Shown piece by piece: positions 1 through 64,000 of a DNA stretch of 64,000 nt; positions within the stretch are counted from its first letter, which is position 1; every line of letters starts with the position of its first letter. The DNA is taken from contig OZ038385.1 of NCBI GenBank assembly GCA_964036045.1, forward strand, positions 35,504,101 through 35,568,100, in the 5' to 3' direction. The notes beneath the pieces were generated by a model. It worked only from the letters and a program-made list of their open reading frames with translations. It was not told where the DNA came from and made no database searches. A program made the translations under genes and the position numbers. Source of the DNA: Eutreptiella sp. 'Long Island Sound 2002' (Eukaryota; Euglenozoa; Euglenophyceae; Eutreptiales; Eutreptiaceae).

Positions 1-2940
1 AGGGCATCCTTATCAGTTGGAAGGGCATCCTTATCAGTTGGAAGGGCATCCTTATCAGCTGGAAGGGCATCCTTATCAGTTGGAAGGGCATCCTTATCAG
101 TTTGACGGACATCCTTACCAGTTGGAAGGCCATCCTTATCAGTTGGAAGGGGGTCCTTATCGGTTGGAAGGGCATCCTTATCAGTTGGAAGGGCATCCTT
201 ATTAGTTGGAAGGACATCCTTATCACTTGCAAGGGCATCCTTATCAGTTGGAAGGGCATCCTTATTAGTTCGAAGGGCATCCTTATCAGTTGGAAGGGCA
301 TCCTTATCAGTTGGAAGGGCATCCTTATCAGTTGGAAGGGCATCCTTATCAGTTGGAAGGGGGTCCTCATCGGTGGCAAGGGCATCCTTATCAGTTGGAA
401 GGGCATCCTTATCAGTTGGAAGGGCATCCTTTTCATTTGGAAGGTCATCCTTATCAGTTGGAAGTGCATCCTTATCAGTTGGAAGGGGGTCCTTGTCGGT
501 TGGAAGGGCATCCTTATCAGTTGGACGGGCATCCTTATCAGTTGGACGGGGGTCCTTATCAGTTGGAAGGGCATCCTTATCATTTGGAAGAACATCCTTA
601 TCAGTTGGAAGGGCAACCTTATCAGTTGGAAGGACATCCTTATCAGTTGGAAGGGCATCCTTATCAGTTGGAAGGGGGTCCTTATCAGTTGGAAGGGCAT
701 CCTTATCAGTTGGAAGGGCATCCTTATCAGTTGGAAGGGCGTCCTTATCAGTTGGACGGGCAGCCTTATCAGTTGGAAGGGCATCCTTATCAGTTGGAAG
801 GGCATCCTTATCAGTTGGAAGGACATCCTTATCAGTTGGAAGGGCATCCTTATCAGTTGGAAGGGGGTCCTTATCAGTTGGAAGGGGGTCCTTATCGGTT
901 GGAAGGGCATCCTTATTAGTTTGAAGGACATCTTTATCAGTTGGAAGGGCATCCTTATCAGTTGGAAGGGCATCCTTATCAGTTGGAAGGGCATCCTTAT
1001 CAATTGGAAGGGCATCCTTATCAGTTGGAGGGGCATCCTTATCAGTTGAAAGGGCATCCTTATCAGTTGGAAGGGGGTCCTTATCGGTTGGAAGGGCATC
1101 CTTATCAGTTGGACGGGCATCCTTATCAGTTGGAAGGGCATCCTTATCAGTTGGAAGGGCATCCTTATCAGTTGGGAGGGCATCCTTATCAGTTGGAAGG
1201 GCATCCTCATCAGTTGGAAGGGCATCCTTATCAGTTGGAAGGGCATCCTTATCAGCTGGAAGGGCATCCTTATCAGTTGGAAGGGCATCCTTATCAGTTT
1301 GAAGGACATCCTTATCAGTTGGAAGGCCATCCTTATCAGTTGGAAGGGCATCCTCATCAGATGGAAGGGCATCCTTATCAGTTGGAAGGGCATCCTTATC
1401 AGTTGGAAGGGCATCCTTATCAGTTGGAAGGGCATCCTTATCAGTTGGAAGGGCATCCTCATCAGATGGAAGGGCATCCTTATCAGTTGGAAGGGCATCC
1501 TTATCAGTTGGAAGGGAATCCTTATCAGTTGGAAGGGCATCCTTATCAGTTGGAAGGGGGTCCTTATCGGTTGGAAGGGCATCCTTATCAGTTGGAAGGG
1601 CATCCTTATCAGTTGGAAGGGCATCCTTATCAGTTGGAAGGGCATCCTTATCAGCTGGAAGGGCATCCTTATCAGTTGGAAGGGCATCCTTATCAGTTTG
1701 ACGGACATCCTTACCAGTTGGAAGGCCATCCTTATCAGTTGGAAGGGGGTCCTTATCGGTTGGAAGGGCATCCTTATCAGTTGGAAGGGCATCCTTATTA
1801 GTTGGAAGGACATCCTTATCACTTGCAAGGGCATCCTTATCAGTTGGAAGGGCATCCTTATTAGTTCGAAGGGCATCCTTATCAGTTGGAAGGGCATCCT
1901 TATCAGTTGGAAGGGCATCCTTATCAGTTGGAAGGGCATCCTTATCAGTTGGAAGGGGGTCCTCATCGGTGGCAAGGGCATCCTTATCAGTTGGAAGGGC
2001 ATCCTTATCAGTTGGAAGGGCATCCTTTTCATTTGGAAGGTCATCCTTATCAGTTGGAAGTGCATCCTTATCAGTTGGAAGGGGGTCCTTGTCGGTTGGA
2101 AGGGCATCCTTATCAGTTGGACGGGCATCCTTATCAGTTGGACGGGGGTCCTTATCAGTTGGAAGGGCATCCTTATCATTTGGAAGAACATCCTTATCAG
2201 TTGGAAGGGCAACCTTATCAGTTGGAAGGACATCCTTATCAGTTGGAAGGGCATCCTTATCAGTTGGAAGGGGGTCCTTATCAGTTGGAAGGGCATCCTT
2301 ATCAGTTGGAAGGGCATCCTTATCAGTTGGAAGGGCGTCCTTATCAGTTGGACGGGCAGCCTTATCAGTTGGAAGGGCATCCTTATCAGTTGGAAGGGCA
2401 TCCTTATCAGTTGGAAGGACATCCTTATCAGTTGGAAGGGCATCCTTATCAGTTGGAAGGGGGTCCTTATCAGTTGGAAGGGGGTCCTTATCGGTTGGAA
2501 GGGCATCCTTATTAGTTGGAAGGACATCTTTATCAGTTGGAAGGGCATCCTTATCAGTTGGAAGGGCATCCTTATCAGTTGGAAGGGCATCCTTATCAAT
2601 TGGAAGGGCATCCTTATCAGTTGGAGGGGCATCCTTATCAGTTGAAAGGGCATCCTTATCAGTTGGAAGGGGGTCCTTATCGGTTGGAAGGGCATCCTTA
2701 TCAGTTGGACGGGCATCCTTATCAGTTGGAAGGGCATCCTTATCAGTTGGAAGGGCATCCTTATCAGTTGGGAGGGCATCCTTATCAGTTGGAAGGGCAT
2801 CCTCATCAGTTGGAAGGGCATCCTTATCAGTTGGAAGGGCATCCTTATCAGCTGGAAGGGCATCCTTATCAGTTGGAAGGGCATCCTTATCAGTTTGAAG
2901 GACATCCTTATCAGTTGGAAGGCCATCCTTATCAGTTGGA
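1..2940. repeat. Higher-order duplication in block 1, period 1596 bp (76 units)
   Basis: The order of variant units at about 1-1344 is repeated at about 1597-2940. The 209-codon open frame at 290-919 has exactly the same translation at 1886-2515. The copies part after about 1345/2941. The period is exactly 76 x 21 bp, as expected for unequal exchange in register. Confidence 0.9.
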
Positions 2941-5900
2941 AGGGGGTCCTTATCGGTTGGAAGGGCATCCTTATCAGTTGGAAGGGCATCCTTATTAGTT
3001 GGAAGGACATCCTTATCACTTGCAAGGGCATCCTTATCAATTGGAAGGGCATCCTTATTAGTTCGAAGGGCATCCTTATCAGTTGGAAGGGCATCCTTAT
3101 CAGTTGGAAGGGCATCCTTATCAGTTGAAAGGGCATCCTTATCAGTTGGAAGGGGGTCCTCATCGGTGGCAAGGGCATCCTTATCAGTTGGAAGGGCATC
3201 CTTATCAGTTGGAAGGGCATCCTTATCAGTTGGAAGGGCATCCTTATCAGTTGAAAGGGCATCCTTATCAGTTGGAAGGTCATCCTTATCAGTTGGAAGG
3301 GCATCCTTATCAGTTGGAAGGGCATCCTCATCAGATGGAAGGGCATCCTTATCAGTTGGAAGGGCATCCTTATCAGTTGGAAGGGCATCCTTATCAGTTG
3401 AAAGGGCATCCTTATCAGTTGGAAGGGGGTCCTTATCGGTTGGAAGGGCATCCTTATCAGTTGGAAGGGCATCCTTATCAGTTGGAAGGGCATCCTTATC
3501 AGTTGGAAGGGCATCCTTATCAGTTGGAAGGGCATCCTTATCAGTTGGAAGGGCATCCTTATCAGTTGGAAGGGCATCCTTATCAGTTGGAAGGGCATCC
3601 TTATCAGCTGGAAGGGCATCCTTATCAGTTGGAGGGGCATCCTTATCAGTTGGAAGGACATCCTTATCAGTTGGAAGGCCATCCTTATCAGTTGGAAGGG
3701 GGTCCTTATCGGTTGGAAGGGCATCCTTATCAGTTGGAAGGGCATCCTTATTAGTTGGAAGGACATCCTTATCACTTGCAAGGGCATCCTTATCAGTTGG
3801 AAGGGCATCCTTATCGGTTCCAAGGGCATCCTTATCAGTTGGAAGGGCATCCTTATCAGTTGGAAGGGCATGCTTATCAGTTGGAAGGGCATCCTTATCA
3901 GTTGGAAGGGGGTCCTCATCGGTGGCAAGGGCATCCTTATCAGTTGGAAGGGCATCCTTATCAGTTGGAAGGGCATCCTTATCATTTGGAAGGTCATCCT
4001 TATCAGTTGCAAGGGCATCCTTATCAGTTGGAAGGGCATCCTTATCAGTGGGAAGGGGGTCCTTATCAGTTGTGAGGGCATCCTTATCAATTGCAAGGGC
4101 ATTCTTATCAGTTGGAAGGGCATCCTTATCAGTTGGAAGGGGGTCCTTGTCGGTTGGAAGGGCATCCTTATCAGTTGGACGGGCATCCTTATCAGTAGGA
4201 AGGGCATCCTTATCAGTTGGAAGGGGGTCCTTATCAGTTGGAAGGGCATCCTCATCAGTTGGAAGGGGGTCCTTATCAATTGGAAGGGCATCCTTATCAG
4301 TTGGAAGGGCATCCTTATCAGTTGGAAGGGCATCCTTATCAGTTGGAAGGACATCCTTATCGGTTGCAAGGGCATCCTTGTTAGTTGGAAGGACATCCTT
4401 ATCAGTTGGAAGGGGGTCCTTATCGGTTGGAAGGGCATCCTTATCAGTTGGACGGGCATCCTTATCAGTTGGAAGGGCATCCTTATCAGTTGGAAGGGCA
4501 TCCTTATCAGTTGGAAGGGCATCCTCATCAGATGGAAGGGCATCCCTATCAGTTGGAAGGGCATCCTTATCAGTTGAAAGGGCATCCTTATCAGTTGGAA
4601 GGGGGTCCTTATCGGTTGGAAGGGCATCCTTATCAGTTGGACGGGCATCCTTATCAGTTGGAAGGGCATCCTTATCAGTTGGAAGGCCATCCTTATCAGT
4701 TGGAAGGGCATCCTTATCAGTTGGAAGGGCATCCTCATCAGTTCGAAGGGCATCCTTATCAGTTGGAAGGGCATCCTTATCAGTTGGAAGGCCATCCTTA
4801 TCAGTTGGAAGGGCATCCTTATCAGTTGGAAGGACATCCTTATCAGTTGGAAGGCCATCCTTATCAGTTGGAAGGGCATCCTTATCAGTTGGAAGGGCAT
4901 CATTATTAGTTGGAAGGACATCCTTATCACTTGCAAGGGCATCCTTATCAGTTGGAAGGGCATCCTTATCGGTTGGAAGGGCATCCTTATCAGTTGGAAG
5001 GGCATCCTTATCAGTTGGAAGGGCATCCTTATCAGTTAGAAGGGCATCCTTATCAGTTGGAAGGGGGTCCTTATCAGTTGCAAGGGCATCCTTATCAGTT
5101 GGAAGGGCATCCTTATCAGTTGGAAGGGCATCCTTATCAGTTGGAAGGTCATCCTTATCAGTTGGAAGGGCATCCTTATCAGTTGGAAGGGGGTCCTTGT
5201 CGGTTGGAAGGGCATCCTTATCAGTTGGACGGGCATCCTTATCAGTTGGAAGGGGGTCCTTATCAGTTGGAAGGGCATCCTTATCATTTAGAAGGACATC
5301 CTTATCAGTTGGAAGGGCAACCTTATCAGTTGGAAGGGGGTCCTTATCGGTTGGAAGGGCTCCTTATCAGTTGGAAGGGCATCCTTATCAATTGGAAGGG
5401 CATCCTTATCAGTTGCAAGGGCATCCTTATCAGTTGGAAGGACATCCTTATCAGTTGGAAGGGCATCCTTATCAGTTGGAAGGGCATCCTTATCAGTTGG
5501 AAGGGGGTCCTTATCGGTTGGAAGGGCATCCTTATCAATTGGAAGGGCATCCTTATCAGTTGCAAGGGCATCCTTATCAGTTGGAAGGGCATCCTTATCA
5601 GTTGGAAGGGCATCCTTATCAGTTGGAAGGGCATCCTTATCAGTTGGAAGGGCATCCTTATCAGTTGGAAGGGCATTCTTATCAGTTGGAAGGGGGTCCT
5701 TATCAGTTGGAAGGGCATCCTTATCAGTTGGAAGGGCATCCTTATCAGTTGGAAGGGCATCCTTATCAGTTGGAAGGGCATCCTTATCAGTTGGAAGGGC
5801 ATCCTTATCAGTTGGAAGGACATCCTTATCAGTTGGAAGGACATCCTGATCAGTTGGAAGGGCATCCTTATCAGTTCGAAGGGCATCCTTATCGGTTGAA

Positions 5901-8900
5901 AGGGCATCCTTATCAGTTGGAAGGGCATCCTTGTCAGTTGGAAGGGCATCCTTATCAGTTGGAAGGGGGTCCTTATCAGTTGGAAGGGCATCCTTATCAG
6001 TTGGAAGGGGGTCCTTATCAATTGGAAGGGCATCCTTATCAGTTGGAAGGGCATCCTTATCAGTTGGAAGGGCATCCTTATCAGTTGGAAGGACATCCTT
6101 ATCAGTTGCAAGGGCATCCTTGTCAGTTGGAAGGACATCCTTATCAGTTGGAAGGGGGTCCTTATCGGTTGGAAGGGCATCCTTATCAGTTGGACGGGCA
6201 TCCTTATCAGTTGGAAGGGCATCCTTATCAGTTGGAAGGGCATCCTTATCAGTTGGAAGGGCATCCTCATCAGATGGAAGGGCATCCTTATCAGTTGGAA
6301 GGGCATCCTTATCAGTTGGAAGGGCATCCTTATCAGTTGAAAGGGCATCCTTATCAGTTGGAAGGGGGTCCTTATCGGTTGGAAGGGCATGCTTATCAGT
6401 TGGACGGGCATTCTTATCAGTTGGAAGGGCATCCTTATCAGTTGGAAGGTCATCCTTATCAGTTGGAAGGGCATCCTTATCAGTTGGAAGGGCATCCTTA
6501 TCAGTTGGAAGGGCATCCTTATCAGTTGGAAGGGCATCCTTATCAGCTGGAAGGGCATCCTTATCAGTTGGAAGGGCATCCTTATCAGTTTGAAGGACAT
6601 CCTTATCAGTTGGAAGGCCATCCTTATCAGTTGGAAGGGGGTCCTTATCGGTTGGAAGGGCATCCTTATCAGTTGGAAGGGCATCCTTATTAGTTGGAAG
6701 GACATCCTTATCACTTGCAAGGGCATCCTTATCAGTTGGAAGGGCATCCTTATTAGTTCGAAGGGGATCCTCATCAGTTGGAAGGGCATCCTTATCAGTT
6801 GGAAGGGCATCCTTTTCAGTTGGAAGGGCATCCTTATCAGTTGGAAGGGGGTCCTCATCGGTGGCAAGGGCATCCTTATCAGTTGGAAGGGCATCCTTAT
6901 CAGTTGGAAGGGCATCCTTATCATTTGGAAGGTCATCCTTATCAGTTGGAAGGGCATCCTTATCAGTTGGAAGGGGGTCCTTATCAGTTGGAAGGGCATC
7001 CTTATCATTTGGAAGGACATCCTTATCAGTTGGAAGGGCAACCTTATCAGTTGGAAGGGGGTCCTTATCGGTTGGAAGGGCTCCTTATCAGTTGGAAGGG
7101 CATCCTTATCAGTTGGAAGGGCATCCTTATCAGTTGGACGGGCATCCTTATCAGTTGGAAGGGCATCCTTATCAGTTGGAAGGGCATCCTTATCAGTTGG
7201 AAGGACATCCTTATCAGTTGGAAGGGCATCCTCATCAGATGGAAGGGCATCCTTATCAGTTGGAAGGGCATCCTTATCAGTTGGAAGGGCATCCTTATCA
7301 GTTGAAAGGGCATCCTTATCAGTTGGAAGGGGGTCCTTATCGTTTGGAAGGGCATGCTTATCAGTTGGACGGGCATTCTTATCAGTTGGAAGGGCATCCT
7401 TATCAGTTGGAAGGGCATCCTTATCAGTTGGAAGGGCATCCTTATCAGTTGGAAGGGCATCCTTATCAGTTGGAAGGGCATCCTTATCAGTTGGAAGGGC
7501 ATCCTTATCAGCTGGAAGGGCATCCTTATCAGTTGGAAGGGCATCCTTATCAGTTTGAAGGACATCCTTATCAGTTGGAAGGCCATCCTTATCAGTTGGA
7601 AGGGGGTCCTTATCGGTTGGAAGGGCATCCTTATCAGTTGGAAGGGCATCCTTATTAGTTGGAAGGACATCCTTATCACTTGCAAGGGCATCCTTATCAG
7701 TTGGAAGGGCATCCTTATTAGTTCGAAGGGCATCCTTATCAGTTGGAAGGGCATCCTTATCAGTTGGAAGGGCATCCTTATCAGTTGGAAGGGCATCCTT
7801 ATCAGTTGGAAGGGGGTCCTCATCGGTGGCAAGGGCATCCTTATCAGTTGGAAGGGCATCCTTATCAGTTGGAAGGGCATCCTTATCATTTGGAAGGTCA
7901 TCCTTATCAGTTGGAAGGGCATCCTTATCAGTTGGAAGGGGGTCCTTGTCGGTTGGAAGGGCATCCTCATCAGTTGGACGGGCATCCTTATCAGTTGGAA
8001 GGGGGTCCTTATCAGTTGGAAGGGCATCCTTATCATTTGGAAGGACATCCTTATCAGTTGGAAGGGCAACCTTATCAGTTGGAAGGGGGTCCTTATCGGT
8101 TGGAAGGGCTCCTTATCAGTTGGAAGGGCATCCTTATCAGTTGGAAGGGCATCCTTATCAGTTGGACGGGCATCCTTATCAGTTGGAAGGGCATCCTTAT
8201 CAGTTGGAAGGGCATCCTTATCAGTTGGAAGGACATCCTTATCAGTTGGAAGGGCATCCTTATCAGTTTGAAGGGCATCCTTATCAGTTGGAAGGGGGTC
8301 CTTATCGGTTGGAAGGGCATCCTTATCAGTTGGAAGGGCATCTTTATCAGTTGGAAGGGCATCCTTATCAGTTGGAAGGGCATCCTTATCAGTTGGAAGG
8401 GCATCCTTATCAATTGGAAGGGCATCCTTATCAGTTGGAAGGGCATCCTTATCAGTTGAAAGGGCATCCTTATCAGTTGGAAGGGCATCCTTATCGGTTG
8501 GAAGGGCATCCTTATTAGTTCGAAGGGCATCCTTATCAGTTGGAAGGGCATCCTTATCAGTTGGAAGGGCATCCTTATCAGTTGGAAGGGCATCCTTATC
8601 AGTTGGAAGGGGGTCCTCATCGGTGGCAAGGGCATCCTTATCAGTTGGAAGGGCATCCTTATCAGTTGGAAGGGCATCCTTATCAGTTGGAAGGGCATCC
8701 TTATCAGTTGGAATGGGGTTCTCTTCGGTTGGAAGGGCATCCTTATCAGTTGGACGGGCATCCTTATCAGTTGGAAGGGGGTCCTTATCAGTTGGAAGGG
8801 CATCCTTATCATTTAGAAGGACATCCTTATCAGTTGGAAGGGCAACCTTATCAGTTGGAAGGGGGTCCTTATCGGTTGGAAGGGCTCCTTATCAGTTGGA

Positions 8901-10768
8901 AGGGCATCCTTATCAATTGGAAGGGCATCCTTATCAGTTGGAAGGGCATCCTTATCAGTTGGAAGGGCATCCTTATCAGTTGGAAGGACATCCTTATTAG
9001 TTGGAAGGACATCCTTATCACTTGCAAGGGCATCCGTATCAGTTGGAAGGGCATCCTTATTAGTTCGAAGGGCATCCTTATCAGTTGGAAGGGCATCCTT
9101 ATCAGTTGGAAGGGCTCCTTATCAGTTGGAAGGGCATCCTTATCAATTGGAAGGGCATCCTTATCAGTTGGAAGGTCATCCTTATCAGTTGGAAGGGCAT
9201 CCTTATCAGTTGGAAGGGGGTCCTGATCGGTTGGAAGGGCATCCTTATCAATTGGAAGGGCATCCTTATCAGTTGCAAGGGCATCCTTATCAGTTGGAAG
9301 GGCATCCTTATCAGTTGGAAGGGCATCCTTATCAGTTGGAAGGGCATCCTTATCAGTTGGAAGGGCATCCTTATCAGTTGGAAGGGCATTCTTATCAGTT
9401 GGAAGGGGGTCCTTATCAGTTGGAAGGGCATCCTTATCAGTTGGAAGGGCATCCTTATCAGTTGGAAGGGCATCCTTATCAGTTGGAAGGGCATCCTTAT
9501 CAGTTGGAAGGGCATCCTTATCAGTTGGAAGGACATCCTTATCAGTTGGAAGGACATCCTGATCAGTTGGAAGGGCATCCTTATCAGTTCGAAGGGCATC
9601 CTTATCAGTTGGAAGGGCATCCTTATCAGTTGGAAGGGCATCCTTGTCAGTTGGAAGGGCATCCTTATCAGTTGGAAGGGGGTCCTTATCAGTTGGAAGG
9701 GCATCCTTATCAGTTGGAAGGGGGTCCTTATCAATTGGAAGGGCATCCTTATCAGTTGGAAGGGCATCCTTATCAGTTGGAAGGGCATCCTTATCAGTTG
9801 GAAGGACATCCTTATCAGTTGCAAGGGCATCCTTGTCAGTTGGAAGGACATCCTTATCAGTTGGAAGGGGGTCCTTATCGGTTGGAAGGGCATCCTTATC
9901 AGTTGGACGGGCATCCTTATCAGTTGGAAGGGCATCCTTATCAGTTGGAAGGGCATCCTTATCAGTTGGAAGGGCATCCTTATCAGTTGGAAGGGGGTCC
10001 TTATCGGTTTGAAGGGGGTCCTTATCGGTTGGAAGGGCATCCTTATCAGTTGGACGGGCATCCTTATCAGTTGGAAGGGCATCCTTATCAGTTGGAAGGG
10101 CATCCTTATCAGTTGGAAGGGCATCCTTATCAGTTGGAAGGGCATCCTTATCAGTTGGAAGGGCATCCTTATCAGCTGGAAGGGCATCCTTATCAGTTGG
10201 AAGGGCATCCTTATCAGTTTGAAGGACATCCTTATCAGTTGGAAGGGCATCCTTATCAGTTGGAAGGGGGTCCTTATCGGTTGGAAGGGCATCCTTATCA
10301 ATTGGAAGGGCATCCTTATTAGTTGGAAGGACATCCTTATCACTTGCAAGGGCATCCTTATCAGTTGGAAGGGCATCCTTATTAGTTCGAAGGGCATCCT
10401 TATCAGTTGGAAGGGCATCCTTATCAGTTCGAAGGGCATCCTTATTAGTTGGAAAAGGGTATCCTTATCAGTTGGAAGGGGGTCCTTATCAGTTTGAAGG
10501 GCATCCTTATCAGTTGGAAGGGGATCCTTATCAGTGGGAAGGGCATCCTTATCGGTTGGAAGGGGGTCCTTATCAGTTGGAAGGGCATCCTTATCAGTTG
10601 GAAGGGGATCCTTATCTGTTGGAAGGGCATCCTCATCGGTTGGAAGGGCATCCTTATCAGTTGGAAGGGCGTCCTTATCAGTTGGAAGGGAGTCCTTATC
10701 AATTGGAAGGGCATCCTTATCAGTTGGAAGGCGGTCCTTGTCAGTTGGAAGGGCATCCTTATCAGTTG

Positions 10769-13700
10769 GAAAAGGGCATCCTTACTACTTGGAAGGGGGT
10801 CTCTATCGGTTCGAAGGACATCCTTATCAGTTGGAAGGCCATCCTTATCAGTTGGAAGGGGATCCTTATCAGTTGGAAGGGCTTGCTTATCAGTTGGAAG
10901 GGGGTCCTTATCAGTTGGAAGGTCATCCTTATCAGTTGGAAGGGGGTCCTTATCAGTTGGAAGGGGGTCCTTATCAGTTGGAAGGGGGTCCTTATCAGTT
11001 GGACGGGCATCCTTATCAGTTGGAAGGGCATCCTTATCAGTTGGAAGGGCATCCTTATCAGTTGGAAGGGCATCCTCATCAGTTGGAAGGGCATCCTTAT
11101 CAGTTGGAAGGGCATCCTTATCAGTTGGAAGGGCATCCTTATCAGTTGGAAGGGCATCCTTATCAGTTGGAAGGGCATCCTTATCAGTTGGAAAAGGCCA
11201 TCCTTATCAGTTGGACGGGCATCCTTATCAATTGGAAGGGGGTCCTTATCGGTTGGAAGGGCATTCTTATCAGTTGGAAGGGCATCCTTATCAGTTGGAA
11301 GGGCATCCTTATCAGTTGGAAGGCCATCCTTATCAGTTGGAAGGGCATCCTTATCAGTTGGAAGGGCATCCTTATCAGTCGGGAGGGCATCCTTATCAGT
11401 TGGAAGGGGGTCCTCATCAATTGGAAGGGGGTCCTTATCGGTTGGAAGGGCATCCTTATCAGTTGGACGGGCATCCTTATCAGTTGGAAGGGCATCCTTA
11501 TCAGTTGGAAGGGGGTCCTCATCAGTTGGAAGGGGGTCGTTATCGGTTGGAAGGGCATCCTTATCAGTTGGACGGGCATCCTTATCAGTTGGAAGGGCAT
11601 CCTTATCAGTTGGAAGGGCGTACTTATCAGTTGGAAGAGCATCCTTATCACTTGGAAGGAAATCCTTATCAGTTGGAAGGGCATCCTTATCAGTTGGAAG
11701 GGGGTCCTTATCGGTTGGAAGGGCATCCTTATCAGTTGGAAGGGCATCCTTATCAGTTGGAAGGGCATCCTTATCACTAAGAAGGGGATCCTTATCAGTT
11801 GGAAGGGCATCCTTATCAGTTGGAAGGGCATCCTTATCAGTTGGAAGGGCATCCTTATCAGTTGGAAGGGCATCCTTATCAGTTGGAGGGGCAACCTTAT
11901 CAATTGGAAGGGCATCCTTATCAGCTGGAAGGGCATCCTTATCAGTTGGACGGGCATCCTCATCAGTTGGAAGGGCATCCTTATCAGTTGGAGGGGCAAC
12001 CTTGTCAGTTGGAAGGGCATCCTTATCAGTTGGAAGGGGGTCCTTATCGGTTGGAAGGGCATCCTTATCGGTTGGACGGGCATCCTCATCAATTGGAAGG
12101 GTATCCTTATCAGTTGGAAGGGCACCCTTATCAGTTGGAAGGGGGTCCTTATCAGTTGGAAGGGGGTTCTTATCGGTTCGAAGGGCATCCTTAACAGTTG
12201 GACGGGCATCCTTATCAGTTGGAAGGTCATCCTTATCGGTTGGAAGGGCATCCTTATCAGTTGGAAGGGCATCCCTATCAGTTGGAAGGGCATCCTTATT
12301 AGTTGGAAGGGCATCCTTATCAGTTGGAAGGGCATCCTTATCAGATGGAAGGACATCCTTATCAGTTGGAAGGGGGTCCTTATCGGTTGGAAGGGCATCC
12401 TTATCTGTTGGACGGGGGTCCTTATCAATTGGACGGGCATCCTTATCAGTTGGAAGGGCATCCTTATCAGTTCGAAGGGCATTCCTATCAGTTGGAAGGG
12501 CATCCTTATCAGTTGGAAGGGCATCCTTATCAGTTGGAAGGGCATTCTTATCAGTTGGAAGGGGGTCCTTATCAATTGGAAGGGCATCCTTATCAGTTGG
12601 AAGGGCATCCTTATCAGTTGGAAGGGCATCCTTATCAGTTGGAAAAGGGCATCCTTACTACTTGGAAGGGGGTCTCTATCGGTTCGAAGGACATCCTTAT
12701 CAGTTGGAAGGCCATCCTTATCAGTTGGAAGGGGATCCTTATCAGTTGGAAGGGCATCCTTATCAGTTGGAAGGGGGTCCTTATCAGTTGGAAGGTCATC
12801 CTTATCAGTTGGAAGGGGGTCCTTATCAGTTGGAAGGGGGTCCTTATCAGTTGGAAGGGCATCCTTATCAGTTGGAAGGGCATCCTTATTAGTTGGAAGG
12901 GCATCCTTATCAGTTGGAAGGGCACCCTTATCAGTCGGAAGGGCATCCTTATCAGTTGGAAGGCATCCTTATCAGTTGGAAGGGCATCCTTATCAGTTGG
13001 AAGGGCATCCTTATCAGTTGGAAAAGGCCATCCTTATCAGTTGGACGGGCATCCTTATCAATTGGAAGGGGGTCCTTATCGGTTGGAAGGGCATCCTTAT
13101 CAGTTGGAAGGGCATCCTTATCAGTTGGAAGGGCATCTTTATCAGTTGGAAGGGCATCCTTATCAGTTGGAAGGGCATCCTTATCAGTCGGGAGGGCATC
13201 CTTATCAGTTGGAAGGGGGTCCTTATCAATTGGAAGGGTATCCTTATCAGTTGGAAGGGCATCCTTATCAGTTGGGAGGGGGTCCTTATCAGTTGGAAGG
13301 GCATCCTTATCAGTTGGAAGGGCATCCTTATCAGTCGGGAGGGCATCCTTATCAGTTGGAAGGGGGTCCTTATCAATTGGAAGGGCATCCTTATCAGTTG
13401 GAAGGGCATCCTTATCAGTTGGAAGGGGGTCCTTATCAGTTGGAAGGGGGTCGTTATCGGTTGGAAGAACATCCTTATCAGTTGGACGGGCATCCTTATC
13501 AGTTGGAAGGGCATCCTTATCAGTTGGAAGGGCGTACTTATCAGTTGGAAGAGCATCCTTATCAGTTGGAAGGAAATCCTTATCAGTTGGAAGGGGGTCC
13601 TTATCGGTTGGAAGGGGGTCCTTATCGGTTGGAAGGGCATCCTTATCAGTTGGAAGGGCATCCTTATCAGTTTGAAGGGCATCCTTATCACTAAGAAGGG

Positions 13701-14560
13701 GATCCTTATCAGTTGGAAGGGCATCCTTATCAGTTGGAAGGGCATCCTCATCAGTTGGAAGGGCATCTTCATCAGTTGGAAGGGCATCCTTATCAGTTGG
13801 AGGGGCAACCTTATCAATTGGAAGGGCATCCTTATCAGTTGGAAGGGGGTCCTTATCAGTTGGAAGGGCATCCTTATCAGTTGGACGGGCATCCTCATCA
13901 GTTGGAAGGGCATCCTTATCAGTTGGAGGGGCAACCTTGTCAGTTGGAAGGGCATCCTTATCAGTTGGAAGGGGGTCCTTATCGGTTGGAAGGGCATCCT
14001 TATCGGTTGGACGGGCATCCTCATCAATTGGAAGGGTATCCTTATCAGTTGGAAGGGCATCCTTATTAGTTGGAAGGGGGTCCTTATCAATTGGAACGGG
14101 GTCCTTATCGGTTCGAAGGGCATCCTTAACAGTTTGACGGGCATCCTTATCAGTTGGAAGGGGGTCCTTGTCGGTTGGAAGGGCATCCTTATCAGTTGGA
14201 AGGGCATCCCTATCAGTTGGAAGGGCATCCTTATCAGTTGGAAGGGCATCCCTATCAGTTGGAAGGGCATCCTTATTAGTTGGAAGGGCATCCTTATCAG
14301 CTGGAAGGGCATCCTTATCAGATGGAAGGACATCCTTATCAGTTGGAAGGGGGTCCTTATCGGTTGGAAGGGCATCCTTATCTGTTGGACGGGCATCCTC
14401 ATCAGTTGGAAGGGCATCCTTATCAATTGGACGGGCATCCTTATCAGTTGGAAGGGCATCCTTATCAGTTGGAAGGGCATTCCTATCAGTTGGAAGGGCA
14501 TCCTTATCAGTTGGAAGGGCATTCTTATCAGTTGGAAGGGCATCCTTATCGGTTGGAAGG
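10769..14560. repeat. Higher-order repeat in block 1, about 1.87 kb
   Basis: A rare marker cluster (a GGAAAAGGG phase-shift unit followed by CTTACTACTT and GGGGGTCTCTATCGG) occurs at about 10768 and again at about 12641, 1873 bp apart. A second shared marker, TTATCACTAAGAAGGGG, is at 11771 and 13685. A diverged third start of the cluster is at about 14935. Copies differ by a few whole units. The outer limits are approximate. Confidence 0.75.
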
Positions 14561-15300
14561 GGGTCCTTATCGGTTGGAAGGGCATCCTTATCAGTTGGAA
14601 GGCCATCCTTATCAGTTGGAAGGGCATTCTTATCAGTTGGAAGGGCATCCTTATCAGTTGGAAGGGGGTCCTTATTGGTTGGAAGGGCATCCTTATCGGT
14701 TGGAAGGGCATCGTTATCAGTTGGAAGGGCATCCTTATCAGTTGGAAGGTCATCCTTATCGGTTGGAAGGGCAACCTTATCAGTTGGAAGGACATCCTTA
14801 TCAGTTGGAAGGGCATCCTTATCGGTTGGAAGACATCCCTATCAGTTGGAAGGGGGTCCTTATCAATTGGAAGGGCATCCTTATCAGTTGCAAGGCGGTC
14901 CTTATCAGTTGGAAGGGCATCCTTATCAGTTGGAAAAGGGCATCCTTATTCCTTGGAAGGGGGTCTCTATCGGTTGGAAGGGCATCCTTATCAGTTGGAA
15001 GGGGATCCTTATCAGTTGGAAGGGCATGCTTATCAGTTGGAAGGGGGTCCTTATTAGTTGGCGGGGGGTCCTTATCAGTTGGAAGGGGGTCCTTATCAGT
15101 TGGAAGGGCATCCTTATCAGTTGGAAGGGCATCCTTTTCAGTTGGAAGGGCATCCATATTAGTTGGAAGGGCAGCCTTATCAGTTGGAAGGGCATCCTTA
15201 TCAGTTGGAAGGGGGTCCTTATCGGTTGGAAGGGCATCCTTACCAGTAGGAAGGGGGTCCTTATCAGTTTGAAGGGGGTCCTTATCAGTTGGAAGGGCAT

Positions 15301-17700
15301 CCTTATCAGTTGGAAAAGGCCATCCTTATCAGGTGGAAGGGGGTCCTCATCAGTTGGAAGGGGTCCTTATCAGTTGGCGGGGGGTCCTTATCAGTTGGAA
15401 GGGGGTCCTTATTAGTTGGAAGGGCATCCTTATCAGTTGGAAGGGCATCCTTATCAATTGGAAGGGCATCCTTATCAGTTGGAAGAGCAGCCTTATCGGT
15501 TGGAAGGGCATCCTTATCATTTGGAAGGGGGTCCTTATCAGTTGGAAGAGAAACCTTACCAGTTGGAAGGGGGTCCTTATCAGTTGGAAGGGCATCCTTA
15601 TCAGTTGGAAGGGCATCCTTTTCAATTGGAAAAGCCCTTCCTTATCGGTTGCACGGGCATCCTTATCAGTTGGAAGGGGGTCCTTATCAGTTGGAAGGGG
15701 TCCTTATCGGTTGGGAGGGCATCCTTATTAGTTGAAAGGGCATCCTTATGAGTTGGAAGGGCATCATTATCAGTTGGAAGGGCATCCTAATCAGTTGGAA
15801 GGGCATCCTTATCAGTTGGAAGGGCATCCTTATCAGTTGGAAGGGGGTCCTTATCAGTTGGAAGGGCATCCTTATCAATTGGAAGTGGGTCCTTATCAGT
15901 TGGAAGGGCATCCTTATCAGTTGGAAGGGCATCCTTTTCAGTTGGAAAAGGCCATCCTTATCAGTTGCACGGGCATCCTTATCAGTTGGAAGGGGTCCTT
16001 ATCGATTGGGAGGGCATCCTTATCAGTTGGAAGGGCATCCTTATCAGTTGGAAGGACATCCTTATCAGTTCCAGGGGATTCCTTATCAGTTGGAAGGGCA
16101 TCCTTATCAGTTGGAAGGGCATCCTTATCAGTTGAAAGGGGGTCCTTATCAGTTGGAGGGGCATCCTTATCAGTTGGAAGGGCATCCTTATCAGTTGGAA
16201 GGGCCTCCTTATCAGTTGGAAGGGCACCCTTATCAGTTGGAAGGGCATCCTTATCAGTTGGAAGGGGGTCCTTATCAGTTGGAAGGGCATCCTTATCAGT
16301 TGCAAGGGCATCCTTATCAGTTGGAAGGGGGTCCTTATCAGTTGGTAGGAGATCCTTATCAGTTGGAAGGGTATCCTTATCAGTTGGAAGGGCATCCTTA
16401 TCAGTTGGAAGGGCATCCTTATCAATTGGAAGGGCATCCTTATCAGTTGGAAGGGCATCCTTATCAGTTGGAAGGGCATCTTTATCGGTTGGAAGGGCAT
16501 CCTTATCAGTTGGAAAAGGCCATCCTTATCAGGTGGAAGGGGGTCCTCATCAGTTGGAAGGGGTCCTTATCAGTTGGCGGGGGGTCCTTATCAGTTGGAA
16601 GGGGGTCCTTATTAGTTGGAAGGGCATCCTTATCAGTTGGAAGGGCATCCTTATCAATTGGAAGGGCATCCTTATCAGTTGGAAGAGCAGCCTTATCGGT
16701 TGGAAGGGCATCCTTATCATTTGGAAGGGGGTCCTTATCAGTTGGAAGAGAAACCTTACCAGTTGGAAGGGGGTCCTTATCAGTTGGAAGGGCATCCTTA
16801 TCAGTTGGAAGGGCATCCTTTTCAATTGGAAAAGCCCTTCCTTATCGGTTGCACGGGCATCCTTATCAGTTGGAAGGGGGTCCTTATCAGTTGGAAGGGG
16901 TCCTTATCGGTTGGGAGGGCATCCTTATTAGTTGAAAGGGCATCCTTATGAGTTGGAAGGGCATCATTATCAGTTGGAAGGGCATCCTTATCAGTTGGAA
17001 GGGCATCCTTATCAGTTGGAAGGGCATCCTTATCAGTTGGAAGGGCATCCTTATCAGTTGGAAGGGCATCCTTATCAATTGGAAGTGGGTCCTTATCAGT
17101 TGGAAGGGCATCCTTATCAGTTGGAAGGGCATCCTTTTCAGTTGGAAAAGGCCATCCTTATCAGTTGCACGGGCATCCTTATCAGTTGGAAGGGGTCCTT
17201 ATCGATTGGGAGGGCATCCTTATCAGTTGGAAGGGCATCCTTATCAGTTGGAAGGACATCCTTATCAGTTCCAGGGGATTCCTTATCAGTTGGAAGGGCA
17301 TCCTTATCAGTTGGAAGGGCATCCTTATCAGTTGAAAGGGGGTCCTTATCAGTTGGAGGGGCATCCTTATCAGTTGGAAGGGCATCCTTATCAGTTGGAA
17401 GGGGGTCCTTATCGGTTGGAAGGGCATCCTTATCAGTTGGAAGGGCACCCTTATCAGTTGGAAGGGGGTCCTTATCAGTTGGAAGGGCATCCTTATCAGT
17501 TGCAAGGGCATCCTTATCAGTTGGAAGGGGGTCCTTATCAGTTGGTAGGAGATCCTTATCAGTTGGAAGGGTATCCTTATCAGTTGGAAGGGCATCCTTA
17601 TCAGTTGGAAGGGCATCCTTATCAATTGGAAGGGCATCCTTATCAGTTGGAAGGGCATCCTTATCAGTTGGAAGGGCATCTTTATCGGTTGGAAGGGCAT
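15301..17700. repeat. Direct duplication of 1200 bp inside block 1
   Basis: 15301-16500 and 16501-17700 are nearly identical, including rare units with GGAAAAGGCC, GGCGGGG and the 20-bp GGAAGGGGTCC type. Many 60-base stretches are letter-for-letter the same. The copies differ near 15789/16989 and 16203/17403, and diverge after about 17712. Confidence 0.92.
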
Positions 17701-20700
17701 CCTTATCAGTTGGAAGGGCATCCTTATCAGTTGGAAGGGCATCCTTATCAGTTGGAAGGGCATCCTGATCAGTTGGAAGGGGGTCCTTATCAATTGAAAG
17801 GGCATCCTTATTGGTTGGAAGGGCATCCTTATCATTTGGAAGGGCATCCTTATTAGTTGGAAGGGCTTCCTTATCAGTTGGAAGGGCATCTTTATCAGTT
17901 GGAAGGGCATCCTTATCAGTTGGAAGGGGGTCCTTATCAATTGGAAGGGCATCCTTATCAGTTGGAAGGGCATCCTTATCAGTTGGAAGGGCATCCTTAT
18001 CAGTTGGAAGGGCATCCTTATCAGTTGGAGGGGCGTACTTATCAGTTGGAAGAGCATCCGTATCAGTTGGAAGGACATCCTTATCAGTTGGAAGGGCATC
18101 CTTATCGGTTGGAAGGGGGTCCTTATCTGTTGGAAGGACATCCTTATCAGTTGGAAGGGCATCCTTATCAGTTGCAAGGGGGTCCTTATCGGTTGGAAGG
18201 GCATCCTTATTAGTTGGACGGGCATCCTTATCAGTTGGAAGGGCATCCTTATCAGTTGGAAGGGCATCCTTATCAGTTGGAAGGGGGTCCTTATCAATTG
18301 GAAGGGCATCCTTATCAATTGGAAGGGCATCCTTATCAGTTGGAACGGCATCCTTATCAGTTGGAAGGGCATCCTTATCAGTTGGAAGGGGGTCCTTATC
18401 AGTTGGAAGGGCATCCTTATCAGTTGGAAGGGCATCCTTATCGGTTGGAAGGGGGTCCTTATCAGTTGGAAGGGCATCCTTATCAGTTGGAAGGACATCT
18501 TTATCAGTTGGAAGGGCATCCTTATCAGTTGGAAGGGGGTCCTTATCAGTTGAAAGGGCATCCTTATCAGTTGGAAGGACATCCTTATCAGTTGGAAGGG
18601 CATCCTTATCAGTTGGAAGGGGGTCCTTATCAGTTGGAAGGGCATCCTTATCAGTTGGAAGGACATCTTTATCAGTTGGAAGGGCATCCTTATCAGTTGG
18701 AAGGGGGTCCTTATCGGTTTGAAGGGCATCCTTATCAGTTGGAAGGGCACCCTTATCAGTTCGAAGGGCATCCTTCTTAGTTGGAAGGTCATCCTTATCA
18801 GTTGGAAGGGCATCCTTATCAGTTGGTAGGACATGCTTATCAGTTGGAAGGGTATCCTTATCAGTTGGAAGGGCATCCTTATCAATTGAAAGGGGGTATT
18901 TATCAGTTGGAAGGGCATCCTTATCAGTTGGAAGGGCATCCTTATCAGTTGGAAGGGCATCCTTATCAGTTGGAAGGGCATCCTTATCAGTTGGAAGGGC
19001 ATCCTTATCAGTTGCAAGGGCATCCTTATTAGTTGGAAGGAGGTCCTTATCAGTTGGAAGGGCATCCTTATCAGTTGGAAGGGCATCCTTATCAGTTGGA
19101 AGGGCATCCTTATCAGTTGGAAGGGCATCCTTATCAGTTGGAAGGGCATCCTTATCAGTTGGAAGGGCATCCTTATCAGTTGGAAGGGCATCCTTATCAG
19201 TTGGAAGGGCATCCTTATCAGTTGGAAGGGGGTCCTTATCAGTTGGAAGCGCATCCTTATCAGTTCGAAAAGGGCATCCTTATTAGTTGGAAGGGGGTCT
19301 CTATCGGTTGGAAGGGCATCCTTATCAGTTGGAAGGGCATCCTTATCAGTTGGAAGGGGATCCTTATCAGTTGGAAGGGCATCCTTATCAGTTGGAAGGG
19401 GGTCTTTATCAGTTGGAAGGGCATCCTTATCAGTTGGAAGGGCATCCTTATCAGTTGGAAGGGCATCGTTATCAGTTGAAAGGGCATCCTTATCAGTTGG
19501 AACGGTATCGTTATTAGTTGGAAGGACATCCTTATCAGTTGGAAGGGCATCCTTATCAGTTGGAAGGGGGTCCTTATCGGTTGGAAGGGCATCCTTATCA
19601 GTTGGGAGGGTATCGTTATTAGTTGGAAGGACATCCTTATCAGTTGGAAGGGCATCCTTATCAATTGGAAGGGGGTCCTTATCGGTTGGAGGGGCATCCT
19701 TATCAGTTGGAAGGACATCCTTATCAGATAGAAGGGCATCCTTACCAGTTGGAAGAGCATCCTTATCAGTTGGAAGGACATCCTTATCAGTTGGAAGGGC
19801 ATCCTTATCAGTTGGAAGGTCATCCTTATCAGTTGGTAGGACATGCTTATCAGTTGGAAGGCTATCCTTATCAGTTGGAAGGGCATCCTTATCATTTGGA
19901 AGGGCATCCTTATCCGTTGGAAGGGCATCCTTATCAGTTGGAAGGGCATCCTTATCGGGTGGAAGGGGGTCCTTATCAGATGGAAGGACATCCTTATCAG
20001 TTGGAAGGGCATCCTTACCAGTTGGAAGGACATCCTTCTCAGTTGGAAGGACATCCTTATCAGTTGGAAGGGCATCCTTATCAGTTGGAAGGACATCCTT
20101 ATCAGTTGGAAGGGCATCCTTATCAGTTGGAAGGTCATCCTTATCATTTGGAAGGGCATCCTTATCCGTTGGAAGGGCACCCTTATCAGTTGGAAGGGCA
20201 TCCTTATCGGTTGGAAGGGGGTCCTTATCAATCGGAAGGGCATCCTTATCAGTTGGAAGGGCATCCTTATCAGTTGGAAGGGCATCCTTATCAGTTGGAA
20301 GGGCATCCTTATTAGTTGGAAGGGCATCCTTATCAATTGGAAGGGCATCCATATCGGCTGGAAGGGGATCCTTATCGGTTGAAAGGGCATCCTTATCGGT
20401 TGCAAGGGCATCCTTATCAGTTGGAAGGGCATCCTTATCAGTTGGAAGGGCATCCTTATCAGTTGGAAGGGCATCCTTATCAGTTGGAAGGGCATCCTTA
20501 TCGGTTGGCAGGGGGTCCTTATGAGTTGAAAGGGCATCCTTATCGGTTGGAAGGCCATCCTTATCGGTTGGAAGCGGGTCCTTATCAGTTGGACGGGCAT
20601 CCTTATCGGTTGGAAGGGTATCTTTCTTAGTTGGAAGGACATCCTTATCGGTTGGAAGGGGGTCCTTATGAGTTGGAAGGGCATCCTTATCGGTTGGAAG

Positions 20701-23700
20701 GCCATCCTTATCGGTTGGAAGCGGGTCCTTATCAGTTGGACGGGCATCCTTATCGGTTGGAAGGGTATCGTTCTTAGTTGGAAGGGCATCCTTATCGGTT
20801 GGAAGGGGGTCCTTATGAGTTGGAAGGGCATCCTTATCGGTTGGAAGGGCATCCTTATCGGTTGGAAGGGGGTCCTTATCAGTTGGACGGGCATCCTTAT
20901 CAGATGGAAGGGCATCCTTATCAGTTGGAAGGGCATCCTTATCATTTGGAAGGGCATCCTTATCAGTTGGAAGGGCATCCTTATCGGTTGGAAGGGGGTC
21001 CTTATCAGTTGGAAGGGCATCCTTATCAGTTGGAAGGGCATCCTTATTAGTTGGAAGGGAATCCTTATCAGTTGGAAGGGTATCCTTATCAGTTGGAAGG
21101 GCATCCTTATCCGTTGGAAGGGGGTCCTTATCAATCGGAAGGGCATCCTTATCAGTTGGAAAGGCATCCTTATCAGTTGGAAGGGCATCCTTATCAGTTG
21201 GAAGGGCATCCTTATCAGTTGGAAGGGCATCTCTTCATTTGGAAGGGCATCCTTATCGGTTGGAAGGGGGTCCTTATGAGTTGGAAGGGCATCCTTATGA
21301 GTTGGAAGGGCATCCTTATCAGTTGGAAGGGCATCCTTATAAGTTGGAAGGGCATCCTTATCATTTGGAAGGGCATCCTTATCAGTTGGGCATCCTTATC
21401 AGTTGGAAGGGCATCCTTATCATTTGGAAGGGCATCCTTATCAGTTGGAAGGGCATCCTTATCATTTGGAAGGGGGTCCTTATCAGTTGGATGGGGATAC
21501 TTATCAGTTGGAAGGGGGTCCTTATCAGTTGGAAGGGCATCCCTATCAGTTGGAAAAGGGCATCCTTATCAGCTGAAAGGGGGTCCTTATCAGTTGGAAG
21601 GGCATCCTTATCAGTTGGAAGGGAATCCTTATCAGTTGGAAGGGCATTCTCATCAGTTGGAAGGGGGTCCTTATCAGTTGAAAGGGCATCCTTATCAGTT
21701 GGAAGGGCATCCTTATCAGTTGGAAGGGCATCCTTCTCAGTTGGAAGGGGATTCATTAATAGTTGCAAGGGCATCCTTATCAGTTGGAAGGGCATCCTTA
21801 TCAGTTGGGAGGGGGTCCTTATCAGTTGGAAGGGCATCCTTATCAATTGGAAGGGCATCCTTATCAGTCGGAAGGTGGTCCTTATTTGTTGGAAGGGCAT
21901 CCTTATCAGTTGGAAGGGCATCCTTATCAGTTGGAAGGGCATCCTTATCCGTTGGAAGGGCATCCTTATCAGTTGGAAGCATCCTTATCAGTTGGAAGGG
22001 CATCCTTATCAGTTGGAAGGGCATCCTTATCAGTTGAAAGGCATGCTTATGAGTTGGAAGGGGGTCCTTGTCAGTTGGAAGGGCATCCTTATCAGTTGGA
22101 AAAGGGCATCCTTATTAGTTGGAAGGGGGTCTCTATCGGTTGGAAGGGCATCGTTACCAGTCAGAAGGGCATCCTTATCAGTTGGAAGGACATCCTTATC
22201 AGTTGGAAGGACATCCTTATCAGTTGGAAGGGCATCCTTATCAGTTGGAAGGGCGTCCTTATGGGTTGGAAGGGCGTCCTTATCAGTTGGAGGGGCATCC
22301 TTATCAGTTGGAAGGGCATCCTTATCAGTTGGAAGGGCATCCTTATCAGTTGGAAGGGCATCCTTATCAGTTGGAAGGGCATCCTTATCAGTTGGAAGGG
22401 CATCCTCATCGGTTGGAAGGGGGTCCTTATGAGTTGGAAGGGCATCCTCATCAGTTGGAAGGGCATCCTTATCGGTTGGAAGGGGGTCCTTATCAGTTGG
22501 AAGGGCATCCTTATCAGTTGGAAGGGGATCCTTATCAGTTGGAAGGGCATCCTTATCAGTTGGAAGGGGGTCCTTATCAGTTGGAAGGGCATCCTTATCA
22601 GTTGGAAGGGGGTCCTTATCAGTTGGAAGGGGGTCCTTATCAGTTGGAAGGGCATCCTTATCAGTTGGAAGGGGGTCCTTATCAGTTAGAAGGGCATTCT
22701 CATCAGTTGGAAAAGGGCATCCTTATTAGTTGGAAGGGGGTCTCTATCAGTCCGAAGGGCATCGTTACCAGTCAGAAGGGCATCCTTATCAGTTGGAAGG
22801 ACATCCTTATCAGTTGGAAGGACATCCTTATCAGTTGGAAGGGCATCCTTATCGGTTGGAAGGGCGTCCTTATGGGTTGGAAGGGCGTCCTTATCAGTTG
22901 GAAGGGCATCCTTATCAGTTGGAAGGGCATCCTTATCAGTTGGAAGGGCATCCTTATCAGTTGGAAGGGCATCCTTATCAGTTGGAAGGGCATCCTTATC
23001 AGTTGGAAGGGCATCCTCATCGGTTAAAAGGGGGTCCTTATCAATTGGAAGGGCATCCTCATCAGTTGGAAGGGCATCCTTATCGGTTGGAAGGGGGTCC
23101 TTATCAGTTGGAAGGGCATCCTTATCAGTTGTAAGTGGATCCTTATCAGTTGGAAGGGCATCCGTATCATTTGGAAGGGCATCCTTATCAGTTGGAAGGG
23201 CATCCTTATCAGTTCGAAGGGCATCCTTATCAGTTGGAAGGGGGTCCTTATCAGTTGGATGGGCATCCTTATCAGTTGGAAGGGGGTCCTTATCAGTTGG
23301 AAGGGCATCCTTATCAGTTGGAAAAGGGCATCCTTATCAGTTGAAAGGGGGTCCTTATCAGTTGGAAGGGCATACTCATCAGTCGGAAGGGGGTCCTTAT
23401 CAGTTGGAAGGGCATTCTCATTAGTTGGAAGGGGGTCCTTATCAGTTGGAAGGGCATCCTTATCAGTTGGAAGGGCATCCTTATCAGTTGGAAGGGGGTC
23501 CTTATCAGTTGGAAGGGCATTCTCATCAATTGGAAGGGGGTCCTTATCAGTTGGAAGGGCATCCTTATCAGTTGGAAGGGCATCCTTATCAGTTGGAAGG
23601 GCATCCTTCTCAGTTGGAAGGGCATCCTTATCAGTTGGAAGGGCATCCTTATCAGTCGGAAGGTGGTCCTTATTGGTTGGAAGGGCATCCTTATCAGTTG

Positions 23701-24262
23701 GAAGGGCATCCTTATCAGTTGGAAGGGCATCCTTATCAGTTGGAAGGGCATCCTTATCAGTTGGAAGGGGGTCCTTATCAGTTGGAAGGGCATCCTTATC
23801 AGTTGGAAGGGCATCCTTATCAGTTGGAAGGGCATCCTTATCAGTTGGAAGGGCATCCTTATCAGTCGGAAGGTGGTCCTTATTGGTTGGAAGGGCATCC
23901 TTATCAGTTGGAAGGGCATCCTTATCCGTTGGAAGGGCATCCTTATCAGCTGGAAGGGCATCCTTATCAGTTGGAAGGGCATCCTTATCAGTTGGAAGGG
24001 CATCCTTATCAGTTGGAAGGGCATCCTTATCAGTTGGAAGGGCATCCTTATCAGTTGGAAGCGCATCCTTATCAGTTGGAAGGGCATCCTTATCAGCCGG
24101 AAGGGCATCCTTATCGGTTGGAAGGGCATCCTTATCAGTTGGAAGCGCATCCTTATCAGTTGGAAGGGCATCCTTATCAGTTGGAAGGGCATCCTTATCA
24201 TTTGGAAGGGCATCCTTACCAGTTGGAAGGGGGTCCTTATCAATTGGAAGGGCATCCTTATC

Positions 24263-25685
24263 GACTGTCTGGCTCACATGCTGGACAGTTGTTTTCCTCT
24301 GGGTTCCTTTAGGACATGCCACCTTATGTTGTGTATAGGGTCTTTTACCTTTATGAGTTTGTGTTAATGTCAGACAAGCGTGAATCAGGGGAGGTAGGCG
24401 GCAAGAAGCGGGAAAGAAAGGCCGTGGCGGAGGATCCACGCAAGAGGATCAGGCTCAAGAGGGAGCCCAAGGAGGAGCCGAAGGAGGCCAAGGACCCCGA
24501 GGTCAAGGTCGAGGACGAAGAGATGGCCTCCTCATCGGCCCTACCCGCCCATGCCCCTGCCCCTGCTCCGGCCCCTGCTCCACCCCCACCGGGTCCACCT
24601 GCGCCGCCCGCCCCCATCCCAGCCTTCTGTGTGGACGTCTTCGCCCATGACATGTACGACGTTCGGGGTAGGCGTGACGAGGGCAACCTGTTGGTGGTGG
24701 ACCTTGGTGGTCGCCCGCAAGGTGTCATCAGCCTCCACCTGGGTGTCAGCCGAGCCCTTTGGAGGGACATCCCAGCCCCTCAGCGGCAGGCAGTCGTAAG
24801 GGCCGCTTCCCGTGCAGCCCTGGCCGCCCTCCTACAGCAGTGGGCGCAATATCCCAGGGCCCCTTCACCCCCTCCGCCCCCTCCGCCTGTGTTGTAGCGG
24901 GCCCCCGCACTGTACCTAGCCCCAGGGAGTTCTTGATGCTGACGGTTTCCATCAAGGCCTTTGTGCCCAGGCGGAGGCAGCCCGCCTGTACCAAGGACCT
25001 GCCAGTAAGGGGGTTGTGTTGTGCGTTTTAATTGGTGGCCCCAGGCTCAGTCTTGTCGGGCCGGGGGGTTGATTTTTTGCAGCTGTGCGGGGGGTGGGCA
25101 TTGGTGACAGGGATCACCCTGCAGCACCTCAAAGAATCACAACGGTGGGCATTCCGCCGGCTGTCAGGTTGCGCCTAGTGCCGATGCCTATCTCCCCGAG
25201 TTGCTTTAGTGCCGCGAGTCTCTACGGGCTGTGCCCCCCCGCTTTTTTGTTTTGGCTGTCGGTTTTTGGGCTGACGGCGGTTTTTTCTGCGTCAACGGCC
25301 AGGCCACAGGTTGTTTGGCTTGTGCAGCTCGAACGCCGCCCTTGGTGTGCGGCCTTGGCGTGGTTTACCGCAAGCGTCTGGCCTAGTATGCAGCCAGTCT
25401 GCAGAGAATGCCCCTTGCGAGCGTCCGCTTTTGCTATAGCTGGGGTAGCGGTTAGGATTGCACTGCAGGTGTGCAGCTGAGTGGAGGGCTGTGTGACCCG
25501 GAGGGTCAGTGTTTGTATGTGTCAGGGCGGGAACCAGGGGGGGCGGGAGCACACACGTGAGGGTAAGCCCTAGGCCCTAAGGTATGGCTACCTTATGCCC
25601 GCCAAGACGGTGTGAGGTTGTGGGAATACATACCGCTGGCTGTTCCCGCAATACTCTTGGTGCTTGTGCTGCCGGCATGGGAAAC
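24263..25685 (+). repeat. Long unit L, copy A (1423 bp)
   Basis: Non-satellite block starting GACTGTCTGGCTCACATG and ending GCCGGCATGGGAAAC. The first ~96 bp and last ~53 bp are shared with the short unit S, so L and S look like long and short forms of one family. The middle carries a 193-codon ORF (24316-24897). The following 788 bp (24898-25685) holds no gene I recognise, only an unrecognised 131-codon frame at 25085-25480 that is retained in copy B (40778-41173). I saw about six mismatches to copy B and no indel. It could be a transposon, a gene fragment or a satellite spacer; I cannot tell which. Confidence 0.85.
24316..24897 (+). CDS. Unrecognised 193-aa proline-rich basic protein in unit L, copy A
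   Basis: I do not recognise the family. The product has a short hydrophobic N-terminus, then a strongly charged stretch with many Lys/Arg and Glu (KKRERK and RKRIRLKRE, plausible nuclear localisation signals). An Ala-Pro-rich linker at about residues 80-105 follows, then a compact region of about 75 residues containing FCVDVFAHDMYDV and LLVVDLGGRPQGVISLHLG, and a Pro-rich tail. The start at 24316 gives the longest frame; an alternative ATG at 24367 (MSDKRESGEV) drops the hydrophobic leader and may be the real start. The frame is kept intact in copy B (193 codons, one Gly/Ala difference), but the two copies are young duplicates, so this is weak evidence for coding. A DNA- or RNA-binding role is only an inference from composition. 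Confidence 0.45.
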   Translation: MPPYVVYRVFYLYEFVLMSDKRESGEVGGKKRERKAVAEDPRKRIRLKREPKEEPKEAKDPEVKVEDEEMASSSALPAHAPAPAPAPAPPPPGPPAPPAPIPAFCVDVFAHDMYDVRGRRDEGNLLVVDLGGRPQGVISLHLGVSRALWRDIPAPQRQAVVRAASRAALAALLQQWAQYPRAPSPPPPPPPVL

Positions 25686-25760
25686 GACTGTCTGGCTCAC
25701 ATGCTGGACAGTTGTTTTCCTCTGGGTTCCTTTGGGACATGCCACCTTATGTTGTGTATA
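25686..25760 (+). repeat. Short unit S, copy A, 5' part (cut by LINE)
   Basis: The first 75 bp of the 282-bp S unit, GACTGTCTGG through GTTGTGTATA. It is interrupted here by the LINE and continues at 38340. Compare the uninterrupted copy at 41379-41660. Confidence 0.93.
25753..25760. repeat. Target site duplication, left copy (TGTGTATA)
   Basis: TGTGTATA precedes the LINE and is repeated at 38332-38339. In the empty S unit it occurs once (41446-41453), which fixes the insertion point to the base. Confidence 0.95.
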
Positions 25761-26034
25761 CCGCGTCACCGGGGACCACCAGGGGTTCAAGATCAACGTC
25801 AAGTGGGACCCGGCCACCCCCAACGACAAGAAGCTGGGGCGCACCATCGAACTCTGGCGAGACCAAGCCGGTCGTGAGATGGTCCCCATGCAGCTGTGCA
25901 CCCCCGACACGGAGCACCTCACCGGCACCGAGTACACGGGCGAAGTCCACAATGCATGGGCCCTACCCCAACCCCAGAAGCGGAACCGCAGGGCACCCAC
26001 AGCTCAGGGCGTCATCGACCTCCTCAACGCCTGA
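25761..26034 (+). pseudogene. C-terminal 90 codons of LINE ORF1 (5' truncated)
   Basis: The frame is open from the first LINE base to a TGA at 26032-26034. It reads through to VTGDHQGFKINVKWDP near the junction and ends GVIDLLNA. There is no start codon inside the LINE before this segment; an upstream ATG at 25612 lies in the host L unit and joins by chance. No domain is recognisable in the remaining 90 residues. The segment is in the same frame as the endonuclease-RT frame that follows, separated by one TGA followed by CGG. An intact copy elsewhere would show the missing N-terminal part, where ORF1 proteins usually bind nucleic acid. Confidence 0.6.
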
Positions 26035-26039
26035 CGGGG
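26032..26039 (+). promoter_or_regulatory. Candidate stop-codon readthrough site (UGA-CGG) between LINE ORF1 and ORF2
   Basis: GCC TGA CGG GGC: the stop is followed directly by CGG. UGA-CGG is a known leaky context, used for example by some plant viruses. The frame downstream is open with no ATG until 26176. The octamer TGACGGGG is identical to that at the gag-pol junction at 56296. Readthrough is inferred and has not been demonstrated. Confidence 0.45.
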
Positions 26040-29000
26040 CCAGGGCCGGACACGGCCCGCCCCCCCAACTACCGGTCCCCAGAAACCGGCGCCTGCGGAA
26101 GCCCACGCCCGCATCAACATCCTCAACGAGCCCGCGGTCACCTACGACCCCACCAAGGCCGCCACACTGCAAGCCATGCCCGGGCCGCACCCCCAAGGCG
26201 CAGACCTCCTGGGGTTCCTGGAGCAAGCCCTCCGCAAAGCGGACCAACCCGAACCAGCACCAATCCTGGACCCAGAGGGGAACAAATATCACGCCCACTG
26301 GGAACGGGGGGTACCCCTCTACCACAAGACATCGGTCACGGTACATGCCCACCCCGACCTCGGAGTGGATGGTCGCCTCGGGGCGTACGAGTGCGTGGGG
26401 CCCGGATGGCAGCTAAACGTGCTGCTCACGCACGTCCCGTTCGGGGAGGAGACCAAGGACTTCCTGGACACCCTGAGCCTGGCGTACCGCCGACTCTCCC
26501 TCCTGGCACCCACCATCATCATAGGCGACCTAAACGCCGCTCCCACCGACGACGACCGCACCGGCCCACCCACAGCCACCGACATAGCTGTCCGGGACGC
26601 CATGCACCAGCTGGGCCTCACCGACCTCACGGCAGGGCTCACCGGCACACCCTCCCATTACCCCCACCAAGCCGGCACCCACCCATCCCGCATCGACACG
26701 TGCTACGGGGACCCAACCACGGTGCGCGTCCACGAAGCAGCCTACGGGGACCTCCCGCCCACAGGCACGGGCCACCGGCCCCTCTACATCGACCTCATCA
26801 TCCCCGACCTACCCCCACCCGCAGCCACCCTGCCAGACGACACCCTCCCACCCACACTGCAGTTCCCGGCCGAGGACGACCACGGCGCCTGGCACAGGTA
26901 TAACAGGGCCCTACACGCCATCCTACGCCGCCCGGGTGCACCGACACTCACCACCGCCATGCGCCGGGCGGCACAAGCATGCGGCATGGAGCGTGACACC
27001 AACCACACGGGAGCACCACCGGACCTCACCCTCCAGCAACTCGTCCATGACATCTGGACCACGAAAGGGGAACTCGCCACCCTGCTACACCCCAGCACAC
27101 CGGAGGCACGAGACCGGGACGCCCACCTCCGTGCGCTCCTCACCACCCGCCGCCACCAACTCCAGGAATGGCACGCCCACCGCATAGCGGCAGCAGCCCA
27201 GGAACGCGAAAGATACGGCAGAAACGACACGCCGTACAAGTCCCTACGGTACGTCAGCCGCATCCTGGAGGACACGGGGCGCCGTACCATCCACGCGGTC
27301 CGCACCCCCGAAGGAGGCCTCACCAATGACCCCGACGCCGTCCTCCAGGCAGTCCTGGACAGCTTCCAGGCGCAACACGGAGACGCCCTCCCCGAGCTCG
27401 ACCCCCACACCAGAAACACCATCCGCGAGCATGTGCCCAGGGTCTTCAACCGGGAAAAGCGGCGCGCCATCGAACACGACCCCTTCAGCATCTCAGAACT
27501 GCAGCGCGCCCTGGACCGCCTGAAGAAGGGGGTCGTACCCGGCGTCGACGGTTTGCCGGCCGAAGCATACCAACGTCTCACCCTGCCCATCAAACGCCGC
27601 CTGGCAGCCTGCCTGTGGGACATCGTCACGGGCGCCACGCCCATCCCCCCTGAGTGGGCCAACCTGGTCCACCCCCTCTACAAAAAGGGGGACTGGGCGC
27701 AGCCGGGGAACTGGCGGCCCATAGTATGCGCCACCACCGAGGTCAAGCTGGTGTGGACGCTCATCCTGGGCCGCATCGCGCCAGCGGTCTTCGCCCACGT
27801 GCCCGCCAGCATGTGGGGGGCCATGGCCGGCAGGTCCCCCCACGAGGCCATCTTCCTCCAGGACACCGCACTGGACATGAACCCCTACGAGATGATCATC
27901 GCCTCCCTCGATGTCCAAGGCGCGTTCCCCCACGCCCCACACCGGCTCTTCACGGAGGTATGGGATGCCATGGGCCTCCCATTCCTATCCTTCATGACCG
28001 GGTACATCCAAACCCGACTCTACGCCGTCATCACGGCCGCGGGCCTCACCCCCTGGACCGGCACAGACAGCGGGGTCCCCCAGGGAGGCGCCGAAGGCCC
28101 CTTCCTCTACCTCCTCGTCACCCTGCCACTGGCATTCGAGCTAGCACGGGTATACCCGGGGTACGCCCCATACCCGCTACGGTCCCCCCTCATCAACTTC
28201 GCAGATGACAACCTCCTCACTACAGCCACCCGCCACCGCGACCCTGAGAACGCAGGGCTACCAACGACCACCGAACAAGCGTCCGCCATTCTCCAACTCA
28301 CCACAACCTACCTAGACGCCCACCAGCTCCTAGTGCACCCCCGCAAATCGGTCGGGCTGGCCGACGCCGAGACCCCCACCCCCCACATCCGGAAAGGCGA
28401 ACCCCTGCACCTGGAAGACACCACAGTCCACCTGGGAGTCACACAGGCCACGCGGCACCACCACATCACACTCCCAAGCAAGCTAGAAGAGCGCCTCGCC
28501 CGGCTAACCCAAATTGCCAGGGGGGACCTCCTGTCTACGCAGGGCCTGGCGTACTTCATGGAAGCAGTGCTCAACGCGGCCATCGGGTACCAAGCCCTGC
28601 ACCTCCCGCGCCCCCAAGACGCACTACGCCACGCTCGACAACAAGTGACGAAGGCATGGGCGCAACACGGAGGCTGGCCCACGTCTTTCCCCAAGGAGGC
28701 CATGATGGCCCACTGGCGCTACTACGGAGACAATACGGGCGCCCTGGTCGACATGGCCTATGCCAAACACGCAGCACACCTCCTACACAGGGTAACACAC
28801 AACCACCAACCAGAAGTTCGCGAGGCGGCGGCCATGCGCATAAAAGAAGCGCAAATGGCCCGCAACACCTGCCCCCGGTGGATACTGGCACAACACGGCG
28901 TCTCCACCCCCGTGGGCACTGGCATCTGGGCCCAGCTACAACTCCTCCTACCGCACCACACGCACGCCATCCTGACAAACCACCACTGCGACCAACAGGG

Positions 29001-30669
29001 GCCACTCGTGGCCACACACACCGACATCCACCGACACCCGGCAGGCGAGGTGGACACCCTGCGCCTCGTAGGGGCCACCATCACCATAGTGTATATCACC
29101 CCAACACAGATGCAGATCATGGCCCAATGCGACGCCCACCACGCCCCGTTCCTTTCCGACCCACAATGGCCGGCACGCCACGTCTTCCAAGCGTACCTCC
29201 GCGCATGTGCTACGAAGGCAGGGCGCGACATGCCGGGGCCCAAGGACATCGACACGGCGTACACAGCCTTCCAGCGCCAGCACCCCCGGCCCCGCCTGAG
29301 CGAACACGAGACCCCCAACGACGGCGGCACGACGCAGGGGGAGCCCACCCCGTCAGCCGAAGGCTGGACACCACCCACCATCCTGCTGCTAGCACCAAAC
29401 GGCCACAAACATGTAACCCGCACCGTCCAGCGACACCATGCCCCCTGGTCCATCCCCAAACACAATGCACCGGAGACCGATGTACCACCAGTCAGACACA
29501 GTGACCAGGGCATACCACGCACGTGCTGGCACTGCGGCCCGGCAGCCCTCGACACGCCGTGGCCCCTGCTGCACCTCATCTCCACCCACTACCACACCCC
29601 CACCGCCGCCGCCACCGCCGACCAGCAGGCATGGCTCTCCCCCTGGTTTCACACGGTACCCCCGGACCACCCGGCGCACGTAGCCTGGACCCGAACACCC
29701 ACGGCGACATGGACGTTCACCAACGAGCAGGCAGACCCAGACAGCGTAGCCATGGAGTACGACCGCTGCGACCCACACCGCGCAGGACCTCAGGAGGCAC
29801 CCATGCGCCCCCTACAGCACAAATGCCCCACCCTCCGCGGCGACAAGGACGACACGGAGCGGCGACAGACCATCACGTGCCAGAAATTCCACCCCAATAC
29901 GGGATACCTCTTCCACCTGATGTACGCGTATATCACCCAGGGACGCCCAGACAGGGGCCTCCTCCGCCTCACCCCACGAGCCCAGGCCATCATCACCCAG
30001 GGAATAGGCGTCTATGCAGCGCCACTACTGCAACCCACGCAAATCACCGCCAGAACCACCCAGGGGAACCCCATCTACGTCTATCACCCCACAGCAATCG
30101 CCCGCCTACCCATACCCAGCGACACCGACATCATCTACTTCACTGACGCATCCGGCACCCAGCAACGCACCCCCACGGTCGGTTGCGCCTCCGTGCGCAT
30201 CACCCGGCGCGCGGACGGCCTCCACGTGGAACACCACACCGGGACCACCATCTTTGGGGCGTCCTCCCACGGCGAACTGCGCACCATGGCAGACGCCGTC
30301 ACCGCCACACCGCCACCCACGACGGCCCGGCCCCGCAACATCTGGGTAGTCGTGGACGCCACGGTCGACATCCACCTCACCAGGCGCCTTGCGAACCTAC
30401 CCCTCCACAAAGCACTCGATTCCGGCCTCACCACACAAGCGTTGGGACTATGGATGGCCTTCAAGGGCATGCACCCCCAGGACGCCCTACACATCGTCAA
30501 GCAGGAGTCGCACCGCTACGCATACGGCAATGGACGCGCAGACACGCAGGCCAAACACCAGAACACAAACCACACCCCAGGGCTCGAACGCGTGCGACTG
30601 GACACCCCACACCACAGCCACCTGCAGCACCTGCCCCCGATACCCCTGGCCGCACAGCCCCCCCAATGA
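26035..30669 (+). CDS. LINE ORF2: endonuclease-reverse transcriptase-RNase H
   Basis: Enzyme for target-primed reverse transcription. Numbering is from the first in-frame ATG at 26176 (1497 residues). Endonuclease: GDLN with D118 and N120, SRID with D174, and GHRPL with H200. The N-terminal part of this domain, with NILNEP (likely the conserved Asn) and LGFLEQAL (likely the catalytic Glu, E16), starts upstream of that ATG, in frame back to 26035. Starting at 26176 would therefore cut the domain, so I give the whole open frame. Reverse transcriptase, about 440-700: LDVQGAF with D579, SGVPQGGAEGP, and FADD with D677/D678. RNase H, about 1318-1470: D1324, E1367, D1394 and D1456, all four acidic residues present. 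The frame ends at TGA 30667-30669, touching the ATG of the next frame. The usual C-terminal zinc finger of such proteins lies in that next frame. The enzyme motifs look intact. Confidence 0.9.
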   Translation, partial: RGQGRTRPAPPTTGPQKPAPAEAHARINILNEPAVTYDPTKAATLQAMPGPHPQGADLLGFLEQALRKADQPEPAPILDPEGNKYHAHWERGVPLYHKTSVTVHAHPDLGVDGRLGAYECVGPGWQLNVLLTHVPFGEETKDFLDTLSLAYRRLSLLAPTIIIGDLNAAPTDDDRTGPPTATDIAVRDAMHQLGLTDLTAGLTGTPSHYPHQAGTHPSRIDTCYGDPTTVRVHEAAYGDLPPTGTGHRPLYIDLIIPDLPPPAATLPDDTLPPTLQFPAEDDHGAWHRYNRALHAILRRPGAPTLTTAMRRAAQACGMERDTNHTGAPPDLTLQQLVHDIWTTKGELATLLHPSTPEARDRDAHLRALLTTRRHQLQEWHAHRIAAAAQERERYGRNDTPYKSLRYVSRILEDTGRRTIHAVRTPEGGLTNDPDAVLQAVLDSFQAQHGDALPELDPHTRNTIREHVPRVFNREKRRAIEHDPFSISELQRALDRLKKGVVPGVDGLPAEAYQRLTLPIKRRLAACLWDIVTGATPIPPEWANLVHPLYKKGDWAQPGNWRPIVCATTEVKLVWTLILGRIAPAVFAHVPASMWGAMAGRSPHEAIFLQDTALDMNPYEMIIASLDVQGAFPHAPHRLFTEVWDAMGLPFLSFMTGYIQTRLYAVITAAGLTPWTGTDSGVPQGGAEGPFLYLLVTLPLAFELARVYPGYAPYPLRSPLINFADDNLLTTATRHRDPENAGLPTTTEQASAILQLTTTYLDAHQLLVHPRKSVGLADAETPTPHIRKGEPLHLEDTTVHLGVTQATRHHHITLPSKLEERLARLTQIARGDLLSTQGLAYFMEAVLNAAIGYQALHLPRPQDALRHARQQVTKAWAQHGGWPTSFPKEAMMAHWRYYGDNTGALVDMAYAKHAAHLLHRVTHNHQPEVREAAAMRIKEAQMARNTCPRWILAQHGVSTPVGTGIWAQLQLLLPHHTHAILTNHHCDQQGPLVATHTDIHRHPAGEVDTLRLVGATITIVYITPTQMQIMAQCDAHHAPFLSDPQWPARHVFQAYLRACATKAGRDMPGPKDIDTAYTAFQRQHPRPRLSEHETPNDGGTTQGEPTPSAEGWTPPTILLLAPNGHKHVTRTVQRHHAPWSIPKHNAPETDVPPVRHSDQGIPRTCWHCGPAALDTPWPLLHLISTHYHTPTAAATADQQAWLSPWFHTVPPDHPAHVAWTRTPTATWTFTNEQADPDSVAMEYDRCDPHRAGPQEAPMRPLQHKCPTLRGDKDDTERRQTITCQKFHPNTGYLFHLMYAYITQGRPDRGLLRLTPRAQAIITQGIGVYAAPLLQPTQITARTTQGNPIYVYHPTAIARLPIPSDTDIIYFTDASGTQQRTPTVGCASVRITRRADGLHVEHHTGTTIFGASSHGELRTMADAVTATPPPTTARPRNIWVVVDATVDIHLTRRLANLPLHKALDSGLTTQALGLWMAFKGMHPQDALHIVKQESHRYAYGNGRADTQAKHQNTNHTPGLERVRLDTPHHSHLQHLPPIPLAAQPPQ

Positions 30670-31359
30670 ATGCCCGAGGACACGCCGTACACGGATCGAG
30701 ACAAGCAGTACCACTACCCCACACCCATCCAGCAACTCGCCGCCACACTGGGCCACCCAGCAAACACCGAACTCCTCCGACGCCTCGAAAACTCCGTCCA
30801 CACCCCCCTCTACTACTCCGCCCTGCGCCCGGATAGCCTCCCAGCACACCTACAAAAGCCCCGACTCCAGCTCGCCCTCGAACAACTTCCCCTCCTCACC
30901 CGATACCACCGATGGTATACGCGCCGCTCGATCCACGTCCCCGCAGGACACACCAAATGCATCTGCAGCCACGCGGAAGAAGAAACGTGGGACCACTTCA
31001 AGGCGTGCTCCCTGTACAGGGGACTGGACACCCTCACAGACTGGAACCCAACCCACACCATCGCACAGCACGCCGGATGGCTGGCGCAGTCCCCGGCGAC
31101 CCAGCAACTCACCACCGTCCTCAAGCAGACGGAGGTGCTCGAGGCAGTCCGCAGGGGACTCGTCCCCACTGCCGTCTACACCTTACTACGCACCCACGCG
31201 GAGGACCCCCAGGCCACGGCGGCACACATGCAGCGAACGGCCGTTGCCAAGACGGCGGAGCAGCTCACATACCGCACCCACAAATACCTGCAGCATGCGG
31301 CAACCCTGCCACCAACAGACCAAGCCCACCTCCTCAAACTCCTGTTCTACCAACCATGA
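30670..31359 (+). CDS. LINE ORF3: 229-aa protein with C-terminal RT-type zinc finger
   Basis: Starts at the ATG directly after the stop of ORF2 (TGAATG) and stays in the same frame. It contains a Cys/His cluster, C97, C99, H109, C113, in CICSHAEEETWDHFKAC. This resembles the zinc finger that normally ends LINE reverse transcriptases and helps bind template RNA. The rest is alpha-helix-like and unrecognised. The simplest reading is that it is the C-terminal part of the ORF2 polyprotein, made either by readthrough of the TGA or by termination-reinitiation at TGAATG. A recent nonsense mutation is the alternative. It ends at TGA 31357, followed 12 bases later by a second in-frame TGA at 31372. 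Confidence 0.7.
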   Translation: MPEDTPYTDRDKQYHYPTPIQQLAATLGHPANTELLRRLENSVHTPLYYSALRPDSLPAHLQKPRLQLALEQLPLLTRYHRWYTRRSIHVPAGHTKCICSHAEEETWDHFKACSLYRGLDTLTDWNPTHTIAQHAGWLAQSPATQQLTTVLKQTEVLEAVRRGLVPTAVYTLLRTHAEDPQATAAHMQRTAVAKTAEQLTYRTHKYLQHAATLPPTDQAHLLKLLFYQP

Positions 31360-31374
31360 GAACCTACCCCGTGA

Positions 31375-34300
31375 CATACCAACACCGAACCCCCACCACG
31401 TCTACACACCGTCCACCGGGCACAGCACTGGCACAGCACACACGGGCGCCACAGGCACCGCACACGCTCCCACCAGCATGCGCGCGCCACCAGCCCCCAT
31501 CCCCCCACGCCGCCGTCCGTCCACAGGTACCACCAACCACCAGCCACCGCATGCCCCCTCTGCGCTCGCCAGCGGCTACCACAGACAGCCCTGCCCTGCA
31601 ACCCAGACCACTGGGTCTGCCTGGGAGCCGCGCACCGCCTCACCCACTGCCCCCACTGCGGGGACCTCAACCCCCGCCACCGCGAACGGCCCGCGGCCCC
31701 AGCAGCACCCCCCCCCGCCAGCCACCCCAGCTTCTTCGGGTACCTCACCGACACTCTCCGGGACCAACTGGGGGGGTACTACGTGGCGGACGCGGCGGAC
31801 CACGCATGGGCCATAGCCGTGGCCACGGGCAACACACCCCTGCCCCCCCACAGCCCACCCCTACGCCACAGCGGAGGCGGCTTGAACGTGGCGGCCCGCC
31901 ACATCCTCCTCGCCCTATACCTCCACCACCGAAACCTACACCTCCCAGACCCACAACTCCCGGCCCCCCAAGCAGCAGCCCTGACGCCGGAAGCGTGGGC
32001 CGACACGGCACCAGAGGAGATAGCAGCCTACCTCCGAGCCACGTGCCGCCGGTTCGCAAACGCCCTCGGCCGACGGAAGGGAACACCTTACCCCCTCAGC
32101 GCACTCCTCTACCCGGCACACCACCCCCACCCCACACAAAGGACACCCCCGGAGGGCTGGGCGTCTTTCCGGGACACCCACCTGGCCGCCCCCGACGAGG
32201 CCACCGCCACGCGGATGAGCCTCACGGACCAGGAGGCCTACGTCAGAGGCCTCAAGACGAGCCTCCAAGAGGCACACCGCTGGCGCGCCCGCTCCCCGTC
32301 GCCCCCGCGGGGACAGGGGGGTTCACCCGCCCCCGACACCCACCAGGCCAAGAAGACCAAGGGGCACCGGCACCAGGGGGCCCGCCAACGCGCCCGCCAG
32401 CAGGGCGCGACGCCCCGACCAAGGCCCGGGTCCAGCCACACCGCACCGCCCCACGCCCAGACCCCCGGGGCACACCAGCAACACCACCACCACCAACGCC
32501 CACCGCCACCACCTTACCGCAGCACCCAAACCCTGCAGCCCAGTCAGCCACCACCGCCCACACACGTCCACACCATGCCAGGACCACCGTACGCGCAGAG
32601 CCAGGGGACATGGCACCACCAACACCACCACCGCGCCCCCGTCCCTCCCAACCCCTACCCCCTAATGCCCCCAAGCTACAGCGGCCCCCACCAGCTACAT
32701 CCCCACCACGCCCCAGCACAACCAGGCCCCGCGAACCACCCACCCCACATAGCGCACATCACCGCACCACACCATCACGTGTACCACCACCACCAGCCCC
32801 TGCCGCCACACCCACCAACGCCGGGGTACCACACACAACCGACACACCCTCCACACCACCACCACGCGGTCCAGCACCACCCGCCGCCCCCGCTACACGG
32901 ACCCACGGCATACGAGCCACGGTACACCCCCATGGACCCGCGAGGAGCCGCGCACGCACACCGGCAACACCAGGACCGAGTAGGGGCGCCCCACCACCAC
33001 CAACAGCCCCCCCACCCACACCCCATACCAGCGAGCACCATCCACCAGCAGCCACCCATCACATACGGACCACAGCCCCACCCGGGGGCTCATGCGGTCG
33101 CCTCCCACCCGCGGCCCGGCACCGCGACCAGTCAAGAACCGCAAGGGCCACACGGCGCACACACGCAACACCCACGCGACCCACAGGGCCGCCCGGACCC
33201 CCAGCCGGCACAACACCCACCCCCGCCCCCCCCACCCCACCACCACCAGCAGCCCCCCCACCCACACCCCATACCAGCGAGCACCATCCACCGGCAGCCA
33301 CCCATTACATACGGACCACCGCCCCACCCGGACGCTCATACGGCCGCCTCCCACCCACACCCCGGCACCACAACCAGTCAGGAACCGCAAGGACCACACG
33401 GCGCACACACGCAACACCCACACGACCCACAGGGACGCCCAGACCCCCAGCCAGCACAACACCCACCCCCGCCCCCCCCACCACCAACAGCGCCACCCCC
33501 ACACCACCCCCCCCCGCCCCCCCCCCGAGACCAGGCCACGGACACAACACGCGGCAGCCAGCACCAACCAATCGATGTCGATGCCCCCGCCGACACATGC
33601 CACCGCGAATCCCCCCTCCCGCGGCCGCCGCAAGAGACCCCATCACCGGACCCCGCGCGCGACAACGATGACCATCCCCCCCAACCCACACCACCCCCCC
33701 CATCACACCCCGCACCACCAGTCGCCGCACCGGCCGAGCCCTACGCCCTGCACAACCCCGCAGCGGTACGGCAGCACCTCCGGGGGGTCGGGGAACAGGA
33801 CGTCGTGCTGTACCTCCGCACCTCCGGCACCAGCACCCCCATCCGGGCGGCCACCCTGGTCCAGGCGGCCACCCTGGGGGAAGGCGTCAGAGACTTCCTC
33901 TTCGACGCCTTCCTCCACGTCGCCCGACACGAGCGCCCCCCACGCGCCACCCCGGACGGCGAGAGCCCGCCCCCCACGGGGAGCCGGATCTGGGTACCCC
34001 CCATCGACTGGGGGCGACACCTGGTCGGACACCCCGTGCCAGAGCGGGACAGCACCCAGGGCCGCACCCGCTACCGCGAGCCCAACATGGCCCACCCCCC
34101 ACCCGACGCCACCCCCAACAGCACCAAGGAGTGGGAGCGGGAAACATGGGTGGCCCGGATGGCCTCCCTAAGCAACTTCCGGCACCACGTCCCGGGGGAC
34201 ATCCCCACCCCCGAAGAGCAGCAGCCAGCCCCCTCCACGTACATGACCCTCATGTACAATCTGCACTACACCCTCTCCACCACCACCTACCACGCACCCA

Positions 34301-34830
34301 CAGACCACTGGGTGGTACACGGCACCGACTCCCTCCTCCCCGCCGACTACACCCCCCCCACACACAACCCGGGCCCCGACACGTACGCCAGGGGGGAAGA
34401 CCCGGACGACCCCCACATCTGGGGCACGTGGGAACCCGAATCCCTGGACGCGCTGCTCTCCATCCGCAGCAGCTACCAGGGCCTTGGTAGGGCGATGTAT
34501 TGCCTCGCCAAGTGGACCCAACGGACCTGGGGGATCCCCGCGGACCGATGGGTGTGGGTGGTCACGATGCGCCCCCAGCAGATGGAAGCCCCCCCAAACC
34601 GCGGGGGACCCACCCCCCCACGCCCCACCACCCCACAACTATGCCCGTACATGGTGGCAGCCCGCCTCATGGCGCTGCTATGGCCGGGCCCCCACACCCC
34701 CACCCAAAACTACCCCCACCTCACAGAGGGGGACATGCCCGGCATCCAGCGATGCTTCTTCGAGACCCTCGACTACCTCCAGCAGACACACCCCCGCGTC
34801 CTGGAGCAGATATGGCCACCCCCCGGGTAA
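31375..34830 (+). CDS. LINE ORF4: RING-like, His/Pro-rich protein of unknown function
   Basis: Open frame of 1151 codons after the double TGA, in the same frame as ORF2 and ORF3. It has no ATG near its start; the first start-like codon, GTG at 31783, would remove the most distinctive motif. Numbering from 31375, eight zinc ligands are spaced as in a cross-brace finger: C60, C63, C75, H79, C82, H87, C92, C95. A helical region follows (about 115-300). Then comes a very His/Pro/Gln-rich stretch with a duplicated 82-residue segment. Last is a globular-looking C-terminal third with AVRQHLRGVGEQDVVLYLR and DHWVVHGTDSLLPADY, which I cannot assign. The composition of this frame is protein-like while the other two frames read as Arg/Pro/His shadows. 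A RING-like finger could mean ubiquitin ligase activity or nucleic acid binding; this is speculation. It ends at TAA 34828-34830. Confidence 0.6.
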   Translation, partial: HTNTEPPPRLHTVHRAQHWHSTHGRHRHRTRSHQHARATSPHPPTPPSVHRYHQPPATACPLCARQRLPQTALPCNPDHWVCLGAAHRLTHCPHCGDLNPRHRERPAAPAAPPPASHPSFFGYLTDTLRDQLGGYYVADAADHAWAIAVATGNTPLPPHSPPLRHSGGGLNVAARHILLALYLHHRNLHLPDPQLPAPQAAALTPEAWADTAPEEIAAYLRATCRRFANALGRRKGTPYPLSALLYPAHHPHPTQRTPPEGWASFRDTHLAAPDEATATRMSLTDQEAYVRGLKTSLQEAHRWRARSPSPPRGQGGSPAPDTHQAKKTKGHRHQGARQRARQQGATPRPRPGSSHTAPPHAQTPGAHQQHHHHQRPPPPPYRSTQTLQPSQPPPPTHVHTMPGPPYAQSQGTWHHQHHHRAPVPPNPYPLMPPSYSGPHQLHPHHAPAQPGPANHPPHIAHITAPHHHVYHHHQPLPPHPPTPGYHTQPTHPPHHHHAVQHHPPPPLHGPTAYEPRYTPMDPRGAAHAHRQHQDRVGAPHHHQQPPHPHPIPASTIHQQPPITYGPQPHPGAHAVASHPRPGTATSQEPQGPHGAHTQHPRDPQGRPDPQPAQHPPPPPPPHHHQQPPHPHPIPASTIHRQPPITYGPPPHPDAHTAASHPHPGTTTSQEPQGPHGAHTQHPHDPQGRPDPQPAQHPPPPPPPPTAPPPHHPPPPPPRDQATDTTRGSQHQPIDVDAPADTCHRESPLPRPPQETPSPDPARDNDDHPPQPTPPPPSHPAPPVAAPAEPYALHNPAAVRQHLRGVGEQDVVLYLRTSGTSTPIRAATLVQAATLGEGVRDFLFDAFLHVARHERPPRATPDGESPPPTGSRIWVPPIDWGRHLVGHPVPERDSTQGRTRYREPNMAHPPPDATPNSTKEWERETWVARMASLSNFRHHVPGDIPTPEEQQPAPSTYMTLMYNLHYTLSTTTYHAPTDHWVVHGTDSLLPADYTPPTHNPGPDTYARGEDPDDPHIWGTWEPESLDALLSIRSSYQGLGRAMYCLAKWTQRTWGIPADRWVWVVTMRPQQMEAPPNRGGPTPPRPTTPQLCPYMVAARLMALLWPGPHTPTQNYPHLTEGDMPGIQRCFFETLDYLQQTHPRVLEQIWPPPG
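32992..33483 (+). repeat. In-frame 246-bp tandem duplication in ORF4
   Basis: Two adjacent copies, 32992-33237 and 33238-33483, encode the 82-residue segment containing HHHQQPPHPHPIPASTIH and PQGRPDPQPAQHPPP. The period is a multiple of three and both copies stay open in the ORF4 frame. They differ by scattered substitutions. Confidence 0.88.
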
Positions 34831-36237
34831 CCCACGTGCCCGCACAGCCGAGACAACACCGCCACGCCAGCACCAGCACGCACGGATCACCAGGGAAAAC
34901 GCGCGCACACGCCCGATGCCCGAACCTGCACCCGCGTTCTCGCTACTTACAGGACCCAGCATCATACGCCCGCCCCCGAGGCCCGGGACCCTCCGCCGTC
35001 TCCCGCGGCCCTCTCCTCCGCCTCCGACTCCACAACCTCCACCACCACGACCACCTCATCCACCACCACCACCACCACGTCCTCATCCAGCACTCCACCC
35101 CCCAGGCCGCGGAAGACACCTCCCAAACGGGCCTCCAAACCCGCCCCCACCGCGAGCAGCCCCACCGCCGCCAAAGCCCACGCCCCGGCGAAGCCCATAC
35201 CCACGACCCAGCCGAAGCCCAAGGCCGCCGCCAAAGGGCAGCCCGCAGCCAAGCCCAAGCCCAGGCCCAAACCCGGCGCCACGACGGCAGCTCGGGCCCG
35301 GCCCCCCCAGGATGTCCTCTACGACATCCGGCCCCAGCCGTCCCAGGCCCGAAGGCAGCAGCACCCAGCGCGGCGCCCCCCCACCGTCACCGACACCACC
35401 GCCGCCACCTTCATGGCGGAGCGCGCCGCGGCCGAAGCGCGGCGCGCCTCGTCCCACCACCTCCCAAAGCCCGCACCCCGGGCCCACGGACCGCTCCAGG
35501 GTCCACCAGCAGCGCCCACGCCCCCCTACCGGCCCCCGATGACAGCCCACATGCAACGCATGCCCCACTACCGCCGCCGCCACGAATCCCCGCCCAACCC
35601 CGAGGCAGAGACCGTACGCGCACACCCGCGGGTCCACATCCGCGTGCACCCCCACTCCCCACGCACCCCCACGGAACAGGACTACGAGGAATCCCCCAGG
35701 CCCGCCACCGCCGCCGGCCCCCACGACCCCATCACACCCACCCACGCACACTCCTCCGCCCAAGACCGCAGGCCCGCCCAGGAACAGTGGTGGCAGCGCT
35801 GGACCCACACGCAGCTCTGGGAGCTGCGGAAGTGGGCCCGGGGAGAGCCCTCCCTCGAGGGCCTGGTCCATCGGCCCCGCAAGGGGTCGGTGGAAAACTG
35901 CCGCCTCCGGCCGGCGGGGGGGTGGATGCCGCAGGCCGCATGGGAAGCCATGCTGGCCGATGCGCTCCACCCCCTGGGAGTCCACCCCCGCAACCTCCCC
36001 GCGCCCCAGGACCACCCGTACGTCCTCAGGCGCCTGCGGGAGACCCTCCAGGAAGCACGGCGAGACGGCATCCGCCTGTGGGACATCACCCAAAGCCCAG
36101 CCCCGCACGCACACACCCCCTCACCACCCCACAAGCGTCGGCGCACCGACACCGGCGACACCCACAACACCCCAGAAGCCCTGCGCGCCACACAACACGA
36201 CGCGCCTGACCCCCCGGCCAGCGGCGCCGCCATCTAA
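34831..36237 (+). CDS. LINE ORF5: basic Ser/Thr/Pro/Lys-rich protein
   Basis: Open directly after the ORF4 stop (GGG TAA CCC), again in the same frame, for 468 codons. The first ATG is only at 35413 (274 codons from there). The part upstream of that ATG is low-complexity and basic: Ser/Thr runs, then Lys-Pro-Ala-rich sequence like histone H1 tails. The part after it ends in a more ordinary domain with EQWWQRWTHTQLWELRKW and YVLRRLRETLQEARRDGIRLWD, and a likely nuclear signal PPHKRRRTD near the C-terminus. I do not recognise the family. A role in binding the RNA or chromatin is suggested only by composition. The frame closes at TAA 36235-36237, and I see no further coding on this strand in the LINE. 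Confidence 0.5.
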   Translation, partial: PTCPHSRDNTATPAPARTDHQGKRAHTPDARTCTRVLATYRTQHHTPAPEARDPPPSPAALSSASDSTTSTTTTTSSTTTTTTSSSSTPPPRPRKTPPKRASKPAPTASSPTAAKAHAPAKPIPTTQPKPKAAAKGQPAAKPKPRPKPGATTAARARPPQDVLYDIRPQPSQARRQQHPARRPPTVTDTTAATFMAERAAAEARRASSHHLPKPAPRAHGPLQGPPAAPTPPYRPPMTAHMQRMPHYRRRHESPPNPEAETVRAHPRVHIRVHPHSPRTPTEQDYEESPRPATAAGPHDPITPTHAHSSAQDRRPAQEQWWQRWTHTQLWELRKWARGEPSLEGLVHRPRKGSVENCRLRPAGGWMPQAAWEAMLADALHPLGVHPRNLPAPQDHPYVLRRLRETLQEARRDGIRLWDITQSPAPHAHTPSPPHKRRRTDTGDTHNTPEALRATQHDAPDPPASGAAI

Positions 36238-36987
36238 CCCCGTTATCCAGCACAGCACCACCACGGGGCGCCACGCCAGGCCCCGCCCAGAAGTCACCAA
36301 ACAAACCGGACGCCGAAGGAAGCCAACGCACACGATAACGAGCACCACTACGCCCAAAGGCGCCGAACCCGGGCCCGATACCGTGGGCTCCTCTCCACCC
36401 TCAGCACGACACACACGTCACTGACGTCACTCCTCCGCCATGCCCCCTCCCACGCCACCGCCCCGCCCCCCCCCCCCCTCCCGCCGCACGTCCCCACGCC
36501 GCCCAGCACCCAGCCCCACACACTGCGCCACAGCATCGCCCTAGTCCGGCTCCTCCACCATCGCGGCGCTTGGCACCTCACAGTAGACCGCCGTCCTATG
36601 GTCCCGCTCCCCCCAGCACCACTCCCAGGGCCGCACCCGACCCACGCCGTGTTCGCCCCCACGTCGCGGGCCGCGGACATCCTCCCGCTCCCCACCACCA
36701 CCCCTCCCGGGCATCGCATACTACTTACCGCCAACCCCTCGGTCCTCAGTGAGGTCCCCATCGGGCACGCCGACGCCCTGCACGTGCGCCCGCAGCTGCC
36801 CAACCTGCACGCTGCGTACGCCCCCGGCGCGCCCGCCGACCCCTCCGTGTGGGACTCCCAGTGAGGCCACCGGCCAACGGCCGGCCCACAAGCACCACCC
36901 CGCACCCGCCTCGGGCGCACGACTCCGTGGACGCCGCTACCCACACGCCCGGCCCCGCGCAACCGCCTAACCGAGCCAGAACACAAG

Positions 36988-37350
36988 CACAAATCAAACC
37001 CGAGCCACACCCCGAAACCGCTAACCCTTGACTCCTAACCAAACCCGCCGAGGGAACAACGCAACCACAGCCCACACCCACAGCCCACACAGCCGCCTAA
37101 CCAGCCAGCACCAGAAGCAAAGAAACACCACACCAAATCCACCCTGACCCAAGCCAAACCGGGCCAAAGCCCCAACACAAATCAAACCCGAGCCACAACC
37201 CGAAACCGTCAACCCTTGACTCCAAACCAGGCCCGCTGAGGGAAATGCGTAGACACAGCCCACAGCCACAGCCCACACAGCCGCCTAACCAGCCAGCACC
37301 AGAAGCAAAGAGACACCTAACCAAACCCACCCTGACCCATACCCATGTAC
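36988..37350 (+). repeat. 188-bp imperfect tandem repeat in LINE 3' region
   Basis: CACAAATCAAACCCGAGCC recurs 188 bp apart (36988 and 37176). Both copies continue through AACCCTTGACTCC and CAGCCGCCTAACCAGCCAGC. The second copy is incomplete, and a fragment of the end of the unit also precedes the first. Confidence 0.88.
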
Positions 37351-37481
37351 ATCAGGACACGCGAGCCGCACCCCTGGGGCGCGACCGCCGCCACAGCACC
37401 GGCGACACACGCCAGAGGACACAACGCTATAGCACCGCCGCACCAGCTGCCCATGCCTGTGCCTGCAGTGTACGCGCGCCT

Positions 37482-37518
37482 CTGTTTTCCTCTTTTTTGT
37501 TTTTTCTTTTTCTTTTTT

Positions 37519-37555
<37 letters not shown>
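37482..37555 (+). other. Polypyrimidine tract joined to a 36-base A tract
   Basis: A T-rich stretch (37482-37518) is followed by C and then 36 A residues (37520-37555). The two halves are nearly complementary and could fold back. The A tract lies 776 bp inside the element and not at its end, so it is not the insertion-site tail. It may be a former poly(A) end. Confidence 0.85.
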
Positions 37556-37557
<2 letters not shown>

Positions 37558-37585
37558 CAGGGCACACGCGCACCGCACACGGCAC

Positions 37586-37755
37586 GCACACCTGTAAACA
37601 GGAGCCCAGGGGCCCAGGACACCGCACATGCAACACAACACACCGAGCGGGCACACCGGTGAACAGGAGCCAGCTGGCCCAGGACACCGCAGACGCACCA
37701 CAGCAAACCGCGCGGGCACACCGGTGAACAGGAGCCCAACGGCCCAGGACGCTAC
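37586..37755 (+). repeat. 65-bp tandem repeat in LINE 3' region, about 2.6 copies
   Basis: GCACACC(T/G)GT(A/G)AACAGG starts at 37586, 37651 and 37716, exactly 65 bp apart. Each unit then has GGCCCAGGAC. The third copy is partial. Confidence 0.88.
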
Positions 37756-38331
37756 ACACACGTAGGGCAGCCGAGGGACAGGAAAGAACCAATACCCCAT
37801 GGGTCGGACGCACTGGGGCGACCCAGCCGACCCACCGGGCCAGTGGCAGGAGCGGTACTCCAAAGCCACTGGTCCGAGCCCGGCCAGGCTGCATCGAGGA
37901 CCATGGCAAACGTCACCCGGAGCCATGGAAGCAACCGGTGACAGGCGAGCCGGTACACAGTCCAGGAGGGGGTCACCTGCCAAGCAGAGTGGCCCCGCAA
38001 CTCAAGCCACAAGGGTGAGGCGGTCGTACCGTAGACAAGCGGGAGCAATACCCCTCGTGGTGAGAGATACTCCACACGGCTGGGCAGCCCCCCAGAGCTG
38101 CCGCCCAAAGGAGGGGGCATGTGGCCCTACCCATGGACACATGTGGGGACACCCTCCCACCTGGGACACATGGACCGGGTGGCCGCGACAATGCCTTCCC
38201 AAGCACATGCGGGAGCGGCTCAAGAGGCACCTGACATAGGGCAGTGGGAGGGACAGGACGTCCCCTTGGTAAGACCTTCTTCCTGCAATGTCAAAGGAGG
38301 CATCCCGAGCTCCCGAAGATACCTACCTACC

Positions 38332-38339
38332 TGTGTATA
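38332..38339. repeat. Target site duplication, right copy (TGTGTATA)
   Basis: Matches 25753-25760. It directly follows the LINE's terminal TACCTACCTACC and is followed by GGGTCTTTTACC, as in the uninterrupted S unit. Confidence 0.95.
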
Positions 38340-38546
38340 GGGTCTTTTACCTTTATGAGTGCCCACCCATACCTAACCCGCCCAGTTCCTATTGTTCAGA
38401 CCCTTTGGGTTTGAGAGCTTAAGTGGATGGACTTGCTGCCCTTTGGGGCTGTGACAGAACTGTCCCGCTGGCTGTTCCCCGCTTGCTGTTCCCCCGCTGG
38501 CTGTTCCCGCAAAACTCTTGGTGCTTGTGCTGCCGGCATGGGAAAC
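38340..38546 (+). repeat. Short unit S, copy A, 3' part
   Basis: 207 bp that complete the 282-bp S unit after the LINE and end GCCGGCATGGGAAAC next to satellite block 2. It contains three near copies of a 15-bp sequence, CCGCTGGCTGTTCCC, at about 38464-38512. Confidence 0.93.
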
Positions 38547-39955
38547 AGTTGGAGGGGCATGCTTATCAGTTGGAAGGGGGTCCTTATCAGGTGGAAGCGC
38601 ATCCTTATCAGTTGGAAAAGGGCATCCTTATCAGTTGAAAGGACATCCTTATCAGTTGGAAGGGCATCCTGATCAGTTGGAAGGGCGTCCTTATCGGTTG
38701 GAAGGGCGTCCTTATGGGTTGGAAGGGCATCCTTATCAGTTGGAAGGGCATCCTTATCAGTTGGAAGGGCATCCTTATCAGTTGGAAGGGCATCCTTATC
38801 CGTTGGAAGGGCATCCTTATCAGTTAGAAGGGGGTCCTTATCAGTTGAAAGGACATCCTGATCAGTTGGAAGGGCATCCTGATCAGTTGGAAGGGCGTCC
38901 TTATCGGTTGGAAGGGCGTCCTTATGGGTTGGAAGGGCATCCTTATCAGTTGGAAGGGCATCCTTATCAGTTGGAAGGGCATCCTTATCAGTTGGAAGGG
39001 CATCCTTATCCGTTGGAAGGGCATCCTTATCAGTTAGAAGGGGGTCCTTATCAATTGGAAGGGCATCCTGATCAGTTGGAAGGGCATCCTTATCAGTTAG
39101 AAGGGGGTCCTTATCAGTTGGAAGGGCATCCTTATAAGTTGGAAGGGCATCCTTTTCAGTTGGAAGGGGGTCCTTATCCGTTGGAAGGGCATCCTTATCA
39201 GTTGGAAGGGCATCCTTATCAGTTGCAAGGCCATCCTTATCAGTTGGAAGGGGGTCCTTATCAGTTGGAAGGGGGTCGTTATCAGTTGGAATGGGGTCCT
39301 TATCAGTTGGAAGGGCATCCTTATCAGTTGGAAGGGGGTCCTTATTGGTTGGAAGGGCATCCTTATCAGTTGGAAGGGCATCCTTATCAGTTGGAAGGGC
39401 ATCCTTATCAGTTGGAAGGACATCCTTATCAGTTGGAAGGGCATCCTTATCAGTTGGAAGGGGGTCCTTATCAGTTGGAAGGGCATCCTTATCAGTTGGA
39501 AGGGCATCCTTATCAGTTGGAAGGGCATCCTTATCAGTTGGAAGGGCATCCTTATCAGTCGGAAGGTGGTCCTTATTGGTTGGAAGGGCATCCTTATCAG
39601 TTGGAAGGGCATCCTTATCCGTTGGAAGGGCATCCTTATCAGCTGGAAGGGCATCCTTATCAGTTGGAAGGGCATCCTTATCAGTTGGAAGGGCATCCTT
39701 ATCAGTTGGAAGGGCATCCTTATCAGTTGGAAGGGCATCCTTATCAGTTGGAAGCGCATCCTTATCAGTTGGAAGGGCATCCTTATCAGCCGGAAGGGCA
39801 TCCTTATCGGTTGGAAGGGCATCCTTATCAGTTGGAAGCGCATCCTTATCAGTTGGAAGGGCATCCTTATCAGTTGGAAGGGCATCCTTATCATTTGGAA
39901 GGGCATCCTTACCAGTTGGAAGGGGGTCCTTATCAATTGGAAGGGCATCCTTATC
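38547..39955. repeat. 21-bp satellite array, block 2 (67 units)
   Basis: 1409 bp = 67 x 21 plus 2; one unit of the 23-bp GGAAAAGGG type accounts for the extra two bases. It begins with a complete unit right after GGGAAAC and ends with a complete unit right before GACTGTC. Its first ~900 bp match the start of block 3, and its last ~480 bp match the end of block 1. Confidence 0.96.
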
Positions 39956-41378
39956 GACTGTCTGGCTCACATGCTGGACAGTTGTTTTCCTCTGGGTTCC
40001 TTTAGGACATGCCACCTTATGTTGTGTATAGGGTCTTTTACCTTTATGAGTTTGTTTTAATGTCAGACAAGCGTGAATCAGGGGAGGTAGGCGGCAAGAA
40101 GCGGGAAAGAAAGGCCGTGGCGGAGGATCCACGCAAGAGGATCAGGCTCAAGAGGGAGCCCAAGGAGGAGCCGAAGGAGGCCAAGGACCCCGAGGTCAAG
40201 GTCGAGGACGAAGAGATGGCCTCCTCATCGGCCCTACCCGCCCATGCCCCTGCCCCTGCTCCGGCCCCTGCTCCACCCCCCCCGGGTCCACCTGCGCCGC
40301 CCGCCCCCATCCCAGCCTTCTGTGTGGACGTCTTCGCCCATGACATGTACGACGTTCGGGCGAGGCGTGACGAGGGCAACCTGTTGGTGGTGGACCTTGG
40401 TGGTCGCCCGCAAGGTGTCATCAGCCTCCACCTGGGTGTCAGCCGAGCCCTTTGGAGGGACATCCCAGCCCCTCAGCGGCAGGCAGTCGTAAGGGCCGCT
40501 TCCCGTGCAGCCCTGGCCGCCCTCCTACAGCAGTGGGCGCAATATCCCAGGGCCCCTTCACCCCCTCCGCCCCCTCCGCCTGTGTTGTAGCGGGCCCCCG
40601 CACTGTACCTAGCCCCAGGGAGTTCTTGATGCTGACGGTTTCCATCAAGGCCTTTGTGCCCAGGCGGAGGCAGCCCGCCTGTACCAAGGACCTGCCAGTA
40701 AGGGGGTTGTGTTGTGCGTTTTAATTGGTGGCCCCAGGCTCAGTCTTGTCGGGCCGGGGGGTTGATTTTTTGCAGCTGTGCGGGGGGTGGGCATTGGTGA
40801 CAGGGATCACCCTGCAGCACCTCAAAGAATCACAACGGTGGGCATTCCGCCGGCTGTCAGGTTGCGCCTAGTGCTGATGCCTATCTCCCCGAGTTGCTTT
40901 AGTGCCGCGAGTCTCTACGGGCTGTGCCCCCCCGCTTTTTTGTTTTGGCTGTCGGTTTTTGGGCTGACGGCGGTTTTTTCTGCGTCAACGGCCAGGCCAC
41001 AGGTTGTTTGGCTTGTGCAGCTCGAACGCCGCCCTTGGTGTGCGGCCTTGGCGTGGTTTACCGCAAGCGTCTGGCCTAGTATGCAGCCAGTCTGCAGAGA
41101 ATGCCCCTTGCGAGCGTCCGCTTTTGCTATAGCTGGGGTAGCGGTTAGGATTGCACTGCAGGTGTGCAGCTGAGTGGAGGGCGGTGTGACCCGGAGGGTC
41201 AGTGTTTGTATGTGTCAGGGCGGGAACCAGGGGGGGCGGGAGCACACACGTGAGGGTAAGCCCTAGGCCCTAAGGTATGGCTACCTTATGCCCGCCAAGA
41301 CGGTGTGAGGTTGTGGGAATACATACCGCTGGCTGTTCCCGCAATACTCTTGGTGCTTGTGCTGCCGGCATGGGAAAC
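39956..41378 (+). repeat. Long unit L, copy B (1423 bp)
   Basis: Same length as copy A and nearly identical (about six substitutions seen, for example at 40055 and 40866). It carries the same two frames, 40009-40590 and 40778-41173. Nothing else is recognised in 40591-41378. Confidence 0.9.
40009..40590 (+). CDS. Unrecognised 193-aa proline-rich basic protein in unit L, copy B
   Basis: Duplicate of the ORF at 24316-24897, with one residue changed (VRARRDE in place of VRGRRDE). The open frame, charged N-terminus, Pro-rich linker and compact C-terminal region are unchanged. The alternative start is at 40060. Function is unknown. Because both copies arose in a recent tandem duplication, retention of the frame says little about selection. 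Confidence 0.45.
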   Translation: MPPYVVYRVFYLYEFVLMSDKRESGEVGGKKRERKAVAEDPRKRIRLKREPKEEPKEAKDPEVKVEDEEMASSSALPAHAPAPAPAPAPPPPGPPAPPAPIPAFCVDVFAHDMYDVRARRDEGNLLVVDLGGRPQGVISLHLGVSRALWRDIPAPQRQAVVRAASRAALAALLQQWAQYPRAPSPPPPPPPVL

Positions 41379-41660
41379 GACTGTCTGGCTCACATGCTGG
41401 ACAGTTGTTTTCCTCTGGGTTCCTTTGGGACATGCCACCTTATGTTGTGTATAGGGTCTTTTACCTTTATGAGTGCCCACCCATACCTAACCCGCCCAGT
41501 TCCTATTGTTCAGACCCTTTGGGTTTGAGAGCTTAAGTGGATGGACTTGCTGCCCTTTGGGGCTGTGACAGAACTGTCCCGCTGGCTGTTCCCCGCTTGC
41601 TGTTCCCCCGCTGGCTGTTCCCGCAAAACTCTTGGTGCTTGTGCTGCCGGCATGGGAAAC
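41379..41660 (+). repeat. Short unit S, copy B (282 bp, uninterrupted)
   Basis: Starts GACTGTCTGG immediately after the GGGAAAC that ends L, and ends GGGAAAC next to satellite block 3. It shares its first ~96 bp and last ~53 bp with L and has its own middle of about 130 bp. It represents the pre-insertion state of the LINE target. Confidence 0.93.
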
Positions 41661-44600
41661 AGTTGGAAGGGCATGCTTATCAGTTGGAAGGGGGTCCTTA
41701 TCAGGTGGAAGGGCATCCTTATCAGTTGGAAAAGGGCATCCTTATCAGTTGAAATGACATCCTTATCAGTTGGAAGGGCATCCTGATCAGTTGGAAGGGC
41801 GTCCTTATCGGTTGGAAGGGCGTCCTTATGGGTTGGAAGGGCATCCTTATCAGTTGGAAGGGCATCCTTATCAGTTGGAAGGGCATCCTTATCAGTTGGA
41901 AGGGCATCCTTATCCGTTGGAAGGGCATCCTTATCAGTTGAAAGGACATCCTGATCAGTTGGAAGGGCATCCTGATCAGTTGGAAGGGCGTCCTTATCGG
42001 TTGGAAGGGCGTCCTTATGGGTTGGAAGGGCATCCTTATCAGTTGGAAGGGCATCCTTATCAGTTGGAAGGGCATCCTTATCAGTTGGAAGGGCATCCTT
42101 ATCCGTTGGAAGGGCATCCTTATGAGTTTGAAGGGGGTCCTTATCAATTGGAAGGGCATCCTGATCAGTTGGAAGGGCATCCTTATCAGTTAGAAGGGGG
42201 TCCTTATCAGTTGGAAGGGCATCCTTATAAGTTGGAAGGGCATCCGTTTCAGTTGGAAGGGGGTCCTTATCCGTTGGAAGGGCATCCTTATCAGTTGGAA
42301 GGGCATCCTTATCAGTTGCAAGGCCATCCTTATCAGTTGGAAGGGGGTCCTTATCAGTTGGAAGGGGGTCGTTATCAGTTGGAATGGGGTCCTTATCAGT
42401 TGGAAGGGCATCCTTATCAGTTGGAAGGGGGTCCTTATTGGTTGGAAGGGCATCCTTATCAGTTGGAAGGGCATCCTTATCAGTTGGAAGGGCATCCTTA
42501 TCAGTTGGAAGGACATCCTTATCAGTTGGAAGGGCATCCTTATCAGTTGGAAGGGGGTCCTTATCGGTTGGAAGGGCATCCTTATCAGTTGGACGGGCAT
42601 CCTTATCAGTTGGAAGGGCATCCTTATCAGTTGGAACGGCATCCTTATCAGTTGGAAGGGCATCCTTATCAGTTGGAAGGGCATCCTTATCAGTTGGAAG
42701 GGCGTCCTTATCAATTGGAAGGGCATCCTTATCAGTTGGAAGGGCATTCTTATCAAGTGGAAGGAGGTGCTTATCAGTTGGAAGGGCATCCTTATCAGTT
42801 GGAAAAGGGCATTCTTATTAGTTGGAAGGGGGTCTCTATCGGTTGGAAGCGCATCCTTATCAGTTGGAAGGGCATCCTTATCAGTTAGAAGGAAATCCTT
42901 ATCAGTGGGATGGACATCCTTATCAGTTGGAAGGGCATGCTTATCAGTTGGAAGGGCATCCTCATCAGTTGGAAGGCGGTTTTTATCAGTTGGAAGGGCA
43001 TCCTTATCAGTTGGAAGGGCATCCTTATCAGTTGGAAGGGGGTCCTTATCGGTTGGAAGGGCATCCTTATCAGATGGGAGGGCATCTTTATCAGTTGGAC
43101 GGGCATCCTTATCAGTTGGAAGGGCATCCTTATCATTTGGAAGGGCATCCTTATCACTTGGAAGGGGCTCCTTATCAGTTGAAAGGGGGTCCTTATCAGT
43201 TGGAAGGGCATCCTTATCAGTTGGAAGGGCATCCTTATCAGTTGGAAGGGCATCCTCATCAGTTGGAAGGGCATCCTTATCAGTTGGAAGGGCATCCTTA
43301 ATATTTGGAAGGGGGTCTCTATCGGTTGGAAGGGCATCTTTATCAGTTGGAAGGGCATCCTTATCAGTTGGAAGGGGATCCTTATCAGTTGGAAGGGCAT
43401 CCTTATCAGTTGGAAGGGGGTCCTTATCAGTTGGAAGGGCATCCTTATCAGTTGGAAGGGCATCCTTATCAGTTGGAAGGGCATCCTTCTAAGTTGGAAG
43501 GGCATCCTAATCAGTTGCAAGGGGATCCTTATAAGTTGGAAGGGGGTCCTTATCAGGTGGGAGGGGGTCCTTATCAGTTGGAAGGGCATCCTTATCAGTT
43601 GGAAGGGGGTCTTTATCAGTTGGAAGGGCATCCTTATCAGTTGGAAGGGGGTCCTTATCGGTTGGAAGGGCATCCTTATTAGTTGGAAGGGCATCCTTAT
43701 CAGTTGGAAGGGCATCCTTAATACTTGGAAGGGGGTCTCTATCGGTTGGAAGGGCATCCTTATCAGTTGGAAGGGCATCCTTATCAGTTGGAAGGACATC
43801 CTTATCAGTGGGATGGACATCCTTATCAGTTGGAAGGGCATCCTCATCAGTTGGAAGGCAATCCTTATCAGTTGGAAGGGCATCCTTATCAGTTGGAGGG
43901 CATCCTTATCAGTTGGAAGGGGGTCCTTATCGGTTGGAAGGGCATCCTTATTAGTTGGAAGGGCATCCTTATCAGTTGGAAGGGCATCCTTAATACTTGG
44001 AAGGGGGTCTCTATCGGTTGGAAGGGCATCCTTATCAGTTGGAAGGGCATCCTTATCAGTTGGAAGGACATCCTTATCAGTTGAAAGGGGGTCCTTATCG
44101 GTTGGAAGGGCATCCTCATCAGTTGGAAGGCAGTCCTTATCAGTTGGAAGGGCATCCTTATCAGTTGGAAGGGCATCCTTATCAGTTGGAAGGGGGTCCT
44201 TATCGGTTGGAAGGGCATCCTTATCGGTTGGAAGGGCATCCTTATCAGTTGGAAGGGCATCTTTATCAGTTGGACGGGCATCCTTATCAGTTGGAAGGGC
44301 ATCCTTATCAGTTGGAAGGGCATCCTTATCATTTGGAAGGGGATCCTTATAACTTGGAAGGGGCTCCTTATCAGTTGAAAGGGGGTCCTTCTCAGTTGGA
44401 AGGGCATCCTTATCAGTCGGAAGGGCATCCTTATCAATTGGAAGGGCATCCTCATCAGTCTGAAGGGCATCCTTATCAGTTGGAAGGGCATCCTTATTAG
44501 TTGGAAGGGCATCCTTATCAGTTGGAAGGGCATCCTTAATACTTGGAAGGGGGTCTCTATCGGTTGGAAGGGCATCTTTATCAGTTGGAAGGGCATCCTT

Positions 44601-45529
44601 ATCAGTTGGAAGGGGATCCTTATCAGTTGGAAGGGCATCCTTATCAGTTGGAAGGGGGTCCTTATCAGTTGGAAGGGCATCCTCATATGTTGGAAGGGGG
44701 TCCTTATCAGATGGAAGGGCATCCTTATCAGTTGGAAGGGCATCCTTATCAGTTGGAAGGGCATCCTTCTAAGTTGGAAGGGCATCCTAATCAGTTGCAA
44801 GGGCATCCTTATCAGTTGGAAGGGGGTCCTTATCAGGTGGAAGGGGGCCCTTATCAGTTGGAAGGGCATCCTTATCAGTTGGAAGGGCATCCTTATCAGT
44901 TGGAAGGGGGTCCTTATCGGTTGGAAGGGCATTCTTATCAGTTGGAAGGGCATCCTTATCAGTTGGAAGGTGGTCCTTATCAGTTGGAAGGGGGTACTTA
45001 TCAGTTGGAAGGGCATCCTTATCATTTGGAAGGGGGTCCTTATCAATTGGAAGGGCATCCTTATCAGTTGAAAGGGGGTCCTTATCGGTTGGAAGGGCAT
45101 CTTTATGAGTTGGAAGGGCATCCTTATCAGTTGGAAGGGGATCCTTATCAGTTGGAAGGGCATCCTTATCAGTTGGAAGGGGGTCTTTATCAGTTGGAAG
45201 GGCATCCTCATACGTTGGAAGGGGGTCCTTATCAGTTGGAAGGGCATCCTTATCAGTTGGAAGGGCATCCTTATCAGTTGGAAGGGCATCCTTATCAGTT
45301 GGAAGGGCATCCTTATCAGTTGGAAGGGCATCCTTATCAGTTGGAAGGGGATCCTTATCAGTTGGAAGGTCATCCTTATCAGTTGCAAGGGGGTCCTTAT
45401 CGGTTGGAAGGGCATCCTTATCAGTTGGAGGGGCATCCTCATCAATTGGAAGGGCATCCTTATCAGTTGGAAGGGCATCCTCATCCGTTGGAAAGGGGTC
45501 CTTATCAGTTGGAAGGGCATCCTTATTAG

Positions 45530-46579
45530 TTGGAAGGGCATCCTTATCAGTTGGAAGGTCATCCTTATCAATTCGAAGGGCATCCTTATCAGTTGCAAGG
45601 GCATCCTTATCAGTTGGAAGCCGGTCGTTATGAGTTGGAAGGGCATCCTTATCAGTTGGAAGGGCATCCTTATCAGTTGAAAGGGGGTCCTTATCGGTTG
45701 GAAGGGCATCCTTATCAGTTGGAAGGGCATCCTTATCAGTTGGAAGGGCATCCTTATGAGTTGGAAGGGCATCCTTATCAATTGGAAGGGCATCCTTATC
45801 AGTTGGAAGGGGGTCCTTATCAGTTGGAAGGGCATCCTCATACGTTGGAAGGGGGTCCTTATCAGTTGGAAGGCCATCCTTATTAGTTGGAAGGGCATCC
45901 TTATCAGTTGGAAGGACATCCTTATCAGTTGGAAGGGCATCCTTATCAGTTGGAAGGGCATCCTTATCAGTTGGAAGGGGGTCCTTATCAGTTGGAAGGG
46001 CATCCTCATCGGTTGGAAGGGGGTCCTTATCAGTTGGAAGGGCATCCTTATTAGTTGGAAGGGCATCCTTATCAGTTGGAAGGTCATCCTTATCAATTCG
46101 AAGGGCATCCTTATCAGTTGCAAGGGCATCCTTATCAGTTGGAAGCCGGTCGTTATGAGTTGGAAGGGCATCCTTATCAGTTGGAAGGGCATCCTTATCA
46201 GTTGAAAGGGGGTCCTTATCGGTTGGAAGGGCATCCTTATCAGTTGGAAGGGCATCCTTATCAGTTGGAAGGGCATCCTTATGAGTTGGAAGGGCATCCT
46301 TATCAATTGGAAGGGCATCCTTATCAGTTGGAAGGGGGTCCTTATCAGTTGGAAGGGCATCCTCATACGTTGGAAGGGGGTCCTTATCAGTTGGAAGGCC
46401 ATCCTTATTAGTTGGAAGGGCATCCTTATCAGTTGGAAGGACATCCTTATCAGTTGGAAGGGCATCCTTATCAGTTGGAAGGGCATCCTTATCAGTTGGA
46501 AGGGGGTCCTTATCAGTTGGAAGGGCATCCTCATCGGTTGGAAGGGGGTCCTTATCGGTTGGAAGGGCATCCTTATCAG
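45530..46579. repeat. Direct duplication of 525 bp (25 units) in block 3
   Basis: 45530-46054 and 46055-46579 share the same order of rare variants, such as GGAAGCCGGTCGTTATGAG and CCTCATACGTTGG. The 118-codon frames at 45530 and 46055 translate identically. An older, diverged related copy lies just upstream (about 45105-45529). Confidence 0.92.
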
Positions 46580-48447
46580 TCGGAAGGGCATCCTTATCAG
46601 TTGGAAGGGGGTCCTTATCAGTTGGAAGGGGGTCCTTATCAGTTGGAAGGGGGTCCTTATCAGATGGAAGGGCATCCTTATCAGTTGGAAGGGGGTCCTT
46701 ATCAGTTGGAAGGGCATCCTTATCGGTTGGAAAGGGGTCCTTATCGGTTGGAAGGGCATCCTTATCAGTTGGAAGGGCATCCTTATCAGTTGGAAGGGCA
46801 TCCTTATCAGTTGGAAGGGCATCCTTATCAGTTGGAAGGGCATCCTTATCAGTTGGAAGGACATCCTTATCAGTTGGAAGGACATCCTTATCATTTGGAA
46901 GGGCATCCTTATCAGTTGGAAGGGCATCCTTATCAGTTGGAAGGGCATCCTTATCAGTTGGAAGGACATCCTTATCAGTTGGAAGGACATCCTTATCATT
47001 TGGAAGGGCATCCTTATCCGTTGGAAGGGCATCCTTATCAGTTGAAAGGGGGTCCTTATCAGTTGGAAGGGCATCCTCATCAGTTGGAAGGGGGTCCTTA
47101 TCGGTTGGAAGGGCATCCTTATCAGTTGGAAGGGCATCCTTATCAGTTGGAAGGGCATCCTTATCAGGTGGAAGGGCATCCTTTTCAGTTGGAAGGACAT
47201 CCTTATCAGTGGGAAGGACATCCTTATCAGTTGAAAGGGGGTCCTTATCAGTTGGAAGGGGGTCCTTATCAGTTGGAAGGGGGTCCTTATCAGTTGGGAG
47301 GGCATCCTTATCAGTTGGAAGGGGGTCCTTATCAGTTGGAAGGGCATCCTTATCGGTTGGAAAGGGGTCCTTATCGGTTGGAAGGGCATCCTTATCAGTT
47401 GGAAGGGCATCCTTATCAGTTGGAAGGGCATCCTTATCAGTTGGAAGGGCATCCTTATCAGTTGGAAGGGCATCCTTATCAGTTGGAAGGACATCCTTAT
47501 GAGTTGGAAGGACATCCTTATCATTTGGAAGGGCATCCTTATCAGTCCGAAGGGCATCCTTATCAGTTGGAAGGGCATCCTTATCAGTTGGAAGGACATC
47601 CTTACCAGTTGGAAGGGCATCCTTATCAGTTGGAAGGACATCCTTATCAGTGGGAAGGACATCCTTATCAGTTGAAAGGGGGTCCTTATCAGTTGGAAGG
47701 GCATCCTCATCAGTTGGAAGGGGGTCCTTATCGGTTGGAAGGACATCCTTATCAGTTGGAAGGGCATCCTTATCAGTTGGAAGGGCATCCTTATCAGTTG
47801 GAAGGGCATCCTTATCAATTGGAAGGGCATCCTTTTCAGTTGGAAGGACATCCTTATCAGTTGGAAGGGCATCCTTATCAGTTGGAAGGACATCCTTATC
47901 AGTGGGAAGGACATCCTTATCAGTTGAAAGGGGGTCCTTATTAGTTGGAAGGGCATCCTGATCAGTTGGAAGGGGGTCCTTATCAGTTGGAAGGGGGTCC
48001 TTATCAGTTGGAAGGGCATCCTTATCAGTTGGAAGGGGGTCCTTATCAGTTGGAAGGGGGTCCTTATCAGTTGGAAGGGGGTCCTTATCAGTTGCAAGGG
48101 CATCCTTATCAGTTGGAAGGGGGTCCTTATCGGTTGGAAGGGGGTCCTTATCGGTTGGAAGGGCATCCTTATCAGTTGGAAGGGCATCCATATCGGTTGG
48201 AAGGGCATCCTTATCGGTTGGAAGGGCATTCTTATCAATTGGAAGGGCATCCTTATCAGTTGGAAGGACATCCTATCAGTTGGAAGGGCATCCTTATCAG
48301 TTGCAAGGGCATCCTTATCAGTTCGAAGGGCATCCTTATCAGTTGGAAGGGCATCCTTATCAGTTGGAAGGGGGTCCTTATCAATTGGAAGGGCATCCTT
48401 ATCAGTTGGAAGGACATCCTTATCAGTTGCAAGGGCATCCTTATTAG

Positions 48448-51400
48448 TTGGAAGGTGGTTCTTATCGGTTGGAAGGGCATCCTTATCAGTTGGACGGGCA
48501 TCCTTATCAGTTGGAAGGGCATCCTTATCAGTTGGAAGGGCATCCTTATTAGTTCGAAGGGCATCCTTATCAGTTGGAAGGGCATCCTTATCAGTTGGAA
48601 GGGGGTCCTTATCAATTGGAAGGGCATCCTTATCAGTTGGAAGGGCATCCTTATCAGTTGGAAGGGGGTCCTTATCGGTTGGAAGGGCATCCTTATCAGT
48701 TGGAAGGGCATCCTTATCAGTTGGAAGGGCATCCTTATCAGTTGGGAGGGCAACCTTATCAGTTGGAAGAAGGTCCTTATCAGTTGGAAGGGCATCCTTA
48801 TCACTTGGAAGGGGGTCCTTATTAGTTGGAAGGGCATCCTTATCAAATGGAAGGGCATCCTTATCGGTTGGAAGGGGATCCTTATCGGTTGGAAGGGCAT
48901 CCTTATCGGTTGGAAGGGCATCCTTATCAGTTGGAAGGGCATCCTTATCAGTTGGAAGGGCATCCTTATCAGTTGGAAGGGCATGCTTATCAGTTGGAAG
49001 GGCATCCTTGTCAGTTGGACGGGCATCCTTATCAGTTGGAAGGGCATCCTTATCGGTTGGGAGGGGGTCCTTATGAGTTGGAAGGGCATCCTTATCAGTT
49101 GGAAGGGCATCCTTATCGGTTGGAAGGGCATCCTTATCAGTTGCAAGGGCATCCTTATCAGTTGGAAGGGGATCCTTATCAGTTGGAAGGGCATCCTTAT
49201 CAATTGGAAGGGCATCCTTATTAGTTGGAAGGGCATCCTTATCCGTTGGAAGGGCATCCTTATCAGTTGGAAGGGGGCCCTTAGCAGTTGGATGGGCATC
49301 CTTATCAGTTGGAAGGGGGTCCTTATCAGTTGCAAGGGCATCCTAATCAGTTGAAAGGGGGTCCTTGTCAGTTGAAAGGAAGTCCTTATCAGTTGGAAGG
49401 GCATCCTTATCAGTTGGAAGGGGGTCCTTATCCGTTGGAAGGGCATCCTCATCAGTTGGAAGGGGGTCCTTTTCAGTTGGAAGGGCATCCTTATCAGTTG
49501 GAAGGGCATCCTTATCAGTTGGAAGGGCATCCTTCTCAGTTGGAAGGGCATCCTTATCAGTTGCAAGGGCATCCTTATCAGTTGGCAGGGGGTCCTTATC
49601 AGTTTGAAGGGGGTCCTTATCAGTTGGAAGGGCATCCTTTTCAGTTGGAAGGGGGTCCTTATCAGTTGGAAGGGCATCCTTATCAGTCAGAAGGGGGTCC
49701 TTATTGGGTGGAAGGGCATCCTTATCAGTTGGAAGGGCATCCTTATCAGTTGGAAGGGCATCCTTATCCGTTGGAAGGGCATTCTTATCAGTTGGAAGGG
49801 CATCCTTATCAGTTGCAAGGGCATCCTTATCAGTTGGAAGGGCATCCTTATCAGTTGGAAGGGCGTCCTTATCAATTGGAAGGGCATCCTTATCAGTTGG
49901 AAGGGCATCCTAATCAGTTGGAAGGGGGTCCTTATCAGTTGGAAGGGCATCCTTATCAGTTGGAAGGACATCCTTATCAGTTGGAAGGAGTTCCTTATCA
50001 GTTGGAAGGGCATCCTTATCAGTTGGAAGGGCATCCTTATCAGTTGGAAGGGCATCCTTATCAGTTGGAAGGGCGTCCTTATCGGTTGGAAGGGCGTTCT
50101 TATCGGTTGGAAGGGCATCCTTATCAGTTGGAAGGGCATCCTTATCAGTTGGAAGGGCATGCTTATCAGTTGGAAGGGCATCCTTATCAGTTGGAAGGGC
50201 ATGCTTATGAGTTAGAAGGGGGTCCTTATCAATTGGAAGGGCATCCTTATCAGTTGGAAGGGCATCCTTATCAGTTGGAAGGGCATCCTTATCAGTTGGA
50301 AGGACATCCTTATCAGTTCGAAGGACATCCTTATCAGTTGGAAGGGGGTCCTTATCAGTTGGAAGGGGGTCCTTATCAGTTGGAAGGGGGTCCTTATCAG
50401 TTGCAAGGGCATCCTTATCAGTTGGAAGGGGGTCCTTATCAGTTGGAAGGGGGTCCTTATCGGTTGGAAGGGCATCCTTATCAGTTGGAAGGGCATCCAT
50501 ATCAGTTGGAAGGGCATCCTTATCGGTTGGAAGGGCTTCCTTATCAATTGGAAGGGCATCCCTATCAGTTGGAAGGACATCCTTATCAGTTGGAAGGGCA
50601 TCCTTATTAGTTGGAAGGGCATCCTTATCAGTTCGAAGGGCATCCTTATCAGTTGGAAGGGCATCCTTATCAGTTGGAAGGGGATCCTTATCAATTGGAA
50701 GGGCATCCTTATCAGTTGCAAGCGCATCCTTACTAGTTGGAAGGTGGTTCTTATGGGTTGGAAGGGCATCCTTATCAGTTGGACGGGCATCCTTATCAGT
50801 TGGAAGGGCATCCTTATCAGTTGGAAGGGCATCCTTATCAGTTGGAAGGGCATCCTTATCAGTTGGAAGGGCATCCTTATCAGTTGGAAGGGGGTCCTTA
50901 TCAATTGGAAGGGCATCCTTATCAGTTGGAAGGGCATCCTTATCAGTTGGAAGGGGGTCCTTATCAGTTGGAAGGGCATCCTTATCAGTTGGAAGGGCAA
51001 CCTTATCAGTTGGAAAGGGGTCCTTATCAGTTGGAAGGGCATCCTTATCACTTGGAAGGGGGTCCTTATTAGTTGGAAGGGCATCCTTATCAAATGGAAG
51101 GGCATCCTTATCGGTTGGAAGGGGATCCTTATCGGTTGGAAGGGCATCCTTATCGGTTGGAAGGGCATCCTTATCAGTTGGAAGGGCATCCTTATCAGTT
51201 GGAAGGGCATCCTTATCAGTTGGAAGGGCATGCTTATCAGTTGGAAGGGCATCCTTGTCAGTTGGACGGGCATCCTTATCAGTTGGAAGGGCATCCTTAT
51301 CGGTTGGGAGGGGGTCCTTATGAGTTGGAAGGGCATCCTTATCAGTTGGAAGGGCATCCTTATCGGTTGGAAGGGCATCCTTATCAGTTGCAAGGGCATC

Positions 51401-52880
51401 CTTATCAGTTGGAAGGGGATCCTTATCAGTTGGAAGGGCATCCTTATCAATTGGAAGGGCATCCTTATTAGTTGGAAGGGCATCCTTATCCGTTGGAAGG
51501 GGGCCCTTAGCAGTTGGATGGGCATCCTTATCAGTTGGAAGGGGGTCCTTATTGGGTGGAAGGGCATCCTTATCAGTTGGAAGGGCATCCTTATCAGTTG
51601 GAAGGGCATCCTTATCCGTTGGAAGGGCATCCTTATCAGTTGGAAGGGCATCCATATCAGTTGCAAGGGCATCCCTATCAGTTGGAAGGGCATCCTTATC
51701 AGTTGGAAGGGGGTCCTTATCAATTTGAAGGGCATCCTTATCAGTTGGAAGGGCATCCTAATCAGTTGGAAGGGGGTCCTTATCAGTTGGAAGGGCATCC
51801 TTATCAGTTGGAAGGACATCCTTATCAGTTGGAAGGAGTTCCTTATCAGTTGGAAGGGCATCCTTATCAGTTGGAAGGGGGTCCTTATCAATTGGAAGGG
51901 CATCCTTATCAGTTGGAAGGGCATCCTTATCAGTTGGAAGGGCGTCCTTATCGGTTGGAAGGGCGTCCTTATCTGTTGGAAGGGCATCCTTATCAGTTGG
52001 AAGGGAATCCTTATCAGTTGGAAGGGCATCCTTATCAGTTGGAAGGGCATCCTTATCAGTTGGAAGGGCATCCTTATGAGTTAGAAGGGGGTCCTTATCA
52101 TTTGGAAGGGCATCGTTATCAGTTGGAAGGGCATCCTTATCAGTTGGAAGGGCATCCTTATCAGTTGGAAGGACATCCTTATCAGTTCGAAGGACATCCT
52201 TATCAGTTGGAAGGGGGTCCTTATCAGTTGGAAGGGGGTCCTTATCAGTTGGAAGGGGGTCCTTATCAGTTGCAAGGGCATCCTTATCAGTTGGAAGGGG
52301 GTCCTTATCAGTTGGAAGGGGGTCCTTATCGGTTGGAAGGGCATCCTTATCAGTTGGAAGGGCATCCATATCAGTTGGAAGGGCATCCTTATCGGTTGGA
52401 AGGGCATCCTTATCAATTGGAAGGGCATCCTTATCAGTTGGAAGGACATCCTTATCAGTTGGAAGGGCATCCTTATTAGTTGGAAGGGCATCCTTATCAG
52501 TTCGAAGGGCATCCTTATCAGTTGGAAGGGCATCCTTATCAGTTGGAAGGGGGTCCTTATCAATTGGAAGGGCATCCTTATCAGTTGGAGGGACATCCTT
52601 ATCAGTTGCAAGGGCATCCTTACTAGTTGGAAGGTGGTTCTTATCGGTTGGAAGGGCATCCTTATCAGTTGGACGGGCATCCTTATCAGTTGGAAGGGCA
52701 TCCTTATCAGTTGGAAGGGCATCCTTATCAGTTGGAAGGGCATCCTTATCAGTTGGAAGGGCATCCTTATCAGTTGGAAGGGGGTCCTTATCAGTTGGAA
52801 GGGCATCCTTATCAGTTGGAAGGGCAACCTTATCAGTTGGAAAGGGGTCCTTATCAGTTGGAAGGGCATCCTTATCACTT
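48448..52880. repeat. Higher-order repeat in block 3, about 1.9-2.3 kb
   Basis: The marker TTGGAAGGTGGTTCTTAT occurs at 48448, 50737 and 52627, spaced 2289 bp (109 units) and 1890 bp (90 units). The 132-codon frame at 48826-49224 is repeated exactly at 51073-51471. The LTR element interrupts the third copy. Confidence 0.88.
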
Positions 52881-53149
52881 GAGTAAGAAAAAGTGCTTTT
52901 CCATTGCTTTGGGACATACTCTAGTTGTATTAGAGATGCACTGAGCATCCATGCATTTTTATCTTAGTATTGGTCCAGCCAAAAGTGGTGAGAACACATT
53001 TTGACCTATGGAACCAAACACCCAATCAGGATATGGAGTGGACCCCTTAATCCCCTTTCAATCAGAAGTAAAACATCTTTTCCTGAGTTGACTGAGAACT
53101 GACATACCTAAGGTAGAGCCTATGAATTTATCTATGTTTTTCCATGAAT

Positions 53150-53231
53150 ACTTATCTGCCCTAGTGGTATGCACCATAGGGGGTTAGGCACCTCTTTTTG
53201 AGAGGTCCTGGGTTCAATTCCTGGTCAGCCT
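53150..53231 (+). promoter_or_regulatory. tRNA-like segment with pol III A and B boxes inside the LTR
   Basis: B box GGTTCAATTCC at 53211-53221 fits the consensus GGTTCRANNCC exactly. The A-box-like TGCCCTAGTGG at 53157-53167 is about 44 bp upstream. Between them ACCTC-TTTTTGA-GAGGT can form a 5-bp stem with a 7-base loop like an anticodon arm. CTGGG-TTCAATT-CCTGG resembles a T arm with two G-T pairs. Only one base separates the two arms and no clean acceptor stem is visible, so this is not an intact tRNA gene. It is more likely a SINE-like or regulatory tRNA relic. It is also present in the 3' LTR at 63771-63852. Confidence 0.6.
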
Positions 53232-53593
53232 AACTACGTAGGAAGATCCCAACTAAGTAGGAAGATCCCATGTGACATGGCAGTGACCTCATCGCCACAT
53301 ACCATGCCACCTCAGCACATATGGGACCCAAAACAAAGAGTGCACATCTCCTAAGATGGCACTATGGAGAGAGAGTGATCCTGAGGCAGTTTTCTAACTC
53401 TTTTCCCAAAACATTTCAGCTATCTCTGTGAATATGCATTCATTTGTATCCTGAGTTGCAGTTTCTGTGAATATCTAATCATCTTTCACTGTTTACACTG
53501 CAGCCCTTCATGCTTTGATCCTGAATTACCTTCTCCTTGCATACTATTGGCTTGGGCTATCCTGGATTGAGTTGGCTTTACTGTATTTCAACA

Positions 53594-53599
53594 AATAAA
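53594..53599 (+). terminator. Candidate polyadenylation signal AATAAA in LTR
   Basis: AATAAA in CAAATAAAAGCTTTTC, about 100 bp before the inferred LTR end, a suitable place for the R/U5 region. Confidence 0.5.
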
Positions 53600-53697
53600 A
53601 GCTTTTCATCATCCAAAACCAGCAGCACTACACCCTACAGCAACAACAAGCAGCAGGAGAAGCAAAAACACAGTGCTGAAAACACTATAAACTTTTC

Positions 53698-53713
53698 TGG
53701 TAGCAAGAGGCAG
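53698..53713 (+). other. Primer binding site, initiator-tRNA-Met type
   Basis: TGGTAGCAAGAGGCAG resembles TGGTAGCAGAGG, the complement of the 3' end of many eukaryotic initiator methionine tRNAs, with one extra A. It is the only such match between the LTR and gag. Confidence 0.6.
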
Positions 53714-53796
53714 CCTGTCTCTGTGCACCGGCAGCGACCCCGCGCCGTACAACCAGTGCTCCGAGCAGGCAAACATAAGCAGAAGGGTGGATTAAG

Positions 53797-56298
53797 ATGG
53801 ATCCAGGAAGAGTGGACGCCGAGGTGAAAACAGCGCCAGCGCCAGAGACACCGGCAAGGCCGGCGCCTGACGCTGTACCTTCCGTGGAGCCCTTACATGG
53901 GCCAATGGATACGGCGGAGGACTCCTTGGATGGCCTCCAGACGGCCTTTGGGGCCCTGTCGGTGAAGGAAATGGTCTCTCAGCCTCAGCCTGTGAAGAGG
54001 AAGAGAGGAAACGAGAGCGAGAAGGATGCTGAAGAAGGAGCAGACGAAGGAGAGGAGCAAGGGCAAGACCCGACGGATGTCCCAACCTTCGAAGGCGCAC
54101 CAAGCGCTTCTGGCCTCCATGCATCACCCTCTCCCATTACCACCACACTCCCAGCCGCCGCTACATCCACTTCCACAACCAACCAGCCTATGGCAGAGGG
54201 CACAGGCTTTACTGGCATGCCTCACTACCCCGCCTATGGCATGGGCCCACCTACCACTGCGCTCCTTGAGGCAACTACTGCCAGTGAGCCGGTGGCTTCC
54301 AGCTCTGCGCCGCGTTGGTATGCGGCTGACCATCCCCATCCACTCCACGCCACGGGAACCTACATGGAAGTTCCTGGGTATGCTCCTGGGTGTACACCTG
54401 GGTATGCACCCCTGAGTGGGTTGAGGAAAGGACCAGAGTCTCTGGGAGGCAGGAGTAGAGGATCGGGAAGATCCTCCAACAGGTCCCTGACGCGGTCGGA
54501 GATCAACGAGGTGCTCCAAGGAGCCACTTCGAAAATCGTGAGCGACCTCACGCAAGAGATCAGGGAGAAGCTGCAGCCCCTGATGATCCCGTCCCATGTG
54601 TCACCTACGACAGTGGGGATGTCACCCCACCGAGTACAGGCTAACCACCTGGCGGCAGGGTTGACGAATACCCTGGGGAGCCTGAGGAGCCGACCGATGC
54701 CGACTCCTGCAGCAGTACCAAGAAGCCCATTCGTCCCGAGGACAGCCCAGCCGCCCTACAGTCACGTGACGAACTCGACGAGGGCCGAGCTGGACCAGCT
54801 GGGGCTGACAGCCCTAAGGGCTATGGTGGACGTGGAGCCTTATGGCTCCAGTGATCTAGGCGGAGACCCCTCCGTTGATGGGCCGCCTTCGATGACTTCT
54901 TCTTCGCCATCGGATGACGAAGACCCTGAGGACCCCGAGGACTCCAAGGGTAAGAAGAAGAAGAAGAAGAAGAAGAAGACCCGACGCCCTGAAGGACGCC
55001 GAGCTCAGGAGGCGAAGGCTATTGCCACCTCCAAGATAGTGGTGAACCTGCCTGAATTCACAGGCAAGGACCTCAGCGAGTTCGCTGAGAACTTTGGCCG
55101 GTTCCTACGACTGACCGGCCAAACCCACGCGAGTGGGCGAGTGAAGTGCGACCTGCTCCTGCAGTGCTGCAAGACGAAGTACCTGGAGAAGCAGGTCAGG
55201 CAGATCGTCACCAACTCCGCCACCTTTGCCGACGTGTTGGTTGCCCTGGAGAGGCAGTACCCAACCTACGAGACCGACCTCTCCATCAGGGCCGAGATCC
55301 AGAACCTGCCCGTCCTGCCCAACAACCCTAAACCCGGCAGGGTCTCCGAGCTGTTGGCGGACCTGGACCACTGGGCTGGACGACTGACGCCCGGTTCCTA
55401 CAGCAGCGACGACCTGCTGTTTTGGTTGTGCTCCAAGCTCCCCCGTGAGCTATGGGACGAGTGCCGTCTGACGGCTGAGCGCAAGGCTAGATCCCTCCGC
55501 TACGAGGATCTATGCGTGCTGCTCCTGGAGATGGCGCTGGAGAAGGAGAGCGACCAACACCTGAACCACTACCGTCCTGGCGGTGGAGGTTCTGGAGGCA
55601 AAGGGTACCAAGGGTCCCGACCTGGGCAGGGGACTACCCCCAAACACGCCCACGCCCGCCTAATGGAGAACGTGAAGGAGCTATTCTGGTGTGATGCCAG
55701 AGATGAACAGGGCCACCTGCAGCATGCCTCCGACTGCGAGCAGCGAGACTGCTTTGTTGTCCAGGGGAAGCAGCAGGAAAAGATCACCGGTGCCAAGGTG
55801 AAGATGCCGGATCATTACCGCTGCACCATCACGTGTGCATTCTGCGGTAAGCGGAAGCACTATGAGGACGAGTGCTACCATAAGCAACGCCTATCGGCGA
55901 AGCTTAAGGGGGAAGATCCTGGCAAAAGCTCAGGCAAAGGTGGAGGCAAGGCCAAAGGCAACGACTCCGGCAAGGGCAAGTCGAAAGGACGTGGTCAAGG
56001 TGGTCAAGACAAGGGTCAAGGCGGACGAGGAGGAGGCGCTAATCGCCAGAACGACAACAAGAACAAGGACAAGAACGGAGGTAACCCCAACCCTAATCCA
56101 GGGGGGAACTCCGAGCCCTCTGGAGGGCAGTCTGGACCTACCACACGCTCACAGACGCAGGCCCAGCAAGAACAAGGAGCCAAGCGTGAGCATGAAGGTG
56201 GTGACGACGGCAACGCCAAGAAGAGAAGCCGTTTCATGAGGATGGCCCGCAAATTGCCGAACAAGGGGTTCGAGGTGACCTGTCCCGCGGAGTTCTGA
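53797..56298 (+). CDS. gag: Gag polyprotein
   Basis: 833-residue structural protein of the retrotransposon particle. The N-terminal ~380 residues are low-complexity (Pro/Ser/Thr/Glu-rich), followed by an uninterrupted lysine run at about 387-396. A capsid-like helical domain, about 409-587, begins IVVNLPEFTGKDLSEFAENF and contains LLFWLCSKLPRELWDECR. A CCHC zinc knuckle follows with C680, C683, H688 and C693 (CAFCGKRKHYEDEC), then a Gly/Lys/Asn-rich basic tail. The start at 53797 is the first ATG after the primer binding site, about 100 bp downstream. It ends TTC TGA CGG in the same frame as pol. Confidence 0.88.
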   Translation: MDPGRVDAEVKTAPAPETPARPAPDAVPSVEPLHGPMDTAEDSLDGLQTAFGALSVKEMVSQPQPVKRKRGNESEKDAEEGADEGEEQGQDPTDVPTFEGAPSASGLHASPSPITTTLPAAATSTSTTNQPMAEGTGFTGMPHYPAYGMGPPTTALLEATTASEPVASSSAPRWYAADHPHPLHATGTYMEVPGYAPGCTPGYAPLSGLRKGPESLGGRSRGSGRSSNRSLTRSEINEVLQGATSKIVSDLTQEIREKLQPLMIPSHVSPTTVGMSPHRVQANHLAAGLTNTLGSLRSRPMPTPAAVPRSPFVPRTAQPPYSHVTNSTRAELDQLGLTALRAMVDVEPYGSSDLGGDPSVDGPPSMTSSSPSDDEDPEDPEDSKGKKKKKKKKKTRRPEGRRAQEAKAIATSKIVVNLPEFTGKDLSEFAENFGRFLRLTGQTHASGRVKCDLLLQCCKTKYLEKQVRQIVTNSATFADVLVALERQYPTYETDLSIRAEIQNLPVLPNNPKPGRVSELLADLDHWAGRLTPGSYSSDDLLFWLCSKLPRELWDECRLTAERKARSLRYEDLCVLLLEMALEKESDQHLNHYRPGGGGSGGKGYQGSRPGQGTTPKHAHARLMENVKELFWCDARDEQGHLQHASDCEQRDCFVVQGKQQEKITGAKVKMPDHYRCTITCAFCGKRKHYEDECYHKQRLSAKLKGEDPGKSSGKGGGKAKGNDSGKGKSKGRGQGGQDKGQGGRGGGANRQNDNKNKDKNGGNPNPNPGGNSEPSGGQSGPTTRSQTQAQQEQGAKREHEGGDDGNAKKRSRFMRMARKLPNKGFEVTCPAEF

Positions 56299-56303
56299 CG
56301 GGG
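56296..56303 (+). promoter_or_regulatory. Candidate UGA-CGG readthrough site between gag and pol
   Basis: The gag stop TGA at 56296-56298 is followed by CGG GGA, and the same frame stays open for the whole of pol. No ATG lies between the stop and the protease active site, so pol needs readthrough (or an unusual start such as the GTG at 56329). The octamer TGACGGGG is the same as at 26032 in the LINE. Confidence 0.65.
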
Positions 56304-59300
56304 ACGCTCTGGTGGCACCCAAGACCTGGTGTTTTGGGTACGTATCCGACTAGGGGGACGTGAATACCTGGGGGTACTGGATACTGGAGCCACAATATCG
56401 ATAGTGGCCAAGAAAATTTTACCTTGTGGGAGCCTGAAGAACACCATGACCACCGCCGCTATACGGATGGGGGATGGACATGTGGTGCACAGCTGCGGGG
56501 ACTGCGAGGTGGAGGTACCTATGGGCTCCAAGACTATCGCCCATCGGTTCTATGTGATGGACACTGATGCCTTCGACTTTGTACTGGGTACTGACTTCTT
56601 CGTGCAGCACTCCCAGATACAATCCCTGACGCTGCAAGCGCCCTACCTCCTGTACGTGGACCACGGCAGTGGCAGAGAGTCTGTGCCACTGGAGCAGTCG
56701 GAACATACCTCGAGTTACCTGAGACTATCGAAGGAGGAGCCCTCGAACATGATGGCGGCCTCCAAAACTGAGGACTATCAACTATTGGGGGAAGTCCTAG
56801 ACCAAGGTCTGAAGGAGTTGGGTTACTCTCGAGAAGACCTAAGTGTGGAACTGTTCGCCAGCGACAAGCAGCATGTACTGGACCTATACTGCAGCAAGGG
56901 GAAGAACTGCAGCTACAAATTTTACTGGCCCTCTTTCGGGATGGCCTACGGGAACCCAAGATTCAGTGAACTGGGGAAGGTGCTGACCAAGGTGGCCTTG
57001 GAACGTTCCCGTATGGTCCTGTGTTCCCCCGATTGGGGAGCCCATGGGGGCAACGAGTACTGGCGAACCCTCCTTGACAAGCTGACTATCAGCTCTGTGC
57101 GGTTACCTGATGAGGCCATCTACGTGCCTCTGGGACGCAAGACGCCCATTGGGAAGCCCGGATGGGGGAGTATGCTCAGCGTGGTGGACGGAAGTCTTAC
57201 CACCATCCCCTGGGAAGACCTGGACCCTACTCTGGTCCAGGCTATACAACGAGAAAGCGATGGACTCGCCTTGGGTGACTTGAAGGATCGCCTACGACCT
57301 CAAGATGCTGTTGAAACTACACCCGGAGGAGATGAGTACGTCGTGACTGACACCAACGCCCCCAACTCTCCCTGTCATGTACCTGTCCCTGATGGAGTCT
57401 CTGAGTGTGGACTATCTGAGCTACCTAGCTCTATCCACTCAGACGACGAAACTGAGCACGACGCCTTCTTCGTGCAGACTGCGGTGGAAGAAGTGGAGAA
57501 CGCCGAGTACGTCGCACCACTAAAACCCCTACTCTCCATGAGGGTGGAAGACCCCGTGGATGAAGAGCTGGACCCTCGATCCAGGCTCAGGGAGTATGTG
57601 GATTCCAAGAGGAAGTTGGTGGCGAAAAAGCTATGCTACGCGAAACCTACCCGCAGCTCATGGCCACTGAAGCAAGGACGGATGGGAGACCTATCCCAAC
57701 TGAAGGAGGACCTCGAACAGAAGATCACCACCTGGCAAAGGGAGGTAGATCTCAAGCTCATGAAGAGCGTATGGGGTGCCCATGTGAGGAACCCAGAGGA
57801 GGACGACCTCTCGGAGGAATGTGTATGTGAACCCCCTAAAGCGTGCCTATGTTGCCATCGTCCACCGGAGATGGTTGAGCAAGACCTTCTGTATGCCTAC
57901 CAAGGGCTGAAGGATGCTACCGCGGGCGAAGAGTCGGTGGAGGACCACCTCCCGACGTCTATTCAAGGGGCAAGCAACTTACACTCCGACGAGGACATGG
58001 AGGACAAGATCAAGGTACTGGACCCGCGGGTACAAAAGCTGATAAGGACCTATCTGGAGGTGTTCGGAGAACTACCCCCTCCAGCCTCATGCGACAAGCT
58101 GTTACAGATGGACCTCAAGCTGAAACCCGAGTTCGTGGGTCACAAGATCCGAAGGAGACCCTATCCAGCTCCTAAAGAGCAGGCCGACGAGATTGAGCGA
58201 CAGATACAAGAATGTATCGACGCTGGCCTAGTCCTGGAGTACAAGGATGGGGACTACCCCCTACACTGCAGCCCCTGTTTCCTGGTGGCTAAACCTGGGT
58301 CTACAGCCAAACGGCTGGTAGTGGACTATGGAGAGCTGAACAAGAAGACGCTGAACCACTCAGGGTCCATTCCCAATATGGAGTCTACCCTGGAGAAGAT
58401 AGCCTCCTGTCGCTACAAGACCAAGATGGACAAGCGAAGTGGATTCTGGCAAGTGGACCTGACGCCCAACGCGCAGGAACTACTGGCCTTCATCACCCCT
58501 CAGGGGAGGGTATTCAAGTGGAAGGTCATGCCATTCGGCGTGGCTAACGCCCCCGCTCTGTTCCAAGAGCTGATGAACAAGATCTTGTCCATCCTACGAA
58601 GGAGACCTAAGGTGCAGGAGCTCATATCCCGTGGGGCCCAGATGGAGGCTCACATCGACGATGTATGCCTCGGGACCAATACCCAGGAGGATCACCTAAT
58701 CCTCTTGGGTGAGTTCTTTGCGGTCTGCCAGGAGAACCACACACGACTCAAGCTGGAGAAGTGTGAGTTCATGCAGGAGACCATGCAGTACCTGGGGTTT
58801 GACGTTGGCTATGGGTGGTGGACCCCAGCGGCCTCTAAGGCCAAACCCCTGATGGATGCCAAGGTACGACACGAAGACCCCAAGAAAGGACTTCATGATG
58901 TACGCAGTTTCATTGGGGCGTGCAACTTCTATCGCCGCCACATCAAAAAATTCACCTACACCAGCGCGGTACTGACTGACTTGATCAAGAAGAGTACTAC
59001 TTGGCGCTGGGGCCCACAAGAGCAACAAGCGTTTGACGAGCTCAAAGACAAGGTAGCCAACGCTAAGTGCTTGGGCGTGCCTAGGGCACAAGGGGAGATT
59101 ATCCTGGTGACCGACGCCAGCAATGTGGGCGGTGGTGGAACGTTGTTCCAATGGCAAGCACTAGAGAAGGAGGAGTTCGACTCGGCCATTTCCCAATGGG
59201 GGACGGAAGGTCTCAACCGAGATGGAACCCTCAAGCACAGCTACCCTGACGACAAGTGGGTCCTAGTACCTCTGGGCCACTGGAACTGGAAGTGGAACCA

Positions 59301-61227
59301 GGCCAGAGGGAACTACTCCACCTATGAGCAGGAACTGCTCGCGGGTATGCTGGTGCTATCCTCACAAGCACGACTGTTGAGGAGTAACCCTGTGGTCTGG
59401 CTATGCGACCAAGAACCGGTCCGCAGTTTCCAGAAGGACCCCCCACCTGAGAAGGCCAAGCTACGTCGCTGGTGGACCTACCTCAGTCAACTACGGCTGA
59501 CGGTACACCATATCCAGGGAGTGAAGAACGAGTGTGCCGACTACATCAGCCGCAACAACTTCGACGCCCTGATTGGTGCCCGGTCTGAAGCGCTGGCTAA
59601 GGAAGCGTTCAGCCGTATGGACGTACACCTGGACCTGAACATGACCATGATACGCCCCCTGGATGGACTCCAACAATCGGAGTACCTACAGGAGTTTGGG
59701 GATATCTACCGGCGCCTGGAGAAACGCCTTGAACCCCTCCTGGTCAACCAAGACCAGTGGAAGCGGGACAAGAGCTACCTCTGGCACGAGGACCGCATCG
59801 TGGTGCCTAGTGACCGAGTCCCAGCGCTGCTGAAGTGGACCCATGAGTCCAGTGGTCATGTGGGTGCTGACCGTACCCTGAGGCTGTTCAAGCAGTGGTT
59901 CCACACTACGTGGACTGGCGACCAGCTGCGGAAGACGCTCCTGCCTATCGTGGACAAGTGCCCGTGCAGGTCCTGTAAACCAGGGGATATCAGGGACAGA
60001 GGTCTCTACTCGACCCTGCCCATCCCTCACTGTGCTAACAGTGTTCTATACGTGGACTACACGGAGATGCCGAAGTTCGGGGGCTATGACTTCGCCCTCG
60101 TGGTAACCTGTGGGTTGACCAGGTTTACCAGGGTGTTCCCATGTACCAAGCACATTACCGGAGAGGAGACTATCAAGATACTCCTGGAGGAGTGGTTTTG
60201 TGTCTATGGGGCGCCCAAGGAGATCAACTCCGATGAGGACGTACGAGTACGCTCAGATACTGGCTGGTACAAGAGGGTCCTGAGGTCCCTCAATGTCCAG
60301 GTGTCTACGGGGATTCCCTACTCTCACACGAGCAACCCCCTATGTGAGCGACAGATTCGTGTCCTGAAGGAGAATGTCAGGATATGGTGCAAAACTGAAC
60401 GCACCAGAGACTGGGTGAGACTACTCCCCGTCATATCCTTGATGATGAACTCCCAAGAGAGTTCAGCTACTGGCTACTCGCCCCATGAGCTATTCCTCGG
60501 GCGCCCGGCATGGTTCCTACATGCCCCCTATCCAGAGGACACCCATTCTTCTGTGGGTGAATGGGTCCAAGAGCAACAAGCGAAGGTGGACAAGGCCAAG
60601 GCTATGCTCCAGAGAGTGAGGGAGCGTCAGTGGAACAAGAAAAACAAGCACCGTGTACCGGCCACCTACCAAGAAGGGGACTGGGTGCTGGTGCACCACA
60701 GTCGACTACCCGCCTGGCCACGCTCTACCAGCGATGACCCATACTTCGGGCCGTACAAAATCCTATCTGTGGATGGGCACCGTATCACCGTGCGGTGTTC
60801 TCCCCGGCTAGGGGGGACCCTGGTGTGCGCCGCTCAACACCTGAAGCGCTACCATGATCCTGAAGACCTCTGTGGGGAGGAGTGGGAGCTGAACGACGAG
60901 GAAATCGCCGCTCTGGACCTACAAGGGGCTGCCAGCCCTATGGAGGTTGAAGGTGAACTCCCCGACATGAACGCCGAGGAGATGGCTAAGGAGGGCTTCT
61001 ACCTGGTGAAGTCTGTCCTACGCCACCGCTATCGCCAGGGTTGGCGCTTCCTCACCCTCTGGGAAGGGTTTGGAGTCGAAGAGGCCACCTGGGAGCCCTT
61101 CTCTGCATTTGTTCTACCTGAGGGACGCCTAAACTCAGTTCTGGTTGACTACTTGTCCCAGAACAACCTTGGTGAGTTGTTGAGGCTCGCCGAGACGCTT
61201 GCCTCCAAGAATAAAGCTAGGGACTGA
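56299..61227 (+). CDS. pol: Pol polyprotein: protease, Dam-like domain, RT, RNase H, integrase, chromodomain
   Basis: Open from the codon after the gag TGA. Numbering from GTG 56329 (1632 residues). Protease: LDTGATIS with D18. Residues ~172-290 resemble a Dam-type adenine methylase fold (see findings). Reverse transcriptase ~590-860: KMDKRSGFWQVDL with D701 and HIDD with D777/D778 (His in place of the usual Tyr/Phe). RNase H: VTDAS with D929, YEQELLA with E1002, and D1027. Integrase: zinc finger with H1172, H1177 and CPCRSC; catalytic triad D1243, D1302, E1340. C-terminal chromodomain ~1556-1610, FYLVKSVLRHRYRQGW to LTLWEGFGVEEATWEPF, expected to bind modified histone tails and direct integration. 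No frameshift or internal stop, so the polyprotein looks functional. Normally it is cleaved by its own protease. Ends at TGA 61225-61227. Confidence 0.93.
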   Translation, partial: RGRSGGTQDLVFWVRIRLGGREYLGVLDTGATISIVAKKILPCGSLKNTMTTAAIRMGDGHVVHSCGDCEVEVPMGSKTIAHRFYVMDTDAFDFVLGTDFFVQHSQIQSLTLQAPYLLYVDHGSGRESVPLEQSEHTSSYLRLSKEEPSNMMAASKTEDYQLLGEVLDQGLKELGYSREDLSVELFASDKQHVLDLYCSKGKNCSYKFYWPSFGMAYGNPRFSELGKVLTKVALERSRMVLCSPDWGAHGGNEYWRTLLDKLTISSVRLPDEAIYVPLGRKTPIGKPGWGSMLSVVDGSLTTIPWEDLDPTLVQAIQRESDGLALGDLKDRLRPQDAVETTPGGDEYVVTDTNAPNSPCHVPVPDGVSECGLSELPSSIHSDDETEHDAFFVQTAVEEVENAEYVAPLKPLLSMRVEDPVDEELDPRSRLREYVDSKRKLVAKKLCYAKPTRSSWPLKQGRMGDLSQLKEDLEQKITTWQREVDLKLMKSVWGAHVRNPEEDDLSEECVCEPPKACLCCHRPPEMVEQDLLYAYQGLKDATAGEESVEDHLPTSIQGASNLHSDEDMEDKIKVLDPRVQKLIRTYLEVFGELPPPASCDKLLQMDLKLKPEFVGHKIRRRPYPAPKEQADEIERQIQECIDAGLVLEYKDGDYPLHCSPCFLVAKPGSTAKRLVVDYGELNKKTLNHSGSIPNMESTLEKIASCRYKTKMDKRSGFWQVDLTPNAQELLAFITPQGRVFKWKVMPFGVANAPALFQELMNKILSILRRRPKVQELISRGAQMEAHIDDVCLGTNTQEDHLILLGEFFAVCQENHTRLKLEKCEFMQETMQYLGFDVGYGWWTPAASKAKPLMDAKVRHEDPKKGLHDVRSFIGACNFYRRHIKKFTYTSAVLTDLIKKSTTWRWGPQEQQAFDELKDKVANAKCLGVPRAQGEIILVTDASNVGGGGTLFQWQALEKEEFDSAISQWGTEGLNRDGTLKHSYPDDKWVLVPLGHWNWKWNQARGNYSTYEQELLAGMLVLSSQARLLRSNPVVWLCDQEPVRSFQKDPPPEKAKLRRWWTYLSQLRLTVHHIQGVKNECADYISRNNFDALIGARSEALAKEAFSRMDVHLDLNMTMIRPLDGLQQSEYLQEFGDIYRRLEKRLEPLLVNQDQWKRDKSYLWHEDRIVVPSDRVPALLKWTHESSGHVGADRTLRLFKQWFHTTWTGDQLRKTLLPIVDKCPCRSCKPGDIRDRGLYSTLPIPHCANSVLYVDYTEMPKFGGYDFALVVTCGLTRFTRVFPCTKHITGEETIKILLEEWFCVYGAPKEINSDEDVRVRSDTGWYKRVLRSLNVQVSTGIPYSHTSNPLCERQIRVLKENVRIWCKTERTRDWVRLLPVISLMMNSQESSATGYSPHELFLGRPAWFLHAPYPEDTHSSVGEWVQEQQAKVDKAKAMLQRVRERQWNKKNKHRVPATYQEGDWVLVHHSRLPAWPRSTSDDPYFGPYKILSVDGHRITVRCSPRLGGTLVCAAQHLKRYHDPEDLCGEEWELNDEEIAALDLQGAASPMEVEGELPDMNAEEMAKEGFYLVKSVLRHRYRQGWRFLTLWEGFGVEEATWEPFSAFVLPEGRLNSVLVDYLSQNNLGELLRLAETLASKNKARD

Positions 61228-62167
61228 ACCTTACCCTTACCTGCCAAAGCGTATGTGTGAGTGTGCTAGGCCTAAGGTCCTGAGAGCAAGCCGCAGAAGT
61301 GGTGTCCTAATTATACCCAAGTCTGCGCCCTTGCTGAACCTGGAGGGTTGGCTTATTGATGCCACGGGGTACGCCCCGGGTCTCCCCTCCCCTATGCGCC
61401 CAATTTCTGTGCTGGCGCAAAACCTTGGGGGAATACCCAGAGTGTTAATCCAGGTATTGTTTTCCCTACCTACCTGTCTACTAAAGGGAGGGGTGGCCAA
61501 AAGCTATGAAGGCATGCAAAATGCCTGTTTGCTATGTGGCCAAAAAAACACTAACCTAACCCACTGTCACAGCCCACCAACCCAGCTAAAATTGCAGGAA
61601 AAGGGTGGGACAGTGACACGCCCCCTACAGGTCCTACACACCCTACAGTGGCACCATCCTGGTGGGCGAGCGCTGGGCAACTGGCTCTAGCCCCCACGCA
61701 GGACTACCACTCCTACACGCACACTCTACTTGGCGTTGCGAAGAGGAAGTTCTCGAGGGTCCTAGCGACCCACCTGTGAAGTGACAAGAGAACACAGCGC
61801 TGCTAAGCAACTGTGGCCTCACAGGGGACGCCACAACGCGTTTCCCCTGCAAGGGCTTGGAGGGAAGGAGTGCTCGCGAGTGCAAGGCGCAGATGTCGAT
61901 GAAGTCGGACTCCCTGCTCTGCCACAGGCGGAGCGGAGTTACTTGTTTGTGTGATCTGCGCCCCTGTTTAGCAGGGCATAAAAAATTTGCTGCTGCACCA
62001 CTCACCCTACCTGCCCACCTGTAAAACAAAGGCAAATGAAAGGGCGTTTGCGGCGGAGGAACCAAGGCACACTCCAGGTATTATACCCTTCTCAGTGTGC
62101 CCTATAATACGCTGTCCGCAAACACGCTGCATGGAGCAGCTACCCTTATCAAGCAAGCAAGCGTTAA

Positions 62168-62210
62168 GGGACTCCTCAGGTTCTCTTAAAGAACGTACCG
62201 AGGAGCCCCT
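62168..62210 (+). other. Stem-loop in the 3' non-coding segment
   Basis: GGGACTCCTCAGGT can pair with ACCGAGGAGCCCC, about 12 base pairs with one mismatch and one bulge. The loop of roughly 15 bases can form a further TTC/GAA stem. Function unknown. Confidence 0.55.
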
Positions 62211-63492
62211 GGGTAGCCTAAACAAGGTTTACCGTGCGCACTTCGCGTGGCCTACCCTTTAATGCGTGTGTGCATGCACGACTATGCACAATCACGTTGG
62301 GCAAACCTGCCCATCTCCACAACAATCTTGACTCCACCAGGCGGTGGCCCCGCCTGGGCGTACCTACCTTACCTACCGCTGGGAAGTGAAGCAAGGAGAG
62401 AAAACAAAAGAGGCGCACGCGAAGAACGTTGCTATGCACTTGTGTGTATGACTAATCACCCTGATCTGACCGCTAATCATCTGCAATCTTTCTAATCAAT
62501 CCCTCTACCGCGTCCTATCGTGGTTATCGTTGTTAACGCTGCTACACGACTCGTTCACGGAGACACGAGACGAGCAATGTGTATGCGGCATGCAAGACGA
62601 GCATACCTGTAGTTTATACCTGATTCATTGAAGTCTTTTCAATTGATTTTCGAATTCTTGAATTTTTGAAGCTTCTATTAGTGTGGGTGGAATCTGTATG
62701 TTTGTTTATTAATGTGTGTCTCGTCATTTTCAAGACTACGTGATACATACGTTTATAATTTCATTATTTTTCCATTTTCCGGCGCTTCGCTAGGAGCCGC
62801 TCCTGCGCGCCGCCATTTTGTACGTATGAATTTCTGGATTTAAAAAATCCAGAGAAGACTATAATTTCTATAAAAATGTGCTGAAGATGCACAATTGGGT
62901 TCTGCTCAGGTGTGTCGTTTCAGAAAAATTCTGCGCCGTCATTTGACGGATTTTGGTGTCGTCGCTTCGTTTTTGCGTGGATTCGTCCATAATTCTCCCA
63001 TTCCTGCCTCTGCAGATACCCACGCGCAGCCTCGCTGAGTAGGCCGTGTTCGGGCCGAAACGCAGGTGCCTGGAGAGACTGAGCAGAACCAAGACCCCAC
63101 CAAGGGGCAAATTAATTTCTTTTCGACTCCCTACGCCCTAAGACAGGTCACAGGTCGCCAGCAGGTTTACGAGAACCCATGCGAGTGTGTATAATGTGTC
63201 TTGCGTTTGGGTTGTGTCGACGCTGCGTCTTGGAGGAAGGGATGCATATGCACATGTTTGGCATGCTCCCAATCTAACCCAACCAAGCCACAGGAGCCCC
63301 GGCAGCGCCAAGAGCGCTGAGTCTTCTGTAGGAAACTGTACAATCAGAGCAGCAAAAGGACGCCAGCCATGGTGAGCGCCCATTTTTCAGTGTGAGGGAG
63401 ACTGTAGGTATTTTAAAGTAGATGTGGAAACCAAGGAAAGGCCAAGAAAAATTCCCTTTTTCCTAAAATGCGACAGTGGTGGCCACCACAGC

Positions 63493-63501
63493 ACAAGGGG
63501 G
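63493..63501 (+). other. Polypurine tract
   Basis: ACAAGGGGG lies directly before the 3' LTR start at 63502. This is where plus-strand primer tracts lie in LTR elements, and it supports the LTR boundary. Confidence 0.7.
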
Positions 63502-64000
63502 GAGTAAGAAAAAGTGCTTTTCCATTGCTTTGGGACATACTCTAGTTGTATTAGAGATGCACTGAGCATCCATGCATTTTTATCTTAGTATTGGTCCAGC
63601 CAAAAGTGGTGAGAACACATTTTGACCTATGGAACCAAACACCCAATCAGGATATGGAGTGGACCCCTTAATCCCCTTTCAATCAGAAGTAAAACATCTT
63701 TTCCTGAGTTGACTGAGCACTGACATACCTAAGGTAGAGCCTATGAATTTATCTATGTTTTTCCATGAATACTTATCTGCCCTAGTGGTATGCACCATAG
63801 GGGGTTAGGCACCTCTTTTTGAGAGGTCCTGGGTTCAATTCCTGGTCAGCCTAACTACGTAGGAAGATCCCAACTAAGTAGGAAGATCCCATGTGACATG
63901 GCAGTGACCTCATCGCCACATACCATGCCACCTCAGCACATATGGGACCCAAAACAAAGGGTGCACATCTCCTAAGATGGCACTATGGAGAGAGAGTGAT
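63502..64000 (+). repeat. 3' LTR (first 499 bp; runs past window end)
   Basis: Aligns without gaps to 52881-53379, with substitutions only at 63718 and 63960. Includes the second copy of the tRNA-like segment (63771-63852). The rest of the LTR and the right target-site copy are outside the window. Confidence 0.95.

Follow-up and report, generated by a model that had tools for sequence, protein, structure and literature searches.

A conserved UGA-CGG between ORF1 and ORF2 of a young LINE suggests that ORF2 is expressed by stop-codon readthrough

Introduction

How LINEs make suitably small amounts of their ORF2 protein is a long-standing question; among LTR elements, stop suppression has reportedly been seen for the env of SIRE1. 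The answers described for LINEs in the available parts of two papers are restart coupling or an unknown mode of initiation (PMC5972666, PMC5009743). ORF2 expression in SART1 depends on the ORF1 stop, which forms an overlapping stop-start (PMC5972666, available part), and for LINE-1 ORF2 a restart or novel initiation has been proposed (PMC5972666, PMC5009743, available parts). Leaky stops are described for other systems in the accessible portions of the following sources. In type II readthrough of RNA viruses, UGA is followed by CGG or CUA, in many cases with a stem 6–12 nt downstream (PMC11166343). In Tca2, an LTR element of Candida, pol follows gag in the same frame after a UGA and needs a bypass of this stop; in yeast, however, the flanks failed to cause readthrough (PMC2194720). 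For the LTR element SIRE1, stop suppression is cited in PMC7385966.

Here we describe a LINE from a stretch of 64,000 nucleotides (the window). Like the type II viral sites, it has UGA followed by CGG (TGACGG at 26032), in-frame coding sequence beyond the stop, and a predicted stem 8 nt downstream; unlike them, its site lies between ORF1 and ORF2, readthrough is deduced from sequence, and the stem is not statistically exceptional. As in Tca2, which is an LTR element, a single UGA lies between two ORFs of the same frame. As in SART1, ORF2 would depend on the ORF1 stop; unlike in SART1, no AUG overlaps this stop or lies near it. No report of readthrough of a LINE ORF1 stop was found in the titles and beginnings of abstracts among the matches listed, in which the subscription literature is thinly covered.

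Methods

Protein searches yielded 37 relatives of ORF2, 13 of ORF3, and 43 of ORF1 (P0001 and so on; member counts are the database's own figures). The ORF2 and ORF3 searches scored the 7991 and 7978 candidates, respectively, that shared most words. The ORF2 search extended up to ~2700 aa, so complete ORF1-ORF2 fusions may escape it; the ranges were ~633–2014 aa for ORF3 and ~341–1085 aa for ORF1. No ORF2 relatives were found in the viral, phage, and prokaryotic collections. Codons at the stops were read from gap-free matches that covered at least 20 residues and were at least 60% identical overall and at least 45% identical locally; ends of ORF1 were counted from matches of >50% identity over >25 residues. 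The gapped rows of P0005 (at 26032) and P0021 (at 30667) represent residues of frameshifted copies and were left out of the in-phase counts. Coding signal was followed with a codon-position score trained on ORF2 and applied in 300-base steps, which we judged a better test than openness.

Results

The LINE and its insertion site are delimited as follows.

25753–25760, plus strand: target-site duplication, 5′ copy, TGTGTATA
25761–38331, plus strand: LINE copy of 12,571 bp, 5′-truncated in ORF1, delimited by the TGTGTATA flanks and the empty target
38332–38339, plus strand: target-site duplication, 3′ copy, TGTGTATA

The empty copy of the target is located at 39900–41674, within the same window. 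The LINE flanks align to it with 99.6% identity over 1554 and 229 bases, and the two alignments overlap by the 8 bases TGTGTATA. The insertion thus postdates a duplication that is now 0.4% diverged, and the LINE copy is young. Relatives of ORF1 reach far upstream of 25761, whereas the window keeps only the last 90 ORF1 residues; the copy is therefore 5′-truncated. Together with the absence of LTRs and with an APE-like endonuclease and a reverse transcriptase encoded in one ORF, the 8-bp duplication, the empty site, and the truncation characterize an APE-type LINE. Endonuclease, reverse transcriptase, RNase H, C-terminal Cys/His finger, and target-site duplication correspond to the APE-type LINEs with RNase H; unlike these, the element continues for ~5.5 kb past TGA 31357 to TGA 36862, and this part is largely coding-like (ORF3 to ORF5).

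The surroundings consist of large 21-bp satellite arrays (AGGGCATCCTTATCAGTTGGA) at 1–24262, 38546–39955, and 41660–52881. A non-satellite unit is present twice, at 24262–25760 and 39960–41453 (99.6% identity), and has a 193-codon ORF (24316–24897) for a Lys/Glu-rich, then Pro-rich protein. Within the LINE, tandem repeats lie at 32989–33482 (246 bp), 36988–37339 (188 bp), and 37586–37750 (65 bp). From a run of 36 A at 37520–37555, 776 bp before the 3′ end, the LINE may have an internal poly(A) followed by further 3′ sequence. In P0043 and P0049, the reverse complement of the 3′ repeat region (37534–38126) is joined to forward ORF3 sequence, as in nested or inverted insertions.

The preliminary description had read the LINE as one reading frame cut by five in-frame stops and ending at TAA 36235, and had suggested a polyprotein expressed by readthrough or reinitiation at these stops. 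The stops in the frame from 25762 are indeed TGA 26032, TGA 30667, TGA 31357, TGA 31372, TAA 34828, and the final TAA 36235. Three stretches that had been read codon by codon are open as described, but this proves little because the DNA is C-rich and T-poor and other forward frames are stop-free as well (stops in the three plus frames: 1, 0, 1 in 25762–26175; 2, 0, 0 in 31357–31782; 0, 0, 0 in 34831–35412). By the codon-position score, frame 1 is best in all steps of 25762–34761 save 33262–33561, a Pro-rich tandem repeat where frame 2 scores higher, and again in 35362–36861. Frame 3 is slightly higher in 34762–35361, and no frame stands out downstream of 36862. Although a stop is present at 36235, the coding signal thus runs on in the same frame to TGA 36862. 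Composition by codon position (chi-square) differs in all segments tested as far as 36861 (p of 1.7e-3 or smaller), except in the short segment 26035–26175, whose bias alone is not significant (p = 0.12) and was counted against readthrough; 36865–37500 shows no difference (p = 0.84). In 34831–35412 the pattern is unlike that of ORF2. We rejected an alternative code with TGA as Trp, as the frame has 4 TGA versus 64 TGG and relatives of ORF1 and ORF2 end at TGA positions.

The junction of ORF1 and ORF2 comprises three features.

25762–26034, plus strand: terminal 90 codons of ORF1 plus the stop TGA 26032, at which 15 aligned ORF1 relatives also end
26032–26037, plus strand: TGA-CGG, the conserved stop of ORF1 with the context of type II readthrough (as given in the available part of PMC11166343)
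26043–26058, plus strand: predicted 6-bp GC stem with a 4-nt loop, starting 8 nt past TGA 26032

The first stop, TGA 26032, is the end of 15 of the 43 ORF1 relatives (243 members), 13 of which align up to 26031, and P0060 and P0079 up to 26028 with one residue more. Relatives read in the next frame have Asp across this position in 8/8 cases, which corresponds to NGA plus a pyrimidine; Gly follows in seven of them (NGA-YGG), and Lys in P0069 (NGA-YAA). The third-frame reading of P0081 gives T-N-A-C and is the exception among the off-frame readings, which leave the first base of the stop undefined. Taken together, these readings fit TGA-CGG. Both the Lys of P0069 and P0011, which alone has Trp at 26032, were counted against readthrough. 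TGACGG accounts for one of the 44 TGA triplets in the LINE and for 4 of 209 in an LTR element of the window described below. The stability of the stem is not exceptional (matched by 28 and 12 of 200 shuffles).

Downstream of this stop, the start of the endonuclease bears on how ORF2 is translated.

26035–31359, plus strand: ORF2 with APE-like endonuclease, reverse transcriptase, RNase H, and zinc finger (Pfam; RNase H and finger by eye)
26098–26175, plus strand: first strand of the endonuclease, presumed catalytic Asn (26125–26127), and first helix (structure model and fold match)

Pfam assigned PF03372 (endonuclease, 33.1 bits) and PF00078 (reverse transcriptase, 55.7 bits) to ORF2, whereas we recognized the RNase H and the C-terminal Cys/His finger by eye. 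The structure model of the endonuclease matched the fold of the L1 endonuclease; its start is of low confidence, with blocks of 50–72 pLDDT over residues 1–40. The first in-frame ATG after TGA 26032 is at 26176, 47 codons on and inside the endonuclease. Since the first strand and the presumed Asn precede this ATG, ORF2 most likely needs readthrough of the UGA. The main rival, which we regard as unlikely, holds that no readthrough takes place and that ORF2 begins at a non-AUG codon past TGA 26032, or AUG-independently as proposed for LINE-1. Near-cognate codons are available in frame before ATG 26176 (ATC 26113, ATC 26119, AAG 26155, and CTG 26167), and the available part of PMC5009743 considers novel initiation likely for ORF2 of mammalian LINEs. 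However, only the two ATC codons precede the presumed Asn, both inside the first strand, and a non-AUG start leaves unexplained the conserved CGG context, the shared frame, and an octamer that recurs at a gag/pol junction (see below). An AUG start does exist elsewhere, in the related lineages P0020 and P0026, whose endonuclease Asn is closely preceded by an ATG. In P0012, residues 1–306, an N-terminal stretch with a CCCH-like motif, are joined to ORF2 sequence, probably by insertion into another gene or element.

The second stop differs from the others.

30667–30669, plus strand: TGA, private nonsense mutation within ORF2 as judged from relatives, sense in 18/18 readable ones

The 17 relatives in phase (15 ungapped rows, plus P0013 and P0033 from an alignment with gapped rows) have Trp in 16 cases and Arg in one, and P0021, off phase, implies YGG. 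The Trp is conserved even in families of 43–51% identity. By this comparison, TGA 30667 is a private nonsense mutation of the window copy. Termination-reinitiation at TGAATG, proposed earlier, is thereby ruled out, the TGA being a mutated Trp codon. Neither does this stop separate two proteins, as had been thought of every stop, since RNase H and zinc finger form one ORF2 in the relatives. P0001 (469 members) is uninterrupted from ATG 26176 to 31356 (1727 aa) and 98.5% identical.

That all five stops represent random decay of a dead copy holds for TGA 30667, and this stop is among the 26 differences from P0001 at 1727 positions. Yet the duplication that preceded the insertion is still 99.6% identical, and other copies share the stops at 26032, 31357, and 34828. 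We give this explanation almost no credence. Four of the five stops are found again in other copies; contrary to the concern raised in the preliminary description, they are not all private mutations.

31357–31374, plus strand: TGA 31357 (end of ORF2) and TGA 31372, supported by the ends of relatives and by off-frame readings

ORF2 ends exactly at 31356 in 8 of the 37 relatives (543 members); P0013 ends ~7 codons past the position of TGA 31357 and P0021 ~12 codons short of it. Off-frame readings gave Glu (GAR) over TGA 31357 in 5/5 relatives plus one compatible Met-Arg row, Asp (GAY) over TGA 31372 in 5/5 (three from their own rows, two from the 31357 rows) with one further compatible, and Asn (AAY) over TAA 34828 in 3/3 plus one compatible row. 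TGA 31357 is the true, conserved end of ORF2, and all three are, on these alignments, old stops. The triplets that follow them are GAA, CAT, and CCC, respectively, none a known leaky context.

Three further ORFs follow.

31375–34830, plus strand: ORF3 with a RING-like Cys motif near its start and codon-position bias; first in-frame ATG at 32215
35413–36237, plus strand: ORF4, from ATG 35413 to TAA 36235, with codon-position bias (p = 2.7e-9)
36238–36864, plus strand: ORF5, in the frame of ORF4, to TGA 36862; first ATG at 36598 (p = 2.8e-5)

Six relatives span ORF2 and ORF3, and four span ORF3 and DNA after 34831; ORF3 to ORF5 therefore belong to the LINE family. In the ORF5 region, T is distributed 15/37/15 by codon position (p = 2.8e-5). 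An ATG overlapping TGA 31357 was rejected as the start of ORF3, because the frame it opens, frame 3, has a low codon-position score there. The structure prediction for the C-terminal domain of ORF3 (pLDDT 34) was unusable.

These ORFs bear on the serial polyprotein, in which all five stops would be leaky or restart sites. ORF1 to ORF5 do share one frame in the window copy, the first 280 residues of ORF3 lack an ATG but are biased (31375–31782, p = 1.7e-3; 31783–33000, p = 4.2e-12), and TGA 31357, TGA 31372, and TAA 34828 recur in other copies. Against this stand the private TGA 30667 and the three unfavourable contexts given above. Moreover, the statement that no frameshift occurs is true of the window copy and fails elsewhere: ORF3 is in the same phase to the ORF2 stop in P0015, P0019, P0022, and P0038, but out of phase in two of the six readable copies, P0031 and P0041, by a length difference of ~4 bases near 31381. 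A polyprotein by ORF2-ORF3 readthrough is thus not a family-wide feature. No relative with an intact ORF3 was found among the 13 matches in the range of ~633–2014 aa, which are decayed copies with varied frameshifts; this speaks against ORF3 as a single long conserved ORF, or stems from genes having been called in different frames. We consider the serial polyprotein highly improbable. Of the readthrough suggested at five stops, that at TGA 26032 is well supported.

A young Ty3-like LTR element occupies 52881–64000; over the 499 bases that lie in the window, its LTRs are 99.6% identical.

56296–56301, plus strand: TGA-CGG between gag (53797–56298) and pol (56299–61227) of the Ty3-like element

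Its gag and pol share a reading frame; between them stands a single TGA, directly before CGGGG. The first ATG of pol comes after 49 residues, behind the Asp-Thr-Gly of the protease. The octamer TGACGGGG occurs once on the plus strand of the LINE and once on that of the Ty3-like element, each time at the junction. Folding at the gag/pol junction is not unusual (118 and 95 of 200 shuffles).

Discussion

A single programmed readthrough step, ORF1-UGA-CGG-ORF2, is probably the best explanation of these observations. In this LINE family, one conserved UGA with CGG behind it separates ORF1 from ORF2, and the frame stays the same. At the UGA, most ribosomes would terminate and yield the ORF1 protein, whereas some would presumably decode it and produce ORF1 fused to ORF2, with its endonuclease, reverse transcriptase, RNase H, and zinc finger. 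This layout would be that of gag-pol readthrough. ORF2 and ORF3 would end in the ordinary way, at TGA 31357 (followed by TGA 31372) and at TAA 34828, respectively, and ORF3 to ORF5 are unusual additional 3′ ORFs. A broader scheme appears distinctly doubtful to us: the young subfamily would read ORF1-UGA-ORF2 in the strong CGG context and continue at a low level through UGA 31357/31372 into ORF3, with UGA-CGGGG common to unrelated retroelements, implying an unusually permissive host.

The octamer common to the LINE and an unrelated LTR element suggests convergence on one host-specific leaky signal. If the proposed readthrough is true, this LINE would tune its ORF2 output through a leaky UGA of the retroviral kind, a solution different from those described for LINE ORF2.
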